Shown here: one piece after another, positions 1 through 64,000 of the stretch
How positions within the stretch are numbered: the first letter of the stretch is position 1
Layout: every line of letters starts with the position of its first letter
From: Liolophura sinensis
Taxonomy: Eukaryota > Mollusca > Polyplacophora > Chitonida > Chitonidae
DNA: 64,000 nt
Direction: 5' to 3'
Assembly (NCBI RefSeq): GCF_032854445.1
Contig: NC_088307.1
Span: 20,534,017-20,598,016, forward strand
Position numbers and translations under genes: made by a program
The notes under the pieces: generated by a model
Seen by the model: the letters and a program-made list of their open reading frames with translations, nothing else
Databases searched by the model: none
Told to the model about the DNA's origin: nothing

Positions 1-19
1 CGACGGCGGGATTTGGCAG
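1..19 (+). CDS. Copy A exon 1, last 19 bases
   Basis: Encodes DGGIWQ and ends in CAG|GTAAAC, phase 0. It matches the end of exon 1 in copies B (16955) and C (34109). Confidence 0.85.
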
Positions 20-3000
20 GTAAACATATCCTAACCTCCATTGCACTAAAAAATAATATGTTACTTTTACAGAAAGCCTGTTTGAATAATGCTAGAATCT
101 GGTTCTGTTATTGTTAATAACAAAACACTGTGTCATATCCAACATAATGTCCTGTTAGTCAAATATAATCTTACGTTAGGTTGATAGAATATGTGTGCTA
201 TAATCAATGGGGGGGGGGGGGAGAAGATGGTGGCTCCTTGGCTCAGTTGGTAGCGCGCTAGCGCAGCGCAATGACCCAGGAGCCTCTAACCAATGCGGTC
301 ACTGTGAGTTCAAGTCCTCTCCGGCTGTAAGTGGTAAAGTCTGCCATCAGCCTGCGGATGGTCATGGCTTTCCCCCGGGCTGTGCCCGGTTCCCACACAA
401 CATAATGCTGGCCGCCGTCGTATAAGTGAAATATTCTTGTGTACGGCGTAAAGCACCAATCAAATAAATAAATAAACATATTTAATAGAAGAATCATGTT
501 GTAACAATAGAACACATTTTATCATCATTCGAACAACAGATTTTCTTTGATGCTATTTGTGGGCCGGGCGTGGCAGAGTGAGTAACTTGCGGGACTAAAA
601 ACAAAAAGCTTAAGACAAGTGTCTCGTAGATTTGCGAGTACCAGAACGTCATTAAAAATCATTCGACACTTCTGCATGGGGGGGGGGAGATTACTGAGCC
701 GCAAAATGGGCATTTAGGCATTGGAAATTATTATGGTTCGAAATAATTATCGAGGGCTTTTTGTATTATTATTTTTTGAAATAAGGACCATAGTTCAGAC
801 ATTTTTATACAATGTTAATCATTAAAATCCTGATTTCTTTCAACACAATTTACTTCAACTCGGGTTTTCCGGACACGAAGCAATGCATTTATCAATGCTT
901 AATATGTACAATATGTACTTAGCCATCCAGTTAATTGGCTACAACCCTCTTTCTTCTTCCAATCACATATTCATCACAGCCCAGGCACAGTTTTCCATGC
1001 CCAAAGCCAAATTTGCTATGTGTAATCTGAGGCGCACGGGACCGCTTAAGTTCTGGCAGTGAATTTGACCAGCAGTCGATAAGGTAGCGAGTTAATTAAA
1101 TTCGTCCTTATGATGGACTAAGGTTGGAAACGCTGGTCGGCCTAAAACCCACCACAACTACGCTGAATGGACTCAAAAATAAATTTTCCCACCAACGTCG
1201 ACACACCACATATCTTTACTGTAGCCCCTAAAGACTCCAACTCATTTTTCCTGTACTGGCCTAGCATCCTTTGAGCCTCGACGCTTTCAGTGTTAATTTC
1301 ATACTCAACGAAGGTCCAGGTCGATTGTCTTTGTTATTAAACAGGTCTGGCGCAAGTTAAAGACTCCAACCTAAAGACCTGCTTCCCTCACCCACCGCAC
1401 CACCACAATATGTCCCTAATCGATTTAGAATAGATTTATTATAGCCATGAAGGTTTCCACGGTACATGCTCCTCGGCGAATGCCGCCATCTTCCTACTAC
1501 TCCACTATGAAGCAAGACATGCGCGTAGCTGCTCAGCATGGTGGCAGTCGCCAAGGAGCGTATATTGTGAAAGCCTTCAATGGCTATAATAAATCTATTC
1601 TAAATCAAGTATGGAGGCGACACTTGTTCGATAACGAAGACAGTCGGCCTGGACCTTCGTCGAGTACGGAAATTAACACTGTTGTTATTAGCGTTGAGAC
1701 TCCAATGACGCTAGGCCAGTTTATTTAATTATTTATTTGACTGATGTTTTACGCCGTACTCAAGAATATTTCACTTATACGACTGCGGCCGGCATTATGG
1801 TGGGAGGAAACCCACGACCATCCGCAAGTTGTTAGGCCAGTTTAAGATAGTATAAAGGCGATTTACTCACTTGACCCAGTGACTTGTGGTATAGGACTAC
1901 AAGGTACTGAAAGCCACTGTTCCTTGCTTGCTCTGAACAGGTGGACAACGACAAGTTTCAACTGACGAAGAATTCGTCTTACGCTAGGAAATATTATTCC
2001 CACATACGAGTAAGTAACCTGCATATTGATTGGTCCAGAGTAACCTGGGCTGAACTCCGGAAACCTTTGTACTCTGGCCTTGCTGCTCGTCTCTACATAG
2101 AGGTCATGAATCATGGACGAGATATTCCAAGGGAGATAAGTATGCAGGCCCAAGTTTGGCATCGGGATTATCACAACTCTAATCCAGCTCCGACCTCCAA
2201 CTTCACTGCCACTGCGGAGCTTCTCACACAGAGTAAGTGTGACAGTTATCTCAGGAAATAAATAATGCCCGGGTGATATGTGCAAACAACCTTATTGCCA
2301 CCTGTGTATTTTTTACTTACTGAATCAACTACATGTAACTTAATACCCCAAAGACTAAGTAGCCTGGACGCACAAGTACGTTATGTGGGTTGGTAGTGGC
2401 AAAAATACATGATGTGGGTTGGAGGTATAAATATGTCATGTTGGATGGGAGTGAAATAAATACGTCAGGTAGTCTGGGAGTGGCATAAATACGCCAGGTA
2501 GTTTGGGGGTGGCGAAATTACGTCATGTGGGTTGAAGTGCATAAATATGTCATGTAGGTTGCGGGGCATAAATATGTCATGTTTAGTGGGGTGGCATAAA
2601 TACGTCATGTGAGGTGGGGATGGCACAAATACGTCATGTGGGATGGGGTCGCATAAATAAGTCACGTTGGGCAAGCGCATAAATATATCATGTAAGGTGT
2701 GGGAGCATAAATACGACATGTGGAGTGGGTGGCATAAATACGTCATGTTGGATGGGGTATACTTGGGACAGACCTTGTGGTAATAAGCATTCATTTCATT
2801 TAACTGTGATTGTTTACATCAACAAAAGTCCTTTTTTGCGATTACTTCATTAACACAATGAAAACCTGTTATTTTCAGGAAGGTGAAGCGTAAAACTAAA
2901 GCATACTAGTTTCCACGCATGCGCGGCTCTCCACTTTCGCTTTACATCGCTGACGTGATCAGTAAAATTTGTGCAGAAATCTTAAGCAACTCCGGTGTCA

Positions 3001-6000
3001 CTGGGGTCCGGGTGAAAAGGGGGAAGTGATTTCAGAAAACAGAAGAACTCTGTCCCAAAATTTTTTTCTAATAATTTATATTATTATTTATTTATATCTA
3101 TACACAAACATTATTATATCTTAAAATATGCACAAAAACATGATTTTAACCAACACTTGAAACGATTTTATTGCTGAATGCTGATTCATTTTGAATGCTC
3201 ATTCTATTTAATTTGGTGAATGCAGAGATACAAAGCAAGCGCAGAGAGCGGCGCATATGGTGTAAGGAGTATGTGAGACTAAACATGTATACAATGTATG
3301 TAAATGATGTTAACATGTTCTGCTCTCTGTTAACACAGGCTGCAGCGGAGATAAACCACTTGACGCCGTGTTTATTCTGGATTCCTCGGGAAGTGTCGAC
3401 GCCATGGATTTCGAAAAAGCAAAGCAGTTCGTCATCAGGTGGATACAAGCCTTTCACATCGGACCGGCCGCCACACAGTTAGCCGTCCTTTCATACAGTT
3501 CAGGAGTAAAGATCGAGTTCGATTTGAACACATATCATACCAGCTCCGAACTCATCAGTCATGTAAAACACATTAAGTATATGGGAGGAGGAACAGACAC
3601 TGCGCATGCTATCAGAACCGCTGTAGACAGATCCCTTTCGACACAATTTGGCGCGCGTAATAATGTAGCGCGCGCTATCATTCTAGTGACAGACGGCCAG
3701 TCAAATAATCATACGGCTACTGTACGCGAAGCTGCGCGCGCACGCAGTATGCACATTACCATGTTTGCCATTGGCGTGGGAAGTGGTATTGACGTAAACG
3801 AACTGAGTGATGTCGCCACAGACCCTGACTGCACCCACGTGTTCCTGGTTCAAGATTTCTCCAAGATTGAAGACTTGAAGCAACAAATGCAAGAGGCAAC
3901 GTGTAAAAGTAGGTTTTTGTGTTTATAGATCTGCTAATAATATATCAGGGTATGTAATTTTATTTATTTATTTTTAAGATAATGCCCGACGGTCAGTTGT
4001 GTGCATGGGATTTTACGTAGTACTTAACAATGTTTCAGTCATATGACGACGAGGAGTCATTAGATGTGTAAGCATTACTGTATCTTGTGGAAAGGCGAAT
4101 ATACGAGGCAGTAGCCAGTATCATTTTTGAAGTCTTTGTTATTACCCGACCCGGGCTTTTTCAGTCATATGACGATGAGGAATCATAATATTAGATTAGA
4201 TTTCGAGGCATTAACCATTAGGCTACGGAAGTGGTCTGGGGGTGAAATGAGAATGAAGCAGCGCATGTTTTTTTGCAATTAAAGTGTGTAAGGACGTTTT
4301 AAATTGCCCTTAGAGCATGGGATGTTGCTCATTGTACAGGGTTGACGAGTCCTCTTGTCTGTTTCTTTGAACGTGTAGTCTATATTCAGCAGTCTGTAAA
4401 ATTAGCCGTGTTTAATATCAAAATTGCCTTCCGTTAGTGACACATAACACCATGGCCAAGCTTTTAAATTCTTTATTGTTGTAAGAAAAATGCAATAAGA
4501 GTACTTTCTCTAATCTATAAGCTTTGTTTTTTACTCGAAGAACTCATTGTCTCAGGTGACGTCATAAATGTGAAAAACAATACTGGTACTTGTAGCTGCC
4601 TCACTTGGCGCTCAGGATTAAGATGTTAGAGCAAGGAAACAAGAGCAAAAACATCATGACTGGTGTGTTCGGCATTATTCTTCAGCATAGACACTCGCCC
4701 TTGCACAAAGAAGACACAATATATGTACACACATTTAATGAGTCCCCCCTCTTCATATGACGGCCCCAACAGGACAGTTGGTAGAGCGTCCGCTTCGGGA
4801 ACGGTAGATCTAGGGTCAATCCTGGGTCGAGTCACACCTAAGACCTTAAAAGTGGAAGTTGCAAGTCCCTCGTTTGGCGTTCAGCAGTCAGGGGATAGTG
4901 CGACGACTGGTTGACCATTATCAGGATAATGGCTCGGGCGGGGCGTCTTACTTGCCTTCGATAAGTCGTCTCATTGAAGACCTGGCTTGTTAGCTCAGTG
5001 GATAGAGCGTTGGACATAAACACTATAAGTCAAGAGTTCGAGTCTCACTCGAACCAATCAGTATTTTACCGGCCTGGATAGCACAGTTGGTAGAGCGTCC
5101 TTTTCGGGACCGATAGATCCAGGATCAATCCTTGATCGAGTCACACCTAAGACTTTAAAAGAGGAAGTTGTAACTTCCTCGCTTGGCGTTCAGCGTGAAG
5201 AGGATAGTGCAACGGCTGGTTGACCCGTATCAGTATAATGGCTCGGGCGGGGCGGCTTACTTGCCTTCGGTAAGTCGTCTCAGTGAAGCAGCACTAAATA
5301 AAAGAGCGGTGGAAATCCGTCCTGCAACAAGGAGGCACATTACACGTACATGCACTCTGATGATTCCTTCGTCGTCATATGACTGAAAAATTGTTAAACC
5401 CCAAGCACTTACTCACTCTTCATATGAAAAATTTTAAAACACAAGCATATGAACTTAACAGAAAGTCTAAATGATGCTAGAAAGTATTCTGTTAATGCAG
5501 CAGATTATTCTGTCATTACAGAAGATTATACTCAAACTGTCAAAAATGGCGCTCACATTCTATTAATTTAATATAAGAGCTGCGTTATAAGCCTACCAAG
5601 AGGATATTATGTTGAATTTGGCACAGAATTATGAAAACATAATACATTCTAGCATTACTCAGGCAACTGCGTTTCTGATAAAACTAACAGGTTCATTTCT
5701 GAGTGATATACACACACACATATATACACGCACACACGCATACACGCATACATATGCAGTTTCATGTGTTTTACTTCTTTTCCTTGCCCAGCCAAAATCC
5801 AGGTCACACCCGGCAAAAACCACACTAAAGTGATATGTCCGCCATCATGTGGTGCGGTGCTCCCCGGGGACTCCGGCAACGGCAGCCAGACAGCATTTGT
5901 GGTGAGTGAATATTAATGTGACAGCTGAAGAATTTTACACCGGTGTCACCGGATACGAGCAAAGCCAGACCTTTAAGTTTTGAGTTTATTATCAATGCTA

Positions 6001-9000
6001 TACAATGCAAGTGCACTTTCATGATGTCAGTTCTTACAAGGTCAGTTATAAATTCCAACGTAAGTATACACTGTCAAGGATTAGGTTGTAAACACCTACT
6101 GCTCTGTATGTGAAGCACCTTGAATACACAACACGGCAAATTATTATCAGTACGAACTGCATTATGAGCAAGTTTTCTGTATAAATTGCAAGTAAACTGC
6201 GTAAAAGTGGGGGGAAATGGAAAAATGTCCACAAGCAGATGAATAAAAGACAGAAAACAAGACCACTGACCAGAGTGTAACACTTGGCAAATGTTGCCAA
6301 GATGGAGTTTTCTTCCAATTGTTCAGGTATATACTAAATATAACATGGGGGCCTCATTAGCCTAACAGACTACGGCTGGAGTGTAATCGCACAGGAGCCT
6401 CTTACCAATGCGATGGGTTTCCCTCCGGCTCTGCACACTTTCTTTCCACCATAATGCTGGCCTCTGTGGCATAAGTAAAATATTCTTGAGTATGCCGTAA
6501 AATATCAATGAAATAAATAAATAAATAAATAATATAAATAAATAAAGTAGCAACTTATACGCCGTTCTGAACAATGGGAAAATTCGGTAAAAACATGTAA
6601 TGATGTGAATTTAAAACACACGACCATCCGCAGGTTGCTGCCAGACCTTCCCACTTACGGCCGGAGAGGAAGTCAGCATGAGCTGGACTTGACCTCAAAG
6701 GGACCGCATTGGGGAGAAGCTCCTGTGTCATTACGCTAACCAACTGAGCCATGGAGGTCCTCGAGTTTGTTCGACGTCACTGGCCTAGAATTACTCAAAA
6801 CACTGTGCTGTCAGTGAACAGTTAACATTTGATAACATGAAAACTGTATTGATAAATTTTCATCATCTGTGACGAAATGGTAGATGAAATGTGAGGTAAA
6901 ACTTCTTGTACTATATAGCATATTTACATAAACATTAGTGCCTCTAAAACAGATATTTTGTCCGCTCTCCTTCTTGTCATCACTCCGTGTTGTAACTGAA
7001 GTGTGTTTTTTACAGTGTAATAGTCATTTTCTGCTTCCATGAAATGTGTGATTTGGTTTTATCTATAAAATCCAATTTCCCCATATCACATTCTCGTTTT
7101 ATGTCCGGATTAATCACATTAAAATTTTTTATAAGCATTGTCTTTGGATTACTCAATTTTAACACCAATTTCAGACAAGGGTCAACTGCAGCTCTGCCAT
7201 CGTGTACGGCGCCTACAATAACCCTAATCCAGGTTTGGCTTACTACGAGATCAAGTCCGTGGCGACCCTCGACAAGCCCTCCGTGATCTACCTTCACAAC
7301 GACGGAAGAACACTGTATATCACTATAGAAGGCCATTCGAACCCCCTTAAAGTTAACAGTTCCAATATCTGCAAATCAATATCGAAAGTTATGCCAATAG
7401 ACGAAATCCATGTTAACAGAAGTAAGTTACATAATTAACACTTTTTTACTCATAAATATAATTATATATTATTTCATTGATCTGGCAGTAGTGCTTAACA
7501 TGGATGTAGAAACCCGAGAATATACGTGAAACCTACCGTCTTGAATTTTGGAACACGACTGACAAACTTGCTTGCTTAAAGACGCATATGATAAGATAAG
7601 ACTGTTCAACTTTATTTTCTAAAACTCGCTTTGAAATCTGAGCTTCCATTGTCACACGACCGTTCAAATCCAGTTTTCCAGTGTCACGCAAATGTTGGAC
7701 TGCAAGCTTAAAGTGTTTCACGACCGTTCAAATACAGTTTTCCAGTCTAACGCAAACGTTGAATCACGGCTTCCAGTTTTAGGCATGGTGATATGCAAGC
7801 TCCAAATGTTACACAAACGTTGAAATATGTGCTTATAGTGTTAAGCACTCGTTGAAATTTGGGTTTCCAGTGATACGTAATCATTGAAAATTCGGGTTTG
7901 CAGTATTACGCATGCGTACACGTTGAATTTAGGGCTCATGAAACGTTAAACGTGAGGAGTTTACTTAGCTTGTTTTAGTGTAGGAGTGACACTAAAGCAA
8001 AAGCCCCAGAATACACAATAAATGTTTCCTGCCTAACTTACGCAACAAACACATTTAAAACAATTAATTTGGAATTAAGAATCTGATGTTCGAATCAAGG
8101 ATAGGTCGGATCGACTGTGGCTGTATATCCGAGAGTAGGCTATGTCAGGTATAAAAAAAATGCCATATTAAAAGTGAAACATTCGCCTTTAAAATGTGCA
8201 AAACGCCATTCAGTCATTGAGAAAATATGTAAGTAATATGACGGGAAGTGCTAAGCTGTACAGTTTTTATGTTTAGTTCCCAAGTGTGACCTTTCCACCG
8301 CAGTGAAAACCTTTCTACTGTTTTTCGAAGTTTATAATTGAATTTATCAAATTTGTGTAAGATGTTTTTGTTTCTGCGTGACTTTATTTTGCTTATGCTT
8401 CAAATTCTGAAGTATATTATAATAAGATTCAAGAGAAAGTCCTCAGAATAATTTTAAATGAGTAGAAAATGTTAAAAATTGCGAATGGTACCACCATAAA
8501 AGAGCAAACCTAGTGCAGCAACGACAGTGTGATATTTCTAACTTGGCAGATTGATAACACGTAAAAATACGCTCTCTTGTCAATTTACCTCAGATAGGGT
8601 TATATTATTATTTCTAACTATTCGTGTAAATTCTTACATAGTACCGCCTCCTTCCTCCATGGTGATCAAATTCTGCTATTTTCAAAAATCCTCTTACTCA
8701 AGCACCTCTCGTTTGTTTTACAGAGCCTGTGGTAGTTTGCAACGACAACGGGGTAGAAAGGGAATGTACTCCTGCTGATCTAATCGATTTCAAGGAAGGA
8801 CTGTGTACAGGTAAGCGCTGTTTTATCACGCCTGGTAATTGTATACCAATCTTATCATTTTCGGTATCAAATCAGAAGTTTTTCATACTGCTCCTTCCAT
8901 CCAGCGTTCATATTCATCTCTCCATAAATCTTTTGGAATTTGGGACACTTATATTCTTCCCCTCATGAATATTTTGTCACATCCAACTTTATTATATCTC

Positions 9001-11376
9001 TCCTCAGCTGCATTCCGTGTCAAATCCGCCAATCATGCAGAGTTCCTAATGTCACATCTTACTGTCAAGTATTGCTGTTCGTCGTTATTGTGTCAAATCC
9101 ATCCATGCACTTCTCTAGAGCAGTATGATATATCTATCCAAAACTTTTAAGCAGTACCATGTGTCAAATCCCTCATTTTAATATCACCCCTCACCAGTAT
9201 CATGTGTCAAATATGTTCATATATCGCTTCTCAAGAGCACCATGTGTCAAATCTCTCACTCATATATCACGTCACACAAATACCATATACCGCATTCTTC
9301 ATTCACATTATCACCTCACACAACTATCATGTGTCGAATTCTTCATTCACATTATCACGTCACACAACTATCATGTGTCGAATTCTTCATTCACATTATC
9401 ACGTCACACAACTATCATGTGTCAAATCTCTTACTCACATATCACGCCAGTACCCTATACCTAATTCTTCATTATTACATCACAAAAGTACTATGTATCG
9501 AATTCTTCATTCACACGTCAAACCATTACCATGTGTCGAATTCTTTATTCACATTATCACGCCACACCACTACCAGGTGCCGAATTCTTCATTCACGTTA
9601 TCGCGTCAGACCAGTACCACATGTCGAGTTCTTTATTCACATTGTCACGTCACACCACTACCACGTGCCGAATTCTTCATTCACATTATAACGTCACATC
9701 ACTATCACATGCCGAATTCTTCATTCACATTATCACGTCACGCCACTACCATGTGTCGAATTCTTCATTCACATTGTTACGTCACACCACTACCATGTGT
9801 CAAATTCTTCATCTATATTATCACTCCATACCATTGCCACGTACCGAATTCTTCACTCACATTATCACGTCACACCACTACCATGTGTCAAATTCTTCAT
9901 CTATATTATCACGTCATACCACTACCATGTGCCGAACTCTTCATTCACATTATCATGTCACATCAGTACTGTATATCGAATTCTTCATTTACATTATCAC
10001 GTCACACCACTACTAAGCGTCGAATTCTTCATTCATATTATCACTCCATACCATTGCCACGTACCGAATTCTTCACTCACATTATCACGTCACACCACTA
10101 CCATGTGTCAAATTCTTCATCTATATTATCACGTCATACCACTACCATGTGCCGAACTCTTCATTCACATTATCATGTCACATCAGTACTGTATATCGAA
10201 TTCTTCATTTACATTATCACGTCAGACCAGTATCATGTGTCGAATTCTTCATCTATATTATCACGTCTCACCACTACCATGTGCCGAACTTTTCATTCAC
10301 ATTATCACGTCACACCACTACCATGCGTCGAATTCTTCATTCACATTGTCACGTCACACCACTACCATGTCCCGAACTTTTCATTTACATTATCACGTCA
10401 CAGCACTACCATGTCCCGAACTTTTCATTTACATTATCACGTCACACCACTACCATGTGTCGAATTCTACATTCACATTATCACGTCACACCTCTACCAT
10501 GTGCCGAACTCTTCATACACATTATCACGTCACATCAGTACTGTATATCGAATTCTTCATTCACATTATCACGTCACATCAGTACCATGAGTCGAATTCT
10601 TCACTCACATTATCACGTCACTTCTTCTTGTTGCAGGATGGATAATTGTTAAGTGCGACGTTAAGTGCGACGTTAAACCCTAAGCACTCACTCACTCACT
10701 CCTACACAGGAAATTAACCTGTTAGATTCATCATGTTCTCTTATTGTTTGTAGTGTCTTGGGAATTCCCAAACCCTTGTACGAGAGAGCACCTTCTTGAC
10801 CGCCAGCTGAAGTTCCCACATCCCCACCATCTCGATAAGTACCTGATGTGTGACTTCGCCGGTAACGTTTACATCGTCCAGTGTCCCAAGGGTCAGGTGT
10901 ACAGCCACGTGACACAGACGTGTGGACTTGGATACGGGACCCCCGGGAGCATCAACGGTACAAGAATCCCCTTGGGATCCGAACTGACCAACCCCTGCAC
11001 AGTGGAAGCCATACTGGCAGGGCACATGCTCTTTGCCGACGTGTACGACAACACAAAGTTCATCATCTGCGACGTCTGGGGAAACGCTTGGCTTAGCGAT
11101 TGCTCGCGCGGCTTCATCTGGGACCCCAGCAACATGAGTTGTGTGGTGGAGAGCTCAATCGAACATGTCCAAGGTCCAGGGCCCCTAGAACCCAACGTGC
11201 CCAACCCTTGTACCAAAGAGCATATCGCTGCCAGATTATTCTTCTTTCATTATCCCTACGCCAAGGACCGGTACATTCAGTGTGACGTTTGGGGCGATGC
11301 GTATGTCATGTTGTGTTTCGCTGGAGGTCACTGGAATGACCTTGCTAATTCTTGCACTGCAGGAAACATGGGATGA
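1..11376 (+). CDS. Copy A: secreted lysozyme-like / VWA / chitin-binding protein gene (5' partial)
   Basis: Exons read 1-19, 1941-2232, 3339-3908, 5792-5901, 7175-7421, 8724-8810 and 10754-11376; every junction is GT..AG and the joined frame is open to TGA at 11374-11376, giving 648 visible residues. The window starts inside exon 1, so signal peptide and catalytic-like Glu are off the edge. Domain order follows copies B and C: end of the lysozyme-like domain, VWA domain, linker, three CBM14-like modules. The VWA metal site is complete (DSSGS, a GGGT threonine, TDG). Exon 4 is nine codons shorter than in B and C. Divergence from B falls from about 23% of residues in exon 2 to about 5% in exon 7. 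No frameshift or stop was seen, so it looks functional. By family knowledge (Pif, BMSP) such proteins act outside the cell on chitin or mineral; the exact role here is not known. Confidence 0.85.
221..478 (+). mobile_element. SINE-A in copy A intron 1
   Basis: tRNA-like head with an A-box-like TGGCTCAGTTGG and a B-box-like GTGAGTTCAAGTCC, then a body ending in the conserved GTACGGCGTAAA.CACC tail and (AAAT)n. It occupies the same place as the elements at 17140 and 34303, so it predates duplication of the gene. Confidence 0.75.
1255..1721. repeat. Long palindrome (foldback element), copy A intron 1
   Basis: Left and right halves are imperfect reverse complements: ACTGGCCTAGC at 1255 pairs with GCTAGGCCAGT ending 1720, and the pairing continues inward through GAAGGTCCAGG, ATTTAGAATAGATTTATTAT and GCTCCT.GGCGA to a loop of about 50 bases. 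Looks like a MITE or foldback element. Its arms recur, rearranged, in copies B and C. Confidence 0.7.
1712..1844 (-). mobile_element. 5'-truncated SINE-A with target-site duplication, copy A intron 1
   Basis: A reverse-strand SINE-A tail (1724-1832) is flanked by the 12-base direct repeat TAGGCCAGTTTA (1712-1723 and 1833-1844). It landed in the right arm of the palindrome. The site is empty in B and C, so this insertion postdates the split of A. Confidence 0.75.
1941..2232 (+). CDS. Copy A exon 2: second half of the lysozyme-like domain
   Basis: The acceptor CTGAACAG precedes VDNDKF; the donor is AGA|GTAAGT, leaving one base of a split Ser codon. 97 codons, 22 residues different from copy B, the most diverged exon. 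Conserved blocks include NLHIDW, LRKPLYS, AARLYIEV and IPREISMQAQ. Confidence 0.85.
2375..2762 (+). repeat. Degenerate ~30-bp minisatellite, copy A intron 2
   Basis: About 13 imperfect units built on GGCATAAATACGTCATGTGG with a G-rich remainder. On the other strand each good unit carries a TGACGT core. Counterparts at 20660 and 36707. Confidence 0.8.
3339..3908 (+). CDS. Copy A exon 3: von Willebrand factor A domain
   Basis: 570 bases after acceptor TAACACAG, ending AAAA|GTAGGT. It reads AVFILDSSGSV, MGGGTDT and ILVTDGQS, which supply the D-x-S-x-S, Thr and Asp ligands of a metal-ion-dependent adhesion site. About 25 of 189 residues differ from copy B. The whole VWA domain lies in one exon. 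Confidence 0.9.
4761..5415 (+). mobile_element. Composite SINE-B / tRNA-like / SINE-B insertion
   Basis: A SINE-B lacking its 3' end (4761 to about 4978), a tRNA-like stretch (about 4981-5057) and a full SINE-B (about 5072-5415) lie between perfect 12-base direct repeats CTCTTCATATGA at 4749-4760 and 5416-5427. The single pair of direct repeats says all three parts inserted together. Both SINE-B heads contain CAGTTGGTAGAGCGTCC, and the last one ends in the GTCATATGACTGAAAAATTG and TTAAACCCCAAGCACTTACT type of tail. Confidence 0.75.
4981..5057 (+). tRNA. tRNA-like sequence inside the composite SINE (probably not a working tRNA)
   Basis: Has a good D-arm (TAGCTCAGTGGATAGAGC), a T-loop (TTCGAGT) and an encoded terminal CCA. 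The acceptor and anticodon stems pair poorly by hand folding and no clear anticodon loop with U33 was found. Best read as a tRNA-derived module of the retroposon. Confidence 0.35.
5792..5901 (+). CDS. Copy A exon 4: short glycosylated linker
   Basis: 110 bases from acceptor CCTTGCCCAG to GTG|GTGAGT. It encodes a CPPSC motif and two N-glycosylation sequons (NHT, NGS). Copies B and C have 137 bases and four sequons here. Confidence 0.8.
6346..6548 (+). mobile_element. SINE-A, internally deleted, copy A intron 4
   Basis: Starts GGGGGCCTCATTAG, keeps the CATAATGCTGGCCTCTG tail block and ends in (AAAT)n. Orthologous elements at 24043 (B) and 40098 (C). Confidence 0.65.
6600..6768 (-). mobile_element. 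SINE-A head, reverse strand, copy A intron 4
   Basis: The reverse complement carries the tRNA-like head (ACCAACTGAGCCATGGAGG on the + strand) and the first half of the body. Orthologous to 24316-24562 and 40372-40628, which keep their tails. Confidence 0.65.
7175..7421 (+). CDS. Copy A exon 5: linker domain of unknown fold
   Basis: 247 bases from acceptor AATTTCAG to AGAA|GTAAGT. It encodes VNCSSAIVYGAYNNPNPG and alternating hydrophobic stretches that suggest a beta-rich fold. 13 of 82 residues differ from copy B. I do not recognise the domain. Confidence 0.85.
7422..8723 (+). other. Copy A intron 5 with a degenerate ~40-bp repeat (about 7640-7930)
   Basis: Variants of CGTTCAAATCCAGTTTTCCAGTGTTACGCAAACGTTG recur about seven times, too diverged for an exact count. 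The rest is AT-rich intron with no gene seen. Equivalent stretches lie at 25445-25720 and 41508-41785. Confidence 0.5.
8724..8810 (+). CDS. Copy A exon 6: small cysteine-bearing exon
   Basis: 87 bases from acceptor TGTTTTACAG to ACAG|GTAAGC. It encodes ERECTPADLIDFKEGLCT with three cysteines in all. Phase 2 in and phase 1 out fit exons 5 and 7. Confidence 0.85.
9175..10620 (+). repeat. 44-bp minisatellite filling copy A intron 6
   Basis: About 33 units of 44 bases containing TTCATTCACATTATCACGTC followed by an ACACCACTACCATGTGTCGAA-like half. There are no stop codons in any + frame of the unit and 44 is not a multiple of 3, so long ORFs of up to 462 codons appear in all three frames. They begin and end with the array and are not genes. 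Confidence 0.9.
10631..10705 (+). mobile_element. SINE-B tail fragment before copy A exon 7
   Basis: GATAATTGTTAAGTGCGACG, with GTTAAGTGCGAC duplicated, then AAACCCTAAGCACTCACTCA. The same fragment sits at 28178-28246 and 44155-44223, so it predates the duplications. Confidence 0.55.
10754..11376 (+). CDS. Copy A exon 7: three CBM14-like chitin-binding modules and stop
   Basis: Follows acceptor TTGTTTGTAG and runs 623 bases to TGA. Three modules each start NPCT and share the spacing C-X23-C-X10-C-X12-C. The aromatic and CP-x-G positions of peritrophin/CBM14 modules are kept in modules 1 and 2, while module 2 reads DCSRG here and module 3 CFAGG. 11 of 206 residues differ from copy B, nearly all in the first 130 residues of the exon. 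Confidence 0.9.
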
Positions 11377-11407
11377 CAATTCCGATGTAACGCGGTTGTT
11401 CACCATT

Positions 11408-11413
11408 AATAAA
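11408..11413 (+). other. Poly(A) signal of copy A
   Basis: AATAAA 32 bases after the stop. The 3' UTR lacks about 69 bases present after the stop codons of B and C. Confidence 0.6.
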
Positions 11414-11499
11414 CGGTACTTTTAATGGATTGCAGATTGTTTTTTTCTGTTAATCTTAAGGCAGATTGGGTGTTCCCATATGTCTTTTTTATGCATTTG

Positions 11500-11712
11500 G
11501 TGTTTTACGCCGTATTCAAAAATATTTCACTTTTACGATGGTGACCATGGTGGGAGAGAACCGTGCACAGCCCGGGGAAAGCTACGTTTTTCCGCAGGAT
11601 GCTGTTAGACCTTCCCACTTACGACCGGAGGGTAAGCCAGCATGAGCTGGACGAACACACAACGATCTCATTGGTGAAAGGATGATGAGCAATAGTTCTG
11701 TGCTAGTACGCT
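11500..11712 (-). mobile_element. SINE-A, reverse strand, 3' of copy A
   Basis: GGTGTTTTACGCCGTATTC then the body and a diverged head. Abuts an opposed SINE-A tail at 11713-11836. Same pair after copy B; after copy C the two halves are about 2 kb apart. Confidence 0.65.
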
Positions 11713-11836
11713 AACCACTAGCGTTTCCCCCGGACTCTGCCCCGTTTCCTGCCATCATAATGCTGCCCGCCGTCGAAAAAGTAATATATTCTTGAGTACG
11801 GCGTAAAACACCACTCAAATAAATAAATAAATAATT
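11713..11836 (+). mobile_element. SINE-A tail, 3' of copy A
   Basis: CCCGGACTCTGCC block, GAGTACGGCGTAAAACACC and (AAAT)n. It lacks the tRNA-like head, which fits loss by deletion against the neighbouring inverted copy. Confidence 0.65.
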
Positions 11837-13559
11837 GTGTGGTATTATCTTGTAAAATAATAACATAAACTGGAACATGTAAAATTTTTTCAGTTAACTT
11901 ACTAACCAAGGCTATAAAACGAAACAAGCCTTGTTTATCTCTCTAGGGCATCTTACCTACATTTTTGAAAATTTACTAACAATTTCAGTGTCAAACTATT
12001 CATTCAAACATCACTTCTCACGTCAGTTACAAATTTCTTTAGCTTTTCTTAAACATGGGTGGGGTGACCCACGTGGGCATATGAGGACTGTCTTACATGA
12101 CAATTTATATATCCATATGGCAAATATCAAGAGATACGCACATTTTATCCATCTTACTGTCTAATAAGACAATTACATGAATCTTAATTATGGATAGTTT
12201 TATATGTGTGTAATGTATATTCACTATTCCACGAGGATTTTATCAATCTTTTTATTGTTGTTCCACGTTTATTATAAAGCACGATTTGGTTAACACCAAA
12301 TTTGGGGATACCCGACATCAGATCTTTAAAGGGGAAGAAAATATAAAAATGCCAAAATCAGATGAAAGATCGTGAGAGCATATTTGCAAATATGGTCTTT
12401 AACATATATTTTTTTCAGTTTTGTCTTTCAGCAGGAAACGGTATTTCAAAATATTTTTGCTTGATGGATATTTGGGGCCTCTTCTTGATATTTATCATCT
12501 TCGCTTCACAATGTTCCATATAAGGATGTGATGTGTGTCTAATAAATTTATTTGAATGTAAATTTGTTGTTTATATCCATATGCATTTAATCTGAATTAT
12601 GATAATATTTACGAATATATCAACAGTGTAAATATGATCAAATGTAGCTTGAACACATTCAGTAGCTAAAACGACCAATACTTATTAAATATGTGTTTTT
12701 TTTTTCAGGTGTCTTTTTCTCTTTAAAGACAAATAGAAAAAATATTGAAAGTCACATTTGCACAGCTTTTTGCACTCTTTCATCTCAATCTTGTCATTTT
12801 TATGCTTTCTCCTCCTTTTAGATGTCCAGAAAACTGATGAATGAAGCCAGAGTTGGGAACATATCAATTCAACAGATATGATTTTCTTCACACCATGCAC
12901 CTGATTAATATGGATGTCCCGGTTGGCACATTTTAGCTACATGATACAAAGTGGCCGCATTTCCAGTGATTTGGCCAGGCCATAATTTAAAAAAGTGTTT
13001 GTTGCGGGTAGAGTGACCCATTCGCTAAATTCGGGGGGACTCGATTTTATTTCAGGACATGTGAGAACTTCTTTCTTCGGGAGGCAAATATTGTCGGACA
13101 AAAGCCACTGGACTACTTTGATTTACCGCAATTAGGTTCACCCCTACAGGCTTGTTCTCGTCGGAGTCAGAAGGAAATTCATTTCATCCACTATATTAAA
13201 GCACATTCATCTTCACATCATGAATGTAGGTTCTAAAATTCTAACAATGGCATCGTTTAAAACTTAATGTTTTACAGATGATAGTTACAGATTCGTTGGA
13301 CCTACTGTTTAATACCACACGTCATTGCATGCGACTCGGTAGGTCAGTGCATCGTCAGATCAGTTTACCTTTATCCGCGCGGCTCATACCTTAGATTCCT
13401 GCAACTGCATTGCGCAACAACCAGACCCTTTTGAAACCCATGGGTTCTAGTTTCACAAGGAAATAAATGTCATAAAATATCACATTTACATTTTTCTAGT
13501 AAATGTTCTTCCAAACAGGCTAACAGCTTTTCTCCAGTTCGGTACACACGTGACCTAAT

Positions 13560-13805
13560 TCAGCTTAACCCGTATATTGGGTCGTGTCCTAACAACTCAA
13601 CCGGAATTGTACTAGTCATTTCGTTTATGCTGATTGGACTGCAAATATAAGCGTCATGTCCGACATTCATATACCATTCGTAGTCCGTAAAGGGCGTTCC
13701 AGGTCGATTATCGCAAGATCCATTTTCAAAACAACATTTAACACTAGCTCCCAAAGACAAAGGTATGTAAGAAATTATACAAATACGAAATAAAGCCGGT
13801 AACAC
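13560..13805 (-). CDS. Small signal-peptide-like ORF in spacer A-B (uncertain)
   Basis: 81 codons. The first ~19 residues are hydrophobic (MLPALFRICIISYIPLSLG) and look like a signal peptide; the rest has a few cysteines and no domain I recognise. The ORF is kept in spacer B-C (31176-31421), but all five base differences change an amino acid, and only a broken remnant is left after copy C near 48,905-48,985. It may be a chance ORF, an exon of something larger or a small secreted peptide. Confidence 0.2.
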   Translation of the reverse strand: MLPALFRICIISYIPLSLGASVKCCFENGSCDNRPGTPFTDYEWYMNVGHDAYICSPISINEMTSTIPVELLGHDPIYGLS

Positions 13806-13943
13806 ACAAGAGAGAGGCGGTCATCAGTTTTCAATGATGCCGGGCAGACAGTGGATATTCCACGCATGAATTCCATATCAATGTTCAAATTCGTAACCCA
13901 TGAATAAGTTCCAGGTCAAATAACAATTAAACAAATCGAATTT

Positions 13944-13983
13944 GATATGACTTTGTTAATACAAATATTAACAAAGTCGTATC
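13944..13983. repeat. 18-bp hairpin in spacer A-B
   Basis: GATATGACTTTGTTAATA and its reverse complement separated by CAAA, with one mismatch. The copy at 31560-31599 is a perfect 18/18 stem. Confidence 0.7.
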
Positions 13984-14242
13984 GCTATCAGTGACACGGC
14001 CTAACTCCATACAACCAGCTGAGTTACGTCTTAAACTTGGTATAGGCCTATACACGGGAGCTTATGACCCAACCCAAGTCAACACGACTTTTGCAAAAGC
14101 GCTCGCGTATACTAAATAACGACTTAAGTCGGTACGTTTACGCCCGTTCATTCCAAAGTCGTATGACTATCAGACCTCGTGTATGCCGAGCTTTAGAATT
14201 GGCCCAGGTCGAAATTTTGGGTCATTTACAGTATATGACCTC

Positions 14243-14478
14243 CGCGGTTAGCACCACAGCGCGGCGGAATGACCCAGGAGCTTCCAACCAATGCGGTCGC
14301 CGTGAGTTTAAGTCCAGCACATACTGTATTCCTCTCCGGCCGCACGTTGGTAGATCTGTCAACAACCTGCGGATGGTCGTGATTTGGCTATCACTATAAC
14401 GCTGGCAGCCGTCGTATCATTGAAATATGTTTGTGACCGGCGTAAGATCAAATCAAATACCGGTAAATAAATGAATAT
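14243..14478 (+). mobile_element. SINE-A, diverged, spacer A-B
   Basis: GGTTAGCACCACAGCGCGGC head, CAATGCGGTCGCCGTGAGTT B-box region and a tail ending ACCGGTAAATAAATG. In spacer B-C only the last ~65 bases remain (31712-31776). Confidence 0.6.
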
Positions 14479-15284
14479 ATGCTCTCTCAAATTAGGCCGG
14501 GAGAAGCATAATAAATACTTTCCACGTATATAATATATTAATGAAGACAAAAGGTCATTTTGATAACACACCTCTCAGCGAGACGCACCTATTTTTGGCA
14601 TTTGGATTTTTGGATTGCTATACAGCGTTGGGAGATGACGAACATCCGCATTCCGGATCATACTGGTGAACTTAGAAAAAGACCTCAAGATGTCTGTGTG
14701 GAGACATACCGATTTAGACTAAAGTACTTCGTAACAACCATGACATGTGAGTAACTAACTCAAGTTTGACCCCGACTATTTGGTGTCTAGACACATTTAG
14801 AAGCCTTAATATATTGCCCTTCAAACGTACGACGTTGAAACGTGTTTTTGATCCCTCTACTCACATAGCCAAGCTTTCTGTCTTCAACGATATGCATGGT
14901 ATAGAATGCAAATACCTGCGGGAAAAATCTTTCATCCACCCATGGCCGCCATAAGTGATTCTGATATTCAATATGCCCGCCCGAAAAAGATTCTGTTAAT
15001 ATCAGAAAAAATTGGTTCAATTTGAAATTTAGATGTATTTTTCATAATTAAAAACTGTCGTGTCTCTTACCAGATTGTATCTAAGAGGTATCTTGTCATC
15101 CATCCCTTCCGCTTTTCGTCCTAAACGTCATACTATACATATACAATGTTCAATACCTAAGTCACTTCATCAAAAAGAAATAAAGCAAGAAGTGTAAGGG
15201 TATTATCTTCGCTGGGAAACGTTGTATGAGAGGTAGACATGTACGTGACAGATTTATCCTGTCAAGGGCCTTATTTGATTTCAT

Positions 15285-15735
15285 AAAGACATTTCCACCA
15301 CGGAGACAACGTTTCCATTGCGGAGAAAACTTTTGAACGTGGACACAACTTTGTGCGTCAGTGACAACTTTCGTAACGCTGAGACAACGTTTACCTTGCT
15401 GCGACAACGTTTACCTGGCTGAGAAAACTTAAATAGTCCACCGTAGAGACAACGTTTGCACAGCAGAGAAATCTTATAAGAAGCGCAGGAACAACGATTG
15501 TACGATGGAGAAACTTTTAACTTTTCAAGCCGAGAAAACTTTAGTAAGGCAGAGACGACATTTTCCACGCCGAGAAAACTTAAGTAACTCGGAGAAGACA
15601 TTTGCTCCACCGAGAAAACTTTAGTAAGGCGGAGACGACATTTCCTCACCTGACAAAACTTTAGCAACGCAAATACTGCACCGCGGAGAAAATCTTTAAT
15701 TCAGCGGAGACTACTTTTGCTTTGTAGAGAAAAAC
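15285..15735 (+). repeat. Degenerate ~22-bp tandem repeat upstream of copy B
   Basis: About 20 imperfect units alternating GAGACAACGTTT-like and GAGAAAACTTTAGTAA-like cores. It leaves a long open - strand frame that is not a gene. Counterpart at 32570-33065 has one extra unit pair. Confidence 0.7.
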
Positions 15736-15841
15736 GTTGCAGTTTTGTGGGTGGAGCACCCTGAACACAGTGGGTAAACCGCCGACAAATGACACCTGAA
15801 GCGTACACGGCCCAGTTTGACAAAGCGCTTTTTTCTATCGT

Positions 15842-16160
15842 ACGTGTGTCGTGCGATATTGGTACGTCGCTATTACCGTACCACTGTCCTCTATGTGCGA
15901 TTATCCTACATAACACGTTTTATTGCACGTGTGTCGTGCGATATTGGTACGTCGCTATTACCGTACCACTGTCCTCTATGTGCGATTATCCTACATAACA
16001 CGTTTTATTGCACGTGTGTCGTGCGATATTGGTACGTCGCTATTACCGTACCACTGTCCTCTATGTGCGATTATCCTACATAACACGTTTTATTGCACGT
16101 GCGTCGTGCGATATTTGTATTACCATACGATTGTCCTATATGTGCGACAAGTAGTCTCCA
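15842..16160 (+). repeat. 85-bp tandem repeat upstream of copy B (3 units plus a diverged fourth)
   Basis: ACGTGTGTCGTGCGATATTG recurs at 15842, 15927 and 16012 with exact 85-base steps; a diverged unit follows at 16097. The same place upstream of copy C has one full unit and the diverged one. Confidence 0.9.
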
Positions 16161-16691
16161 ACGAACATGACAACAGGGTTGGATTGTTACCAGGGCAATT
16201 TAGAGCCGGGGAGAACCAAAAATGCTTACTTCAAAACTGCCCCTCGTGTGTACTAGCGATATAAAGACAAATGTCATCTTCACAAGGCGACTCTTTTTGC
16301 TTATAAGGAGCTAATTTCTGGAAATTTTATTAATTCGCCGTAGTGACATATCTGTAAGCTTCACTTCTTTGTAGCTGGCAAGGTCCAAACAGGTGCCTGG
16401 TACCGGCGCTATGCTTTAATGTAAAGCCACATGAATACCATAGCAGTATAGCTGGAATTTAAACATAGCTAATTAATAACTGACAGAGGTCCTGTTTCAC
16501 CATTAAAGGTTATCTTGTAGACATATTTACACAACCTCAAGTGTAAAGGCTGTAGAATTCCCTGTGACGAATCATTCGGCGCATAACCTGGACGACAAAA
16601 GAGTTACCTTAGTTAAACTCTTCGTCCACAGAAGTTACTTCTAAAAACAGATCATTTCTTCTCCTGGTCCACAGTCTAGAAAGTACGAACC

Positions 16692-16955
16692 ATGGGGACA
16701 AGACTTGCTGTCGGATTTGTCTGCAGTGTGTTTCTGGTTCTTATACACAATGGTTTAGTCTGGGGTCAAACCGACTTGACTATGACCGCAGAGTCGAAAG
16801 GCGCAGCTGTGGTCGACGCTGTCGTTGATCTTATCCACCACGCCTGCATCTTTGATGATGACAACTTTTTCTTGCGACGTCTGGCTTTTGTCGAGAGCAG
16901 AGACGGCAACAATGGCAACACCTACCGACACGGTTACGACGGCGGGATTTGGCAG
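16692..16955 (+). CDS. Copy B exon 1: signal peptide and first half of lysozyme-like domain
   Basis: ATG in ACCATGG context, 88 codons, donor CAG|GTAAAC. Signal peptide ends near VWG25. Carries Cys52, Glu68 and GGIWQ. Differs from copy C at residues 2, 26, 31 and 80. Confidence 0.88.
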
Positions 16956-19900
16956 GTAAACATATGCTAACCTCCATTACACTAAAAAATAATTATGTTA
17001 ATTTTATGTTTGAGTGATGTTAGACTCTATTCCGTTATTGTTAATAACAAAATACTGTCCAACATAATGTCCTGTTAGTCAAATATATTCTTATGTTAAG
17101 TTGATATAATATGTGTGGTGTATTCAATGGGGAAGGGGGGGATCTCCGTGGTTCAGTTGCTTAGCCCGCTTGCGCAGCGCAATGACCCAGAAGCCTCTAA
17201 CCAATGCTGTCACTGTGAGTTCAAGTCCAGCTCATGCTGGCTTCCTCTCTGGCTGTAAGTGGGACGGTCTGGCTGCAACCTGCACATGGTCATGGGTTTC
17301 CTTCGGGCTGTGCCCTGTTTCCTCCTACCATAATGCTGGCCAGCGTCGAATAAGTGAATTATTCTTGAGTACGGCATAAAACACCAATCAAATAAATAAA
17401 TAAACGTATTTAACAGAATAATCATGCTGTAATGATGAAGTACAATTTATCATCATTCAAACAACAGATTTTCTTTGATGCTATATGTGGGCTGGGCATG
17501 GCCCAGTGAGTAACGTGCAGGACTAAAAACAAAAAGCTTAAGACAGGTATATTGTAGATTTGTGAGTACCAGAACGTCATTAAAAAAACAAGCCAGTAAA
17601 CATTTGACACTTTTGATTAGGAGGTTGGTGGGGGGAGATTACCGAGGCGAAAAAGTTGCATTTAGACAATGGAAACTATCATAATTCGAAATAAATGCCG
17701 AGTTTTTATTTATTATTTTTTTGAACAAGGACCAGAATTAAGACATTTTAGTGCAATGTTAATCATTAAAATCCTGATTTCTTTCAACACAATTCACTTC
17801 AACTCGGGGTTTTCCGGACACGAAGCAATGCATTTATCAATGCTTAATATGTACAATATGTACGCAGCCATCCAGTTAATGTGCTAAAACTCTTTTTCTT
17901 CTTCCAATCACATAGGCCTATTCATCATAGCGCATGCACAGTTTACCACGCTTGCTTTAAAACATCACTGACAAATTTGCTACACGTGTTCTGAGGCGTA
18001 TGGTACCGCTGAAGTTCTAGCAGTCAATGTGACCAGCAGTGAATAAGGCAGCGAGTTAATTAAATTCGTCTTTGTGATGGACTAAGGTTGGAAACGCTGG
18101 TCGGCCTAAAACTCACCCTGTCTACGCTGAATGGACTCAAAAATAAATTATCCCACAGACGTTGACACACCACATATCCTTTACTGTAGCCCCTAAAGAC
18201 TCCAACTCCTTTCCCTATACTGGCCTAGCGTCGTTTGAGCCTCGACGCTTTCAGTGTTAATTTCGTACTCCACGAAGGTCCAGATCGATTGTCTTTGTTA
18301 TCGAACAAGTCCCGATAAGTAAAACACACCAAGCTAAAGACCTACTCCCCGCACCCACCGCACCGTCACGATACGTCCCTACTCGATTTAGAATAGATTT
18401 ATAATAACCATGGCTTCCACGGTATATGTTACCCGGCATCCGTTTCTGGGGAGATATAGAGAACAACGAAATGTATTTGGTGTGAAGATCACGTAAACAG
18501 CGCCATGTTTAATTGATGAACAAGGTCATTGCCTCATATTACAATATCAGCCAACATGGGCCTATACACTACGGTATAATCTCTTATGCCACATGACTTA
18601 CAAACAATGCAATGTCTCAGTAGTTCTTGCATGGTTATTGTTTTCTCCTACCAAACCTTTCCTATTTCAATAACAAGCAAAATGAACGTATTAACTCAAA
18701 AATGTGACAGTGCTGAGAACACAGGACAACAGTAGAATCTGCCTACACATATATGTAACATATCTTTCATTAAAACACCATAACATGAAATCAATTTATA
18801 CACACAACGAAGATTTGTTTTCTCGACTAACCCCGCCACTGTGTGTAAATCAGAACTCATACTTATGACTGTAACATTAGCCCCCAATACTGAATGTACA
18901 CTATTAATGTTTCGTACGTGCTGTATGTGTAACCCATATCTTAACCTACTGACTACTTCACTGTAACACAAAACATGTACACAATGACAATAGTTATCCT
19001 CATCATGTCTTGCACAATAATACAGATCTACGTGTACATTTACTGTCACTATCACAACATAAGCAGTTTCAATTTGCCTGAGCACATCTTGCAATCAAAT
19101 ACTCTATAGCGGTCACTTTGTATCATTGAAAACAGTTCAGGACATTTCTGAGATATGATTTAACCTCTTAGAATGTTGTAACGGTCTAAAGATAGCATTC
19201 TTCCAGTTCGCCTAAATAACCACTAAATTACAGCATCAATCCACAACAACACTCTCAAAGATACCCAGTGTGCTTTATCTTTACACAGCATTCCAATGTC
19301 TATCAACATATTTACTCAAACATGTGGGATTAAATCGCATGACAAACTTCAGACGGTCACGAAAAATAGGTCATCAATGAATCGGAAATTACTTCGACTC
19401 AGCCAGGCATATAAATTGGCGAAATAAGTAATTATGCTACCATTTATATCGCATTACACACGTTTAAGAACATGATTTTGAATTGTGAAAACACACAATT
19501 ACATTACATATTACCTGGGGAGATATAAAGAACAACGAAATGAATTTGGTGCGAAGATCATCACGCGAAACAGCGCCATTTTTAATCAGGGAACAAGGTC
19601 ATTGCGTCATATGAGAAGAGTTGTCGCCTCTAACTGTCTACTGTCAAAGTGCAATAAATGACCTACATAGCGTTATAGCTTGTCTAAAGCTATCAAAAAC
19701 TTTATGGTACCCCCTGTAAACATGCGCTGCTATATTCCATATATATACTCCTCGCGATTGTCGCCATCTTCCCAATGCTCCACTATGAAGCAGGACATGC
19801 GGGTAGCTGCTCAACATGGCGGCAGTCGACGAGGAGGGTATACCGTGGAAGCCTTCATGGCCGTAATAAATCTATTCTAATTCGAGTATGGAGGCGACAC

Positions 19901-22900
19901 TTGTTCGAAAACGAAGCCAATCGGCCTGGACCTTCGTCGGGGAAGAAAATTAACACTGTTAGTTTTAGCGTTGAGACTCCCATGACGTTAGGCCAGTTTA
20001 AGAAAAGGAGTTGGAGTCTTTCGGGGCTACCTTTACTGATGAAATCCAACACATGCAATCATCGCGTATTTTTACCATAAAAGACAAATTTCAGTCTCGT
20101 TTGTAAAGCTTAGGGTATAGGACATGACATGGTATGGTGTAAGCACGGGTGGTCCACTTACTTGACGCAATGACTTGTGGTATAGGACTACAAGGTACTG
20201 AAAGCCACTGTTTCTTGTTTGCTCTGAACAGGTGGACAACGACAAGTTCCGTCAGACACAGACGTCGTCTTACGCTAGTATATATTACTCCAAGATTCTG
20301 TCAAGTAACCTGCATATTGATTGGCCCAGCGTAACCTGGGCTGACCTCCGGAAACCTTTATACTCTGCCATTGCCGCTCGTCTCTACATAGAGGTCATAA
20401 ACCAAAGACAGCCTATTCCAAGGGAGATAAGTATGCAGGCTCAAATTTGGCATCAGGATTATCACAACTCTAATCCAGCTCCAACCTCCAACTTCACTGC
20501 CACTGCGGATCTTCTCACACAGAGTAAGTGCGACAGTTATCTCAGTAAATAAATAATGCCCGGGTGATATGCGCCAATAATCTTATTGCCGCCTGTGTAT
20601 TTTTTACTTACTGAATCAACTACATGTAACTTAATATTCCAAAGACTAAGTAGCCTGGACGCATAAATACATTATGTGGGTTGGGGGTGGTAAAAATGCG
20701 TGATGTGGGTTGGGGGCATAAATATGTCATGTTGGATAGGAATGGAATAAATACGTCAGGTAGTTTGGGAGTGGCATAAATACAGATATGACATGTGGGC
20801 TTAAGTGCATAAATACGGCATGTTGGTTGGGGGTGTAATAAATACTTCACATGGGGTGGGATGACATAAACATGTCATGAGGGGTGAGGTGGCATAAATA
20901 CGTCATGTGGGGTGGGTAGCATAAATACGCCATGTGTGTGCGGGGTGGCATAAATACATCATGTGGGGTGGGGTAACATAGTACGTCATGTGCATGGGCA
21001 TAAATACATTATGTGGCTTGGGGAGGGGGGGTTGAATACGCCATGTGGGGGGGGGTAGCATAAATACGTCATGTGGGGTGTGGGAGCATAAATTAATACA
21101 TCATGTTGGGTGGGTGGCATAAATTAATACATCATGTTGGGTGGGGGTACACTTGAGACAGAGGTTGTAGTAATTAGCATACAGTCCATTTAATTGTGGT
21201 TTTTCACATCAACAAACCTAAAGCATACTCCTTTCAACGCATGCGGAGTTCTCCACTTCCGCTTTACATCGTTGATATCACCAGCAAAATTTGAGCATAA
21301 TTCTGACGCCGGGGTCACTGAGGTCCCGGTGACATGCGGGACGTGATGTCAGAAAACTGAACTCCGTCTCAACATTTGTTTCTAATAATTATTTATACAC
21401 ATATTTAAGTATGCACAAAAAACATGATGCTAACCAACACTTGAAACGATTTTATTGCTGAATGCATATTCATTGAAGGATACAAATTTTGAGCCCTAAA
21501 CATAGACCTACGTACGTGGCACAGATCCCAAAGGTCAGGCTTGTTTTGTTGGTGGCAGTGATATAAAGCGAGCGCAGACAGCGGCGCATGTGGTGTTAGC
21601 AGTATTTGAGGCTAAACATGTATACAATGCATGTAAATGATGTTGACACATGTTCTGGTCTAACACAGGCTGCAGCGGAGATAAACCACTTGACGCCGTG
21701 TTTATTCTGGACTGTTCAGGAAGTGTCGGTGCCAGGGATTTTGAAAAAGCGAAGCAGTTCGTCATCAAATGGATACAAGCCTTTCACATCGGACCGGCCG
21801 CCACACAGTTAGCCGTCCTTTCATACAGTAGAGGAGTACACGTGGAATTCGATCTGAACACATATCATACCAGCTCCGAACTCATCAGTCATGTAAATCG
21901 CACTCAGTTTATGGGAGGAGGAACGAACACCGCAGCTGCCATCAGTGTCGCTGTAGACAGATCCCTTTCGACACAATTTGGCGCGCGTAATAATGTAGCG
22001 CGCGCTATAATTCTGGTAACAGACGGCCAGTCAAATGATCATGCGGCTACAGTACGCGAAGCTGCGCGCGCACGCAGTATGCAAATTACCTTGTTTGCCG
22101 TAGGCGTGGGAAGTGGTATTGACAAACGCGAACTGAATGATGTCGCCACAGACCCTGACTGCACCCATGTGTTCCTGGTTCAAGACTTCTCCAAGATCGA
22201 ATTCTTGAAGCAACAAATGCAAGAAGCAACGTGTAAAAGTAGGTATCGTGTTGACTGAAGATATTACGATATACAATTTTATTTATTTATTTTTTAAGAT
22301 AATGCTCAGCGGTCATGGGGTTGATTCCACAAAGCCGTTTCGGACTTCAGTTAAAATTTCAATTCTCTTTATGGTGCTTAGTTTTTGGTACTGAAAGTTT
22401 AAATTTGGGCACGTTTGTCTTAAGACACCATTTATGAGGTGGACAAAATATAAATTTCTAAAGCCTAAAAATAGCTTGTATTTCAAATTTTGACTTAAGT
22501 CGGAATTGACCTTGTGTAATAAGCCTCTGTTCCTTGCTCTAACGCCGAGCGCCAAGCGAGGCAACAACCAGTATCACTTTTGAAGTCTTTGGTATGACCT
22601 GACCCGGTTTTTTTTCCGTCATATGACGACGAGAAATCATAATATTAGATTGGAATTCCAGGTGTTAACTATTAGGCCGCCGAAGTGGTCTGGGTTGAAA
22701 TAAGAATAATGCAGCGCATCTTTTCTTTTTTTTTTTTTTTTTGGCAATTAAAGTGTGAAAGGGCGTTTTAAGTTGCGCACCCAAAGCAGCCTTTAGATAT
22801 TGCTCATTGAACAAGGTTGACGAGTCCTCCCGTCTGTTTCGTTTAACGCGTAGCGTATATTCAGCAGTCCGTAAAAATAGTCGTATTGGTCGTATTTAAT

Positions 22901-25900
22901 ACCAAAATTACCTTGCGGTAGTGACACATAACATCATGGCCAAGCGTTAATTGGACTTCTGTATTATTCTGTAAGAAAAATGCGGTAAGGGCATTTTCTC
23001 TAATCCATAAGCTTTGTTTCGACTCGAAGAACTCATTGCCGTCATTATTGTAAAAAAAAGCAATGACTACTAAAAAAAGTACTGGTACTTGTCGCTGCCA
23101 CACTTGTCGCTCAAGATTAAGATGTTAGAGCAAGGAAACAGGAGAGAGAAATCATGACTGGTGTGTTCGGCTTAATATTTCAGCACGGACACTCGCCGCT
23201 GAACAAAGAAGTCACAATATATGTACACACACTTAATGAGTCCTTCTCTTCATATATTCGCCACGGTACAGCTGAGATATTGACCATGTGGCGTTAAGCC
23301 ATAATCATTCATTCTTCATATGAAAATTGTTAAAACACAAGCATATAAACTAAACAGAGAGTCTGTATGATGCTAGAACGCACACACCCATACACGCATG
23401 CATATGCAGTTTCATGCGTGGTACCTCTTTTCCTTGCCCAGCTAAAATCCACGTCGCTGTAACGCCCGGCAAAAACCACACTAACGGTACTAACGAAGAA
23501 GTGAGATGTCCGCCAACATGTACTGTGGCGATCACAGAGGGAAACACCACCGGCAACGGCAGTGAGACAGCATTTGTGGTGAGTGAATATTAATACGAAA
23601 ACCGAAAATTTTTTCACCGATGTCACCGGACAAGAGCAAAGGCAGACCTGTTAGTTTTGGGCTTGTTATCAATGCTATATAATGCATGTCTGTCAGATAA
23701 GTACACTTTCATGATGTCAGTTCTTGCATGACCGGTTATAAATTCAAACGTAAGTACACCCTCTCAAGGATTAGGTTGTAGACACCCACTCCTTTGTGTG
23801 TAAAGCACCTTGAATACACAACACGGCACAAGAAATTATTATCAGTACGAACTGCATTAGGAGCAAGTATTCTGTGTAAGGTGCATGTTAAGAAAGCTGC
23901 GTAAAAAGTGAGCAAAATGGAAAAATGCACTCAAGCAGATGTATAAAAGACAGAAAACCAGACCAGTGGCCACAGTGTTAATATTTGGCAAATGTCGGTT
24001 GGAGTTTTTCTTCCAATTGTTCAGGTATATACTTAATATAACATGGGGGCCTCATTGGTCCAGCTCTTCCTGGCTTCCTCCTCGGTCGTACGTTGGAAGG
24101 TTTGCCTCCAGCCTGCTGATGGTCGTGGGTTACTCCGGGCTCTGCACACTTTCTTCTCACCATAATGTTGGCCTCTGTGCCATAAGTAAAATATTTCAAA
24201 GTACGGCGTAAAATACTAATGAAATAGATAAGTAAATAAATAAATAAAGTAGTAACTTATACGCCCATCTGAACAATGGCAGAATTTGGTAAAAATATAT
24301 AGTGATGTGAGTTTATTTTATTTATTTATTTATTTATTTATTTATTTGGCTGTTGTTTTACGCCGTACTCAGGAATATATGGTGGTAGGAAACCAGACAG
24401 AGTCCGGGCGAAACCCACGGCCATCCGTAGGTTGTTAGCAGACCTTCCCACTTACGGCCGGAGAGGAAGTCGGCATGATGTGGACTTGAACTCAAAGCGA
24501 CCTCACTGATGAGAGGCTCCGGTGTCATTACGCTGCCCTAGCGCGCTTACCAACTGACCCACGTCACTGGCCTAGAATTACTCATAATGTTGTGTGTTGT
24601 CAGTTGAGAGTTAACATGTGACAACATGAAAAGTGATAAAGTCTCAGCATCGGTGTCGATTTGGTAGATGAAATGTGAGATATCTAAGACATCTAGTTAT
24701 ATATTGCATATTTACATCAACACTAGTGCCTCTAAAATAGATATTTAGTCTGTTCTCCTCCTTGTCAGTGTCATCACTCTGTGTTTTATATATATCAAGT
24801 CATTGTCTGCCTCCATGGAATGTGTGATATGGTATTATTTATAAAAACCAATTTCCCCACCCCCATTCACTAGTTTTATGCCCGGACTGATCACATTTAT
24901 AAAAAAAATTTATAATCATTGTCTTTGGACACTAGATTACTCAATTTTAACACCAATTTCAGACATGGGTCAACTGCAGCTCTGCCATCGTGTACGGCGC
25001 CTACAATAACCCTAATCCAGGTGTGGCTTACTACGAGATCAAGTCCGTGGCGACCCTCGACAAGCCCTCGGTGATCTACCTTGACAATGACGGAAGAACA
25101 CTGTATATCACTATAGAAGGCCATTCGTACAGCTTTGGAGTTAACAATTCCAAAATCTGCGAGTCAGTATCGAAAGTTATGCCAAGAGACGAAATCCATG
25201 TTGACAGAAGTAAGTTACATAATTATAACTTTTTACTCATAAATATAATTGTATATTATTTCATTGATCTGGCAATAGTGCTTAACGTCAACCTCAAATA
25301 TAATTGAGTTCTCTTGTAGCTGTAGAAACCCGAGAATATACGTGAAACCTACGGTCTTGAGTTTTGGAACATGACTGATAAATTTGCTTGCGTAAAGACG
25401 CATATGATAAGAGTGTTTATTTTTACTTTCTAAAACTCGCTTTGAAATCCGAGCTTCCATTGTCACACGACCGTTCAAATCCCGCTTTCTAGTGTCACGT
25501 AAACGTTGGACTGCGAGCTTCCAGTGTTACACGACCGTTTAAATCCACTTTTCCAGAGTAACGCAAACGTTGAATCCCGGGCTTCCAGTTTTACATAGAT
25601 GGTGATATGCGGGCTCCATGTGTTTAACAAACGCTGAAATTTGCGCTTCCAGTCTTACGCACTCGTTGAAATTTCGGGTTTTCAGTATTACGCATACGCA
25701 CACGTTGAATTTAGGGCTTAAGTAAACGTTAAACGTGGGGAATTAGTCTACTTAGCTTGTTTTAGTGTAGGAGTGACACTACAGCAAAAGCCCCATAATA
25801 CCCAGTAAATGTTTCTTGCCTAACCTAGGCAACAAACATACATTTAAAAACAATTAACTGGGAATTATAAATCTGAAGTTCGAATCAAGGATAGGTCGGA

Positions 25901-28900
25901 TCGACTGTGGCTGTATATCCGAATGTAGACTATGTCAAGTATAAGAAATGCCATGTTAAAAGTGAAACATTCGCCTTTACAATGCGCAAAACGCCATTCA
26001 GTCATTGAGAAAATATGTAAGTAATATGACGGGAAGTGCTAAGCTGTACAGTTTTTATGTTTAGTTCCCAAGTGTTACCTATCCACCACGTTGAAAATCT
26101 GTCCACCGCGCGAGAAAACCCTTCTACTGTTTTTCTAAGGTTAACAGTTGAATTTATCAAATTTGTGTAAAATGTTTTTGTTTCTGCGTAACTTTCCTTT
26201 CGCATCTGCTTCAAATTCTGACATTCATAATGGTAAGATTCAAGAGAAAGCCCCCTGAATAATTGTAAATGAGCAGAAAATGTTTTTAAAAAGCTAATGG
26301 CAAAGGCCACCATAATAGAGAGTAAAACCAGAGCAGTAACGACAGTGTGATATGTTTGAATTGGCAGATTGATAATGTGTAAAAATACGCTCTGTTGTTA
26401 ATTTACCACAGACAGGGTGGTATTATTGTTTCTAACTATTCGTGTAAATTTTTAAACAGTAGTAAATTACACGCCCTCCATGGTGATCAAATTCCGCTCT
26501 TTTCAAAGATCCTCTTACTCAAGCAACTCTCGTTTGTTTTACAGAGCCTGAGGTAGTTTGCATCGACAAAGGGATCGAAAGGGAATGTACTCCTGCTGAT
26601 CTAATCGATTTCAAGTTAGGACTGTGTACAGGTAAACGCTGTTTTATCACGCCTGGTAATTGTGTACCAATCTTATCATTTTCGGTATCAAATCAGAATT
26701 TTTTCATACTGCTCCTTCCATCCAGCGTTCATATTCTTTCCATAAATCTTTTGGAATTTGGGAAATTAATATTCTTCCCCTCATCAGTATTTTGTCACAT
26801 CCAACTTTATTATATCTCTCCTCAGCTGCATTCCGTGTCAAATCCGCCAATCATGGACAGTTCCTAATGTCACATCTTACTGTCACGTATTGCTCTTCGT
26901 CGTTATTGTGTCAAATCCATTCATGCACTTCTCTAGAGCAGTATGCTATATCTATCAAAAACTTGTAATCTGTATAATGTGTCAAGTTTATTCATATATC
27001 ACTTCTCAAGAGCACCATGTGTCAAATATCTCACTCATATATCACGTCACACCAATACCATATACCGCATTCTTCATTCACATTATCACGTCACACAACT
27101 ACCATTTGTCGAATTCTTCATTCACATTATCACGTCACACAACTATCATGTGTCAAATCTCTTAATCACATATCACACCAGTACCCTATACCTAATTCTT
27201 CATTATTACATCACATCGGTACTATGTATCGAATTCTTCATTCACATTATCACGTCACACAACTATCATGTGTCGAATTCTTCATTCACATTATCACGTC
27301 ACACAACTATCATGTGTCAAATCTCTTACTCACATATCACACCAGTACCCTATACCTAATTCTTCATTATTACATCACATAGGTACTATGTATCGAATTC
27401 TTCATTCACATTATCACGTCACACTATTACCATGTATTGAATTCTTCATTCACATTGTCACGTCACAACACTACCATGTGTCGAATTCTTTATTCACATT
27501 ATCACGTCACACCACTACCACGTGCCGAATTCTTCATTCACATTATCGCGTCAGACCAGTACCACGTGTCGAATTCTTTATTCACATTATCACGTCACAC
27601 CACTACCACGTGCCGAATTCTTCATTCACATTATCACGTCACACCACTAAAATGTGTCGATTTCTTCATTCACATTGTCACGTTACGCCACTACCATGTG
27701 TCAAATTCTTCATCTATATTATCACGTCATGCCATTGCCACGTACCGAATTCTTCATTCACATTATCGCGTCACACCTTACCATGTGTCAAACTCTTCAT
27801 CTATATTATCACGTCATACCACTACCATGTGCCGAACTCTTCATTCACATTATCACGTCACATCAGTACTGTATATCGAATCCTTCATTTACATTATCAC
27901 GTCACACCACTACCATGCGTCGAATTCTTCATTCACATTATCACGTCACACCACTACCATGTGCCGAAGTTTTCATTCACATTATCACGTGACACCACTA
28001 CCATGTGTCGAATTCTTCATTCACATTGTCACGTCACACCACTACCATGTGCCAAATTCTTCATTCACATTATCACGTCACATCAGTACTGTATATCGAA
28101 TTCTTCATTCACATTATCACGTCACACCAGTACCATGAGTCGAATGCTTCACTCACATTATCACGTCACTTCTTCTTGTTGCAGGATGGATAATTGTTAA
28201 GTGCGACGTTAAGTGCGACGTTAAACCCTAAGCACTCACTCACTCCTACACAGGAAATTAACCTGTTAGATTCATCATGTTCTCTTATTGTTTGTAGTGT
28301 CTTGGGAATTCCCAAACCCTTGTACGAGAGAGCACCTTCTTGACCGCCAGCTGAAGTTCCCACATCCCCACCATCTCGACAGGTATCTCATGTGTGACTT
28401 CGCCGGTAACGTTTACATCGTCCAGTGTCCCGAGGGTCAGGTGTACAACCACGTGACACAGACGTGTGGGCTTGGACACGGGACCCCCGGGAGCATCAAC
28501 GGTACAAGAATCCCCTTGGGATCAGACCTGACCAACCCCTGCACAGTGGAAGCCATACTGGCAGGGCACATGCTCTTTGCCGACGTGTACGACAACACGA
28601 AATTCATCACCTGCGACGTCTGGGGAAACGCTTGGCTTAGCGATTGCCCGCGCGGCTTTATCTGGGACCCCAGGGACATGCGTTGTGTGGTGGAGAGCTC
28701 AATCGAACATGTCCAAGGTCCAGGGCCCTTAGAACCCAACGTGCCCAACCCTTGTACCAAAGAGCATATCGCTGCCAGATTATTCTTCTTTCATTATCCC
28801 TACGCCAAGGACCGGTACATTCAGTGTGACGTTTGGGGCGATGCGTATGTCATGTTGTGTTTCGCTGGAGGTCACTGGAATGACCTTGCTAATTCTTGCA

Positions 28901-28920
28901 CTTCAGGAAACATGGGATGA
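16692..28920 (+). CDS. Copy B: secreted lysozyme-like / VWA / triple chitin-binding protein
   Basis: Seven exons: 16692-16955, 20232-20523, 21669-22238, 23442-23578, 24963-25209, 26545-26631, 28298-28920; all GT..AG, total 2220 bases, 739 residues. Residues 1-25 are a signal peptide. Residues ~40-185 look like a lysozyme/lytic transglycosylase-type domain: AFVES (Glu68) followed by GYDGGIWQV, compare the E-S ... G-L-M-Q pattern of that superfamily. VWA domain 193-375 with ligands Asp200, Ser202, Ser204, Thr271, Asp304. Linker 376-533 with clustered N-glycosylation sequons and no recognised fold. CBM14-like modules at 541-589, 614-662 and 685-733. No transmembrane segment or GPI signal follows, so it is likely secreted to extracellular matrix. 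VWA plus chitin-binding modules occur in mollusc shell matrix proteins (Pif, BMSP); a digestive or immune role is possible given the lysozyme-like head. Confidence 0.88.
17140..17405 (+). mobile_element. SINE-A in copy B intron 1
   Basis: Same position and orientation as the element at 221-478; tRNA-like head, GTGAGTTCAAGTCC B box and (AAAT)n tail. Confidence 0.75.
18170..18440. repeat. Left arm of the foldback element, copy B intron 1
   Basis: Reverse complement of parts of 19770-20040 (for example GACTCCAACTCCTTT and GAAGGTCCAG blocks). The arms that lie together in copy A are about 1.3 kb apart here. Confidence 0.65.
18446..18540 (+). repeat. Direct repeat, left member, copy B intron 1
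   Basis: Starts CTGGGGAGATATAGAGAACA and is similar over about 95 bases to 19515-19612. The two flank a block of about 974 bases that is absent from copy A. Confidence 0.6.
18541..19514. other. Block inserted between foldback arms, copy B intron 1
   Basis: AT-rich sequence between two direct repeats. A 132-codon - strand ORF (18696-19094) has no recognisable domain. Copy C keeps the right-hand part from about 18,700 onward, joined directly to sequence matching 17,570. Confidence 0.45.
19515..19612 (+). repeat. Direct repeat, right member, copy B intron 1
   Basis: Starts CTGGGGAGATATAAAGAACA; partner of 18446-18540. Confidence 0.6.
19740..20060. repeat. Loop and right arm of the foldback element, copy B intron 1
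   Basis: Matches 1480-1721 of copy A and extends further, since copy A was interrupted by a SINE. The same arm is at 35790-36100 in copy C, which has lost the left arm. Confidence 0.65.
20232..20523 (+). CDS. Copy B exon 2: second half of lysozyme-like domain
   Basis: 292 bases, phase 0 in and 1 out. The predicted residues are identical to copy C and 22 of 97 differ from copy A. Confidence 0.87.
20660..21155 (+). repeat. Degenerate ~30-bp minisatellite, copy B intron 2
   Basis: Units around GGCATAAATACGTCATGTGG with G-rich linkers; about 16 units, longer than in copy A. Confidence 0.8.
21669..22238 (+). CDS. Copy B exon 3: VWA domain
   Basis: 570 bases; VFILDCSGSV gives the MIDAS with a cysteine in the first variable position where copy A has serine. 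Predicted protein identical to copy C. Confidence 0.9.
23247..23321 (+). mobile_element. SINE-C tail fragment at the site used by SINE-B in copy A
   Basis: 23256-23312 ends GTGGCGTTAAGCCATAATCA plus (TTCA)n and lies between TCTTCATAT direct repeats (23247-23255, 23313-23321). The copy A composite SINE interrupts the same target. Confidence 0.5.
23442..23578 (+). CDS. Copy B exon 4: glycosylated linker
   Basis: 137 bases. Four N-glycosylation sequons within about 30 residues (NHT, NGT, NTT, NGS) and a CPPTC motif. DNA identical to copy C. Confidence 0.83.
24043..24248 (+). mobile_element. SINE-A, internally deleted, copy B intron 4
   Basis: GGGGGCCTCATTGGTCCAGC, then tail and (AAAT)n. Orthologue of 6346-6548. 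Confidence 0.65.
24316..24562 (-). mobile_element. SINE-A, full length, reverse strand, copy B intron 4
   Basis: (TTTA)n, GTTTTACGCCGTACTCAGGA tail, body and head (CTAGCGCGCTTACCAACTGA on the + strand). Confidence 0.75.
24963..25209 (+). CDS. Copy B exon 5: linker domain of unknown fold
   Basis: 247 bases, starts TWVNCSSAIVYGAY, ends in a split Lys codon. Same protein as copy C. Confidence 0.87.
26545..26631 (+). CDS. Copy B exon 6
   Basis: 87 bases, PEVVC ... ERECTPADLIDFKLGLCT, donor G|GTAAAC. Same protein as copy C; five residues differ from copy A. Confidence 0.85.
26990..28170 (+). repeat. 44-bp minisatellite filling copy B intron 6
   Basis: Same unit as 9175-10620, about 26 units. 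Intron 6 is 1666 bases here, against 1943 in A and 1579 in C. Confidence 0.9.
28178..28246 (+). mobile_element. SINE-B tail fragment before copy B exon 7
   Basis: Same duplicated GTTAAGTGCGAC and CACTCACTCACTCC tail as in copy A. Confidence 0.55.
28298..28920 (+). CDS. Copy B exon 7: three CBM14-like modules and stop
   Basis: Cysteines at 541/565/576/589, 614/638/649/662 and 685/709/720/733, the same spacing in each module. Two residues differ from copy C (Q552 to R and T686 to N). Confidence 0.9.
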
Positions 28921-29021
28921 ACAGAACACGATGTAATCGTCATCCATCAGTTTGAAAGTTTGTTTGAGATGACCATATGTACGTGTCTAACAATTCCGAT
29001 GTAACACTGTTGTTCACCATT

Positions 29022-29027
29022 AATAAA
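29022..29027 (+). other. Poly(A) signal of copy B
   Basis: AATAAA about 102 bases after the stop, in a block shared by all copies. Confidence 0.6.
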
Positions 29028-29116
29028 CGGTACTTTTTAATGGATTGCAGATTGTTTTTTTCTGTTAATCTTAAGGCTGATTGGGTGTTCCCATATGTCT
29101 TTTTTATGCATTTGGT

Positions 29117-29338
29117 GTTTTACGCCGTATTCAAAAATATTTCACTTTTACGATGGTGACCATGGTGGGAGGGAACCGTGCACAGCCCGGGGAAAGCTAC
29201 GTTTTTCCGCAGGATGCTGTCAGACCTTCCCACTTACGACCGGAGAGTAAGCCAGCATGAGCTGGACGAACACACAACGATCTCATTGGTGAAAGGATGA
29301 TGAGCAATTGTTCTGTGCTAGTACGCTAACCACTAGCG
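29117..29338 (-). mobile_element. SINE-A, reverse strand, 3' of copy B
   Basis: Same as 11500-11712. Confidence 0.65.
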
Positions 29339-29454
29339 TTTCCCCCGGACTCTGCCCGGTTTCCTGCCATCATAATGCTGCCCGCGGTCGAAAAAGTAAA
29401 ATATTCTTGAGTACGGCGTAAAACACCACTCAAATAAATAAATAAATAAATAAT
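29339..29454 (+). mobile_element. SINE-A tail, 3' of copy B
   Basis: Same as 11713-11836, with one more AAAT unit. Confidence 0.65.
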
Positions 29455-31175
29455 TGTGTGGTATTATCTTGTAAGATAATAACATAAACTTGAACATGCA
29501 AAATTTTTTCAGTTAACTTACTAACCAAGGCTATGAAACGAAACAAGCCTTGTTTATCTCTCTAGGGCATCTTACCTACATTTTTGGAAATTTGCTAACA
29601 ATTTCAGTGTCAAACTAATCATACAAACATCACTTCTTACGTCAGTTACAAATTTCTTTAGCTTTTCTTAAACATGGGTGGGGTGACCCACGTAGGCATA
29701 TGGGGACTGTCTTACATGACAATTTATATATCCATATGGCAAATATCAAGAGATACGCACATTTTATCCATCTTACTGTCTAATAAGACAATTACATGAA
29801 TCTTAATTATGGATAGTTTTATATGTGTGTAATGTATATTCACTATTCCACGAGGATTTTATCAATCTTTTTATTGTTGTTCCATGTTTATTATAAAGCA
29901 CGATTTGGTTAACACCAAATTTGGGGATACCTGACATCAGATCTTTAAAGGGGAGGAAAATATAAAAATGCCAAAATAAGATGAAAGATCGTGAGAGCAT
30001 ATTTGCAAATATGGTCTTTAACATATATTTTTTTCAGGTTTGTCTTTCAGCAGGAAAGGGTATTTCAAAATATTTTTGCTTGATGGATATTTGGGGCCTC
30101 TTCTTGATATTTAACATCTTCGCTTAACAATGTTCGATATAAGGATGTGATGTATGTCTAATAAATTTATTTGAATGTAAATTTGTTGTTTATATCCATA
30201 TGCATTTAATCTGAATTATGATAATATTTACGAATATATCAACAGTATAAATATGATCAAATCTAGGTTGAACACATTTAGTAGCTAAAACGACCAATAC
30301 TTATTAAATATGTGTTTTTTTCAGGTGTCATTTTTTCTTGAAAGACAAATAGAAAAAATATTGAAAGTCACATTTGCACAGCTTTTTGCACCCTTTCATC
30401 TCAATCTTGTCATTTTCATGCTTTCTCCACCTTTTAGATGTCCAGAAAACTGATGAATGAAGCCAGAGTTGGGAACATATCAATTCAACAGACATGATTT
30501 TCTTCACACCATGCACCTGATTAATATGGATGTTCCGGTTGGCACATTTTAGCTACATGATACAAAATGGTCGCATTTCCAGTGATTTGGCCAGGCCATA
30601 ATTTAAAAAAGTGTTTGTTGCGGGTAGAGTGACCCATTCGCTAAATTCGGGGGGACTCGATTTTATTTCAGGACATGTGAGAACTTCTTTCTTCGGGAGG
30701 CATATATTGTCGAACAAAAGCCACTGGACTACTTCGATTTACCGCAATTAAGTTCACCCTTACAGGTTTCTCCTCGTAGGAGTCAGAAGGAACTTCGTTT
30801 CATCCACTATATTAAAGCACATTCATCTTCACATCATGAATGTAGGTTCTAAAAATCTAACAATGGCATCGTTTAAAACTTAATGTTTCACAGATGATAG
30901 TTACAGATTCGTTGGACCTACTGTTTAATACCACACGTCACTGCATGCGACTCGGTAGGTCAGTGCATCGTCAGATCAGTTTACCTTTATCCGCGCGGCT
31001 CATACCTTAGATTCCTGCAACTGCATTGCGCAACAACCAGACCCTTTTGAAACCCATGGGTTCTAGTTTCACAAGGAAATAAATGTCATAAAATATCACA
31101 TTTACATTTTTCTAGTAAATGTTCTTCCAAACAGGCTAACAGCTTTTCTCCAGTTCGGTACACACGTGACCTAAT

Positions 31176-31421
31176 TCAGCTTAACTCGTATATTGGGCCG
31201 TGTCCGAACAACTCAACCGGAATTGTACTAGTCATTTCGTTTATGCTGATTGGACTGCAAATATAAGCGTCATGTCCGACATTCATATACCATTCGTAGT
31301 CCGTAAAGGGCGTTCCAGGTCGATTATCGCAAGATCCATTTCCAAAACAACGTTTAACACTAGCTCCCAAAGACAAAGGTATGTAAGAAATTATACAAAT
31401 ACGAAATAAAGCCGGTAACAC
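31176..31421 (-). CDS. Small signal-peptide-like ORF in spacer B-C (uncertain)
   Basis: 81 codons, differs from 13560-13805 at five residues (C24R, E27G, L73F, D75G and G79E by my count). Hydrophobic start, no known domain, no support for transcription beyond a weak TATA-free upstream region. Confidence 0.2.
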   Translation of the reverse strand: MLPALFRICIISYIPLSLGASVKRCFGNGSCDNRPGTPFTDYEWYMNVGHDAYICSPISINEMTSTIPVELFGHGPIYELS

Positions 31422-31559
31422 ACAAGAGAGAAGCGGTCATCAGTTTTCAATGATGCCGGGCAGACAGTGGATATTCCAGGCATGAATTCCATATCAAAGT
31501 TCAAATTCGTCACCCATGAATAAGTTCCAGGTCAAATAACAATTAAACATATCGCATTT

Positions 31560-31599
31560 GATATGACTTTGTTAATACAAATATTAACAAAGTCATATC
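31560..31599. repeat. Perfect 18-bp hairpin in spacer B-C
   Basis: GATATGACTTTGTTAATA, loop CAAA, then the exact reverse complement. Confidence 0.75.
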
Positions 31600-31711
31600 G
31601 CTATCAGTGACTCGGACTAACTCCGTACAACCAGCTGAGTTACGTCTTAAACTCGGTATAGGCTTATACACGGGAGCTTATGACCCAACCCAACTAAACA
31701 CTACTTTTGCA

Positions 31712-31776
31712 AAAGTTTGTTTGTGACCGGCGTAAGATCAAATCAAATACCGGTAAATAAATGAATATATGCTCTC
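31712..31776 (+). mobile_element. SINE-A remnant, spacer B-C
   Basis: GTTTGTGACCGGCGTAAGAT to AAATAAATG only; the head and body present at 14243 are deleted. Confidence 0.55.
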
Positions 31777-32569
31777 TCAAATTAGGCCGGGAGAAGCATA
31801 ATAAATACTTTCCACGTATATAATATATTAATGAAGACAAAAGGTCATTTTGATAACACACCTCTCAGCGAGACGCACCTATTTTTGGCATTTGGATTTT
31901 TGGATTGCTATACAGCGTTGGGAGATGACGAACATCCGCATTCCGGATCATACTGGTGAACTTATAAAAAGACCTCAAGATGTCCGTGTGGAGACATACC
32001 GATTTAGACTAAAGTACTTCGTAACAACCATGACATGTGAGCAACTAAGTTTGACCCCGACTATTTAGTGTCTAGACACATTTAGAAGCCTTAATATATT
32101 GCCTTTATAACGTACGACGTTGAAATGTGTTTTTGATCCCTCTACTCACATAGCCAAGCTTTCTGTCTTCAACGATATGCATGGTATAGAATGCAAATAC
32201 CTGCGGGAAAAATCTTTCATCCACCCATGGCCGCCATAAGTGATTCTGATATTCAGTGTGCCCGCCCGAAAAAGATTCTGTTAATATCAGAAACAATTGG
32301 TTCAATTTGAAATTTAGATGTATTTTTCATAATTAAAAACTGTCGTGTCTGTTACCAGATTGTATCTAAGAGGTATCTTGTCACCCATCCCTTCCGCTTT
32401 TCGGCCTAAACGTCATACTATACATATATAATGTTCAATACCTAACTCACTTCATCAAAAAGAAATAAAGCAAGGAGTGTACGGGTATTATCTTCGCTGG
32501 GAAACGTTGTATGAGAGGTAGACATGTACGTGACAGATTTATCCTGTCAAGGGCCTTATTTGATTTCAT

Positions 32570-33065
32570 AAAGACATTTCCACCACGGAGACAACGTTTC
32601 CATTGCGGAGAAAACTTTTGAACGTGGAGACAACTTTGTGCGTCAGTGACAACTTTCGTAACGCTGAGACAACGTTTACCTCGCTGCGACAACGTTTACC
32701 TGGCTGAGAAAACTTAAATAGTCCACCGTAGAGACAACGTTTGCACAGCAGAGAAATCTTATAAGAAGCGCAGGAACAACGGTTGTACGATGGAGAAACT
32801 TTTAACTTTTCAAGCCGAGAAAACTTTAGTAAGGCAGAGACGACATTTTCCACGCCGAGAAAACTTAAGTAACTCGGAGAAGACATTAGCTCCACCGAGA
32901 AAACTTTAGTAAGGCGGAGACGACATTTGTCCCACCGAGAAAACTTTACAACGCGGAGACGACATTTCCTCACCTGACAAAACTTTAGCAACGCAAATAC
33001 TGCACCGCGGAGAAAATCTTTAATTCAGCGGAGACTACTTTTGCTTTGCAGAGAAAAACTTTGCA
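32570..33065 (+). repeat. Degenerate ~22-bp tandem repeat upstream of copy C
   Basis: As 15285-15735 with an extra unit pair at about 32928-32966. Confidence 0.7.
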
Positions 33066-33165
33066 GTTTTGTGGGTGGAGCACCCTGAACACAGTGGGTA
33101 AACCGCCGACAAATGACACCTGAAGCGTACACGGCCCAGTTTGACAAAGCGCTTTTTTCTATCGT

Positions 33166-33315
33166 ACGTGTGTCGTGCAATATTGGTACGTCGCTATTAC
33201 CGTACCACTGTCCTCTATGTGCGATTATCCTACATAACACGTTTTATTGCACGCGTGTCGTGCGATATTTGTATTACCATACGATTGTCCTATATGTGCG
33301 ACAAGTGGTCTCCAA
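33166..33315 (+). repeat. 85-bp tandem repeat upstream of copy C (1 unit plus a diverged second)
   Basis: Units begin at 33166 and 33251, exactly 85 bases apart. Two units fewer than upstream of copy B. Confidence 0.85.
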
Positions 33316-33845
33316 CGAACATGACAACAGGGTTGGATTGTTACCAGGGCAATTTAGAGCCGGGGAGAACCAAAAATGCTTACTTCAAAACTGCCCCTCG
33401 TGTGTACTAGCGATATAAAGACAAATGTCATCTTCACAAGGCGACTCTTTTTGCTTATAAGGAACTAATTTCTGGAAATTTTATTAATTCGCCGTAGTGA
33501 CATATCTGTAGGCTTCACTTCTTTGTAGCTCGCAAGATCCAAACAGGTGCCTGGTACCGGCGCTATGCTTTAATGTAAAGCCACATGAATACCATAGCAG
33601 TATAGCTGGAATTAAAACATAGCTAATTAATAACTGACAGAGGTCCTGTTTCACTATTAAAGGTTATCTTGTAGACATATTTACACAACCTCAAGTGTAA
33701 AGGCTGTAGAATTCCCTGTGACGAATCATTGGGCGCATAACCTGGACGACATAAGAGTTACCTTAGCTAAACTCTTGGTCCACAGAAGTTACGTTTAAAA
33801 ACAGATCATTTCTTCTCCTGGTCCACAGTCTAGAACGTACGAACC

Positions 33846-34109
33846 ATGGCGACAAGACTTGCTGTCGGATTTGTCTGCAGTGTGTTTCTGGTTCTTATAC
33901 ACAATGGTTTAGTCTGGGGTGAAACCGACTTGACTACGACCGCAGAGTCGAAAGGCGCAGCTGTGGTCGACGCTGTCGTTGATCTTATCCACCACGCCTG
34001 CATCTTTGATGATGACAACTTTTTCTTGCGACGTCTGGCTTTTGTCGAGAGCAGAGACGGTAACAATGGCAACACCTACCGGCAGGGTTACGACGGCGGG
34101 ATTTGGCAG
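33846..34109 (+). CDS. Copy C exon 1: signal peptide and first half of lysozyme-like domain
   Basis: ATG in ACCATGG context, 88 codons. A2, E26, T31 and Q80 replace G, Q, M and H of copy B. Glu68 and GGIWQ kept. Confidence 0.88.
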
Positions 34110-37100
34110 GTAAACATATCCTAACCTCCATTACACTAAAAAATAATTGTGTTAATTTTATGTTTGAGTGATGTTAGACTCTATTCCGTTATTGTTAATA
34201 ACAAAATACTGTGTCATATCCAACATAATGTCCTGTTAGTCAAATATATTCTGATGTTAAGTTGATATAATATGTGCGCTGTATTCAATGAGGAGGGGGG
34301 GGATCTCCGTGGTTCAGTTGCTTAGCCCGCTTGCGCAACGCAATGACCCAGGAGCCTCTAACCAATGCTGTCACTGTGAGTTCAAGTCCAGCTCATGCTG
34401 GCTTCTTCTCTGGCTGTAAGTGGGACGGTCTTGCAGCAACCTGCGCATGGTTATGGGTTTCCTCCGGGCTGTGCCCTGTTTCCTCCTACCACAATGCTGG
34501 CCACCGTCGAATAAGTGAATTATTCTTAAGTACGGCATAAAACACCAATCAAATAAATAAATAAACGTATTTAACAGAATAATCATGCTGTAATGATGGA
34601 GTACAATTTATCATCATTGAAACAACAGATTTTCTTTGATGCTATATGTGGGCTGGGCATGGCCCAGTGAGTAACGTGCAGGACTAAAAACAAAAAGCTT
34701 AAGACAGGTATATTGTAGATTTGTGAGATTAAAAAAACAAAAATCCTGTGTGCTGAGAACACAGGATAACAGTAGAATCTGCCTACACATATATGTAACA
34801 TATCTTTCATTAAAACACCATAACATGAAATCAATTTATACACACAACGAAGATTTGTTTTCTCGACTAGCCCCGCCACTGTGTGTAAATCAGAACTCAT
34901 ACTTATGACTGTAACATTAGCCCCCAATACTGAATGTGCACTATTAATGTTTCGTACGTGCTGTATGTGTAACCCATATCTTAACCTACTGACTACTTCA
35001 CTGTAACACAAAACATGTACACAATGACAACAGTTATCCTCATCATGTCTTGCACAATACTACAGATCTACGTGTATATTTACTGTCACTATCACAACAT
35101 AAGCAGTTTCAATTTGCCTGAGCACATCTTGCAATCAAATACTCTATAGCGGTCACTTTGTATCATTGAAAACAGTTCAGGACATTTCTGAGATATGATT
35201 TATCCTCTTAGAATGTTGTAACGGTCTAAAGATACATTCTTCCAGTTCGTCTAAGTAACCACTAAATTACAGCATCAATCCACAACAACACTCTCAAAGA
35301 TACCCAGTGTGCTTTATCTTTACACAGCATTCCAATGTCTATCAACATATTTACTCAAACATTTGGGATTATATCGCAAGACAAACTTCAGACGGTCACG
35401 AAAATTAGGTCATCAATCACTCAGAAATTACTTCGACTCAGCAAGGCATATAAATTGGCAAAATAAGTAATTATGCTACCATTTATATCACGTTACACAA
35501 GTTTAAAGAACATGATTTTGAATTGTGAAAACACACAGTTACATTACATATTACCTGGGGAGATATAGAGAACAACGAAATGAATTTGATGCGAAGATCA
35601 TCACGCGAAACAGCGCCATTTTTAATCAGGGAACAAGGTCATTGCGTCATATGAGAAGAGTTGTCGCCTCTAACTGTCTACTGTCAAAGTGCAATAAATG
35701 ACCTACATAGCGTTATAGCTTGTCTAAAGCTATCAAAAACTTTATGGTACCCCCTGTAAACATGCGCTGCTATATTCCATATATATACTCCTCGCGATTG
35801 TCGCCATCTTCCCAATGCTCCACTATGAAGCAGGACATGCGTATAGCTGCTCAACATGGCGGCAGTCGACGAGGAGGGTATACGTACCGTGGAAGCCTTC
35901 ATGGCCGTAATAAATCTATTCTAAATCGAGTATGGAGGCGACACTTGTTCGAAAACGAAGCCAATCGGCCTGGACCTTCGTCGGGGAAGAAAATTAACAC
36001 TGTTAGTTTTAGCGTTGAGACTCCCATGACGTTAGGCCAGTTTAAGAAAAGGAGTTGGAGTCTTTCGGGGCTACCTTTACTGATGAAATCCAACACATGC
36101 AATCATCGCGTATTTTTACCATAAAAGACAAATTTCAGTCTCGTTTGTAAAGCTTAGGGTATAGGACATGACATGGTATGGTGTAAGCACGGGTGGTCTA
36201 CTTACTTGACGCAATGACTTGTGGTATAGGACTACAAGGTACTGAAAGCCACTGTTTCTTGTTTGCTCTGAACAGGTGGACAACGACAAGTTCCGTCAGA
36301 CACAGACGTCGTCTTACGCTAGTATATATTACTCCAAGATTCTGTCAAGTAACCTGCATATTGATTGGCCCAGCGTAACCTGGGCTGACCTTCGGAAACC
36401 TTTATACTCTGCCATTGCCGCTCGTCTCTACATAGAGGTCATAAACCAAAGACAGCCTATTCCAAGGGAGATAAGTATGCAGGCTCAAATTTGGCATCAG
36501 GATTATCACAACTCTAATCCAGCTCCGACCTCCAACTTCACTGCCACTGCGGATCTTCTCACACAGAGTAAGTGCGACAGTTATCTCAGTAAATAAATAA
36601 TGCCCGGGTGATATGCGCCAATAACCTTATTGCCGCCTGTGTATTTTTTACTTACTGAATCAACTACATGTAACTTAATATCCCAAAGACTAAGTAGCCT
36701 GGACGCATAAATACATATGTGGGTTGGGGGTGGTAAAAATGCGTGATGTGGGTTGGGGGCATAAATATGTCATGTTGGATAGGAATGGAATAAATACGTC
36801 AGGTAGTTTGGGAGTGGCATAAATACAGATATGACATGTGGGCTTAAGTGCATAAATACGGCATGTTGGTTGGGGGTGTAATAAATACTTCACATGGGGT
36901 GGGATGACATAAACATGTCATGAGGGGTGAGGTGGCATAAATACGTCATGTGGGGTGGGTAGCATAAATACGCCATGTGTGTGCGGGGTGGCATAAATAC
37001 ATCATGTGGGGTGGGGTAACATAGTACGTCATGTGCATGGGCATAAATACATGGCTTGGGGAGGGGGGGGTTGAATACGCCATGTGGGGGGGGGGGGGGT

Positions 37101-40100
37101 AGCATAAATACGTCATGTGGGGTGTGGGAGCATAAATTAATACATCATGTTGGGTGGGTGGCATAAATTAATACATCATGTTGGGTGGGGGTACACTTGA
37201 GACAGAGGTTGTAGTAATTAGCATACAGTCCATTTAATTGTGGTTTTTCACATCAACAAACCTAAAGCATACTCCTTTCAACGCATGCGGAGTTCTCCAC
37301 TTCCGCTTTACATCGTTGATATCACCAGCAAAATTTGAGCATAATTCTGACGCCGGGGTCACTGAGGTCCCGATGACATGTGGGACGTGATGTCAGAAAA
37401 CATAAGAACTCTGTCTCAACATTTGTTCCTAATAATTATTTATACACATATATAAGTATGCACAAAAAACATGATTCTAACCAACACTTGAAACGATTTT
37501 ATTGCTGAATGCATATTCATTGGAGGATACAAATTTTGAGCCCTAAGCCTAAATAAACATAGACCTACGTACGTGGCACAGATCCCAAAGGTCAAGCTTG
37601 TTTTGTTGGTGGCAGTGATATAAAGCGAGCGCAGACAGCGGCGCATGTGGTGTTAGCAGTATTTGAGGCTAAACATGTATACAATGCATGTAAATGATGT
37701 TGACACATGTTCTGGTCTAACACAGGCTGCAGCGGAGATAAACCACTTGACGCCGTGTTTATTCTGGACTGTTCAGGAAGTGTCGGTGCCAGGGATTTTG
37801 AAAAAGCGAAGCAGTTCGTCATCAAATGGATACAAGCCTTTCACATCGGACCGGCCGCCACACAGTTAGCCGTCCTTTCATACAGTAGAGGAGTACACGT
37901 GGAATTCGATCTGAACACATATCATACCAGCTCCGAACTCATCAGTCATGTAAATCGCACTCAGTTTATGGGAGGAGGAACGAACACCGCAGCTGCCATC
38001 AGTGTCGCTGTAGACAGATCCCTTTCGACACAATTTGGCGCGCGTAATAATGTAGCGCGCGCTATAATTCTGGTAACAGACGGCCAGTCAAATGATCATG
38101 CTGCTACAGTACGCGAAGCTGCGCGCGCACGCAGTATGCAAATTACCTTGTTTGCCGTAGGCGTGGGAAGTGGTATTGACAAACGCGAACTGAATGATGT
38201 TGCCACAGACCCTGACTGCACCCATGTGTTCCTGGTTCAAGACTTCTCCAAGATCGAATTCTTGAAGCAACAAATGCAAGAAGCAACGTGTAAAAGTAGG
38301 TATCGTGTTGACTGAAGATATTACGATATACAATTTTATTTATTTATTTTTTAAGATAATGCTCAGCGGTCATGGGGTTGATTCCACAAAGCCGTTTCGG
38401 ACTTCAGTTAAAATTTCAATTCTCTTTATGGTGCTTAGTTTTTGGTACTGAAAGTTTAAATTTGGGCACGTTTGTCTTAAGACACCATTTATGAGGTGGA
38501 CAAAATATAAATTTCTAAAGCCTAAAAATAGCTTGTATTTCAAATTTTGACTTAAGTCGGAATTGACCTTGTGTAATAAGCCTCTGTTCCTTGCTCTAAC
38601 GCCGAGCGCCAAGCGAGGCAACAACCAGTATCACTTTTGAAGTCTTTGGTATGACCTGACCCGGTTTTTTTCCGTCATATGACGACGAGAAATCATAATA
38701 TTAGATTGGAATTCCAGGTGTTAACTATTAGGCCGCCGAAGTGGTCTGGGTTGAAATGAGAATAATGCAGCGCATCTTTTCTTTTTTTTTTTTTTTTGGC
38801 AATTAAAGTGTGAAAGGGCGTTTTAAGTTGCGCACCCAAAGCAGCCTTTAGATGTTGCTCATTGAACAAGGTTGACGAGTCCTCCCGTCTGTTTCGTTTA
38901 ACGCGTAGCGTATATTCAGCAGTCCGTAAAAATAGTCGTATTGGTCGTATTTAATACCAAAATTACCTTGCGGTAGTGACACATAACATCATGGCCAAGC
39001 GTTAATTGGACTTCTGTATTATTCTGTAAGAAAAATGCGGTAAGGGCATTTTCTCTAATCCATAAGCTTTGTTTCGACTCGAAGAACTCATTGCCGTCAT
39101 TATTGTAAAAAAAAGCAATGACTACTAAAAAAAGTACTGGTACTTGTCGCTGCCACACTTGTCGCTCAAGATTAAGATGTTAGAGCAAGGAAACAGGAGA
39201 GAGAAATCATGACTGGTGTGTTCGGCTTAATATTTCAGCACGGACACTCGCCGCTGAACAAAGAAGTCACAATATATGTACACACACTTAATGAGTCCTT
39301 CTCTTCATATATTCGCCACGGTACAGCTGAGATATTGACCATGTGGCGTTAAGCCATAATCATTCATTCTTCATATGAAAATTGTTAAAACACAAGCATA
39401 TAAACTAAACAGAGAGTCTGTATGATGCTAGAACGCACACACCCATACACGCATGCATATGCAGTTTCATGCGTGGTACCTCTTTTCCTTGCCCAGCTAA
39501 AATCCACGTCGCTGTAACGCCCGGCAAAAACCACACTAACGGTACTAACGAAGAAGTGAGATGTCCGCCAACATGTACTGTGGCGATCACAGAGGGAAAC
39601 ACCACCGGCAACGGCAGTGAGACAGCATTTGTGGTGAGTGAATATTAATACGAAAACCGAAAATTTTTTCACCGATGTCACCGGACAAGAGCAAAGGCAG
39701 ACCTGTTAGTTTTGGGCTTGTTATCAATGCTATATAATGCATGTCTGTCAGATAAGTACACTTTCATGATGTCAGTTCTTGCATGACCGGTTATAAATTC
39801 AAACGTAAGTACACCCTCTCAAGGATTAGGTTGTAGACACCCACTCCTTTGTGTGTAAAGCACCTTGAATACACAACACGGCACAAGAAATTATTATCAG
39901 TACGAACTGCATTAGGAGCAAGTATTCTGTGTAAGGTGCATGTTAAGAAAGCTGCGTAAAAAGTGAGCAAAATGGAAAAATGCACTCAAGCAGATGTATA
40001 AAAGACAGAAAACCAGACCAGTGGCCACAGTGTTAATATTTGGCAAATGTCGGTTGGAGTTTTTCTTCCAATTGTTCAGGTATATACTTAATATAACATG

Positions 40101-43100
40101 GGGGCCTCATTGGTCCAGCTCTTCCTGGCTTCCTCCTCGGTCGTACGTTGGAAGGTTTGCCTCCAGCCTGCTGATGGTCGTGGGTTCCTCCGGGCTCTGC
40201 ACACTTTCTTCTCACCATAATGTTGGCCTCTGTGCCATAGGTAAAATATTTCAAAGTACGGCGTAAAATACTAATGAAATAGATAAGTAAATAAATAAAT
40301 AAAGTAGTAACTTATACGCCCATCTGAACAATGGCAGAATTTGGTAAAAATATATAGTGATGTGAGTTTATTTTATTTATTTTTTTATTTATTTATTTAT
40401 TTATTTATTTGGCTGTTGTTTTACGCCGTACTCAGGAATATATGGTGGTAGGAAACCAGACAGAGTCCGGGCGAAACCCACGGCCATCCGTAGGTTGTTA
40501 GCAGACCTTCCCACTTACGGCCGGAGAGGAAGTCGGCATGATGTGGACTTGAACTCAAAGCGACCTCACTGATGAGAGGCTCCGGTGTCATTACGCTGCC
40601 CTAGCGCGCTTACCAACTGACCCACGTCACTGGCCTAGAATTACTCATAATGTTGTGTGTTGTCAGTTGAGAGTTAACATGTGACAACATGAAAAGTGAT
40701 AAAGTCTCAGCATCGGTGTCGATTTGGTAGATGAAATGTGAGATATCTAAGACATCTAGTTATATATTGCATATTTACATCAACACTAGTGCCTCTAAAA
40801 TAGATATTTAGTCTGTTCTCCTCCTTGTCAGTGTCATCACTCTGTGTTTTATATATATCAAGTCATTGTCTGCCTCCATGGAATGTGTGATATGGTATTA
40901 TTTATAAAAACCAATTTCCCCACCCCCATTCACTAGTTTTATGCCCGGACTGATCACATTTATAAAAAAAATTTATAATCATTGTCTTTGGACACTAGAT
41001 TACTCAATTTTAACACCAATTTCAGACATGGGTCAACTGCAGCTCTGCCATCGTGTACGGCGCCTACAATAACCCTAATCCAGGTGTGGCTTACTACGAG
41101 ATCAAGTCCGTGGCGACCCTCGACAAGCCCTCGGTGATCTACCTTGACAATGACGGAAGAACACTGTATATCACTATAGAAGGCCATTCGTACAGCTTTG
41201 GAGTTAACAATTCCAAAATCTGCGAGTCAGTATCGAAAGTTATGCCAAGAGACGAAATCCATGTTGACAGAAGTAAGTTACATAATTATAACTTTTTACT
41301 CATAAATATAATTGTATATTATTTCATTGATCTGGCAATAGTGCTTAACGTCAACCTCAAATATAATTGAGTTCTCTTGTAGCTGTAGAAACCCGAGCAT
41401 ATACGTGAAACCTACCGTCTTGAGTTTTGGAACATGACTGATAAATTTGCTTGCGTAAAGACGCATATGATAAGAGTGTTTAATTTTACTTTCTAAAACT
41501 CGCTTTGAAATCCGAGCTTCCATTGTCACACGACCGTTCAAATCCCGCTTTCTAGTGTCACGTAAACGTTGGACTGCGAGCTTCCAGTGTTACACGACCG
41601 TTTAAATCCACTTTTCCAGAGTAACGCAAACGTTGAATCCCGGGCTTCCAGTTTTACATAGATGGTGATATGCGGGCTCCATGTGTTTAACAAACGCTGA
41701 AATTTGCGCTTCCAGTCTTACGCACTCGTTGAAATTTCGGGTTTTCAGTATTACGCATACGCACACGTTGAATTTAGGGCTTAAGTAAACGTTAAACGTG
41801 GGGAATTAGTCTACTTAGCTTGTTTTAGTGTAGGAGTGACACTACAGCAAAAGCCCCATAATACCCAGTAAATGTTTCTTGCCTAACCTAGGCAACAAAC
41901 ATACATTTAAAAACAATTAACTGGGAATTAAAAATCTGAAGTTCGAATCAAGGATAGGTCGGATCGACTGTGGCTGTATATCCGAATGTAGACTATGTCA
42001 AGTATAAGAAATGCCATGTTAAAAGTGAAACATTCGCCTTTACAATGCGCAAAACGCCATTCAGTCATTGAGAAAATATGTAAGTAATATGACGGGAAGT
42101 GCTAAGCTGTACAGTTTTTATGTTTAGTTCCCAAGTGTTACCTATCCACCACGTTGAAAATCTGTCCACCGCGCGAGAAAACCCTTCTACTGTTTTTCTA
42201 AGGTTAACAGTTGAATTTATCAAATTTGTGTAAAATGTTTTTGTTTCTGCGTAACTTTCCTTTCGCATCTGCTTCAAATTCTGACATTCATAATGGTAAG
42301 ATTCAAGAGAAAGCCCCCTGAATAATTGTAAATGAGCAGAAAATGTTTTTAAAAAAGCTAATGGCAAAGGCCACCATAATAGAGAGTAAAACCAGAGCAG
42401 TAACGACAGTGTGATATGTTTGAATTGGCAGATTGATAATGCGTAAAAATACGCTCTGTTGTTAATTTACCACAGACAGGGTGGTATTATTGTTTCTAAC
42501 TATTCGTGTAAATTTTTAAACAGTAGTAAATTACACGCCCTCCATGGTGATCAAATTCCGCTCTTTTCAAAGATCCTCTTACTCAAGCAACTCTCGTTTG
42601 TTTTACAGAGCCTGAGGTAGTTTGCATCGACAAAGGGATCGAAAGGGAATGTACTCCTGCTGATCTAATCGATTTCAAGTTAGGACTGTGTACAGGTAAA
42701 CGCTGTTTTATCACGCCTGGTAATTGTGTACCAATCTTATCATTTTCGGTATCAAATCAGAATTTTTTCATACTGCTCCTTCCATCCAGCGTTCATATTC
42801 TTTCCATAAATCTTTTGGAATTTGGGAAATTAATATTCTTCCCCTCATCAGTATTTTGTCACATCCAACTTTATTATATCTCTCCTCAGCTGCATTCCGT
42901 GTCAAATCCGCCAATCATGGACAGTTCCTAATGTCACATCTTACTGTCACGTATTGCTCTTCGTCGTTATTGTGTCAAATCCATTCATGCACTTCTCTAG
43001 AGCAGTATGCTATATCTATCAAAAACTTGTAATCTGTATAATGTGTCAAGTTTATTCATATATCACTTCTCAAGAGCACCATGTGTCAAATATCTCACTC

Positions 43101-44897
43101 ATATATCACGTCACACCAATACCATATACCGCATTCTTCATTCACATTATCACGTCACACAACTACCATTTGTCGAATTCTTCATTCACATTATCACGTC
43201 ACACAACTATCATGTGTCAAATCTCTTAATCACATATCACACCAGTACCCTATACCTAATTCTTCATTATTACATCACATCGGTACAATGTATCGAATTC
43301 TTCATTCACATTATCACGTCACACAACTATCATGTGTCGAATTCTTCATTCACATTATCACGTCACACAACTATCATGTGTCAAATCTCTTACTCACATA
43401 TCACACCAGTACCCTATACCTAATTCTTCATTATTACATCACATAGGTACTATGTATCGAATTCTTCATTCACATTATCACGTCACACTATTACCATGTA
43501 TTGAATTCTTCATTCACATTGTCACGTCACAACACTACCATGTGTCGAATTCTTTATTCACATTATCACGTCACACCACTACCACGTGCCGAATTCTTCA
43601 TTCACATTATCGCGTCAGACCAGTACCACGTGTCGAATTCTTTATTCACATTATCACGTCACACCACTACCACGTGCCGAATTCTTCATTCACATTATCA
43701 CGTCACACCACTAAAATGTGTCGATTTCTTCATTCACATTGTCACGTTACGCCACTACCATGTGTCAAATTCTTCATCTATATTATCACGTCATGCCATT
43801 ACCACGTACCGAATTCTTCATTCACATTATCGCGTCACACCATTACCATGTGTCAAACTCTTCATCTATATTATCACGTCATACCACTACCATGTGCCGA
43901 ACTCTTCATTCACATTATCACGTCACACCACTACCATGTGCCGAAGTTTTCATTCACATTATCACGTGACACCACTACCATGTGTCGAATTCTTCATTCA
44001 CATTGTCACGTCACACCACTACCATGTGCCAAATTCTTCATTCACATTATCACGTCACATCAGTACTGTATATCGAATTCTTCATTCACATTATCACGTC
44101 ACACCAGTACCATGAGTCGAATGCTTCACTCACATTATCACGTCACTTCTTCTTGTTGCAGGATGGATAATTGTTAAGTGCGACGTTAAGTGCGACGTTA
44201 AACCCTAAGCACTCACTCACTCCTACACAGGAAATTAACCTGTTAGATTCATCATGTTCTCTTATTGTTTGTAGTGTCTTGGGAATTCCCAAACCCTTGT
44301 ACGAGAGAGCACCTTCTTGACCGCCGGCTGAAGTTCCCACATCCCCACCATCTCGACAGGTATCTCATGTGTGACTTCGCCGGTAACGTTTACATCGTCC
44401 AGTGTCCCGAGGGCCAGGTGTACAACCACGTGACACAGACGTGTGGGCTTGGACACGGGACCCCCGGGAGCATCAACGGTACAAGAATCCCCTTGGGATC
44501 CGACCTGACCAACCCCTGCACAGTGGAAGCCATACTGGCAGGGCACATGCTCTTTGCCGACGTGTACGACAACACGAAATTCATCACCTGCGACGTCTGG
44601 GGAAACGCTTGGCTTAGCGATTGCCCGCGCGGCTTTATCTGGGACCCCAGGGACATGCGTTGTGTGGTGGAGAGCTCAATCGAACATGTCCAAGGTCCAG
44701 GGCCCTTAGAACCCAACGTGCCCAACCCTTGTAACAAAGAGCATATCGCTGCCAGATTATTCTTCTTTCATTATCCCTACGCCAAGGACCGGTACATTCA
44801 GTGTGACGTTTGGGGCGATGCGTATGTCATGTTGTGTTTCGCTGGAGGTCACTGGAATGACCTTGCTAATTCTTGCACTTCAGGAAACATGGGATGA
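33846..44897 (+). CDS. Copy C: secreted lysozyme-like / VWA / triple chitin-binding protein
   Basis: Exons 33846-34109, 36276-36567, 37726-38295, 39497-39633, 41026-41272, 42609-42695 and 44275-44897, each the same length as in copy B, 739 residues, open throughout. Same domains and residue numbers as copy B: signal peptide 1-25, Glu68, MIDAS Asp200/Ser202/Ser204/Thr271/Asp304, three CBM14-like modules. Only six residues differ from B, four in exon 1 and two in exon 7. Intron 1 is about 1.1 kb shorter than in B because sequence matching 17570-18700 is missing. Last copy of the array. Either a recent duplicate of B or kept the same by gene conversion. Confidence 0.88.
34303..34566 (+). mobile_element. 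SINE-A in copy C intron 1
   Basis: Orthologue of 17140-17405. Confidence 0.75.
35790..36100. repeat. Orphan right arm of the foldback element, copy C intron 1
   Basis: Matches 19740-20060; the left arm is lost in the deletion whose junction is near 34,727. Confidence 0.6.
36276..36567 (+). CDS. Copy C exon 2
   Basis: Same protein as copy B exon 2; two synonymous base changes were seen. Confidence 0.87.
36707..37195 (+). repeat. Degenerate ~30-bp minisatellite, copy C intron 2
   Basis: As copy B, with small indels and a longer G run at 37084-37100. Confidence 0.8.
37726..38295 (+). CDS. Copy C exon 3: VWA domain
   Basis: Same protein as copy B exon 3, including DCSGS. Confidence 0.9.
39302..39376 (+). 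mobile_element. SINE-C tail fragment, copy C intron 3
   Basis: Same as 23247-23321. Confidence 0.5.
39497..39633 (+). CDS. Copy C exon 4: glycosylated linker
   Basis: Identical to copy B exon 4, four sequons. Confidence 0.83.
40098..40312 (+). mobile_element. SINE-A, internally deleted, copy C intron 4
   Basis: Orthologue of 24043-24248. Confidence 0.65.
40372..40628 (-). mobile_element. SINE-A, full length, reverse strand, copy C intron 4
   Basis: Orthologue of 24316-24562. Confidence 0.75.
41026..41272 (+). CDS. Copy C exon 5
   Basis: Same protein as copy B exon 5. Confidence 0.87.
42609..42695 (+). CDS. Copy C exon 6
   Basis: Same protein as copy B exon 6. Confidence 0.85.
43050..44147 (+). 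repeat. 44-bp minisatellite filling copy C intron 6
   Basis: About 24 units; intron 6 is 87 bases, about two units, shorter than in copy B. Confidence 0.9.
44155..44223 (+). mobile_element. SINE-B tail fragment before copy C exon 7
   Basis: Same as 28178-28246. Confidence 0.55.
44275..44897 (+). CDS. Copy C exon 7: three CBM14-like modules and stop
   Basis: Same cysteine spacing as in B. Module 1 has R552 and module 3 begins NPCN instead of NPCT. Confidence 0.9.
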
Positions 44898-44998
44898 ACA
44901 GAACACGATGTAATCGTCATCCATCAGTTTGAAAGCTTGTTTGAGATGACTATATGTACGTTTCTAACAATTCCGATGTAACGCGGTTGTTCACCATT

Positions 44999-45004
44999 AA
45001 TAAA
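44999..45004 (+). other. Poly(A) signal of copy C
   Basis: AATAAA about 102 bases after the stop. Confidence 0.6.
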
Positions 45005-45077
45005 CGGTACTTTTGAATGGATTGCAGATTGTTATTCTAAGGCTGATTGGGTTTTCTCATATGTGTTATTTATGTAT

Positions 45078-45305
45078 TTGGTGTTTTAAGCCGTATTCAA
45101 AAATATTTCGCTTTTACGAAGGCGACCAGCATCATGGTGAGAGGGAACCGTGCACAGCATGGGGAAAGCTACGTTCTTCCGCAGGATGCCGGCAGACCTT
45201 CCCACTTACGACCGGAGAGTAAGCCAGCATGAGCTGGATGAACTCACAATAATCTCGTTAGCGAAAGAATCCTGGGCAATTGTTCTGCGCTAGCACGCTG
45301 AGGTC
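45078..45305 (-). mobile_element. SINE-A, reverse strand, 3' of copy C
   Basis: Diverged counterpart of 11500-11712. Confidence 0.65.
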
Positions 45306-45317
45306 CCTTCTCATAAT

Positions 45318-45617
45318 TAATTTCTAATGCCGGGGGCCTCCGTGGCTCAGTTGGTTAGCGCGCTAGCGCAGTGTAATGACCAAGAAGCCTCTCACCAATG
45401 CGGTTGCTGTGAGGTCAAGTCCAGCTCATGCTGGCTTCCTCTCCGGCCGTAAGTGGGAAGGTGTGGCAGCAATCTGCGGATGGTCGTGGGTTTCGCCCGG
45501 GCTCAGACTGGTTTCCTCCCACCATAATGCTGGCCGCCATCGTATAAGTGAAATATTCTTGAGTACGGCGTAAAACACCAATCAAATAAATAATAAATAA
45601 ATAAATAATTTCTAATG
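45318..45617 (+). mobile_element. Full SINE-A with 12-base target-site duplication
   Basis: Element 45330-45605 with complete tRNA-like head (TGGCTCAGTTGGTTAGCGCG) and (AAAT)n tail, between TAATTTCTAATG at 45318-45329 and 45606-45617. Confidence 0.85.
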
Positions 45618-45826
45618 TCAATAATATGTGATCAAAACGAGGCATATCTGTAAAAGAAACAAATAATACATATTGATACGGGAGTCCTTTAGCAGAGTGT
45701 AACTTATGCACAAGGGAGAATAAAAGGGAGCTTGTGTCCTTTATAAGGCACTCTCAGCTTTATAGATTAGTTGCGTGGGCGAAGTAATCAAGTTCAACAC
45801 ATCAGATCAAGTACCGTAAAATACAT

Positions 45827-46071
45827 TTTATTTACAATACTCACGGTGTGCCAGTTTTATAATACATGTACTTTACCAAGGATGTGCTTGATCTATATGT
45901 TATGTTAGCAATGATCGAAAGTTACCAGAGCTGTTCTCTCTCTTCCGAAGTCCGACCATTTTCGACTGCCTGTTTCTTACCCTCGCTCTCCAACTGCTGG
46001 TCTCGAACACTTAGTTTCATTTCCAGGAAGAGTTTATATAGGATATCGAGTACAACAGCTGGACTATTTAC
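45827..46071 (-). pseudogene. Orphan 3'-terminal coding piece on the - strand
   Basis: Reading the - strand from 46071 to TAA at 45924-45922 gives 49 charged, coding-like residues (for example LDILYKLFLEMKLSVRDQQ). AATAAA follows on the same strand at 45832-45827. No start or other exons were found; upstream splice signal is weak. Could be the last exon of an unseen gene or a truncated retrocopy. Protein not recognised. Confidence 0.3.
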
Positions 46072-47269
46072 TTAGTTTTTGACGAAAGGTTTAACAATTC
46101 CATAGGCTTGTTCTTAGAGAACTGGCTAATCGAAACGAATAAACGAAATATTGGTGCATTGTTTTGTACCAGGCTGGAGGTGAGAACGGCCAAATGGATT
46201 TCAGTATCATCTGGCCAGACTTACATGAGTATAAAATTTTTGTAATAACATGCATATTCCATGTACCTTTGTATCCACTATACTTTCGTGCACTTGGTAG
46301 CAACAGACGACCGACAGAGTTCGTTGGAGATGATTTGCCTTCCACCAATATTGAGGCCTATAAATGCCCATTTTGAAATAAGAAGAGGCCATTTTTCAAT
46401 TAAGAAGAGGCCATTCCTGAAATATAAATCGATTAGTTTTGACAAAAACATGCTGGTTACTTTTGAAATACAAATTTACCAATTTTTCAAAAGTGGGCTT
46501 ATTTCATGGTAATCAGCAGGAATATTTCACGTGATCAATTTTTATTTCAAACTTACTTAAAAGTCTCAATATTCTGATTTTAGAAGTCGTGTTTATTTCA
46601 AAACTGACAATGTTTCAAATATGGTCCTTACTCCACATTCGAAGAGGTCAACTTCTTCAATTTAAAAAGTTTTATTTCCTTTTAAATATAGCAAAACGAA
46701 ATTTTTAGTCAAATTCCCGTCCCACGACCAAATTTACTGGACGAAAAATACCAGGATGTTAATACACCAAAACAAGGTCAGCTATGGTCTAAATCCGCGT
46801 TTTCACGGCGCAATTATCGATCCATTTCATCAAAATGAAATACAGTGGAAAGAATGGCGGACATGCGTTATTTCATGTGATTTTAGCATTCGATAAATCA
46901 TCTAAATGAAATGGGCTACTGAAATGGGGACTTGTCAAACGCCCGGCAGCAGGACTTTGATGTCATTTTATTACTGTCAAATGTTCCTTTCCATGCTCAT
47001 CATGATGACGTCATATTAAAGACAGTACGACGTTACAATAGAAAATGATACATTATAAGGGTGTAGACGTTGCGCTACAATCCATTATTGGCGTAACAAT
47101 GTAAAAAAATTTAAAAATATGCCGCCTCCCCACTGAATTGTCCTATTTTAATTTCATTTGTCGAATTCGTCGAGTCGATTCAACCAACAGCCAAATATCA
47201 AAATAATCTTCACAATACACAAACCATATCGAGATTATACAATAAAACAACTACTTTCTGACTGTGTGG

Positions 47270-47392
47270 TGGACGTGGGTTTCCCCCGGGCTCTGCCCGG
47301 TTTCCTGCCACCATAATGCTGCCCACCGTCGTATAAGTGAAATATTTTTGAGTGCGGCGTAAAACACCAATCAAATAAATAAATAAATAACT
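47270..47392 (+). mobile_element. SINE-A tail fragment
   Basis: CCCGGGCTCTGCCCGGTTTC, GCGGCGTAAAACACCAATCA and (AAAT)n. Counterpart of 11713-11836. Confidence 0.65.
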
Positions 47393-47948
47393 GTGTGGTG
47401 TTATCTTGTAAGATAATAACATACACTAGAACATGCAGAATTTTTTCAATTAACTTACTAACCAAAACTATAAAACGAATCAAGCCTTGTTTATCTCCCT
47501 ACGGCACGTTACCTACATTTTTGAAAATTTACTAGCAATTCCAGTGTCAAACTAATCATTCAAACATCACTTCTTACGTCAGTTACATTTCTTTAACTTT
47601 TCTGAAACCACAGGTGGGGTGACCCATGTGGGCAAATGAGGACTGTCTTACATGATAATTTATATATTCATATGAAAAATATCAAGAGATACGCACATTT
47701 TATCCATCTTACTGTCTAATAAGACAATTACATGAATCTTAATTAATGACAGTTTTATATGTGTAGCGTATATTCACTATTCCATAAGGATTTTATCAAT
47801 CTCTTCATTGTTGTTCCGCGTTTATTATAAAGCACGATATGGTTAACAACAAATTTGTGGATACCTACCATAAGAAAACATAAAAATCCCAAAATCTGAT
47901 GAAAGAGCGTGAAAAAATATTTGCAAATATGGTCTTTAATATTTAAAA

Positions 47949-48215
47949 GAGAAAGTTGTAACTTCCTCGCTTGGCGTTCAGCATGAAGGGGATAGTGCAA
48001 CGACTGGTTGACCCATATCAGTATAATGGCTCGGGCGGGGTGCCATACTTGCCTTCGGTAAGCCGTCTCGGTGAAGGAGGACTAGATACAAGAGCGGTGG
48101 AAATCCGTCCTGCAACAAGAAGGCACATTGCATGCACTCGAAGGATTCCTTCGTCGTCACATGACTGAAAAATTGTTAAGTACGACGTTAAACCCGAAGT
48201 CCACTCACTCAATTC
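47949..48215 (+). mobile_element. SINE-B, head missing
   Basis: GAAAGTTGTAACTTCCTCGC to GTTAAACCCGAAGTCCACTC; nearly the body and tail of 5155-5415. Absent from spacers A-B and B-C. Confidence 0.75.
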
Positions 48216-49242
48216 AACAGATATGATTTTCTTCACACCTTCTCATCAATATGGATGTCCTGGTTCGCACCTTTTTAGCTGCGTAATACAAAATGGTCAC
48301 ATTTCCAGCGATTCGGCCAGGATATGATTTAATAAAAAAAAAACAAAGTTTGTTGCAGGTGGCGTGACCAATCGCTAAATTCGGGGGGACACGATTTTAT
48401 TTTCGGGAAATGTGAGAATTTCTTTCTTCGGAAGACAAACATTGCCGAACACAAATCACCGGACTGCTTTGATTTACCGAATTTCAGATCAGTATTACAG
48501 ATTTGCTCTCGTTGGAGTCAGAAGAAACTTCATTTCATCCACTGTATTACAGCACATTCATCTTCACTTCACGAATGTAGGTTCTAAAAATCTAACGATG
48601 GCATCGTTTAAAACCTAATGTTTTACAGTCGATAGTCACAGATTCGTTGGTCATACCGTTAATACCACGCGTCACTGCATGCGATTCAGTTCTGCTCGGT
48701 GGGTCAGCTCATCGTCAGATCAGTTTACCTACATCCGCGCGGCTAATACCTTAGAATCCTGCAATTGCACTGCACAACAACCAGACCCCTTTTAAACCCA
48801 TGCGTTCAAGTTTTCACACGGAAATAAATGACATAAAATACTGCATTTTTCTAGTAAATGTTGGCCCAAACAAACAAACAACTTTTCTCGAGCTCCGTAC
48901 ACACCCAACTCCACCCAACTGTTCGGGTCGGATGCTAACGACTGGAATTGTACTAGTCATTACGTGTATGCGGGCTCAGTCCAAAGTCATACTGCCATCA
49001 GTGACTCGGACCAACTCCGTACAACCAGTTGAGTAACGTCTTAAACTCGGCATATACATGGCAGCTAATGATACAACCCAACTCAACACGACTGTTGCAT
49101 AAGCGCTCGTGTTTACTAAATAACGGCTTTAGTTGGTACGTTTATGCCGGTTCAATCTAATGTGGCATGACTATCAGCCCTCCTGTATGCCAGAGCTGTA
49201 GAATCAGCCCTGGTCGAAATTTTAGGTCTTTCACAGTATATG

Positions 49243-49485
49243 ACCGCCGGGGTTAGCACGCCAGCGCTGCGCATTGGCCCACGAACCTCTCACCAATGCG
49301 GTCGCTGTGAGTTGAAGTTACAGCTTCTTGGCTTCCTCTCCAGCCGTACGTGAGTAAGTCTGCTAGCAACCTGCGGAGGGTCGTAAGTTTCCCCGGTTTC
49401 CTCCCACTATAATGCTAGCCACCGTCGTATAAGTGAAATATGCTTGAGTACGGCGTAAAACCCCAATCAAATACCAGTAGAGCAA
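49243..49485 (+). mobile_element. SINE-A, diverged
   Basis: Counterpart of 14243-14478; ends GTACGGCGTAAAACCCCAAT. Confidence 0.6.
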
Positions 49486-49688
49486 AACATATAGGGCCTA
49501 TGCTCTCCCAAAAAAGTCCGGAAGAAGCATAACAAATACTTAGGCCTCCATGTATAAGGAAAACGGAACACAGTAAACGGTGTTTGTGACAACGACGTGT
49601 ATACCTACAATTTAATGAGGGTTTATTGAGGAAGAAACTGTATAATGACAAGTTAGTCTAATAAATCCTATATAATGATTTATAAATC

Positions 49689-49694
49689 TTTATT
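49689..49694 (-). other. Candidate poly(A) signal of the quinone oxidoreductase gene
   Basis: TTTATT on the + strand (AATAAA on the - strand), about 950 bases past the stop; a second candidate is at 49622-49627. Choice cannot be made from sequence. Confidence 0.3.
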
Positions 49695-50639
49695 ATTATC
49701 AAAACAGCTTGCATGTGCGGAGAACCGCTGTATATCAGCGAGACCTGCTACCTTCAAGAACAGTATATATGGACAGTAAAAAGTACGACCAAAATCAAGC
49801 TCGCTTCCACCAGACAACAGCGGGCAAAATCAACTCATTCAAAGCACATGATTCCTTGAATGATTGAAAACTTGCTGAATAAGGACAATTGAAGAGTTAT
49901 GATTCAAATGGTTATGCTAAAAATAATGATCGTTTCCATCTTATCGAAGTTATCACAGTATATATATGAAGCCCTACGTATGTCTTCGAATATATCAAAT
50001 CTGGTGACAAATCCCCGGATAAAAACAAATGACCTTTTCTACCTCCATGTCAGGGGAGCTACCTGTAGCTTTCCAGTTTACTGATGAAAACAAAATGTAC
50101 ATGCACAATGTGTAGTCATACAAAACAACTTAATGCATTTGTCCTAAAATTCACATAAAAATGAAAAGAAAAAAAAATTTAAAGGCAAATCAAAGTCTTG
50201 AAAACACTGAATTTTCCCAGTAGCAAATCACTTCATGCCCGTACCTTTCAAAGAATAATAAACATCTTTCTGAAAGATAAATATCTGGCCAAATCTGACC
50301 AAATGAGCTTTGCTACCTTCAGAATTTGAAATTTTAGGTCACATACTGTAAAGTAAATGACCAGAATTTCACCCATGACCATAAAGGTGCACACTTTGCC
50401 TGATAATGAGAGGTCTACTGATGTTATGGGACAATTGTTTTGTTGCTTGATCGGCAGGTAGACTGATGTCCTACTGGGAAAATGTCAACTTCAGCTCGAT
50501 CCCCAAGTAATATGCCCTTGTTTTTATAGGAAATTTTAGATCTTTTACCGTAATCATTTAATCAAACACGGTCATGATGTAAACCTTCCATGAAGCACTA
50601 ATGCAGTATGACATCCTCATGACCAGGCTATGTCATGAC

Positions 50640-50801
50640 TCATGATTTTAAAATAATTTTTCCCTTGTGACCGCTGTCTTTCATGATCTCCGTGTGTGAC
50701 TGACTGGCCTGCTCCAGTGGATAGGAGGTCCCGATGTATGGTTTCAGCCACCCCTGCTCCATTCCTGCTCTTAGGGCTCCGTGCATCTGAGCCCAGTCAG
50801 T
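50640..50801 (-). CDS. CRYZ: CRYZ exon 8 and stop
   Basis: 53 codons plus [33 protein letters not shown] and [10 protein letters not shown] match the family C-terminus. Confidence 0.92.
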   Translation of the reverse strand, partial: TDWAQMHGALRAGMEQGWLKPYIGTSYPLEQASQSHTEIMKDSGHKGKIILKS

Positions 50802-53800
50802 CTGACAAGAGGGAAAACAGAATGACACAAGCACTACTGTACAAATCTCATTTTATTTATTTTTCATTTGATCTTGATTAACACCATCATTGCACTTAAG
50901 AATTTCCCACTTACATGATGGAGGTCAGTTTTAAGGTGGAAAATGAAGAGCGTGTGGAAAACCAATCGCATCTGTTAAATTACTGATGAACTTTCTCACG
51001 TGATGTATGGATATGCACACATATTATTGGAGTGTTTTGAGTTAGAACTCTTTTATCGCTAAAGATAAAAAAAAGTCCTGCTGTCTCATGTGACCTGTTA
51101 AAAATGTAAGGCAAGTATTATTGATCACATTTACCATAATCTGGTCATCTGAAAAATAATTCATAAAAAGTTATTGAGAGTAGACTCACGATGGAGATAA
51201 TTAAGGGGTTAATCGTTTGTGAACATGGGAAGTTTTCAAAGGAATTTGTGCCTGATCAGTAGATTTTAAGTTTTCAAAGGAATTTGTGCCTGATCAGTAG
51301 ATTTGAAGTTTTCAAAGGAATTTGTGCCTGATCAGTAGATTTGAAGTTTTCAAAGGAATTTGTGCCTGATCAGTAGATTTGAAGTTTTCAAAGGAATTTG
51401 TGGCTGATCAGTAGATTTGAAGTTTTCAAAGGAATTTGTGCCTGATCAGTAGATTTGAAGTTTTCAAAGGAATTTGTGCCTGATCAGTAGATTTGAAGTT
51501 TTCAAAGGAATTTGTGGCTGATCAGTAGATTTGAAGTTTTCAAAGGAATTTGTGCCTGATCAGTAGATTTGAAGTTTTCAAAGGAATTTGTGGCTGATCA
51601 GTAGATTTGAAGTTTTCAAAGGAATTTGTGGCTGATCAGTAGATTTGAAGTTTTCAAAGGAATTTGTGGCTGATCAGTAGATTTGAAGTTTTCAAAGGAA
51701 TTTGTGCCTGATCAGTAGATTTGAAGTTTTCAAAGGAATTTGTGCCTGATCAGTAGATTTGAAGTTTTCAAAGGAATTTGTGCCTCTGGAAGTGATCGGT
51801 AGATTAATGTCAACAAAGGTTGCATCACATTTTTCACAAGTCACATGATAATACACTAGAACTACTTTTACCTTTAACGACTAAAAAGTTCGAATTCAAA
51901 ACCACCCTATCATTCAAGACAAATGGTGTCCAGCGAAGGTAAAACTGCACAACAGCCACACAAGCCTCATCAACCATTTACTCTCACAAACAGTTACAAA
52001 ACTCAAACGTTTTTGCTCATGGTGTTCAGTATGTGTCCTCTTATAAGAGTCCAGAACCTTCACAAATGTTTTATAATTGATTTCACCATCTTTATACATA
52101 AATCTGAGTATTAATTTTCAGCTCGCTGTTCGTTGTACACTCAAATGACTCATCTCTGGTGGTTACTTGTTACTCTTTTACACATCAATTATATATGGTT
52201 ATGTAGAACTGGGACTATTCTAGCAGTTATAACTGTTATATTAGTCCCAGAGTGGAATGACCACATTATCTCACTGATTCAGGATGAAACATATTGTATA
52301 TCACACACTTACCACGCCACAATATCCCTGTCATATTGCTGTCGTGACGCTGAACCAAAAACATTCACTCACTCACTCACACACTTACCATCACAAGCTT
52401 CAATCAAAACAATGGGATTTATACTTGTACGCTACATAATTAAAAAAAAAAAACAATTGAATTTCATCTGTCTTTAAACAATTGGACTACCCTAATTCCT
52501 CAAAGAGCAACTTTCAGTGAAACTTATGCACATTTTTAAATTTGATTTTGCAGACAAAACACTGGTTACATTGGCCAGTTTCAGGGTTTCACAAAAAGTA
52601 TAATTTTATCAGTCAACAGAGAATAATGCTTGAATAAACACCTTGAAAATATGTGAAAAGGTTGAAGAATTACAGTAGTGTCTTCCTAGCACAACCCCCT
52701 CCAAAATCCCATCCACCCTGTAAATATTCCTATGATACCCTTCCCAAACTACACATATACATTCATCGATGATGTCACACATGGAAGAGTTCACTTACCG
52801 GAGAGGAGGTCATCAACATGACCCCAGTGACAACGCATTCCTTCCCCATGGTGAAACGAGGAGAAATCTGGATGGTGCCACGGCTGCCAATGTTCTGAAA
52901 TCATAAATGTTCACTGTCAACATCTTATTTATTTACTTATTTATTTGATTGTTGTTTTATGCCGTACTCAAGAGTATTTCACATATGTTACCGCCGCCAG
53001 CTTTATGGTGGAAGGAGTCTGAGCAGAGCTGACCATCTGCAGGTCCCTGCAGACCTTCCCAACAGAACAGCTTTAAACAGCTTTGGAGATCTACTTTCGA
53101 TTTCGACAGGACTGTTTGCTTTAAATCTGGCATATAGGCTATAGCTTTCAGAAATTTAGGTGTACACACAAATCGTCATGCGTATTCAGTATGCTCTGTT
53201 TTAATTTTAGACGTGTATGATCAAATTTTTGAGTGCATTTATGCCTGCACGCCCCTGTAGCATTGGGTCAAGGTCAAATGGCATACCCCCGTATGATAAC
53301 TTCCACAATCTTTATTTTCACCATTTTGGTGACTAACAAAGCCCTTGATTGCCATAAGGTAGGCCTTCATATTATGAGGAGCTGTGAAATACATGAACGT
53401 AGGCTACCTTACATGGTGTAAATCTTTTCACTAACAAAAAGATTTGTTCACGTGTTCGGTATGTGAACATCTATATACCATCACGATCCTCAAAATAGCG
53501 CAAGTAAATTCAATAACCTTTCGTGATATGAAACTAAACGAATAATAAATGAAGGCACAACTCATAACATAATTAAAATTTTTATTCAATGCATAATCAT
53601 AGCATATAAATCCCCAAAAAACGATGAAGAAAACATCGTGAAAGGAAGTTAATATTTGACCATAACACAAGCTCTATTTCATTAAGCCCACTGACATGTC
53701 GTACTTGTGTGAGACTACTTCCGCAATTTCTTCACACTTTTTCATGTCTCTATAATGGGCCTCTGGCGATTCTCACCAATAGACCCATAAATATGGAACC

Positions 53801-56800
53801 AAAATTAAGTCTACATGTATGAGGGTTAAAGATGCTAAGCAAAAAAAACTTTCTTAAATCCTGTGCTGTCCTTGATCAGGTCCAGGTATATCCTGTTCAG
53901 TACTTACCATGATCCTGCCCCCTGGCCTTGATCAGGCTGTAGTTACCACAATCCTGCACCTGGCACTGATCAGGTTACACTCACCATAATCCTGCAGCTT
54001 GCGTTGATCAGGTTATACTTATCACAATCTGGCCCCCAGCCTTGATCAGGTTGTACTCACCACAATCCTGCACCTGGCGTTGATCAGGTTGTAGTTACCA
54101 CAATTCTATTCCTGGCCTTGATCAGGATGAACTTACCGCAATCCTGCACCTGGCGTTGATCAGGTTACACTCACCACAATCCTGCACTTGGCGTTGATCA
54201 GGTTATACTTACCACAATCTGGCCCCCTGCCTTGATCATGTAATTACCACAATCCTGCCCCTGGTCTTGATCAGGTTGCATTTACCACAATCCTGTACCC
54301 AGCCTTCATCAGGTTATACTCACCACGATCCTGCCCCTGGTCTTGATCAGGTTGTACTTCCCACAATCCTGTACCCAGCCTTCATCAGGTTATACTCACC
54401 ACGATCCTGCCCCTAGCCTTCATCAGGTTATACTCACCACGATCCTGCCCCTAGCCTTGATCAGGTTATACTCACCACAATCCTGTACCCAGCCTTAATC
54501 AGGTTATACTCACCACGATCCTGCCCCTAGCCTTCATCAGGTTATACTCACCACAATCCTGTACCCAGCCTTAATCAGGTTATACTCACCACGATCCTGC
54601 CCCTGGTCTTTATCAGGTTGAGGTCATTCTCCAGGTTTACATTTGCTAACATCTCCAGGATAATGTCTGGACCTTGACCATTGGTCGCATCCTGAAACAT
54701 CATTCAAAAACAAACTATTATAATTGTTGTCAAGAACTGTATTCAATCCAATGCACACTTATCTGCCAGTTTTTGCTTCCTTTTGAAATTGGAAAATGGC
54801 CAGAAAACAAATCTGTGGTATGTTAGACAGACCAGTGAAGGAGTGAGTGCTTAAAGTTTAAGGTCATACTTAACAAGTTTTGAGTCATATGATGATGAAG
54901 GAGTCTTTAGAGTGCACTTAATGTGCCTCCCTGTTGCAGGGCGGATTTCCCCCGCTTTTTTTACCCAGTGCTGTTTCACTGAGACGGCTTACTGAAGGCA
55001 CGTAAGCCATCCCATCCAGCTATTATACTGATGCAGGTCCACTATCCCCTGAATGATGCACGACAAGCGAGGAAGCTACAACTTCCTCATTTAAGGTATG
55101 ACCCGATCCAGGATTGACCCTGGATCTACTGCTTCCGAAGCAGACCCTCTACCAACTGAGCCAATGGGGCCAGTAGACAGACCAGTGTTGTTTTAAAAGT
55201 GAAAGAGTACAACTGAGAGAGTTTTAGAGAAATACTACTGAAAACTGGAGCAACCCTTGATGGAATATTCTTCAATACATAAAACATACACGTAGTCTAA
55301 TGAATGAATCTAAGGTGAGTTTGGATGTGGAAAATCACTTAGATAAATACCATGTTTGTACATGACTATTCGTGTTTAAGAGTCAATACCGATTGGTTAA
55401 AAATTTTAATTTATTTCTGACACTCAAGGATTTTTCCATTTTATGACGTCAGCCAGGTTTATGGGTGGAGAAAACTGGACTGCCTGGAATAAACCACTGC
55501 CCTCTGGTAGGTACCTGAGAGACCTCCTGAATGAAAGCTGTAGCGGAAACGACAGATCAACAACACAACACAAGCAATGAGTGGACACCCAATTTGTTAA
55601 AGATGCCAAACTCCTGCACGGAATTCAGACTCATCTGCTTCCTAATACTATGGAAAACAAGGAAAAGGAAAAGAGAGACAAAAAACAGTCAAGCACAATC
55701 AACTTGTTGTGGTTAGCTTACCGTTATCTTTGACAGGTAGCCCTTCTCCCTGTGGTTAAAAGCCTTGTGTGCTCCATTCTTGAGGACAAGCTCTATACCT
55801 TCTGTTGTCCCTGCAGTGCCAAGAACGGTGAAGCCCAGAGCCCGGGCGATCTGACAGGCAGCTATGCCAACCTGTAAGACACACAACACAGGGAAGATGA
55901 AGATAACAAAAAAAGTGATAGATAACATTAAGTAATTTATTAACCTCTTTGCATCTTGGTAAGACGTTCATTTCAGAATTATTTCGTGCAGGCTGTAGAC
56001 AAAAAATGGGACTTTCTGTGAAGCTCTGAAATCAGAAAACCATCCAATGTAGTCTAGTGCCATAAATCAAATATAACAGGCATAAAGCACACCTAAAGTT
56101 GCCCTTTAATATGCAAATACACGCAGGTTGAGGAAACAGGGTGAAAAATATAAAATATATCAACTCTATTTTCACTGGTCTTAAAAAACTATTTCAGTGT
56201 TGGAATTTTAAAGAAGATGTAGAATTACTTAGTTATTGTTGAGAGATCTACTCAAGAAAGCACGCATTCTTGACATATTGCTGTTGCAAATACATGTGAT
56301 ATCCACTGTCTAAACTGAACCATTAGAATAACGTTTATGGGCTATCCAAAATGATAAACTGTTTTTAAAAGTGGTTTGTAAAACTTTCAATGTCCAACAC
56401 GAACATTTCTTCAAACAACAGTCCAAAACTCAAAATTCATCTGTAAACTCAACATAGTAAAATCATGTACTTTGACTCCAATACAATGAAGTCCACAGAA
56501 TTCTTTCTTGGCCAACTGACAGATAAGGGTTAAACTTGTAGTCCCCTCCAATATCACTGTACAAGGGGAGATAACAATTGGTGACACCAGTAATTTACAG
56601 TAAAAGATGTGCACACTTCAGAGGGTTACTGTTATTCACCTTTCACTTTCACCTTAAACTCATTCAACCAGCAACTAGCTTTCTTTTTGTTTATTTATTT
56701 ATTTTATTTCTGGTGTTTCACACCGTACTCAAGAATATTTTACTTACACATGTATACAAAAGTGACCACAATATGGCTGGAAAAAAAACCCACTTGAGTC

Positions 56801-59800
56801 TAACGCTGTACACTAGAAACAATGGTTTTCATTTATTCTTATTTATGACGTGGTGAATGAAGTGCATTAGGAACTTTAGGCCAAAACTAGAGGAGAGTTT
56901 AAAACTGTTAACACCTGGGATATGAGCAGTTAAGGTTATTAACAAGAAGCTCCACTCGAGTGTCTGGGTAAAAATAAAAAAATTAAAAATCTGCTGCAAC
57001 CAGTCAAAATGAAGTCTTTCCTGTTCTTTTTTTAATGTGGTCTTTCAACTGACAAAACAATAGTTAATACTCAGTTTACTGCATTAGAATGGTATTTAAG
57101 TTTTACAACATTACAATGCAACTGGTGTTCCAACCTTTTACGAGATATGAAAACTAAATAGCGCTAACATATATGGGTTTTTACAGGACTTGCTTGACCA
57201 AGCCAATCCTTTGAGGATAATATCAAATACACTATTACAGAGCGACTACACAGCCTATGACGAAGATTCGCACAGAAAAGTCTGCTCAATCGTAAGCTCT
57301 ATCGAAAATTATGATTAAAACACCTGCTTGTGATTGGATGACCTGGATCACGACGGCTCATTCTGCTAAGCCTCAATGGATGTGAATACGGTGAATTCAG
57401 AATTACATGTACATGTAACTAGGCCAGAATCTGAAAAATTCAGGTATAGTCTCTTTCAACTACGCTGCTATACATATGTGCATATTACCCACAAATTCAA
57501 ACTCACCCCTCCACTAGCTCCATGAATCAAAACTGTTTCCCCGGGCTTGCCGTTGGCCCTGAAACAGAACAACTGTTCACAGATTTCTTGCCTCAAGTTG
57601 CCTCTGTATGGCCAGGGGCCAGTTTCATGAAGCTCACTTAGCGTTAAGTTGCCCTTAACTAAGTTCACTTTATCTGTCTACAACATATGTTGTCATAGTG
57701 GTTAAGGGTTTACTTAGCTAAGTGAGCTTCACGAAACCAGCCCTAGTGCCATATTTAGCAAAGACTCAAACTTTGCAGGTTATATTGTGTCTGCACAAAG
57801 ACATTTTCTGAAAGAGCTACAAAATCAATTCTGATTACCTGGTGTGAGATTTGCAAGTCCAAGCTGAATTTTAGGTATGGTACATTTATTCAAGTTTGAG
57901 CAAGGGTGCCAGATGTATCCCAGGAAACCCTATCTGCACTGTCAGCCAATCAGTGTTGACTCTCTATTCCTTTAAATGTAACTCAAAATGATGCTTTCTG
58001 GGAGTTTTTAATTATGTGAATGAAAGAAATTTGTATGAAACCTTAACTATTATTGGTAAACCATTATATGTTTGTTCAATTTATTTTTAGCTTTAATAAA
58101 GCTTGTTTTCCAGCATTGAAATGGCTCTAGATAGATGGGCCTGATAGCTGTAATATTTCTGGTGTGGCATTAAGCCATAATTATCATTCATTCTGAAAAC
58201 TTTCCAAATATACCCTAAATGACCTAAAATTTTGTCTATGATTGAGGGGCTGCTTTCTCCTGTCTCCAGATCTTTTCTTAAGCAAGTCCTTACTTGACTT
58301 TGTGGAAAATATTATCAAAAGGTATTAAATAGGTAAGAAAAGGTATTAAATAGGTAAAAAAAAAAAAATACAAAAAAAAAACTAATAAATACAATCCATG
58401 GGTTCACAATGAAAGGAAATCAATTTGATGACAAAAGGTTAGATTCCCTTTCATTCCATCTGGTTTTTGTTCATGTCGTTTTCTTGTGGAGTCCTTTAAA
58501 AGGACATGACGCAACACTGTATAGATCACTGCAGCCTACCTGAGAATGAGGGACCTGTAGGCAGTGTAATACGGTACCCCGATCCCCGCCCCCTGCTCAA
58601 AGCTCAGAGACTTGTGGAGGTGAGCCACATAGGGCTCTTCCACCACAGCGTACTCAGCGTACGCACCCGTCACTGTCCTCACGCTGTATACACGGTCACC
58701 TGGCTGAAATGAAAACGGGACCAGATCATTTACATGGGGTGACCACCAAATAAATCGGCCACGGCCGCCAGAAAGTAGTTTGCTGGGAAAACTTGTAAGA
58801 GTACTTGTCCAGGACAGGCCACATCAAAGCAAAATATGAACACTGACATTTGCGTATTAACCTTCTATACAGAATGAAAACCTTTGTATTTTTGATCTAT
58901 TAGGCATCTGATGCCTCCAAACCTCTCTCCCCTACCCTTTCCAACTTCAATATACATCAATGTATAGCTTACAGTTGTACAAGCATGCACAGCTAATGTG
59001 GGGCTAACGTAAATGACCTAAAGTTTCGCCCTGGGATTCGGTAAGTGTATCCCAGGATTGATTACGTTGACTGTGGTTGTAACTGACTGAGCAGCGTGGG
59101 AAAGCATCAGGGGTGGTCAGGGGATTACAATGACAGTTCAAGAATGTAATAAACAAGCTCATGCTTCAGGGAGCAGTTAGTCTATGCTCCTACCACCAAC
59201 AGTTCCCACTTCACTGAGTAGTTAGTCTATGCTCCTACCACCAACAGTTCCCGCTTCACTGAGTAGTTAGTCTATGCTCCTACCACCAACAGTTCCCACT
59301 TCACTGAGTAGTTAGTCTATGCTCCTGCCACCAACAGTTCCCACTTCACTGAGTAGTTAGTCTATGCTCCTACCACCAACAGTTCCCGCTTCACTGAGCA
59401 GTTAGTCTATGCTCCTACCACCAACAGTTCCCACTTCACTGAGTAGTTAGTCTATGCTCCTACCACCAACAGTTCCCGCTTCACTGAGCAGTTAGTCTAT
59501 GCTCCTACCACCAACAGTTCCCACTTCACTGAGCAGTTAGTCTATGCTCCTACCAACAACAGTTCCCGCTCCACTGAGCAGTTAGTCTATGCTCCTACCA
59601 CCAACAGTTCCCGCTTCACTGAGCAGTTAGTCTATGTTCCTACCACCAACAGTTCCCGCTTCACTGAGCAGTTAGTCTATGCTCCTACCACCAACAGATT
59701 ATGTTTTCCTCAGTTTTGATAATAATAATTTTAGTACATGCACTTCGCCACAGGTTGATTATTTTATTATCGTTATTTTGTGATAAACGGGAATTTGGGA

Positions 59801-61347
59801 GAAAACTGCAAATCCATGCTTGCGAAGTAGGTCTACCAGCAGACAAGATGAAGATGCCAAAGATGCCAGACACCAACACACGTGTTTGCACCGCTGCTGC
59901 TAAACATTTCTTGTTAATTCTGGCATAATTTGAAAGACTGTCAACTTTCGCCCATATTTCATGAATACTAAATTTACTTAATGTTTAATCAAGTCCCCTC
60001 CGATGAAATTTTAGTCATACAGATTGGTTTTGTCCACAAGCTACTTACAATCACAGGACTCAAAATTTCCACGTGTCTACCCATCGATCACATGATTTTT
60101 TCTGGCCAAAGGCAAAACAATAATCTTATCTGTTGCTAGCAACACGTAAATCGTGTCTGGGAAAAACTGTACTCAGGAAATCATAGAACATTTTGTTTAT
60201 AAAGCCAATGACGGTGTTGTGCATTCTCCTAATGTGATAGCAACACAAACAAATCTTGCCTCTCGACATGCCGGACTCTCACACACAGTGCATGGTAGTT
60301 TTCGAGACCTCTTGTGGAGTATGTTTTCTGTGTTTAATGGAGGTTCCCGATATAAAAGCAATGGAAAAAGAACTTTTCTGCATTAGAAGGAAAGTTCCAA
60401 GTGTAAAGAAACAAACTGTGCATGTAGACCGACATACTAAATTGGAATTATATAGACGTGGGAAGCTGATGACAGACATTTTTCTGTCAGATAACGGTGT
60501 GAGGTGACCTCCAAATAGGCCTAACCCGAATAATCGGTTCGTCAGCAGTGTATATCGTGCATGTACATGTAGGCCTACCAGTCCGGAGATCTGCACACCT
60601 TACTGCCAGTGACTTGACCCCATGTGGCGAGGATTAGCAACCAGAGCTGTTAAGTGGCATGCAGGGTAATTAAACGGGCGGGAGGGAGGCTAATCACTCT
60701 TTTTTCATCTTGCTGCCAACTCCGATCGTGCAAAAGCGATCAACAGAGACTCACATGCAAAACTTCAAGTAATTTACCGCTAAATCCAATGGCAGTGGAA
60801 GTTTTATGACCTTAAATGACCTAAAAATTTAAAAAAATGACTAACTGTCTCAGTTCTCCTGATTCTGAGAATTCTATCGACTTTAAAAAGGTGTTTTAAA
60901 CTTTCTTCTAAAGTTAGGATGATACCCTACTCAAAAAATATAAGAATTTAGCACCAAAAATAATACTTCATGACACTTATTTACCTCTACAATGCACTTT
61001 TGCAGGGAAAATTTTAGGTTATTTGCAGTAAATGGTTTAGTGGTTTTTTAGAGTGGTGTTAATGGTCTCAAGAAAACAGTGTACAATATGAGGACTGACC
61101 TTGAAATGTGTGACAGCTTTCCCGACCTTCTCCACAACCCCAGCAGAATCCATGCCCGGGGTGAAGGGCAGAGCGGGGCGGATGTTGTGGGTTCCAGAAC
61201 GGATGTAAGTGTCAACGGGATTGATACCTGAGGCGTGGACTCTTACCAAAATCTGTGCAGGACAAACGTGGATAGGCCAAATGAATGATCTCCCTACCAT
61301 TTCTTATAATTCTTCAACCTTTTGCAATTTGGAAGATATTTATTCAA

Positions 61348-61408
<61 letters not shown>

Positions 61409-63449
61409 TGCTTGAATTTTATTTTCTGAAGGTGGCAAATGATGAACATTTACTCTGTCATTTACAAAAACTGTTCTTCTCAGAGGCCCTCTGAAAGGGT
61501 GACAAAACAAACACGCATTTACAAGTAAATATTAACAGTGACCAAACGAACAGTTTGCAAACATAATGGTATCAAAAGTAGCCATAAATTCAGTAATTAC
61601 GCTATACAAAGCAATACAAAACAAACAAAAGGAGGGGAATGGCACGTGGAGATTAACATATTCTAAAGGGCATTACTTTGTGTACCGGTAGACTGAAAAC
61701 AGTATACTTTTTGCGAATTTCTACAATCAATTGGTTTTAGTCTTTAAAATCAACTTGGGGCCTCCGTGGCTCAGTCGGTTAGCGCGCTAGCGCAGCGTAA
61801 TGACCCAGGAGTCTCTCACCAATGCGGTCGGCGTGAGTTCAAGTCCAGTTCATGCTGGCTTCCTCTCCGGCCGTACGTGGGAAGGTCTGCCAGCAACCTG
61901 CAGATGGTCGTGGGTTTGCCCCGGACTGTGCCCAGTTTCCACCCACCATAATGCTGGCTGCCGTCGTATAAGTGAAATATTCTTGAGTACGGCGTAAAAT
62001 ACCAATCAAATAAATAAATAAATTAAAATCAACTGAAAACTTTGCATAAATTGCACTACAAGCTGCTCTTTCATATGCGAAAACATTCAGGTATTAGGAT
62101 ACATCAAAATTACCAGTACTTGCAAGTACACATGGACTGACAGAGGCATTACTTATGGATAACAATTCCTGGATTTATACCAACCAACACAATAAATCCA
62201 GAAATTGTTATCCATGAGTAATGCCTCTGTCAATCTATACCATCCCAATTCCTAAATGCCTCTGAAAGAAGTACACATGGAAGGAAACAAACAGGTCACA
62301 TCTTACCTGATACCTCACAAACTTAAGTCAATTTACAATAGTGCTGATGTTCTTATTTGAATCAAATTACAATGGTGTCTTCATTTATTTATTCATCTGA
62401 TTGGCGTTTTACGCCGTACTCAAGAATATTTCACTTCCACGACGGCAGCCAGCATTGTGGTGGGAGGAAACCATCTGCAGGTTGCTGCTAGACCGTTCCA
62501 CGTATGAGATGGAACCACAACGACTGCCGAGTTGCTGCCGAGTTTTTAAGTCATTGTGCTGCATCTAAGACAATTGTACATCTTTATAAAAAACATGCAC
62601 TGTCCCAAACACACGCGCACTCACCAAACAAACACGCACCTACTGGTCAGGTTGATACACCTCTTCCAGACAAGCATATTCTTGCCAAAGAAACATGCAC
62701 TGCCTCAAACAAACATGCTTGCAATGGTGTCTTCATATTTCAGTCAAATCACAATGATCAAAATGAAACCATATGTTAGATGACCGTTCCTTTCTGCACT
62801 GAGTGTTCTGAGGCAGTGGAAGTAGTATCCCAGCCCATCAGGCTAGGATCCTGGGGCCACCTAGGCTCTCGCCATTTGATTTATTTATTTATTTATTTGA
62901 TTGGTGTTTTACGCCATACTCAAGAATATTTCACTTATACGACGGCGTTCAGCATTATGGTGGGAGGAAACCATGACCATCTGCAGGTTGCCGGAAGACC
63001 TTCCCACATATGGCCTGAGAGGAAGTGAGCATGAGCTGGACTTGAACTCACAGTGACCCTTTCGCCATTTGTATTACGTGAGATACCATTCAGGCCATTA
63101 CTGGTGAAAAAAACTGTGACAAATCTGGGATAAAATGCACATTGTTCTTTATTTATTAAGCGTTTTTATTTAAACCGCTCAGCCGATGACATTTGGTCTA
63201 TAGAAAAGAAAAAAATATTATTTCGAACACTCTTCCTCTTTAACTTCATTGCCTCAATAGCGCCCCCATGGTCCAGCCTCGTATGTAATATATGTGACAT
63301 ATTTGTTGTATATGTGTGCTTAATACCTGATGATCTTCGGGATTAGGGATGGGAACCTTAGCTTCAATCTTCAACACCTCTGGCCCCCCAAACTCTGTCA
63401 CACGGATTGCCTTCATAACTGCTCTTGCTGCACCTCTAAGAACTGACAT
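50640..63449 (-). CDS. CRYZ: Quinone oxidoreductase / zeta-crystallin
   Basis: Eight coding exons on the - strand: 63449-63327, 61252-61100, 58703-58540, 57558-57507, 55871-55722, 54691-54590, 52894-52799, 50801-50640; all GT..AG and in frame, 333 residues against about 329 for vertebrate CRYZ. An NADPH-dependent one-electron quinone reductase of the zinc-free medium-chain dehydrogenase/reductase family, usually cytosolic. Residues ~12-130 are the GroES-like part ([34 protein letters not shown]); the Rossmann nucleotide motif HGASGGVG is at 159-166, split by intron 4; [16 protein letters not shown] and [10 protein letters not shown] follow as in the family. Start chosen as the first Met (MSVLRG); Met12 is an alternative closer to the vertebrate start. 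Convergent with the array and with no evident functional link to it. Confidence 0.93.
50802..52798 (-). other. CRYZ intron 7
   Basis: Contains the 38-bp minisatellite at 51225-51808 and, near 52310-52385, a SINE-like remnant ending in (TCAC)n. Nothing coding seen elsewhere. Confidence 0.6.
51225..51808 (+). repeat. 38-bp minisatellite in CRYZ intron 7 (about 15 units)
   Basis: Nearly identical units containing GAAGTTTTCAAAGGAATTTG and TGATCAGTAGATTT. Only one position varies often (TGCCTGA or TGGCTGA); along the + strand the order is C C C C G C C G C G G G C C, then a broken end unit. Confidence 0.95.
52799..52894 (-). CDS. CRYZ: CRYZ exon 7
   Basis: 32 codons, [20 protein letters not shown] to MTSSP; donor CCG|GTAAGT. 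Confidence 0.9.
52927..53068 (-). mobile_element. SINE-A tail fragment, CRYZ intron 6
   Basis: (TTTA)n, GTTTTATGCCGTACTCAAGA and part of the body; head missing. Confidence 0.6.
53864..54622 (-). repeat. 38-bp minisatellite carrying a splice donor, CRYZ exon 6/intron 6
   Basis: About 19 units. On the - strand each reads like CAGGATTGTGGTGAGTATAA then CCTGATCAAGG, i.e. the end of exon 6, its GT donor and the start of the intron. The unit touching the exon supplies its last codons. Confidence 0.88.
54590..54691 (-). CDS. CRYZ: CRYZ exon 6, ends inside a minisatellite
   Basis: 34 codons, [20 protein letters not shown] to RGRIV, donor GTG|GTGAGT. The last ~30 bases of the exon and the donor form the first unit of the 38-bp array next to it. 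Confidence 0.88.
54824..55187 (-). mobile_element. Full SINE-B with 14-base target-site duplication, CRYZ intron 5
   Basis: Element 54838-55173 between TAGACAGACCAGTG at 54824-54837 and 55174-55187. tRNA-like head at the right (CTCTACCAACTGAGCCAATG on the + strand) and GAGTGAGTGC tail at the left. Confidence 0.88.
55722..55871 (-). CDS. CRYZ: CRYZ exon 5
   Basis: 50 codons, [20 protein letters not shown] through [13 protein letters not shown]; donor ACG|GTAAGC. Confidence 0.93.
56684..56800 (-). mobile_element. SINE-A tail fragment, CRYZ intron 4
   Basis: (TTTA)n, GTGTTTCACACCGTACTCAA; diverged, head missing. The rest of intron 4 (55872-57506) is AT-rich with nothing further recognised. Confidence 0.55.
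57507..57558 (-). CDS. CRYZ: CRYZ exon 4 (52-base microexon)
   Basis: [17 protein letters not shown]; ends GGG|GTGAGT exactly within the NADPH-binding glycine motif. Confidence 0.9.
57615..57743. mobile_element. MITE-like element with ~27-bp terminal inverted repeats, CRYZ intron 3
   Basis: GGCCAGTTTCATGAAGCTCA at the left pairs with TGAGCTTCACGAAACCAGCC at the right, with TTAAGGGTTTACTTAGC-type inner repeats. No coding capacity. Confidence 0.75.
58105..58195 (+). mobile_element. SINE-C remnant, CRYZ intron 3
   Basis: Ends GTGTGGCATTAAGCCATAAT and CATTCATTC, the same tail as 23256-23312. Confidence 0.45.
58540..58703 (-). CDS. CRYZ: CRYZ exon 3
   Basis: 164 bases, [20 protein letters not shown] to [11 protein letters not shown], ends in a split Arg codon; donor CAG|GTAGGC. 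Confidence 0.92.
58704..61099 (-). other. CRYZ intron 2
   Basis: Holds the 45-bp minisatellite (59167-59697). An 83-codon + strand ORF at 60256-60507 has no recognised domain and no splice context I can support. Otherwise unremarkable. Confidence 0.55.
59167..59697 (+). repeat. 45-bp minisatellite in CRYZ intron 2 (about 12 units)
   Basis: Units contain CAGTTAGTCTATGCTCCTAC and CACCAACAGTTCCC[GA]CTTCACTGAG. Variation is at the GAG[CT]AG and CCC[AG]CT positions. Confidence 0.93.
61100..61252 (-). CDS. CRYZ: CRYZ exon 2
   Basis: 51 codons, [20 protein letters not shown] to KAVTHFK; acceptor CCTGCACAG, donor AAG|GTCAGT. Confidence 0.92.
61342..61417. repeat. (TA)n microsatellite inside inverted flanks, CRYZ intron 1
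   Basis: About 25 TA units at 61351-61400; the flanks ATTCAAGCAT and ATGCTTGAAT are perfect inverted repeats. Confidence 0.85.
61744..62034 (+). mobile_element. Full SINE-A with 12-base target-site duplication, CRYZ intron 1
   Basis: Element 61756-62022 (267 bases) between TTAAAATCAACT at 61744-61755 and 62023-62034. A-box-like TGGCTCAGTCGG at 61767, B-box-like GAGTTCAAGTCC at 61835, tail AATACCAATCAAATAAATAA. Best reference copy of this family in the window. Confidence 0.9.
62138..62232. repeat. 95-bp foldback element, CRYZ intron 1
   Basis: 40-base arms starting TGACAGAGGCATTACT and ending AGTAATGCCTCTGTCA with two mismatches and a 15-base loop. Confidence 0.85.
62370..62736 (-). mobile_element. 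Chimeric retro-insertion: SINE-A tail joined to other sequence, CRYZ intron 1
   Basis: Perfect 15-base direct repeats CAATGGTGTCTTCAT (62370-62384, 62722-62736) enclose a reverse SINE-A tail (62385 to about 62510) and about 210 bases of non-SINE sequence where the head should be. Confidence 0.6.
62869..63071 (-). mobile_element. 5'-truncated SINE-A with 10-base target-site duplication, CRYZ intron 1
   Basis: TCGCCATTTG at 62869-62878 and 63062-63071 flank a reverse SINE-A lacking the first part of its tRNA-like head. Confidence 0.75.
63327..63449 (-). CDS. CRYZ: CRYZ exon 1 (coding part)
   Basis: 41 codons, donor CAG|GTATTA. A CATTTCCCAG acceptor-like site just upstream (63457-63466) suggests a separate 5' UTR exon beyond it. 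Confidence 0.88.
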
Positions 63450-63842
63450 AGGAAGTCTGGGAAATGAGATACAAAATACACAACCTATGATTCACATGTA
63501 TTATATAGTACACCTGAAGATGGTGAAAACAAACAAAGACATTCAAAAGAGGAAAGCCTATACAACACCTCAGTCCTGCATATTCCATCCAGCTATAGAT
63601 AAACCGATCTCAGGAATTTTCTTCTACTACTAAGCATCTACATGTAGGTTCAGAGATACAGTCATGACAACAGAGGTGATAGTCATGCAAATTAAGCTAA
63701 TTAATATGGAAATTAATGCATGGACAGATTACATGCACATGTACATGTAAAAGCCCCTGTGATCATCTTAGCAAGTGTTCATGTCAGTTTGACTTCCCTC
63801 TGAATAGATTCAGAGATGCATGGTCACACAGATGAATACAGA

Positions 63843-63870
63843 GGGCAGGGCAGGGCAGGGCAGGGCAGGG
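63843..63870 (+). repeat. (GGGCA)n tract upstream of CRYZ exon 1
   Basis: Six GGG runs separated by CA; fits the pattern of a G-quadruplex former on the + (template) strand, about 400 bases before the start codon. The rest of 63450-64000 shows no gene. Confidence 0.6.
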
Positions 63871-64000
63871 TACACATGCAGTTATGACAAATATTCCATA
63901 GTCCTTTTGATTAAAATTACTTCATGTCTTATTTTCTCCCACTTACCTGTACATGTTTTATCACTGTCTTAACACAACACTCAGTGCTAAAAAATATCAC

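Follow-up and report, generated by a model that had tools for sequence, protein, structure and literature searches.

Three tandem copies of one gene in a 64,000-nucleotide stretch of Liolophura sinensis DNA (hereafter, the window) encode a protein in which an N-terminal domain homologous to phage and bacterial proteins is followed, within one spliced frame, by a VWA domain and three CBM14 modules. Together with a structural model of a phage member of the N-terminal family, this homology, this architecture and this triplication form the basis of our reading, for and against which the balance is about even: a secreted, chitin-tethered protein whose N-terminal module belongs to the lysozyme superfamily and was acquired from microbes.

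The gene copy at positions 16692-28920 (copy B, + strand) comprises seven exons and yields a frame of 739 aa. All six of its introns are bounded by GT-AG and the splice phases are consistent; the gene model itself we infer from conservation. Exon 1 (16692-16955) encodes a hydrophobic N-terminus (approximately residues 1-25), which by eye reads as a putative signal peptide, and the first part of the lysozyme-like domain, including the codon of the putative catalytic residue E68 (16893-16895). The remainder of this domain (residues 89-185) is supplied by exon 2 (20232-20523), which carries the codon of a second putative catalytic residue, D90 (20235-20237), as well as R138, A158 and W161. The motif FVES, which contains E68, begins at residue 66 and GGIWQVD, which contains Q88 and D90, at residue 84, and the intron between the two exons falls within the putative active-site motif (GGIWQ|VD). 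The VWA domain is encoded by exon 3 (21669-22238; residues 194-366, about 21692-22210) and matches PF00092 with an E-value of 1.2e-44 (Pfam search of the 739-aa protein, E up to 1). DCSGS (residue 200), GGGTNT (268) and LVTDG (301), which we take to be the MIDAS motifs of a VWA domain, are all present. Exon 4 (23442-23578) encodes a linker and exon 6 (26545-26631) a short Cys-containing segment, both without a family match, while the segment from exon 5 (24963-25209) has no Pfam match at E up to 1, as is true of the linker region at residues 377-533 as a whole. Finally, exon 7 (28298-28920) holds the three CBM14 modules (about 28315-28470, 28534-28689 and 28747-28902) and the stop codon; CBM_14 (PF01607) is matched in three stretches with an E-value of 1.6e-15 in the whole protein and of 1.3e-17 when the exon is searched by itself. 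Each module has four cysteines (541/565/576/589, 614/638/649/662 and 685/709/720/733), and the chain ends six residues past the last of these. A sequence-only reading of this DNA had described these same elements, i.e. one 739-residue frame, the stretch FVES...GYDGGIWQV, a VWA domain with a full MIDAS and three four-cysteine CBM14-like modules, and all of them were recovered here, the frame by rebuilding it from the seven exons with GT-AG introns and the two domain types by HMM searches.

Self-comparison of the window places copy B in the middle of a tandem array on the + strand, which the earlier reading did not contain. Copy A (1-11376) begins with the final 19 bases of exon 1 (1-19), the rest of this exon lying outside the window, and continues with exons 2-7 at 1941-2232, 3339-3908, 5792-5901, 7175-7421, 8724-8810 and 10754-11376. 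Copy C (33846-44897) has its exons at 33846-34109, 36276-36567, 37726-38295, 39497-39633, 41026-41272, 42609-42695 and 44275-44897, with exon identities to copy B of 97.7-100%. Copies B and C are 98.6% identical across 9.4 kb (dN 0.0035, dS 0.0164), and their duplication could be an allelic duplication in the assembly. Copies A and B differ by a dN of 0.067 and a dS of 0.130 over exons 2, 3, 5, 6 and 7; dN exceeds dS in exon 5 (0.083/0.057) and exon 6 (0.099/0.054), each on few changes. All seven exons and the same splice signals are present in B and C, as are six whole exons in A, and the reading frame and splice sites are kept in all three. Because exons and splice signals recur across the copies, the exon joins are not due to chance, and a coding structure kept in this way speaks for a functional gene that is correctly joined. 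Introns of up to about 3.3 kb and exon joins that rest on genomic sequence might still invite the explanation that two genes, one lysozyme-like and one VWA-CBM14, have been wrongly fused; yet the splice phases give a single frame in each copy (739 aa in B and C, exons 2-7 in A), and exon order and GT-AG sites persist in every copy, making this explanation very improbable.

The N-terminal domain (residues 26-185) matched no family in Pfam and NCBIfam and no PDB sequence, in each case at E up to 10. In PHROGs, it matches phrog_3108, a family of ‘unknown function’, with an E-value of 1.7e-8, residues 12-150 of the domain aligning with positions 7-146 of the 160-position profile. A tblastn search of 50,697 phage records with the domain recovered one huge phage (E 2e-6), whose protein, when used as the query, matched 19 phage records, its own among them, as well as 182 from plasmids, of which 172 belong to Klebsiella. 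As the only query against viral contigs, the window domain gave no match; scanning IMG/VR with a profile gave 173 confirmed relatives, 80 of which were kept. Among bacterial genomes, a contig scan with one alignment (A4) returned 149 candidates, none of which was confirmed, and a scan with another (A7) returned 25, of which three MAG proteins (L107, L108 and L109) were confirmed. Within a set of 95 homologous ORFs, to which each fetched locus contributed one and which includes some duplicates, the window domain has its best blastp match in L029 (39% identity, E 4e-24). Scored with an HMM built from 70 rows of phages and bacteria that had been aligned together with the window rows, the domain reaches 84.1 bits, as compared to at most 5.6 bits for shuffled sequences (819 of 1000 reported). 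Phage proteins of phrog_3108 and bacterial proteins are homologues of the N-domain; similar sequences presumably also occur in gene predictions of other lophotrochozoans.

In a tree of 72 rows, the window copies cluster with the three bacterial MAG proteins (ultrafast bootstrap 100, SH-aLRT 90), and this group is nested in a larger clade that also contains six phage sequences (99/87). The same three proteins share R63 and Q157 with the window, two positions at which E is found in 66 and R in 67 of the 70 rows, respectively. The grouping and the two shared residues favour a bacterial, or prophage-borne, source of the domain over the sampled phages, and the wide range of relatives in phages and bacteria suggests that the transfer ran from microbe to animal. 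These nearest rows come from MAGs labelled as Deltaproteobacteria and Zetaproteobacteria and, like the window protein, have a hydrophobic N-terminus that by eye resembles a signal peptide; however, they are ORFs of 194-232 aa as opposed to 739 aa, and they retain a YNTxxGAGT stretch that the window copies do not have. In L107 and L108, a similar ORF of 158-161 aa without a Pfam match follows.

As to the fold, a phage homologue was modelled with AlphaFold2 (pLDDT 94.6), and VIA-align matches this model to structures of the lysozyme superfamily; Foldseek scores against the PDB are weak. A search of PDB sequences with a phage homologue gave three matches, the best of which (E 0.047) was an antibody chain and was rejected. 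With a threshold of E up to 10, the window domain had no match to SLT (PF01464) or to any other lysozyme profile in Pfam. Among 67 relatives from phages and plasmids, three matched SLT (best E 0.0051) and eight DUF732 (best E 0.01). The family HMM could be aligned with goose lysozyme 153l (E 0.45), E73 and D97 of the goose enzyme corresponding to E68 and D90 of the window protein. We take goose E73 to be the catalytic Glu and D97 the Asp that follows GLMQV; E68 would then be the general acid, and D90 would occupy the position of D97. A lysozyme-type origin of the N-domain is supported by its homology to phrog_3108 and by the phage-homologue model.

Whether such a domain would still cut glycans is a separate matter. 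Eight columns are invariant in all 70 phage and bacterial relatives, and the window domain keeps five of them (E68, Q88, R138, A158 and W161), the same E, Q, R, A and W that characterize phrog_3108 proteins such as Gp54 of Klebsiella phage phiKO2 and AUZ95556 of Salmonella phage PMBT28, in which the homologous domain covers nearly the full profile length. While these phage proteins are contiguous ORFs that keep the invariant K, N and G, the window domain is split by an intron and has lost all three (K162, N166 and G172). This loss suggests a changed specificity or a reduced turnover, and the activity of the domain may be altered or gone. It also makes a non-catalytic glycan binder a serious rival: the lysozyme-fold domain would be catalytically dead and retained in a chitin-matrix protein for glycan binding or for a purely structural role, in line with the loss of the YNTxxGxGT stretch from copies A, B and C and with the very long branch of the window copies in the tree (2.29). 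Nevertheless, E68, D90, Q88, R138 and W161 are kept in B and C, as are Q88, D90, R138 and W161 in A (the position of its E68 lies outside the window), whereas E68 and D90 should also have been lost had catalytic constraint been lifted. On this evidence, a dead domain appears unlikely, if well worth weighing.

The gene neighbourhoods of the homologues bear on what phrog_3108 does. In PMBT28, the homologue adjoins a holin that matches phrog_785 (E 6.6e-27), and an Rz-like spanin comes next (phrog_89, E 1.1e-5, the top match being a family without known function), and on a Shewanella plasmid it is preceded by a holin-like ORF (phrog_175, E 0.0018, again with a function-less family as the top match). 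A neighbour is annotated as a holin in the records of K21lambda1 and PMBT28. In phiKO2, Gp53, Gp54, Gp55 and Gp56 are consecutive, the latter two overlapping; Gp53, Gp55 and Gp56 match function-less PHROGs only, and a two-component spanin of phiKO2 is listed in a spanin survey (PMC6139136). Among 107 neighbouring ORFs, three holin families (phrog_785, 6384 and 3427) have five, three and three members and an Rz-like family has two, as counted for the 25 commonest of 115 families; the commonest, phrog_1544 (eight members), is without known function. Most of the homologues (84 of 95) are ORFs of 153-258 aa, and the other 11 form part, mostly the C-terminal part, of ORFs of 708-1,093 aa, where the domain is perhaps a virion lysozyme. 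Elsewhere, the neighbours are a tail protein and a tail assembly chaperone by annotation (Shewanella phage 1/44), an upstream baseplate assembly gene (a Photobacterium plasmid), a PAAR gene (another plasmid) or mostly hypothetical genes (Vibrio phages), which argues against one uniform lysis role. All in all, phrog_3108 appears to be a family of endolysins or virion lysozymes that has gone unrecognised.

Because lysis cassettes of phages contain several of the relatives, bacterial peptidoglycan would be the likeliest target of the chiton domain. The sequence-only reading had proposed a lysozyme-type domain aimed at a glycan such as chitin: the lysozyme-type origin has gained support from the homology and the phage model, but the lysis cassettes and the bacterial relatives point away from chitin and towards peptidoglycan. 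Chitin is possible as a target because a GH23 chitinase exists (Arimori et al. 2013, cited in PMC4633669), which is also represented by structures, and the protein might be a chitin-remodelling enzyme of shell or cuticle that cuts chitin where its CBM14 modules hold it. With such relatives, and with no chitinase family of Pfam or NCBIfam matching the domain, we regard this as rather improbable.

Both halves of the protein have precedents in animals. Pif/BMSP shell proteins of molluscs combine VWA and CBM14, often with partial Laminin G sequences (34 of 50 Pif/BMSPs; PMC11291548), and, as described there, share with the window protein the order of a putative signal peptide, VWA and then CBM14 modules. 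The window protein differs in having the lysozyme-like domain ahead of VWA, and a Pfam search of its 739 aa gave no Laminin G match at E up to 1, the criterion of that study being partial sequences. PifS1 proteins have a long insert with low-complexity regions between signal peptide and VWA (PMC11291548), which is set beside the lysozyme-like domain here by description only. Bivalve co-opted phage lysozymes (BCPL) resemble the window gene, again by description, in being phage-type lysozymes that have gained introns, been duplicated and become fused to other genes in an animal genome, although the reported partners are PGRP, MALRD2 and HSPG rather than VWA and CBM14 (PMC5303276). The Lottia shell protein GEPRP_LOTGI (B3A0P5) is listed as containing a Lysozyme_like domain (about aa 240-415; PMC4094399) and so resembles the window protein by description in this domain and in its link to molluscan shell matrix; it is Gly-, Glu- and Pro-rich, and its description there does not include VWA or CBM14, both of which the window protein has. 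Abundant lysozyme in the tube of a tubeworm was read by the authors as serving defence or chitin digestion (PMC8476170). The terms ‘VWA’ and ‘von Willebrand’ are absent from the main text of a study of animal g-type lysozymes (PMC11576321), and the literature searched yielded no protein combining a lysozyme-like domain, VWA and CBM14, in keeping with the earlier suspicion that the combination is undescribed. VWA-CBM14 shell proteins and co-opted phage lysozymes are thus known; what would be new is their union in one molecule, together with the supported identity of the N-domain.

Returning to the chitin-tethered lysozyme, the protein would be exported through its signal peptide and held on chitin by its CBM14 modules, while the MIDAS of VWA would link it to itself or to partners and the lysozyme-like module would be presented to a GlcNAc-containing glycan. 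Leashed to chitin in an extracellular matrix, it might thus act as a lysozyme for defence or for the conditioning of surfaces. A fuller scenario, which we put forward as possible with the odds somewhat against it, has a bacterial or phage endolysin-like domain enter a lophotrochozoan, become split by an intron at the GGIWQ|VD junction, fuse to a Pif-like VWA-CBM14 protein and undergo tandem amplification, giving a tethered lysozyme that patrols or remodels a chitinous matrix and is shell or cuticle protein and immune enzyme in one.

These findings name a likely fold and relatives for a domain that neither Pfam nor NCBIfam recognises and, as a by-product, allow phrog_3108 to be proposed as a family of phage endolysins or virion lysozymes. 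For the chiton, they link a possible shell or cuticle matrix protein to phage and bacterial lysis of cell walls. If both functions reside in one molecule, the question arises as to whether biomineral and cuticle matrices are antibacterial as well, which could be tested directly with one recombinant protein.

Within window positions 1–44897, the gene is present in three tandem copies spaced about 16–17 kb apart, i.e. copy A (1–11376, most of exon 1 lying outside the window), copy B (16692–28920) and copy C (33846–44897). Copies B and C are 98.6% identical across 9.4 kb, while A and B share close to 97% of positions across exon 7 plus 2.7 kb downstream of it, as opposed to 87–93% in exons 2, 3, 5 and 6. 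This pattern of sequence identity suggests gene conversion or unequal crossing over within the array. Part of the last intron of every copy is occupied by a minisatellite of 44-base units, present in 25 to 32 copies (9239–10621, 27014–28169 and 43078–44146).

When A is compared with B, exons 5 and 6 show a dN higher than dS, albeit on few changes (7175–7421 and 8724–8810 in A; 24963–25209 and 26545–26631 in B), unlike exons 2, 3 and 7. Relaxed or diversifying selection is possible for the unassigned linker that exons 5 and 6 encode.

Elsewhere, the SINE-like 3′ tail TTGAGTACGGCRTAAAACACCAATCAAATAAATAAA occurs at 12 sites in the window with up to three mismatches, 17365–17400 and 61983–62018 among them, compared to none in 100 shuffles; such tails are known from mollusc SINEs. 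An Rfam tRNA match on the minus strand (55100–55170; 42.5 bits), where ARAGORN reported no tRNA, overlaps a dispersed repeat and is probably a tRNA-derived SINE head. A minus-strand open frame (58539–58823) resembles, by eye, part of a quinone oxidoreductase, a candidate likeness that Pfam, searched at E values up to 1, did not confirm.

Downstream of two bacterial homologues of the lysozyme-like domain, from metagenome-assembled genomes, lie similar ORFs of 158–161 aa with a hydrophobic N-terminus (L107:2524–2997; L108:1796–2278). A Pfam search of these ORFs gave no match; their product could act together with the lysozyme-like protein or inhibit it.

The PHROGs family phrog_3108 (loci L003, L004, L005, L011 and L016–L095), homologous to the lysozyme-like domain, is listed as of unknown function, and its domain forms part of a 708–1,093 aa ORF in 11 of the 95 fetched homologues. 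In several phages, its members adjoin holin and Rz-like spanin genes, and phrog_3108 looks like an as yet unannotated endolysin family.
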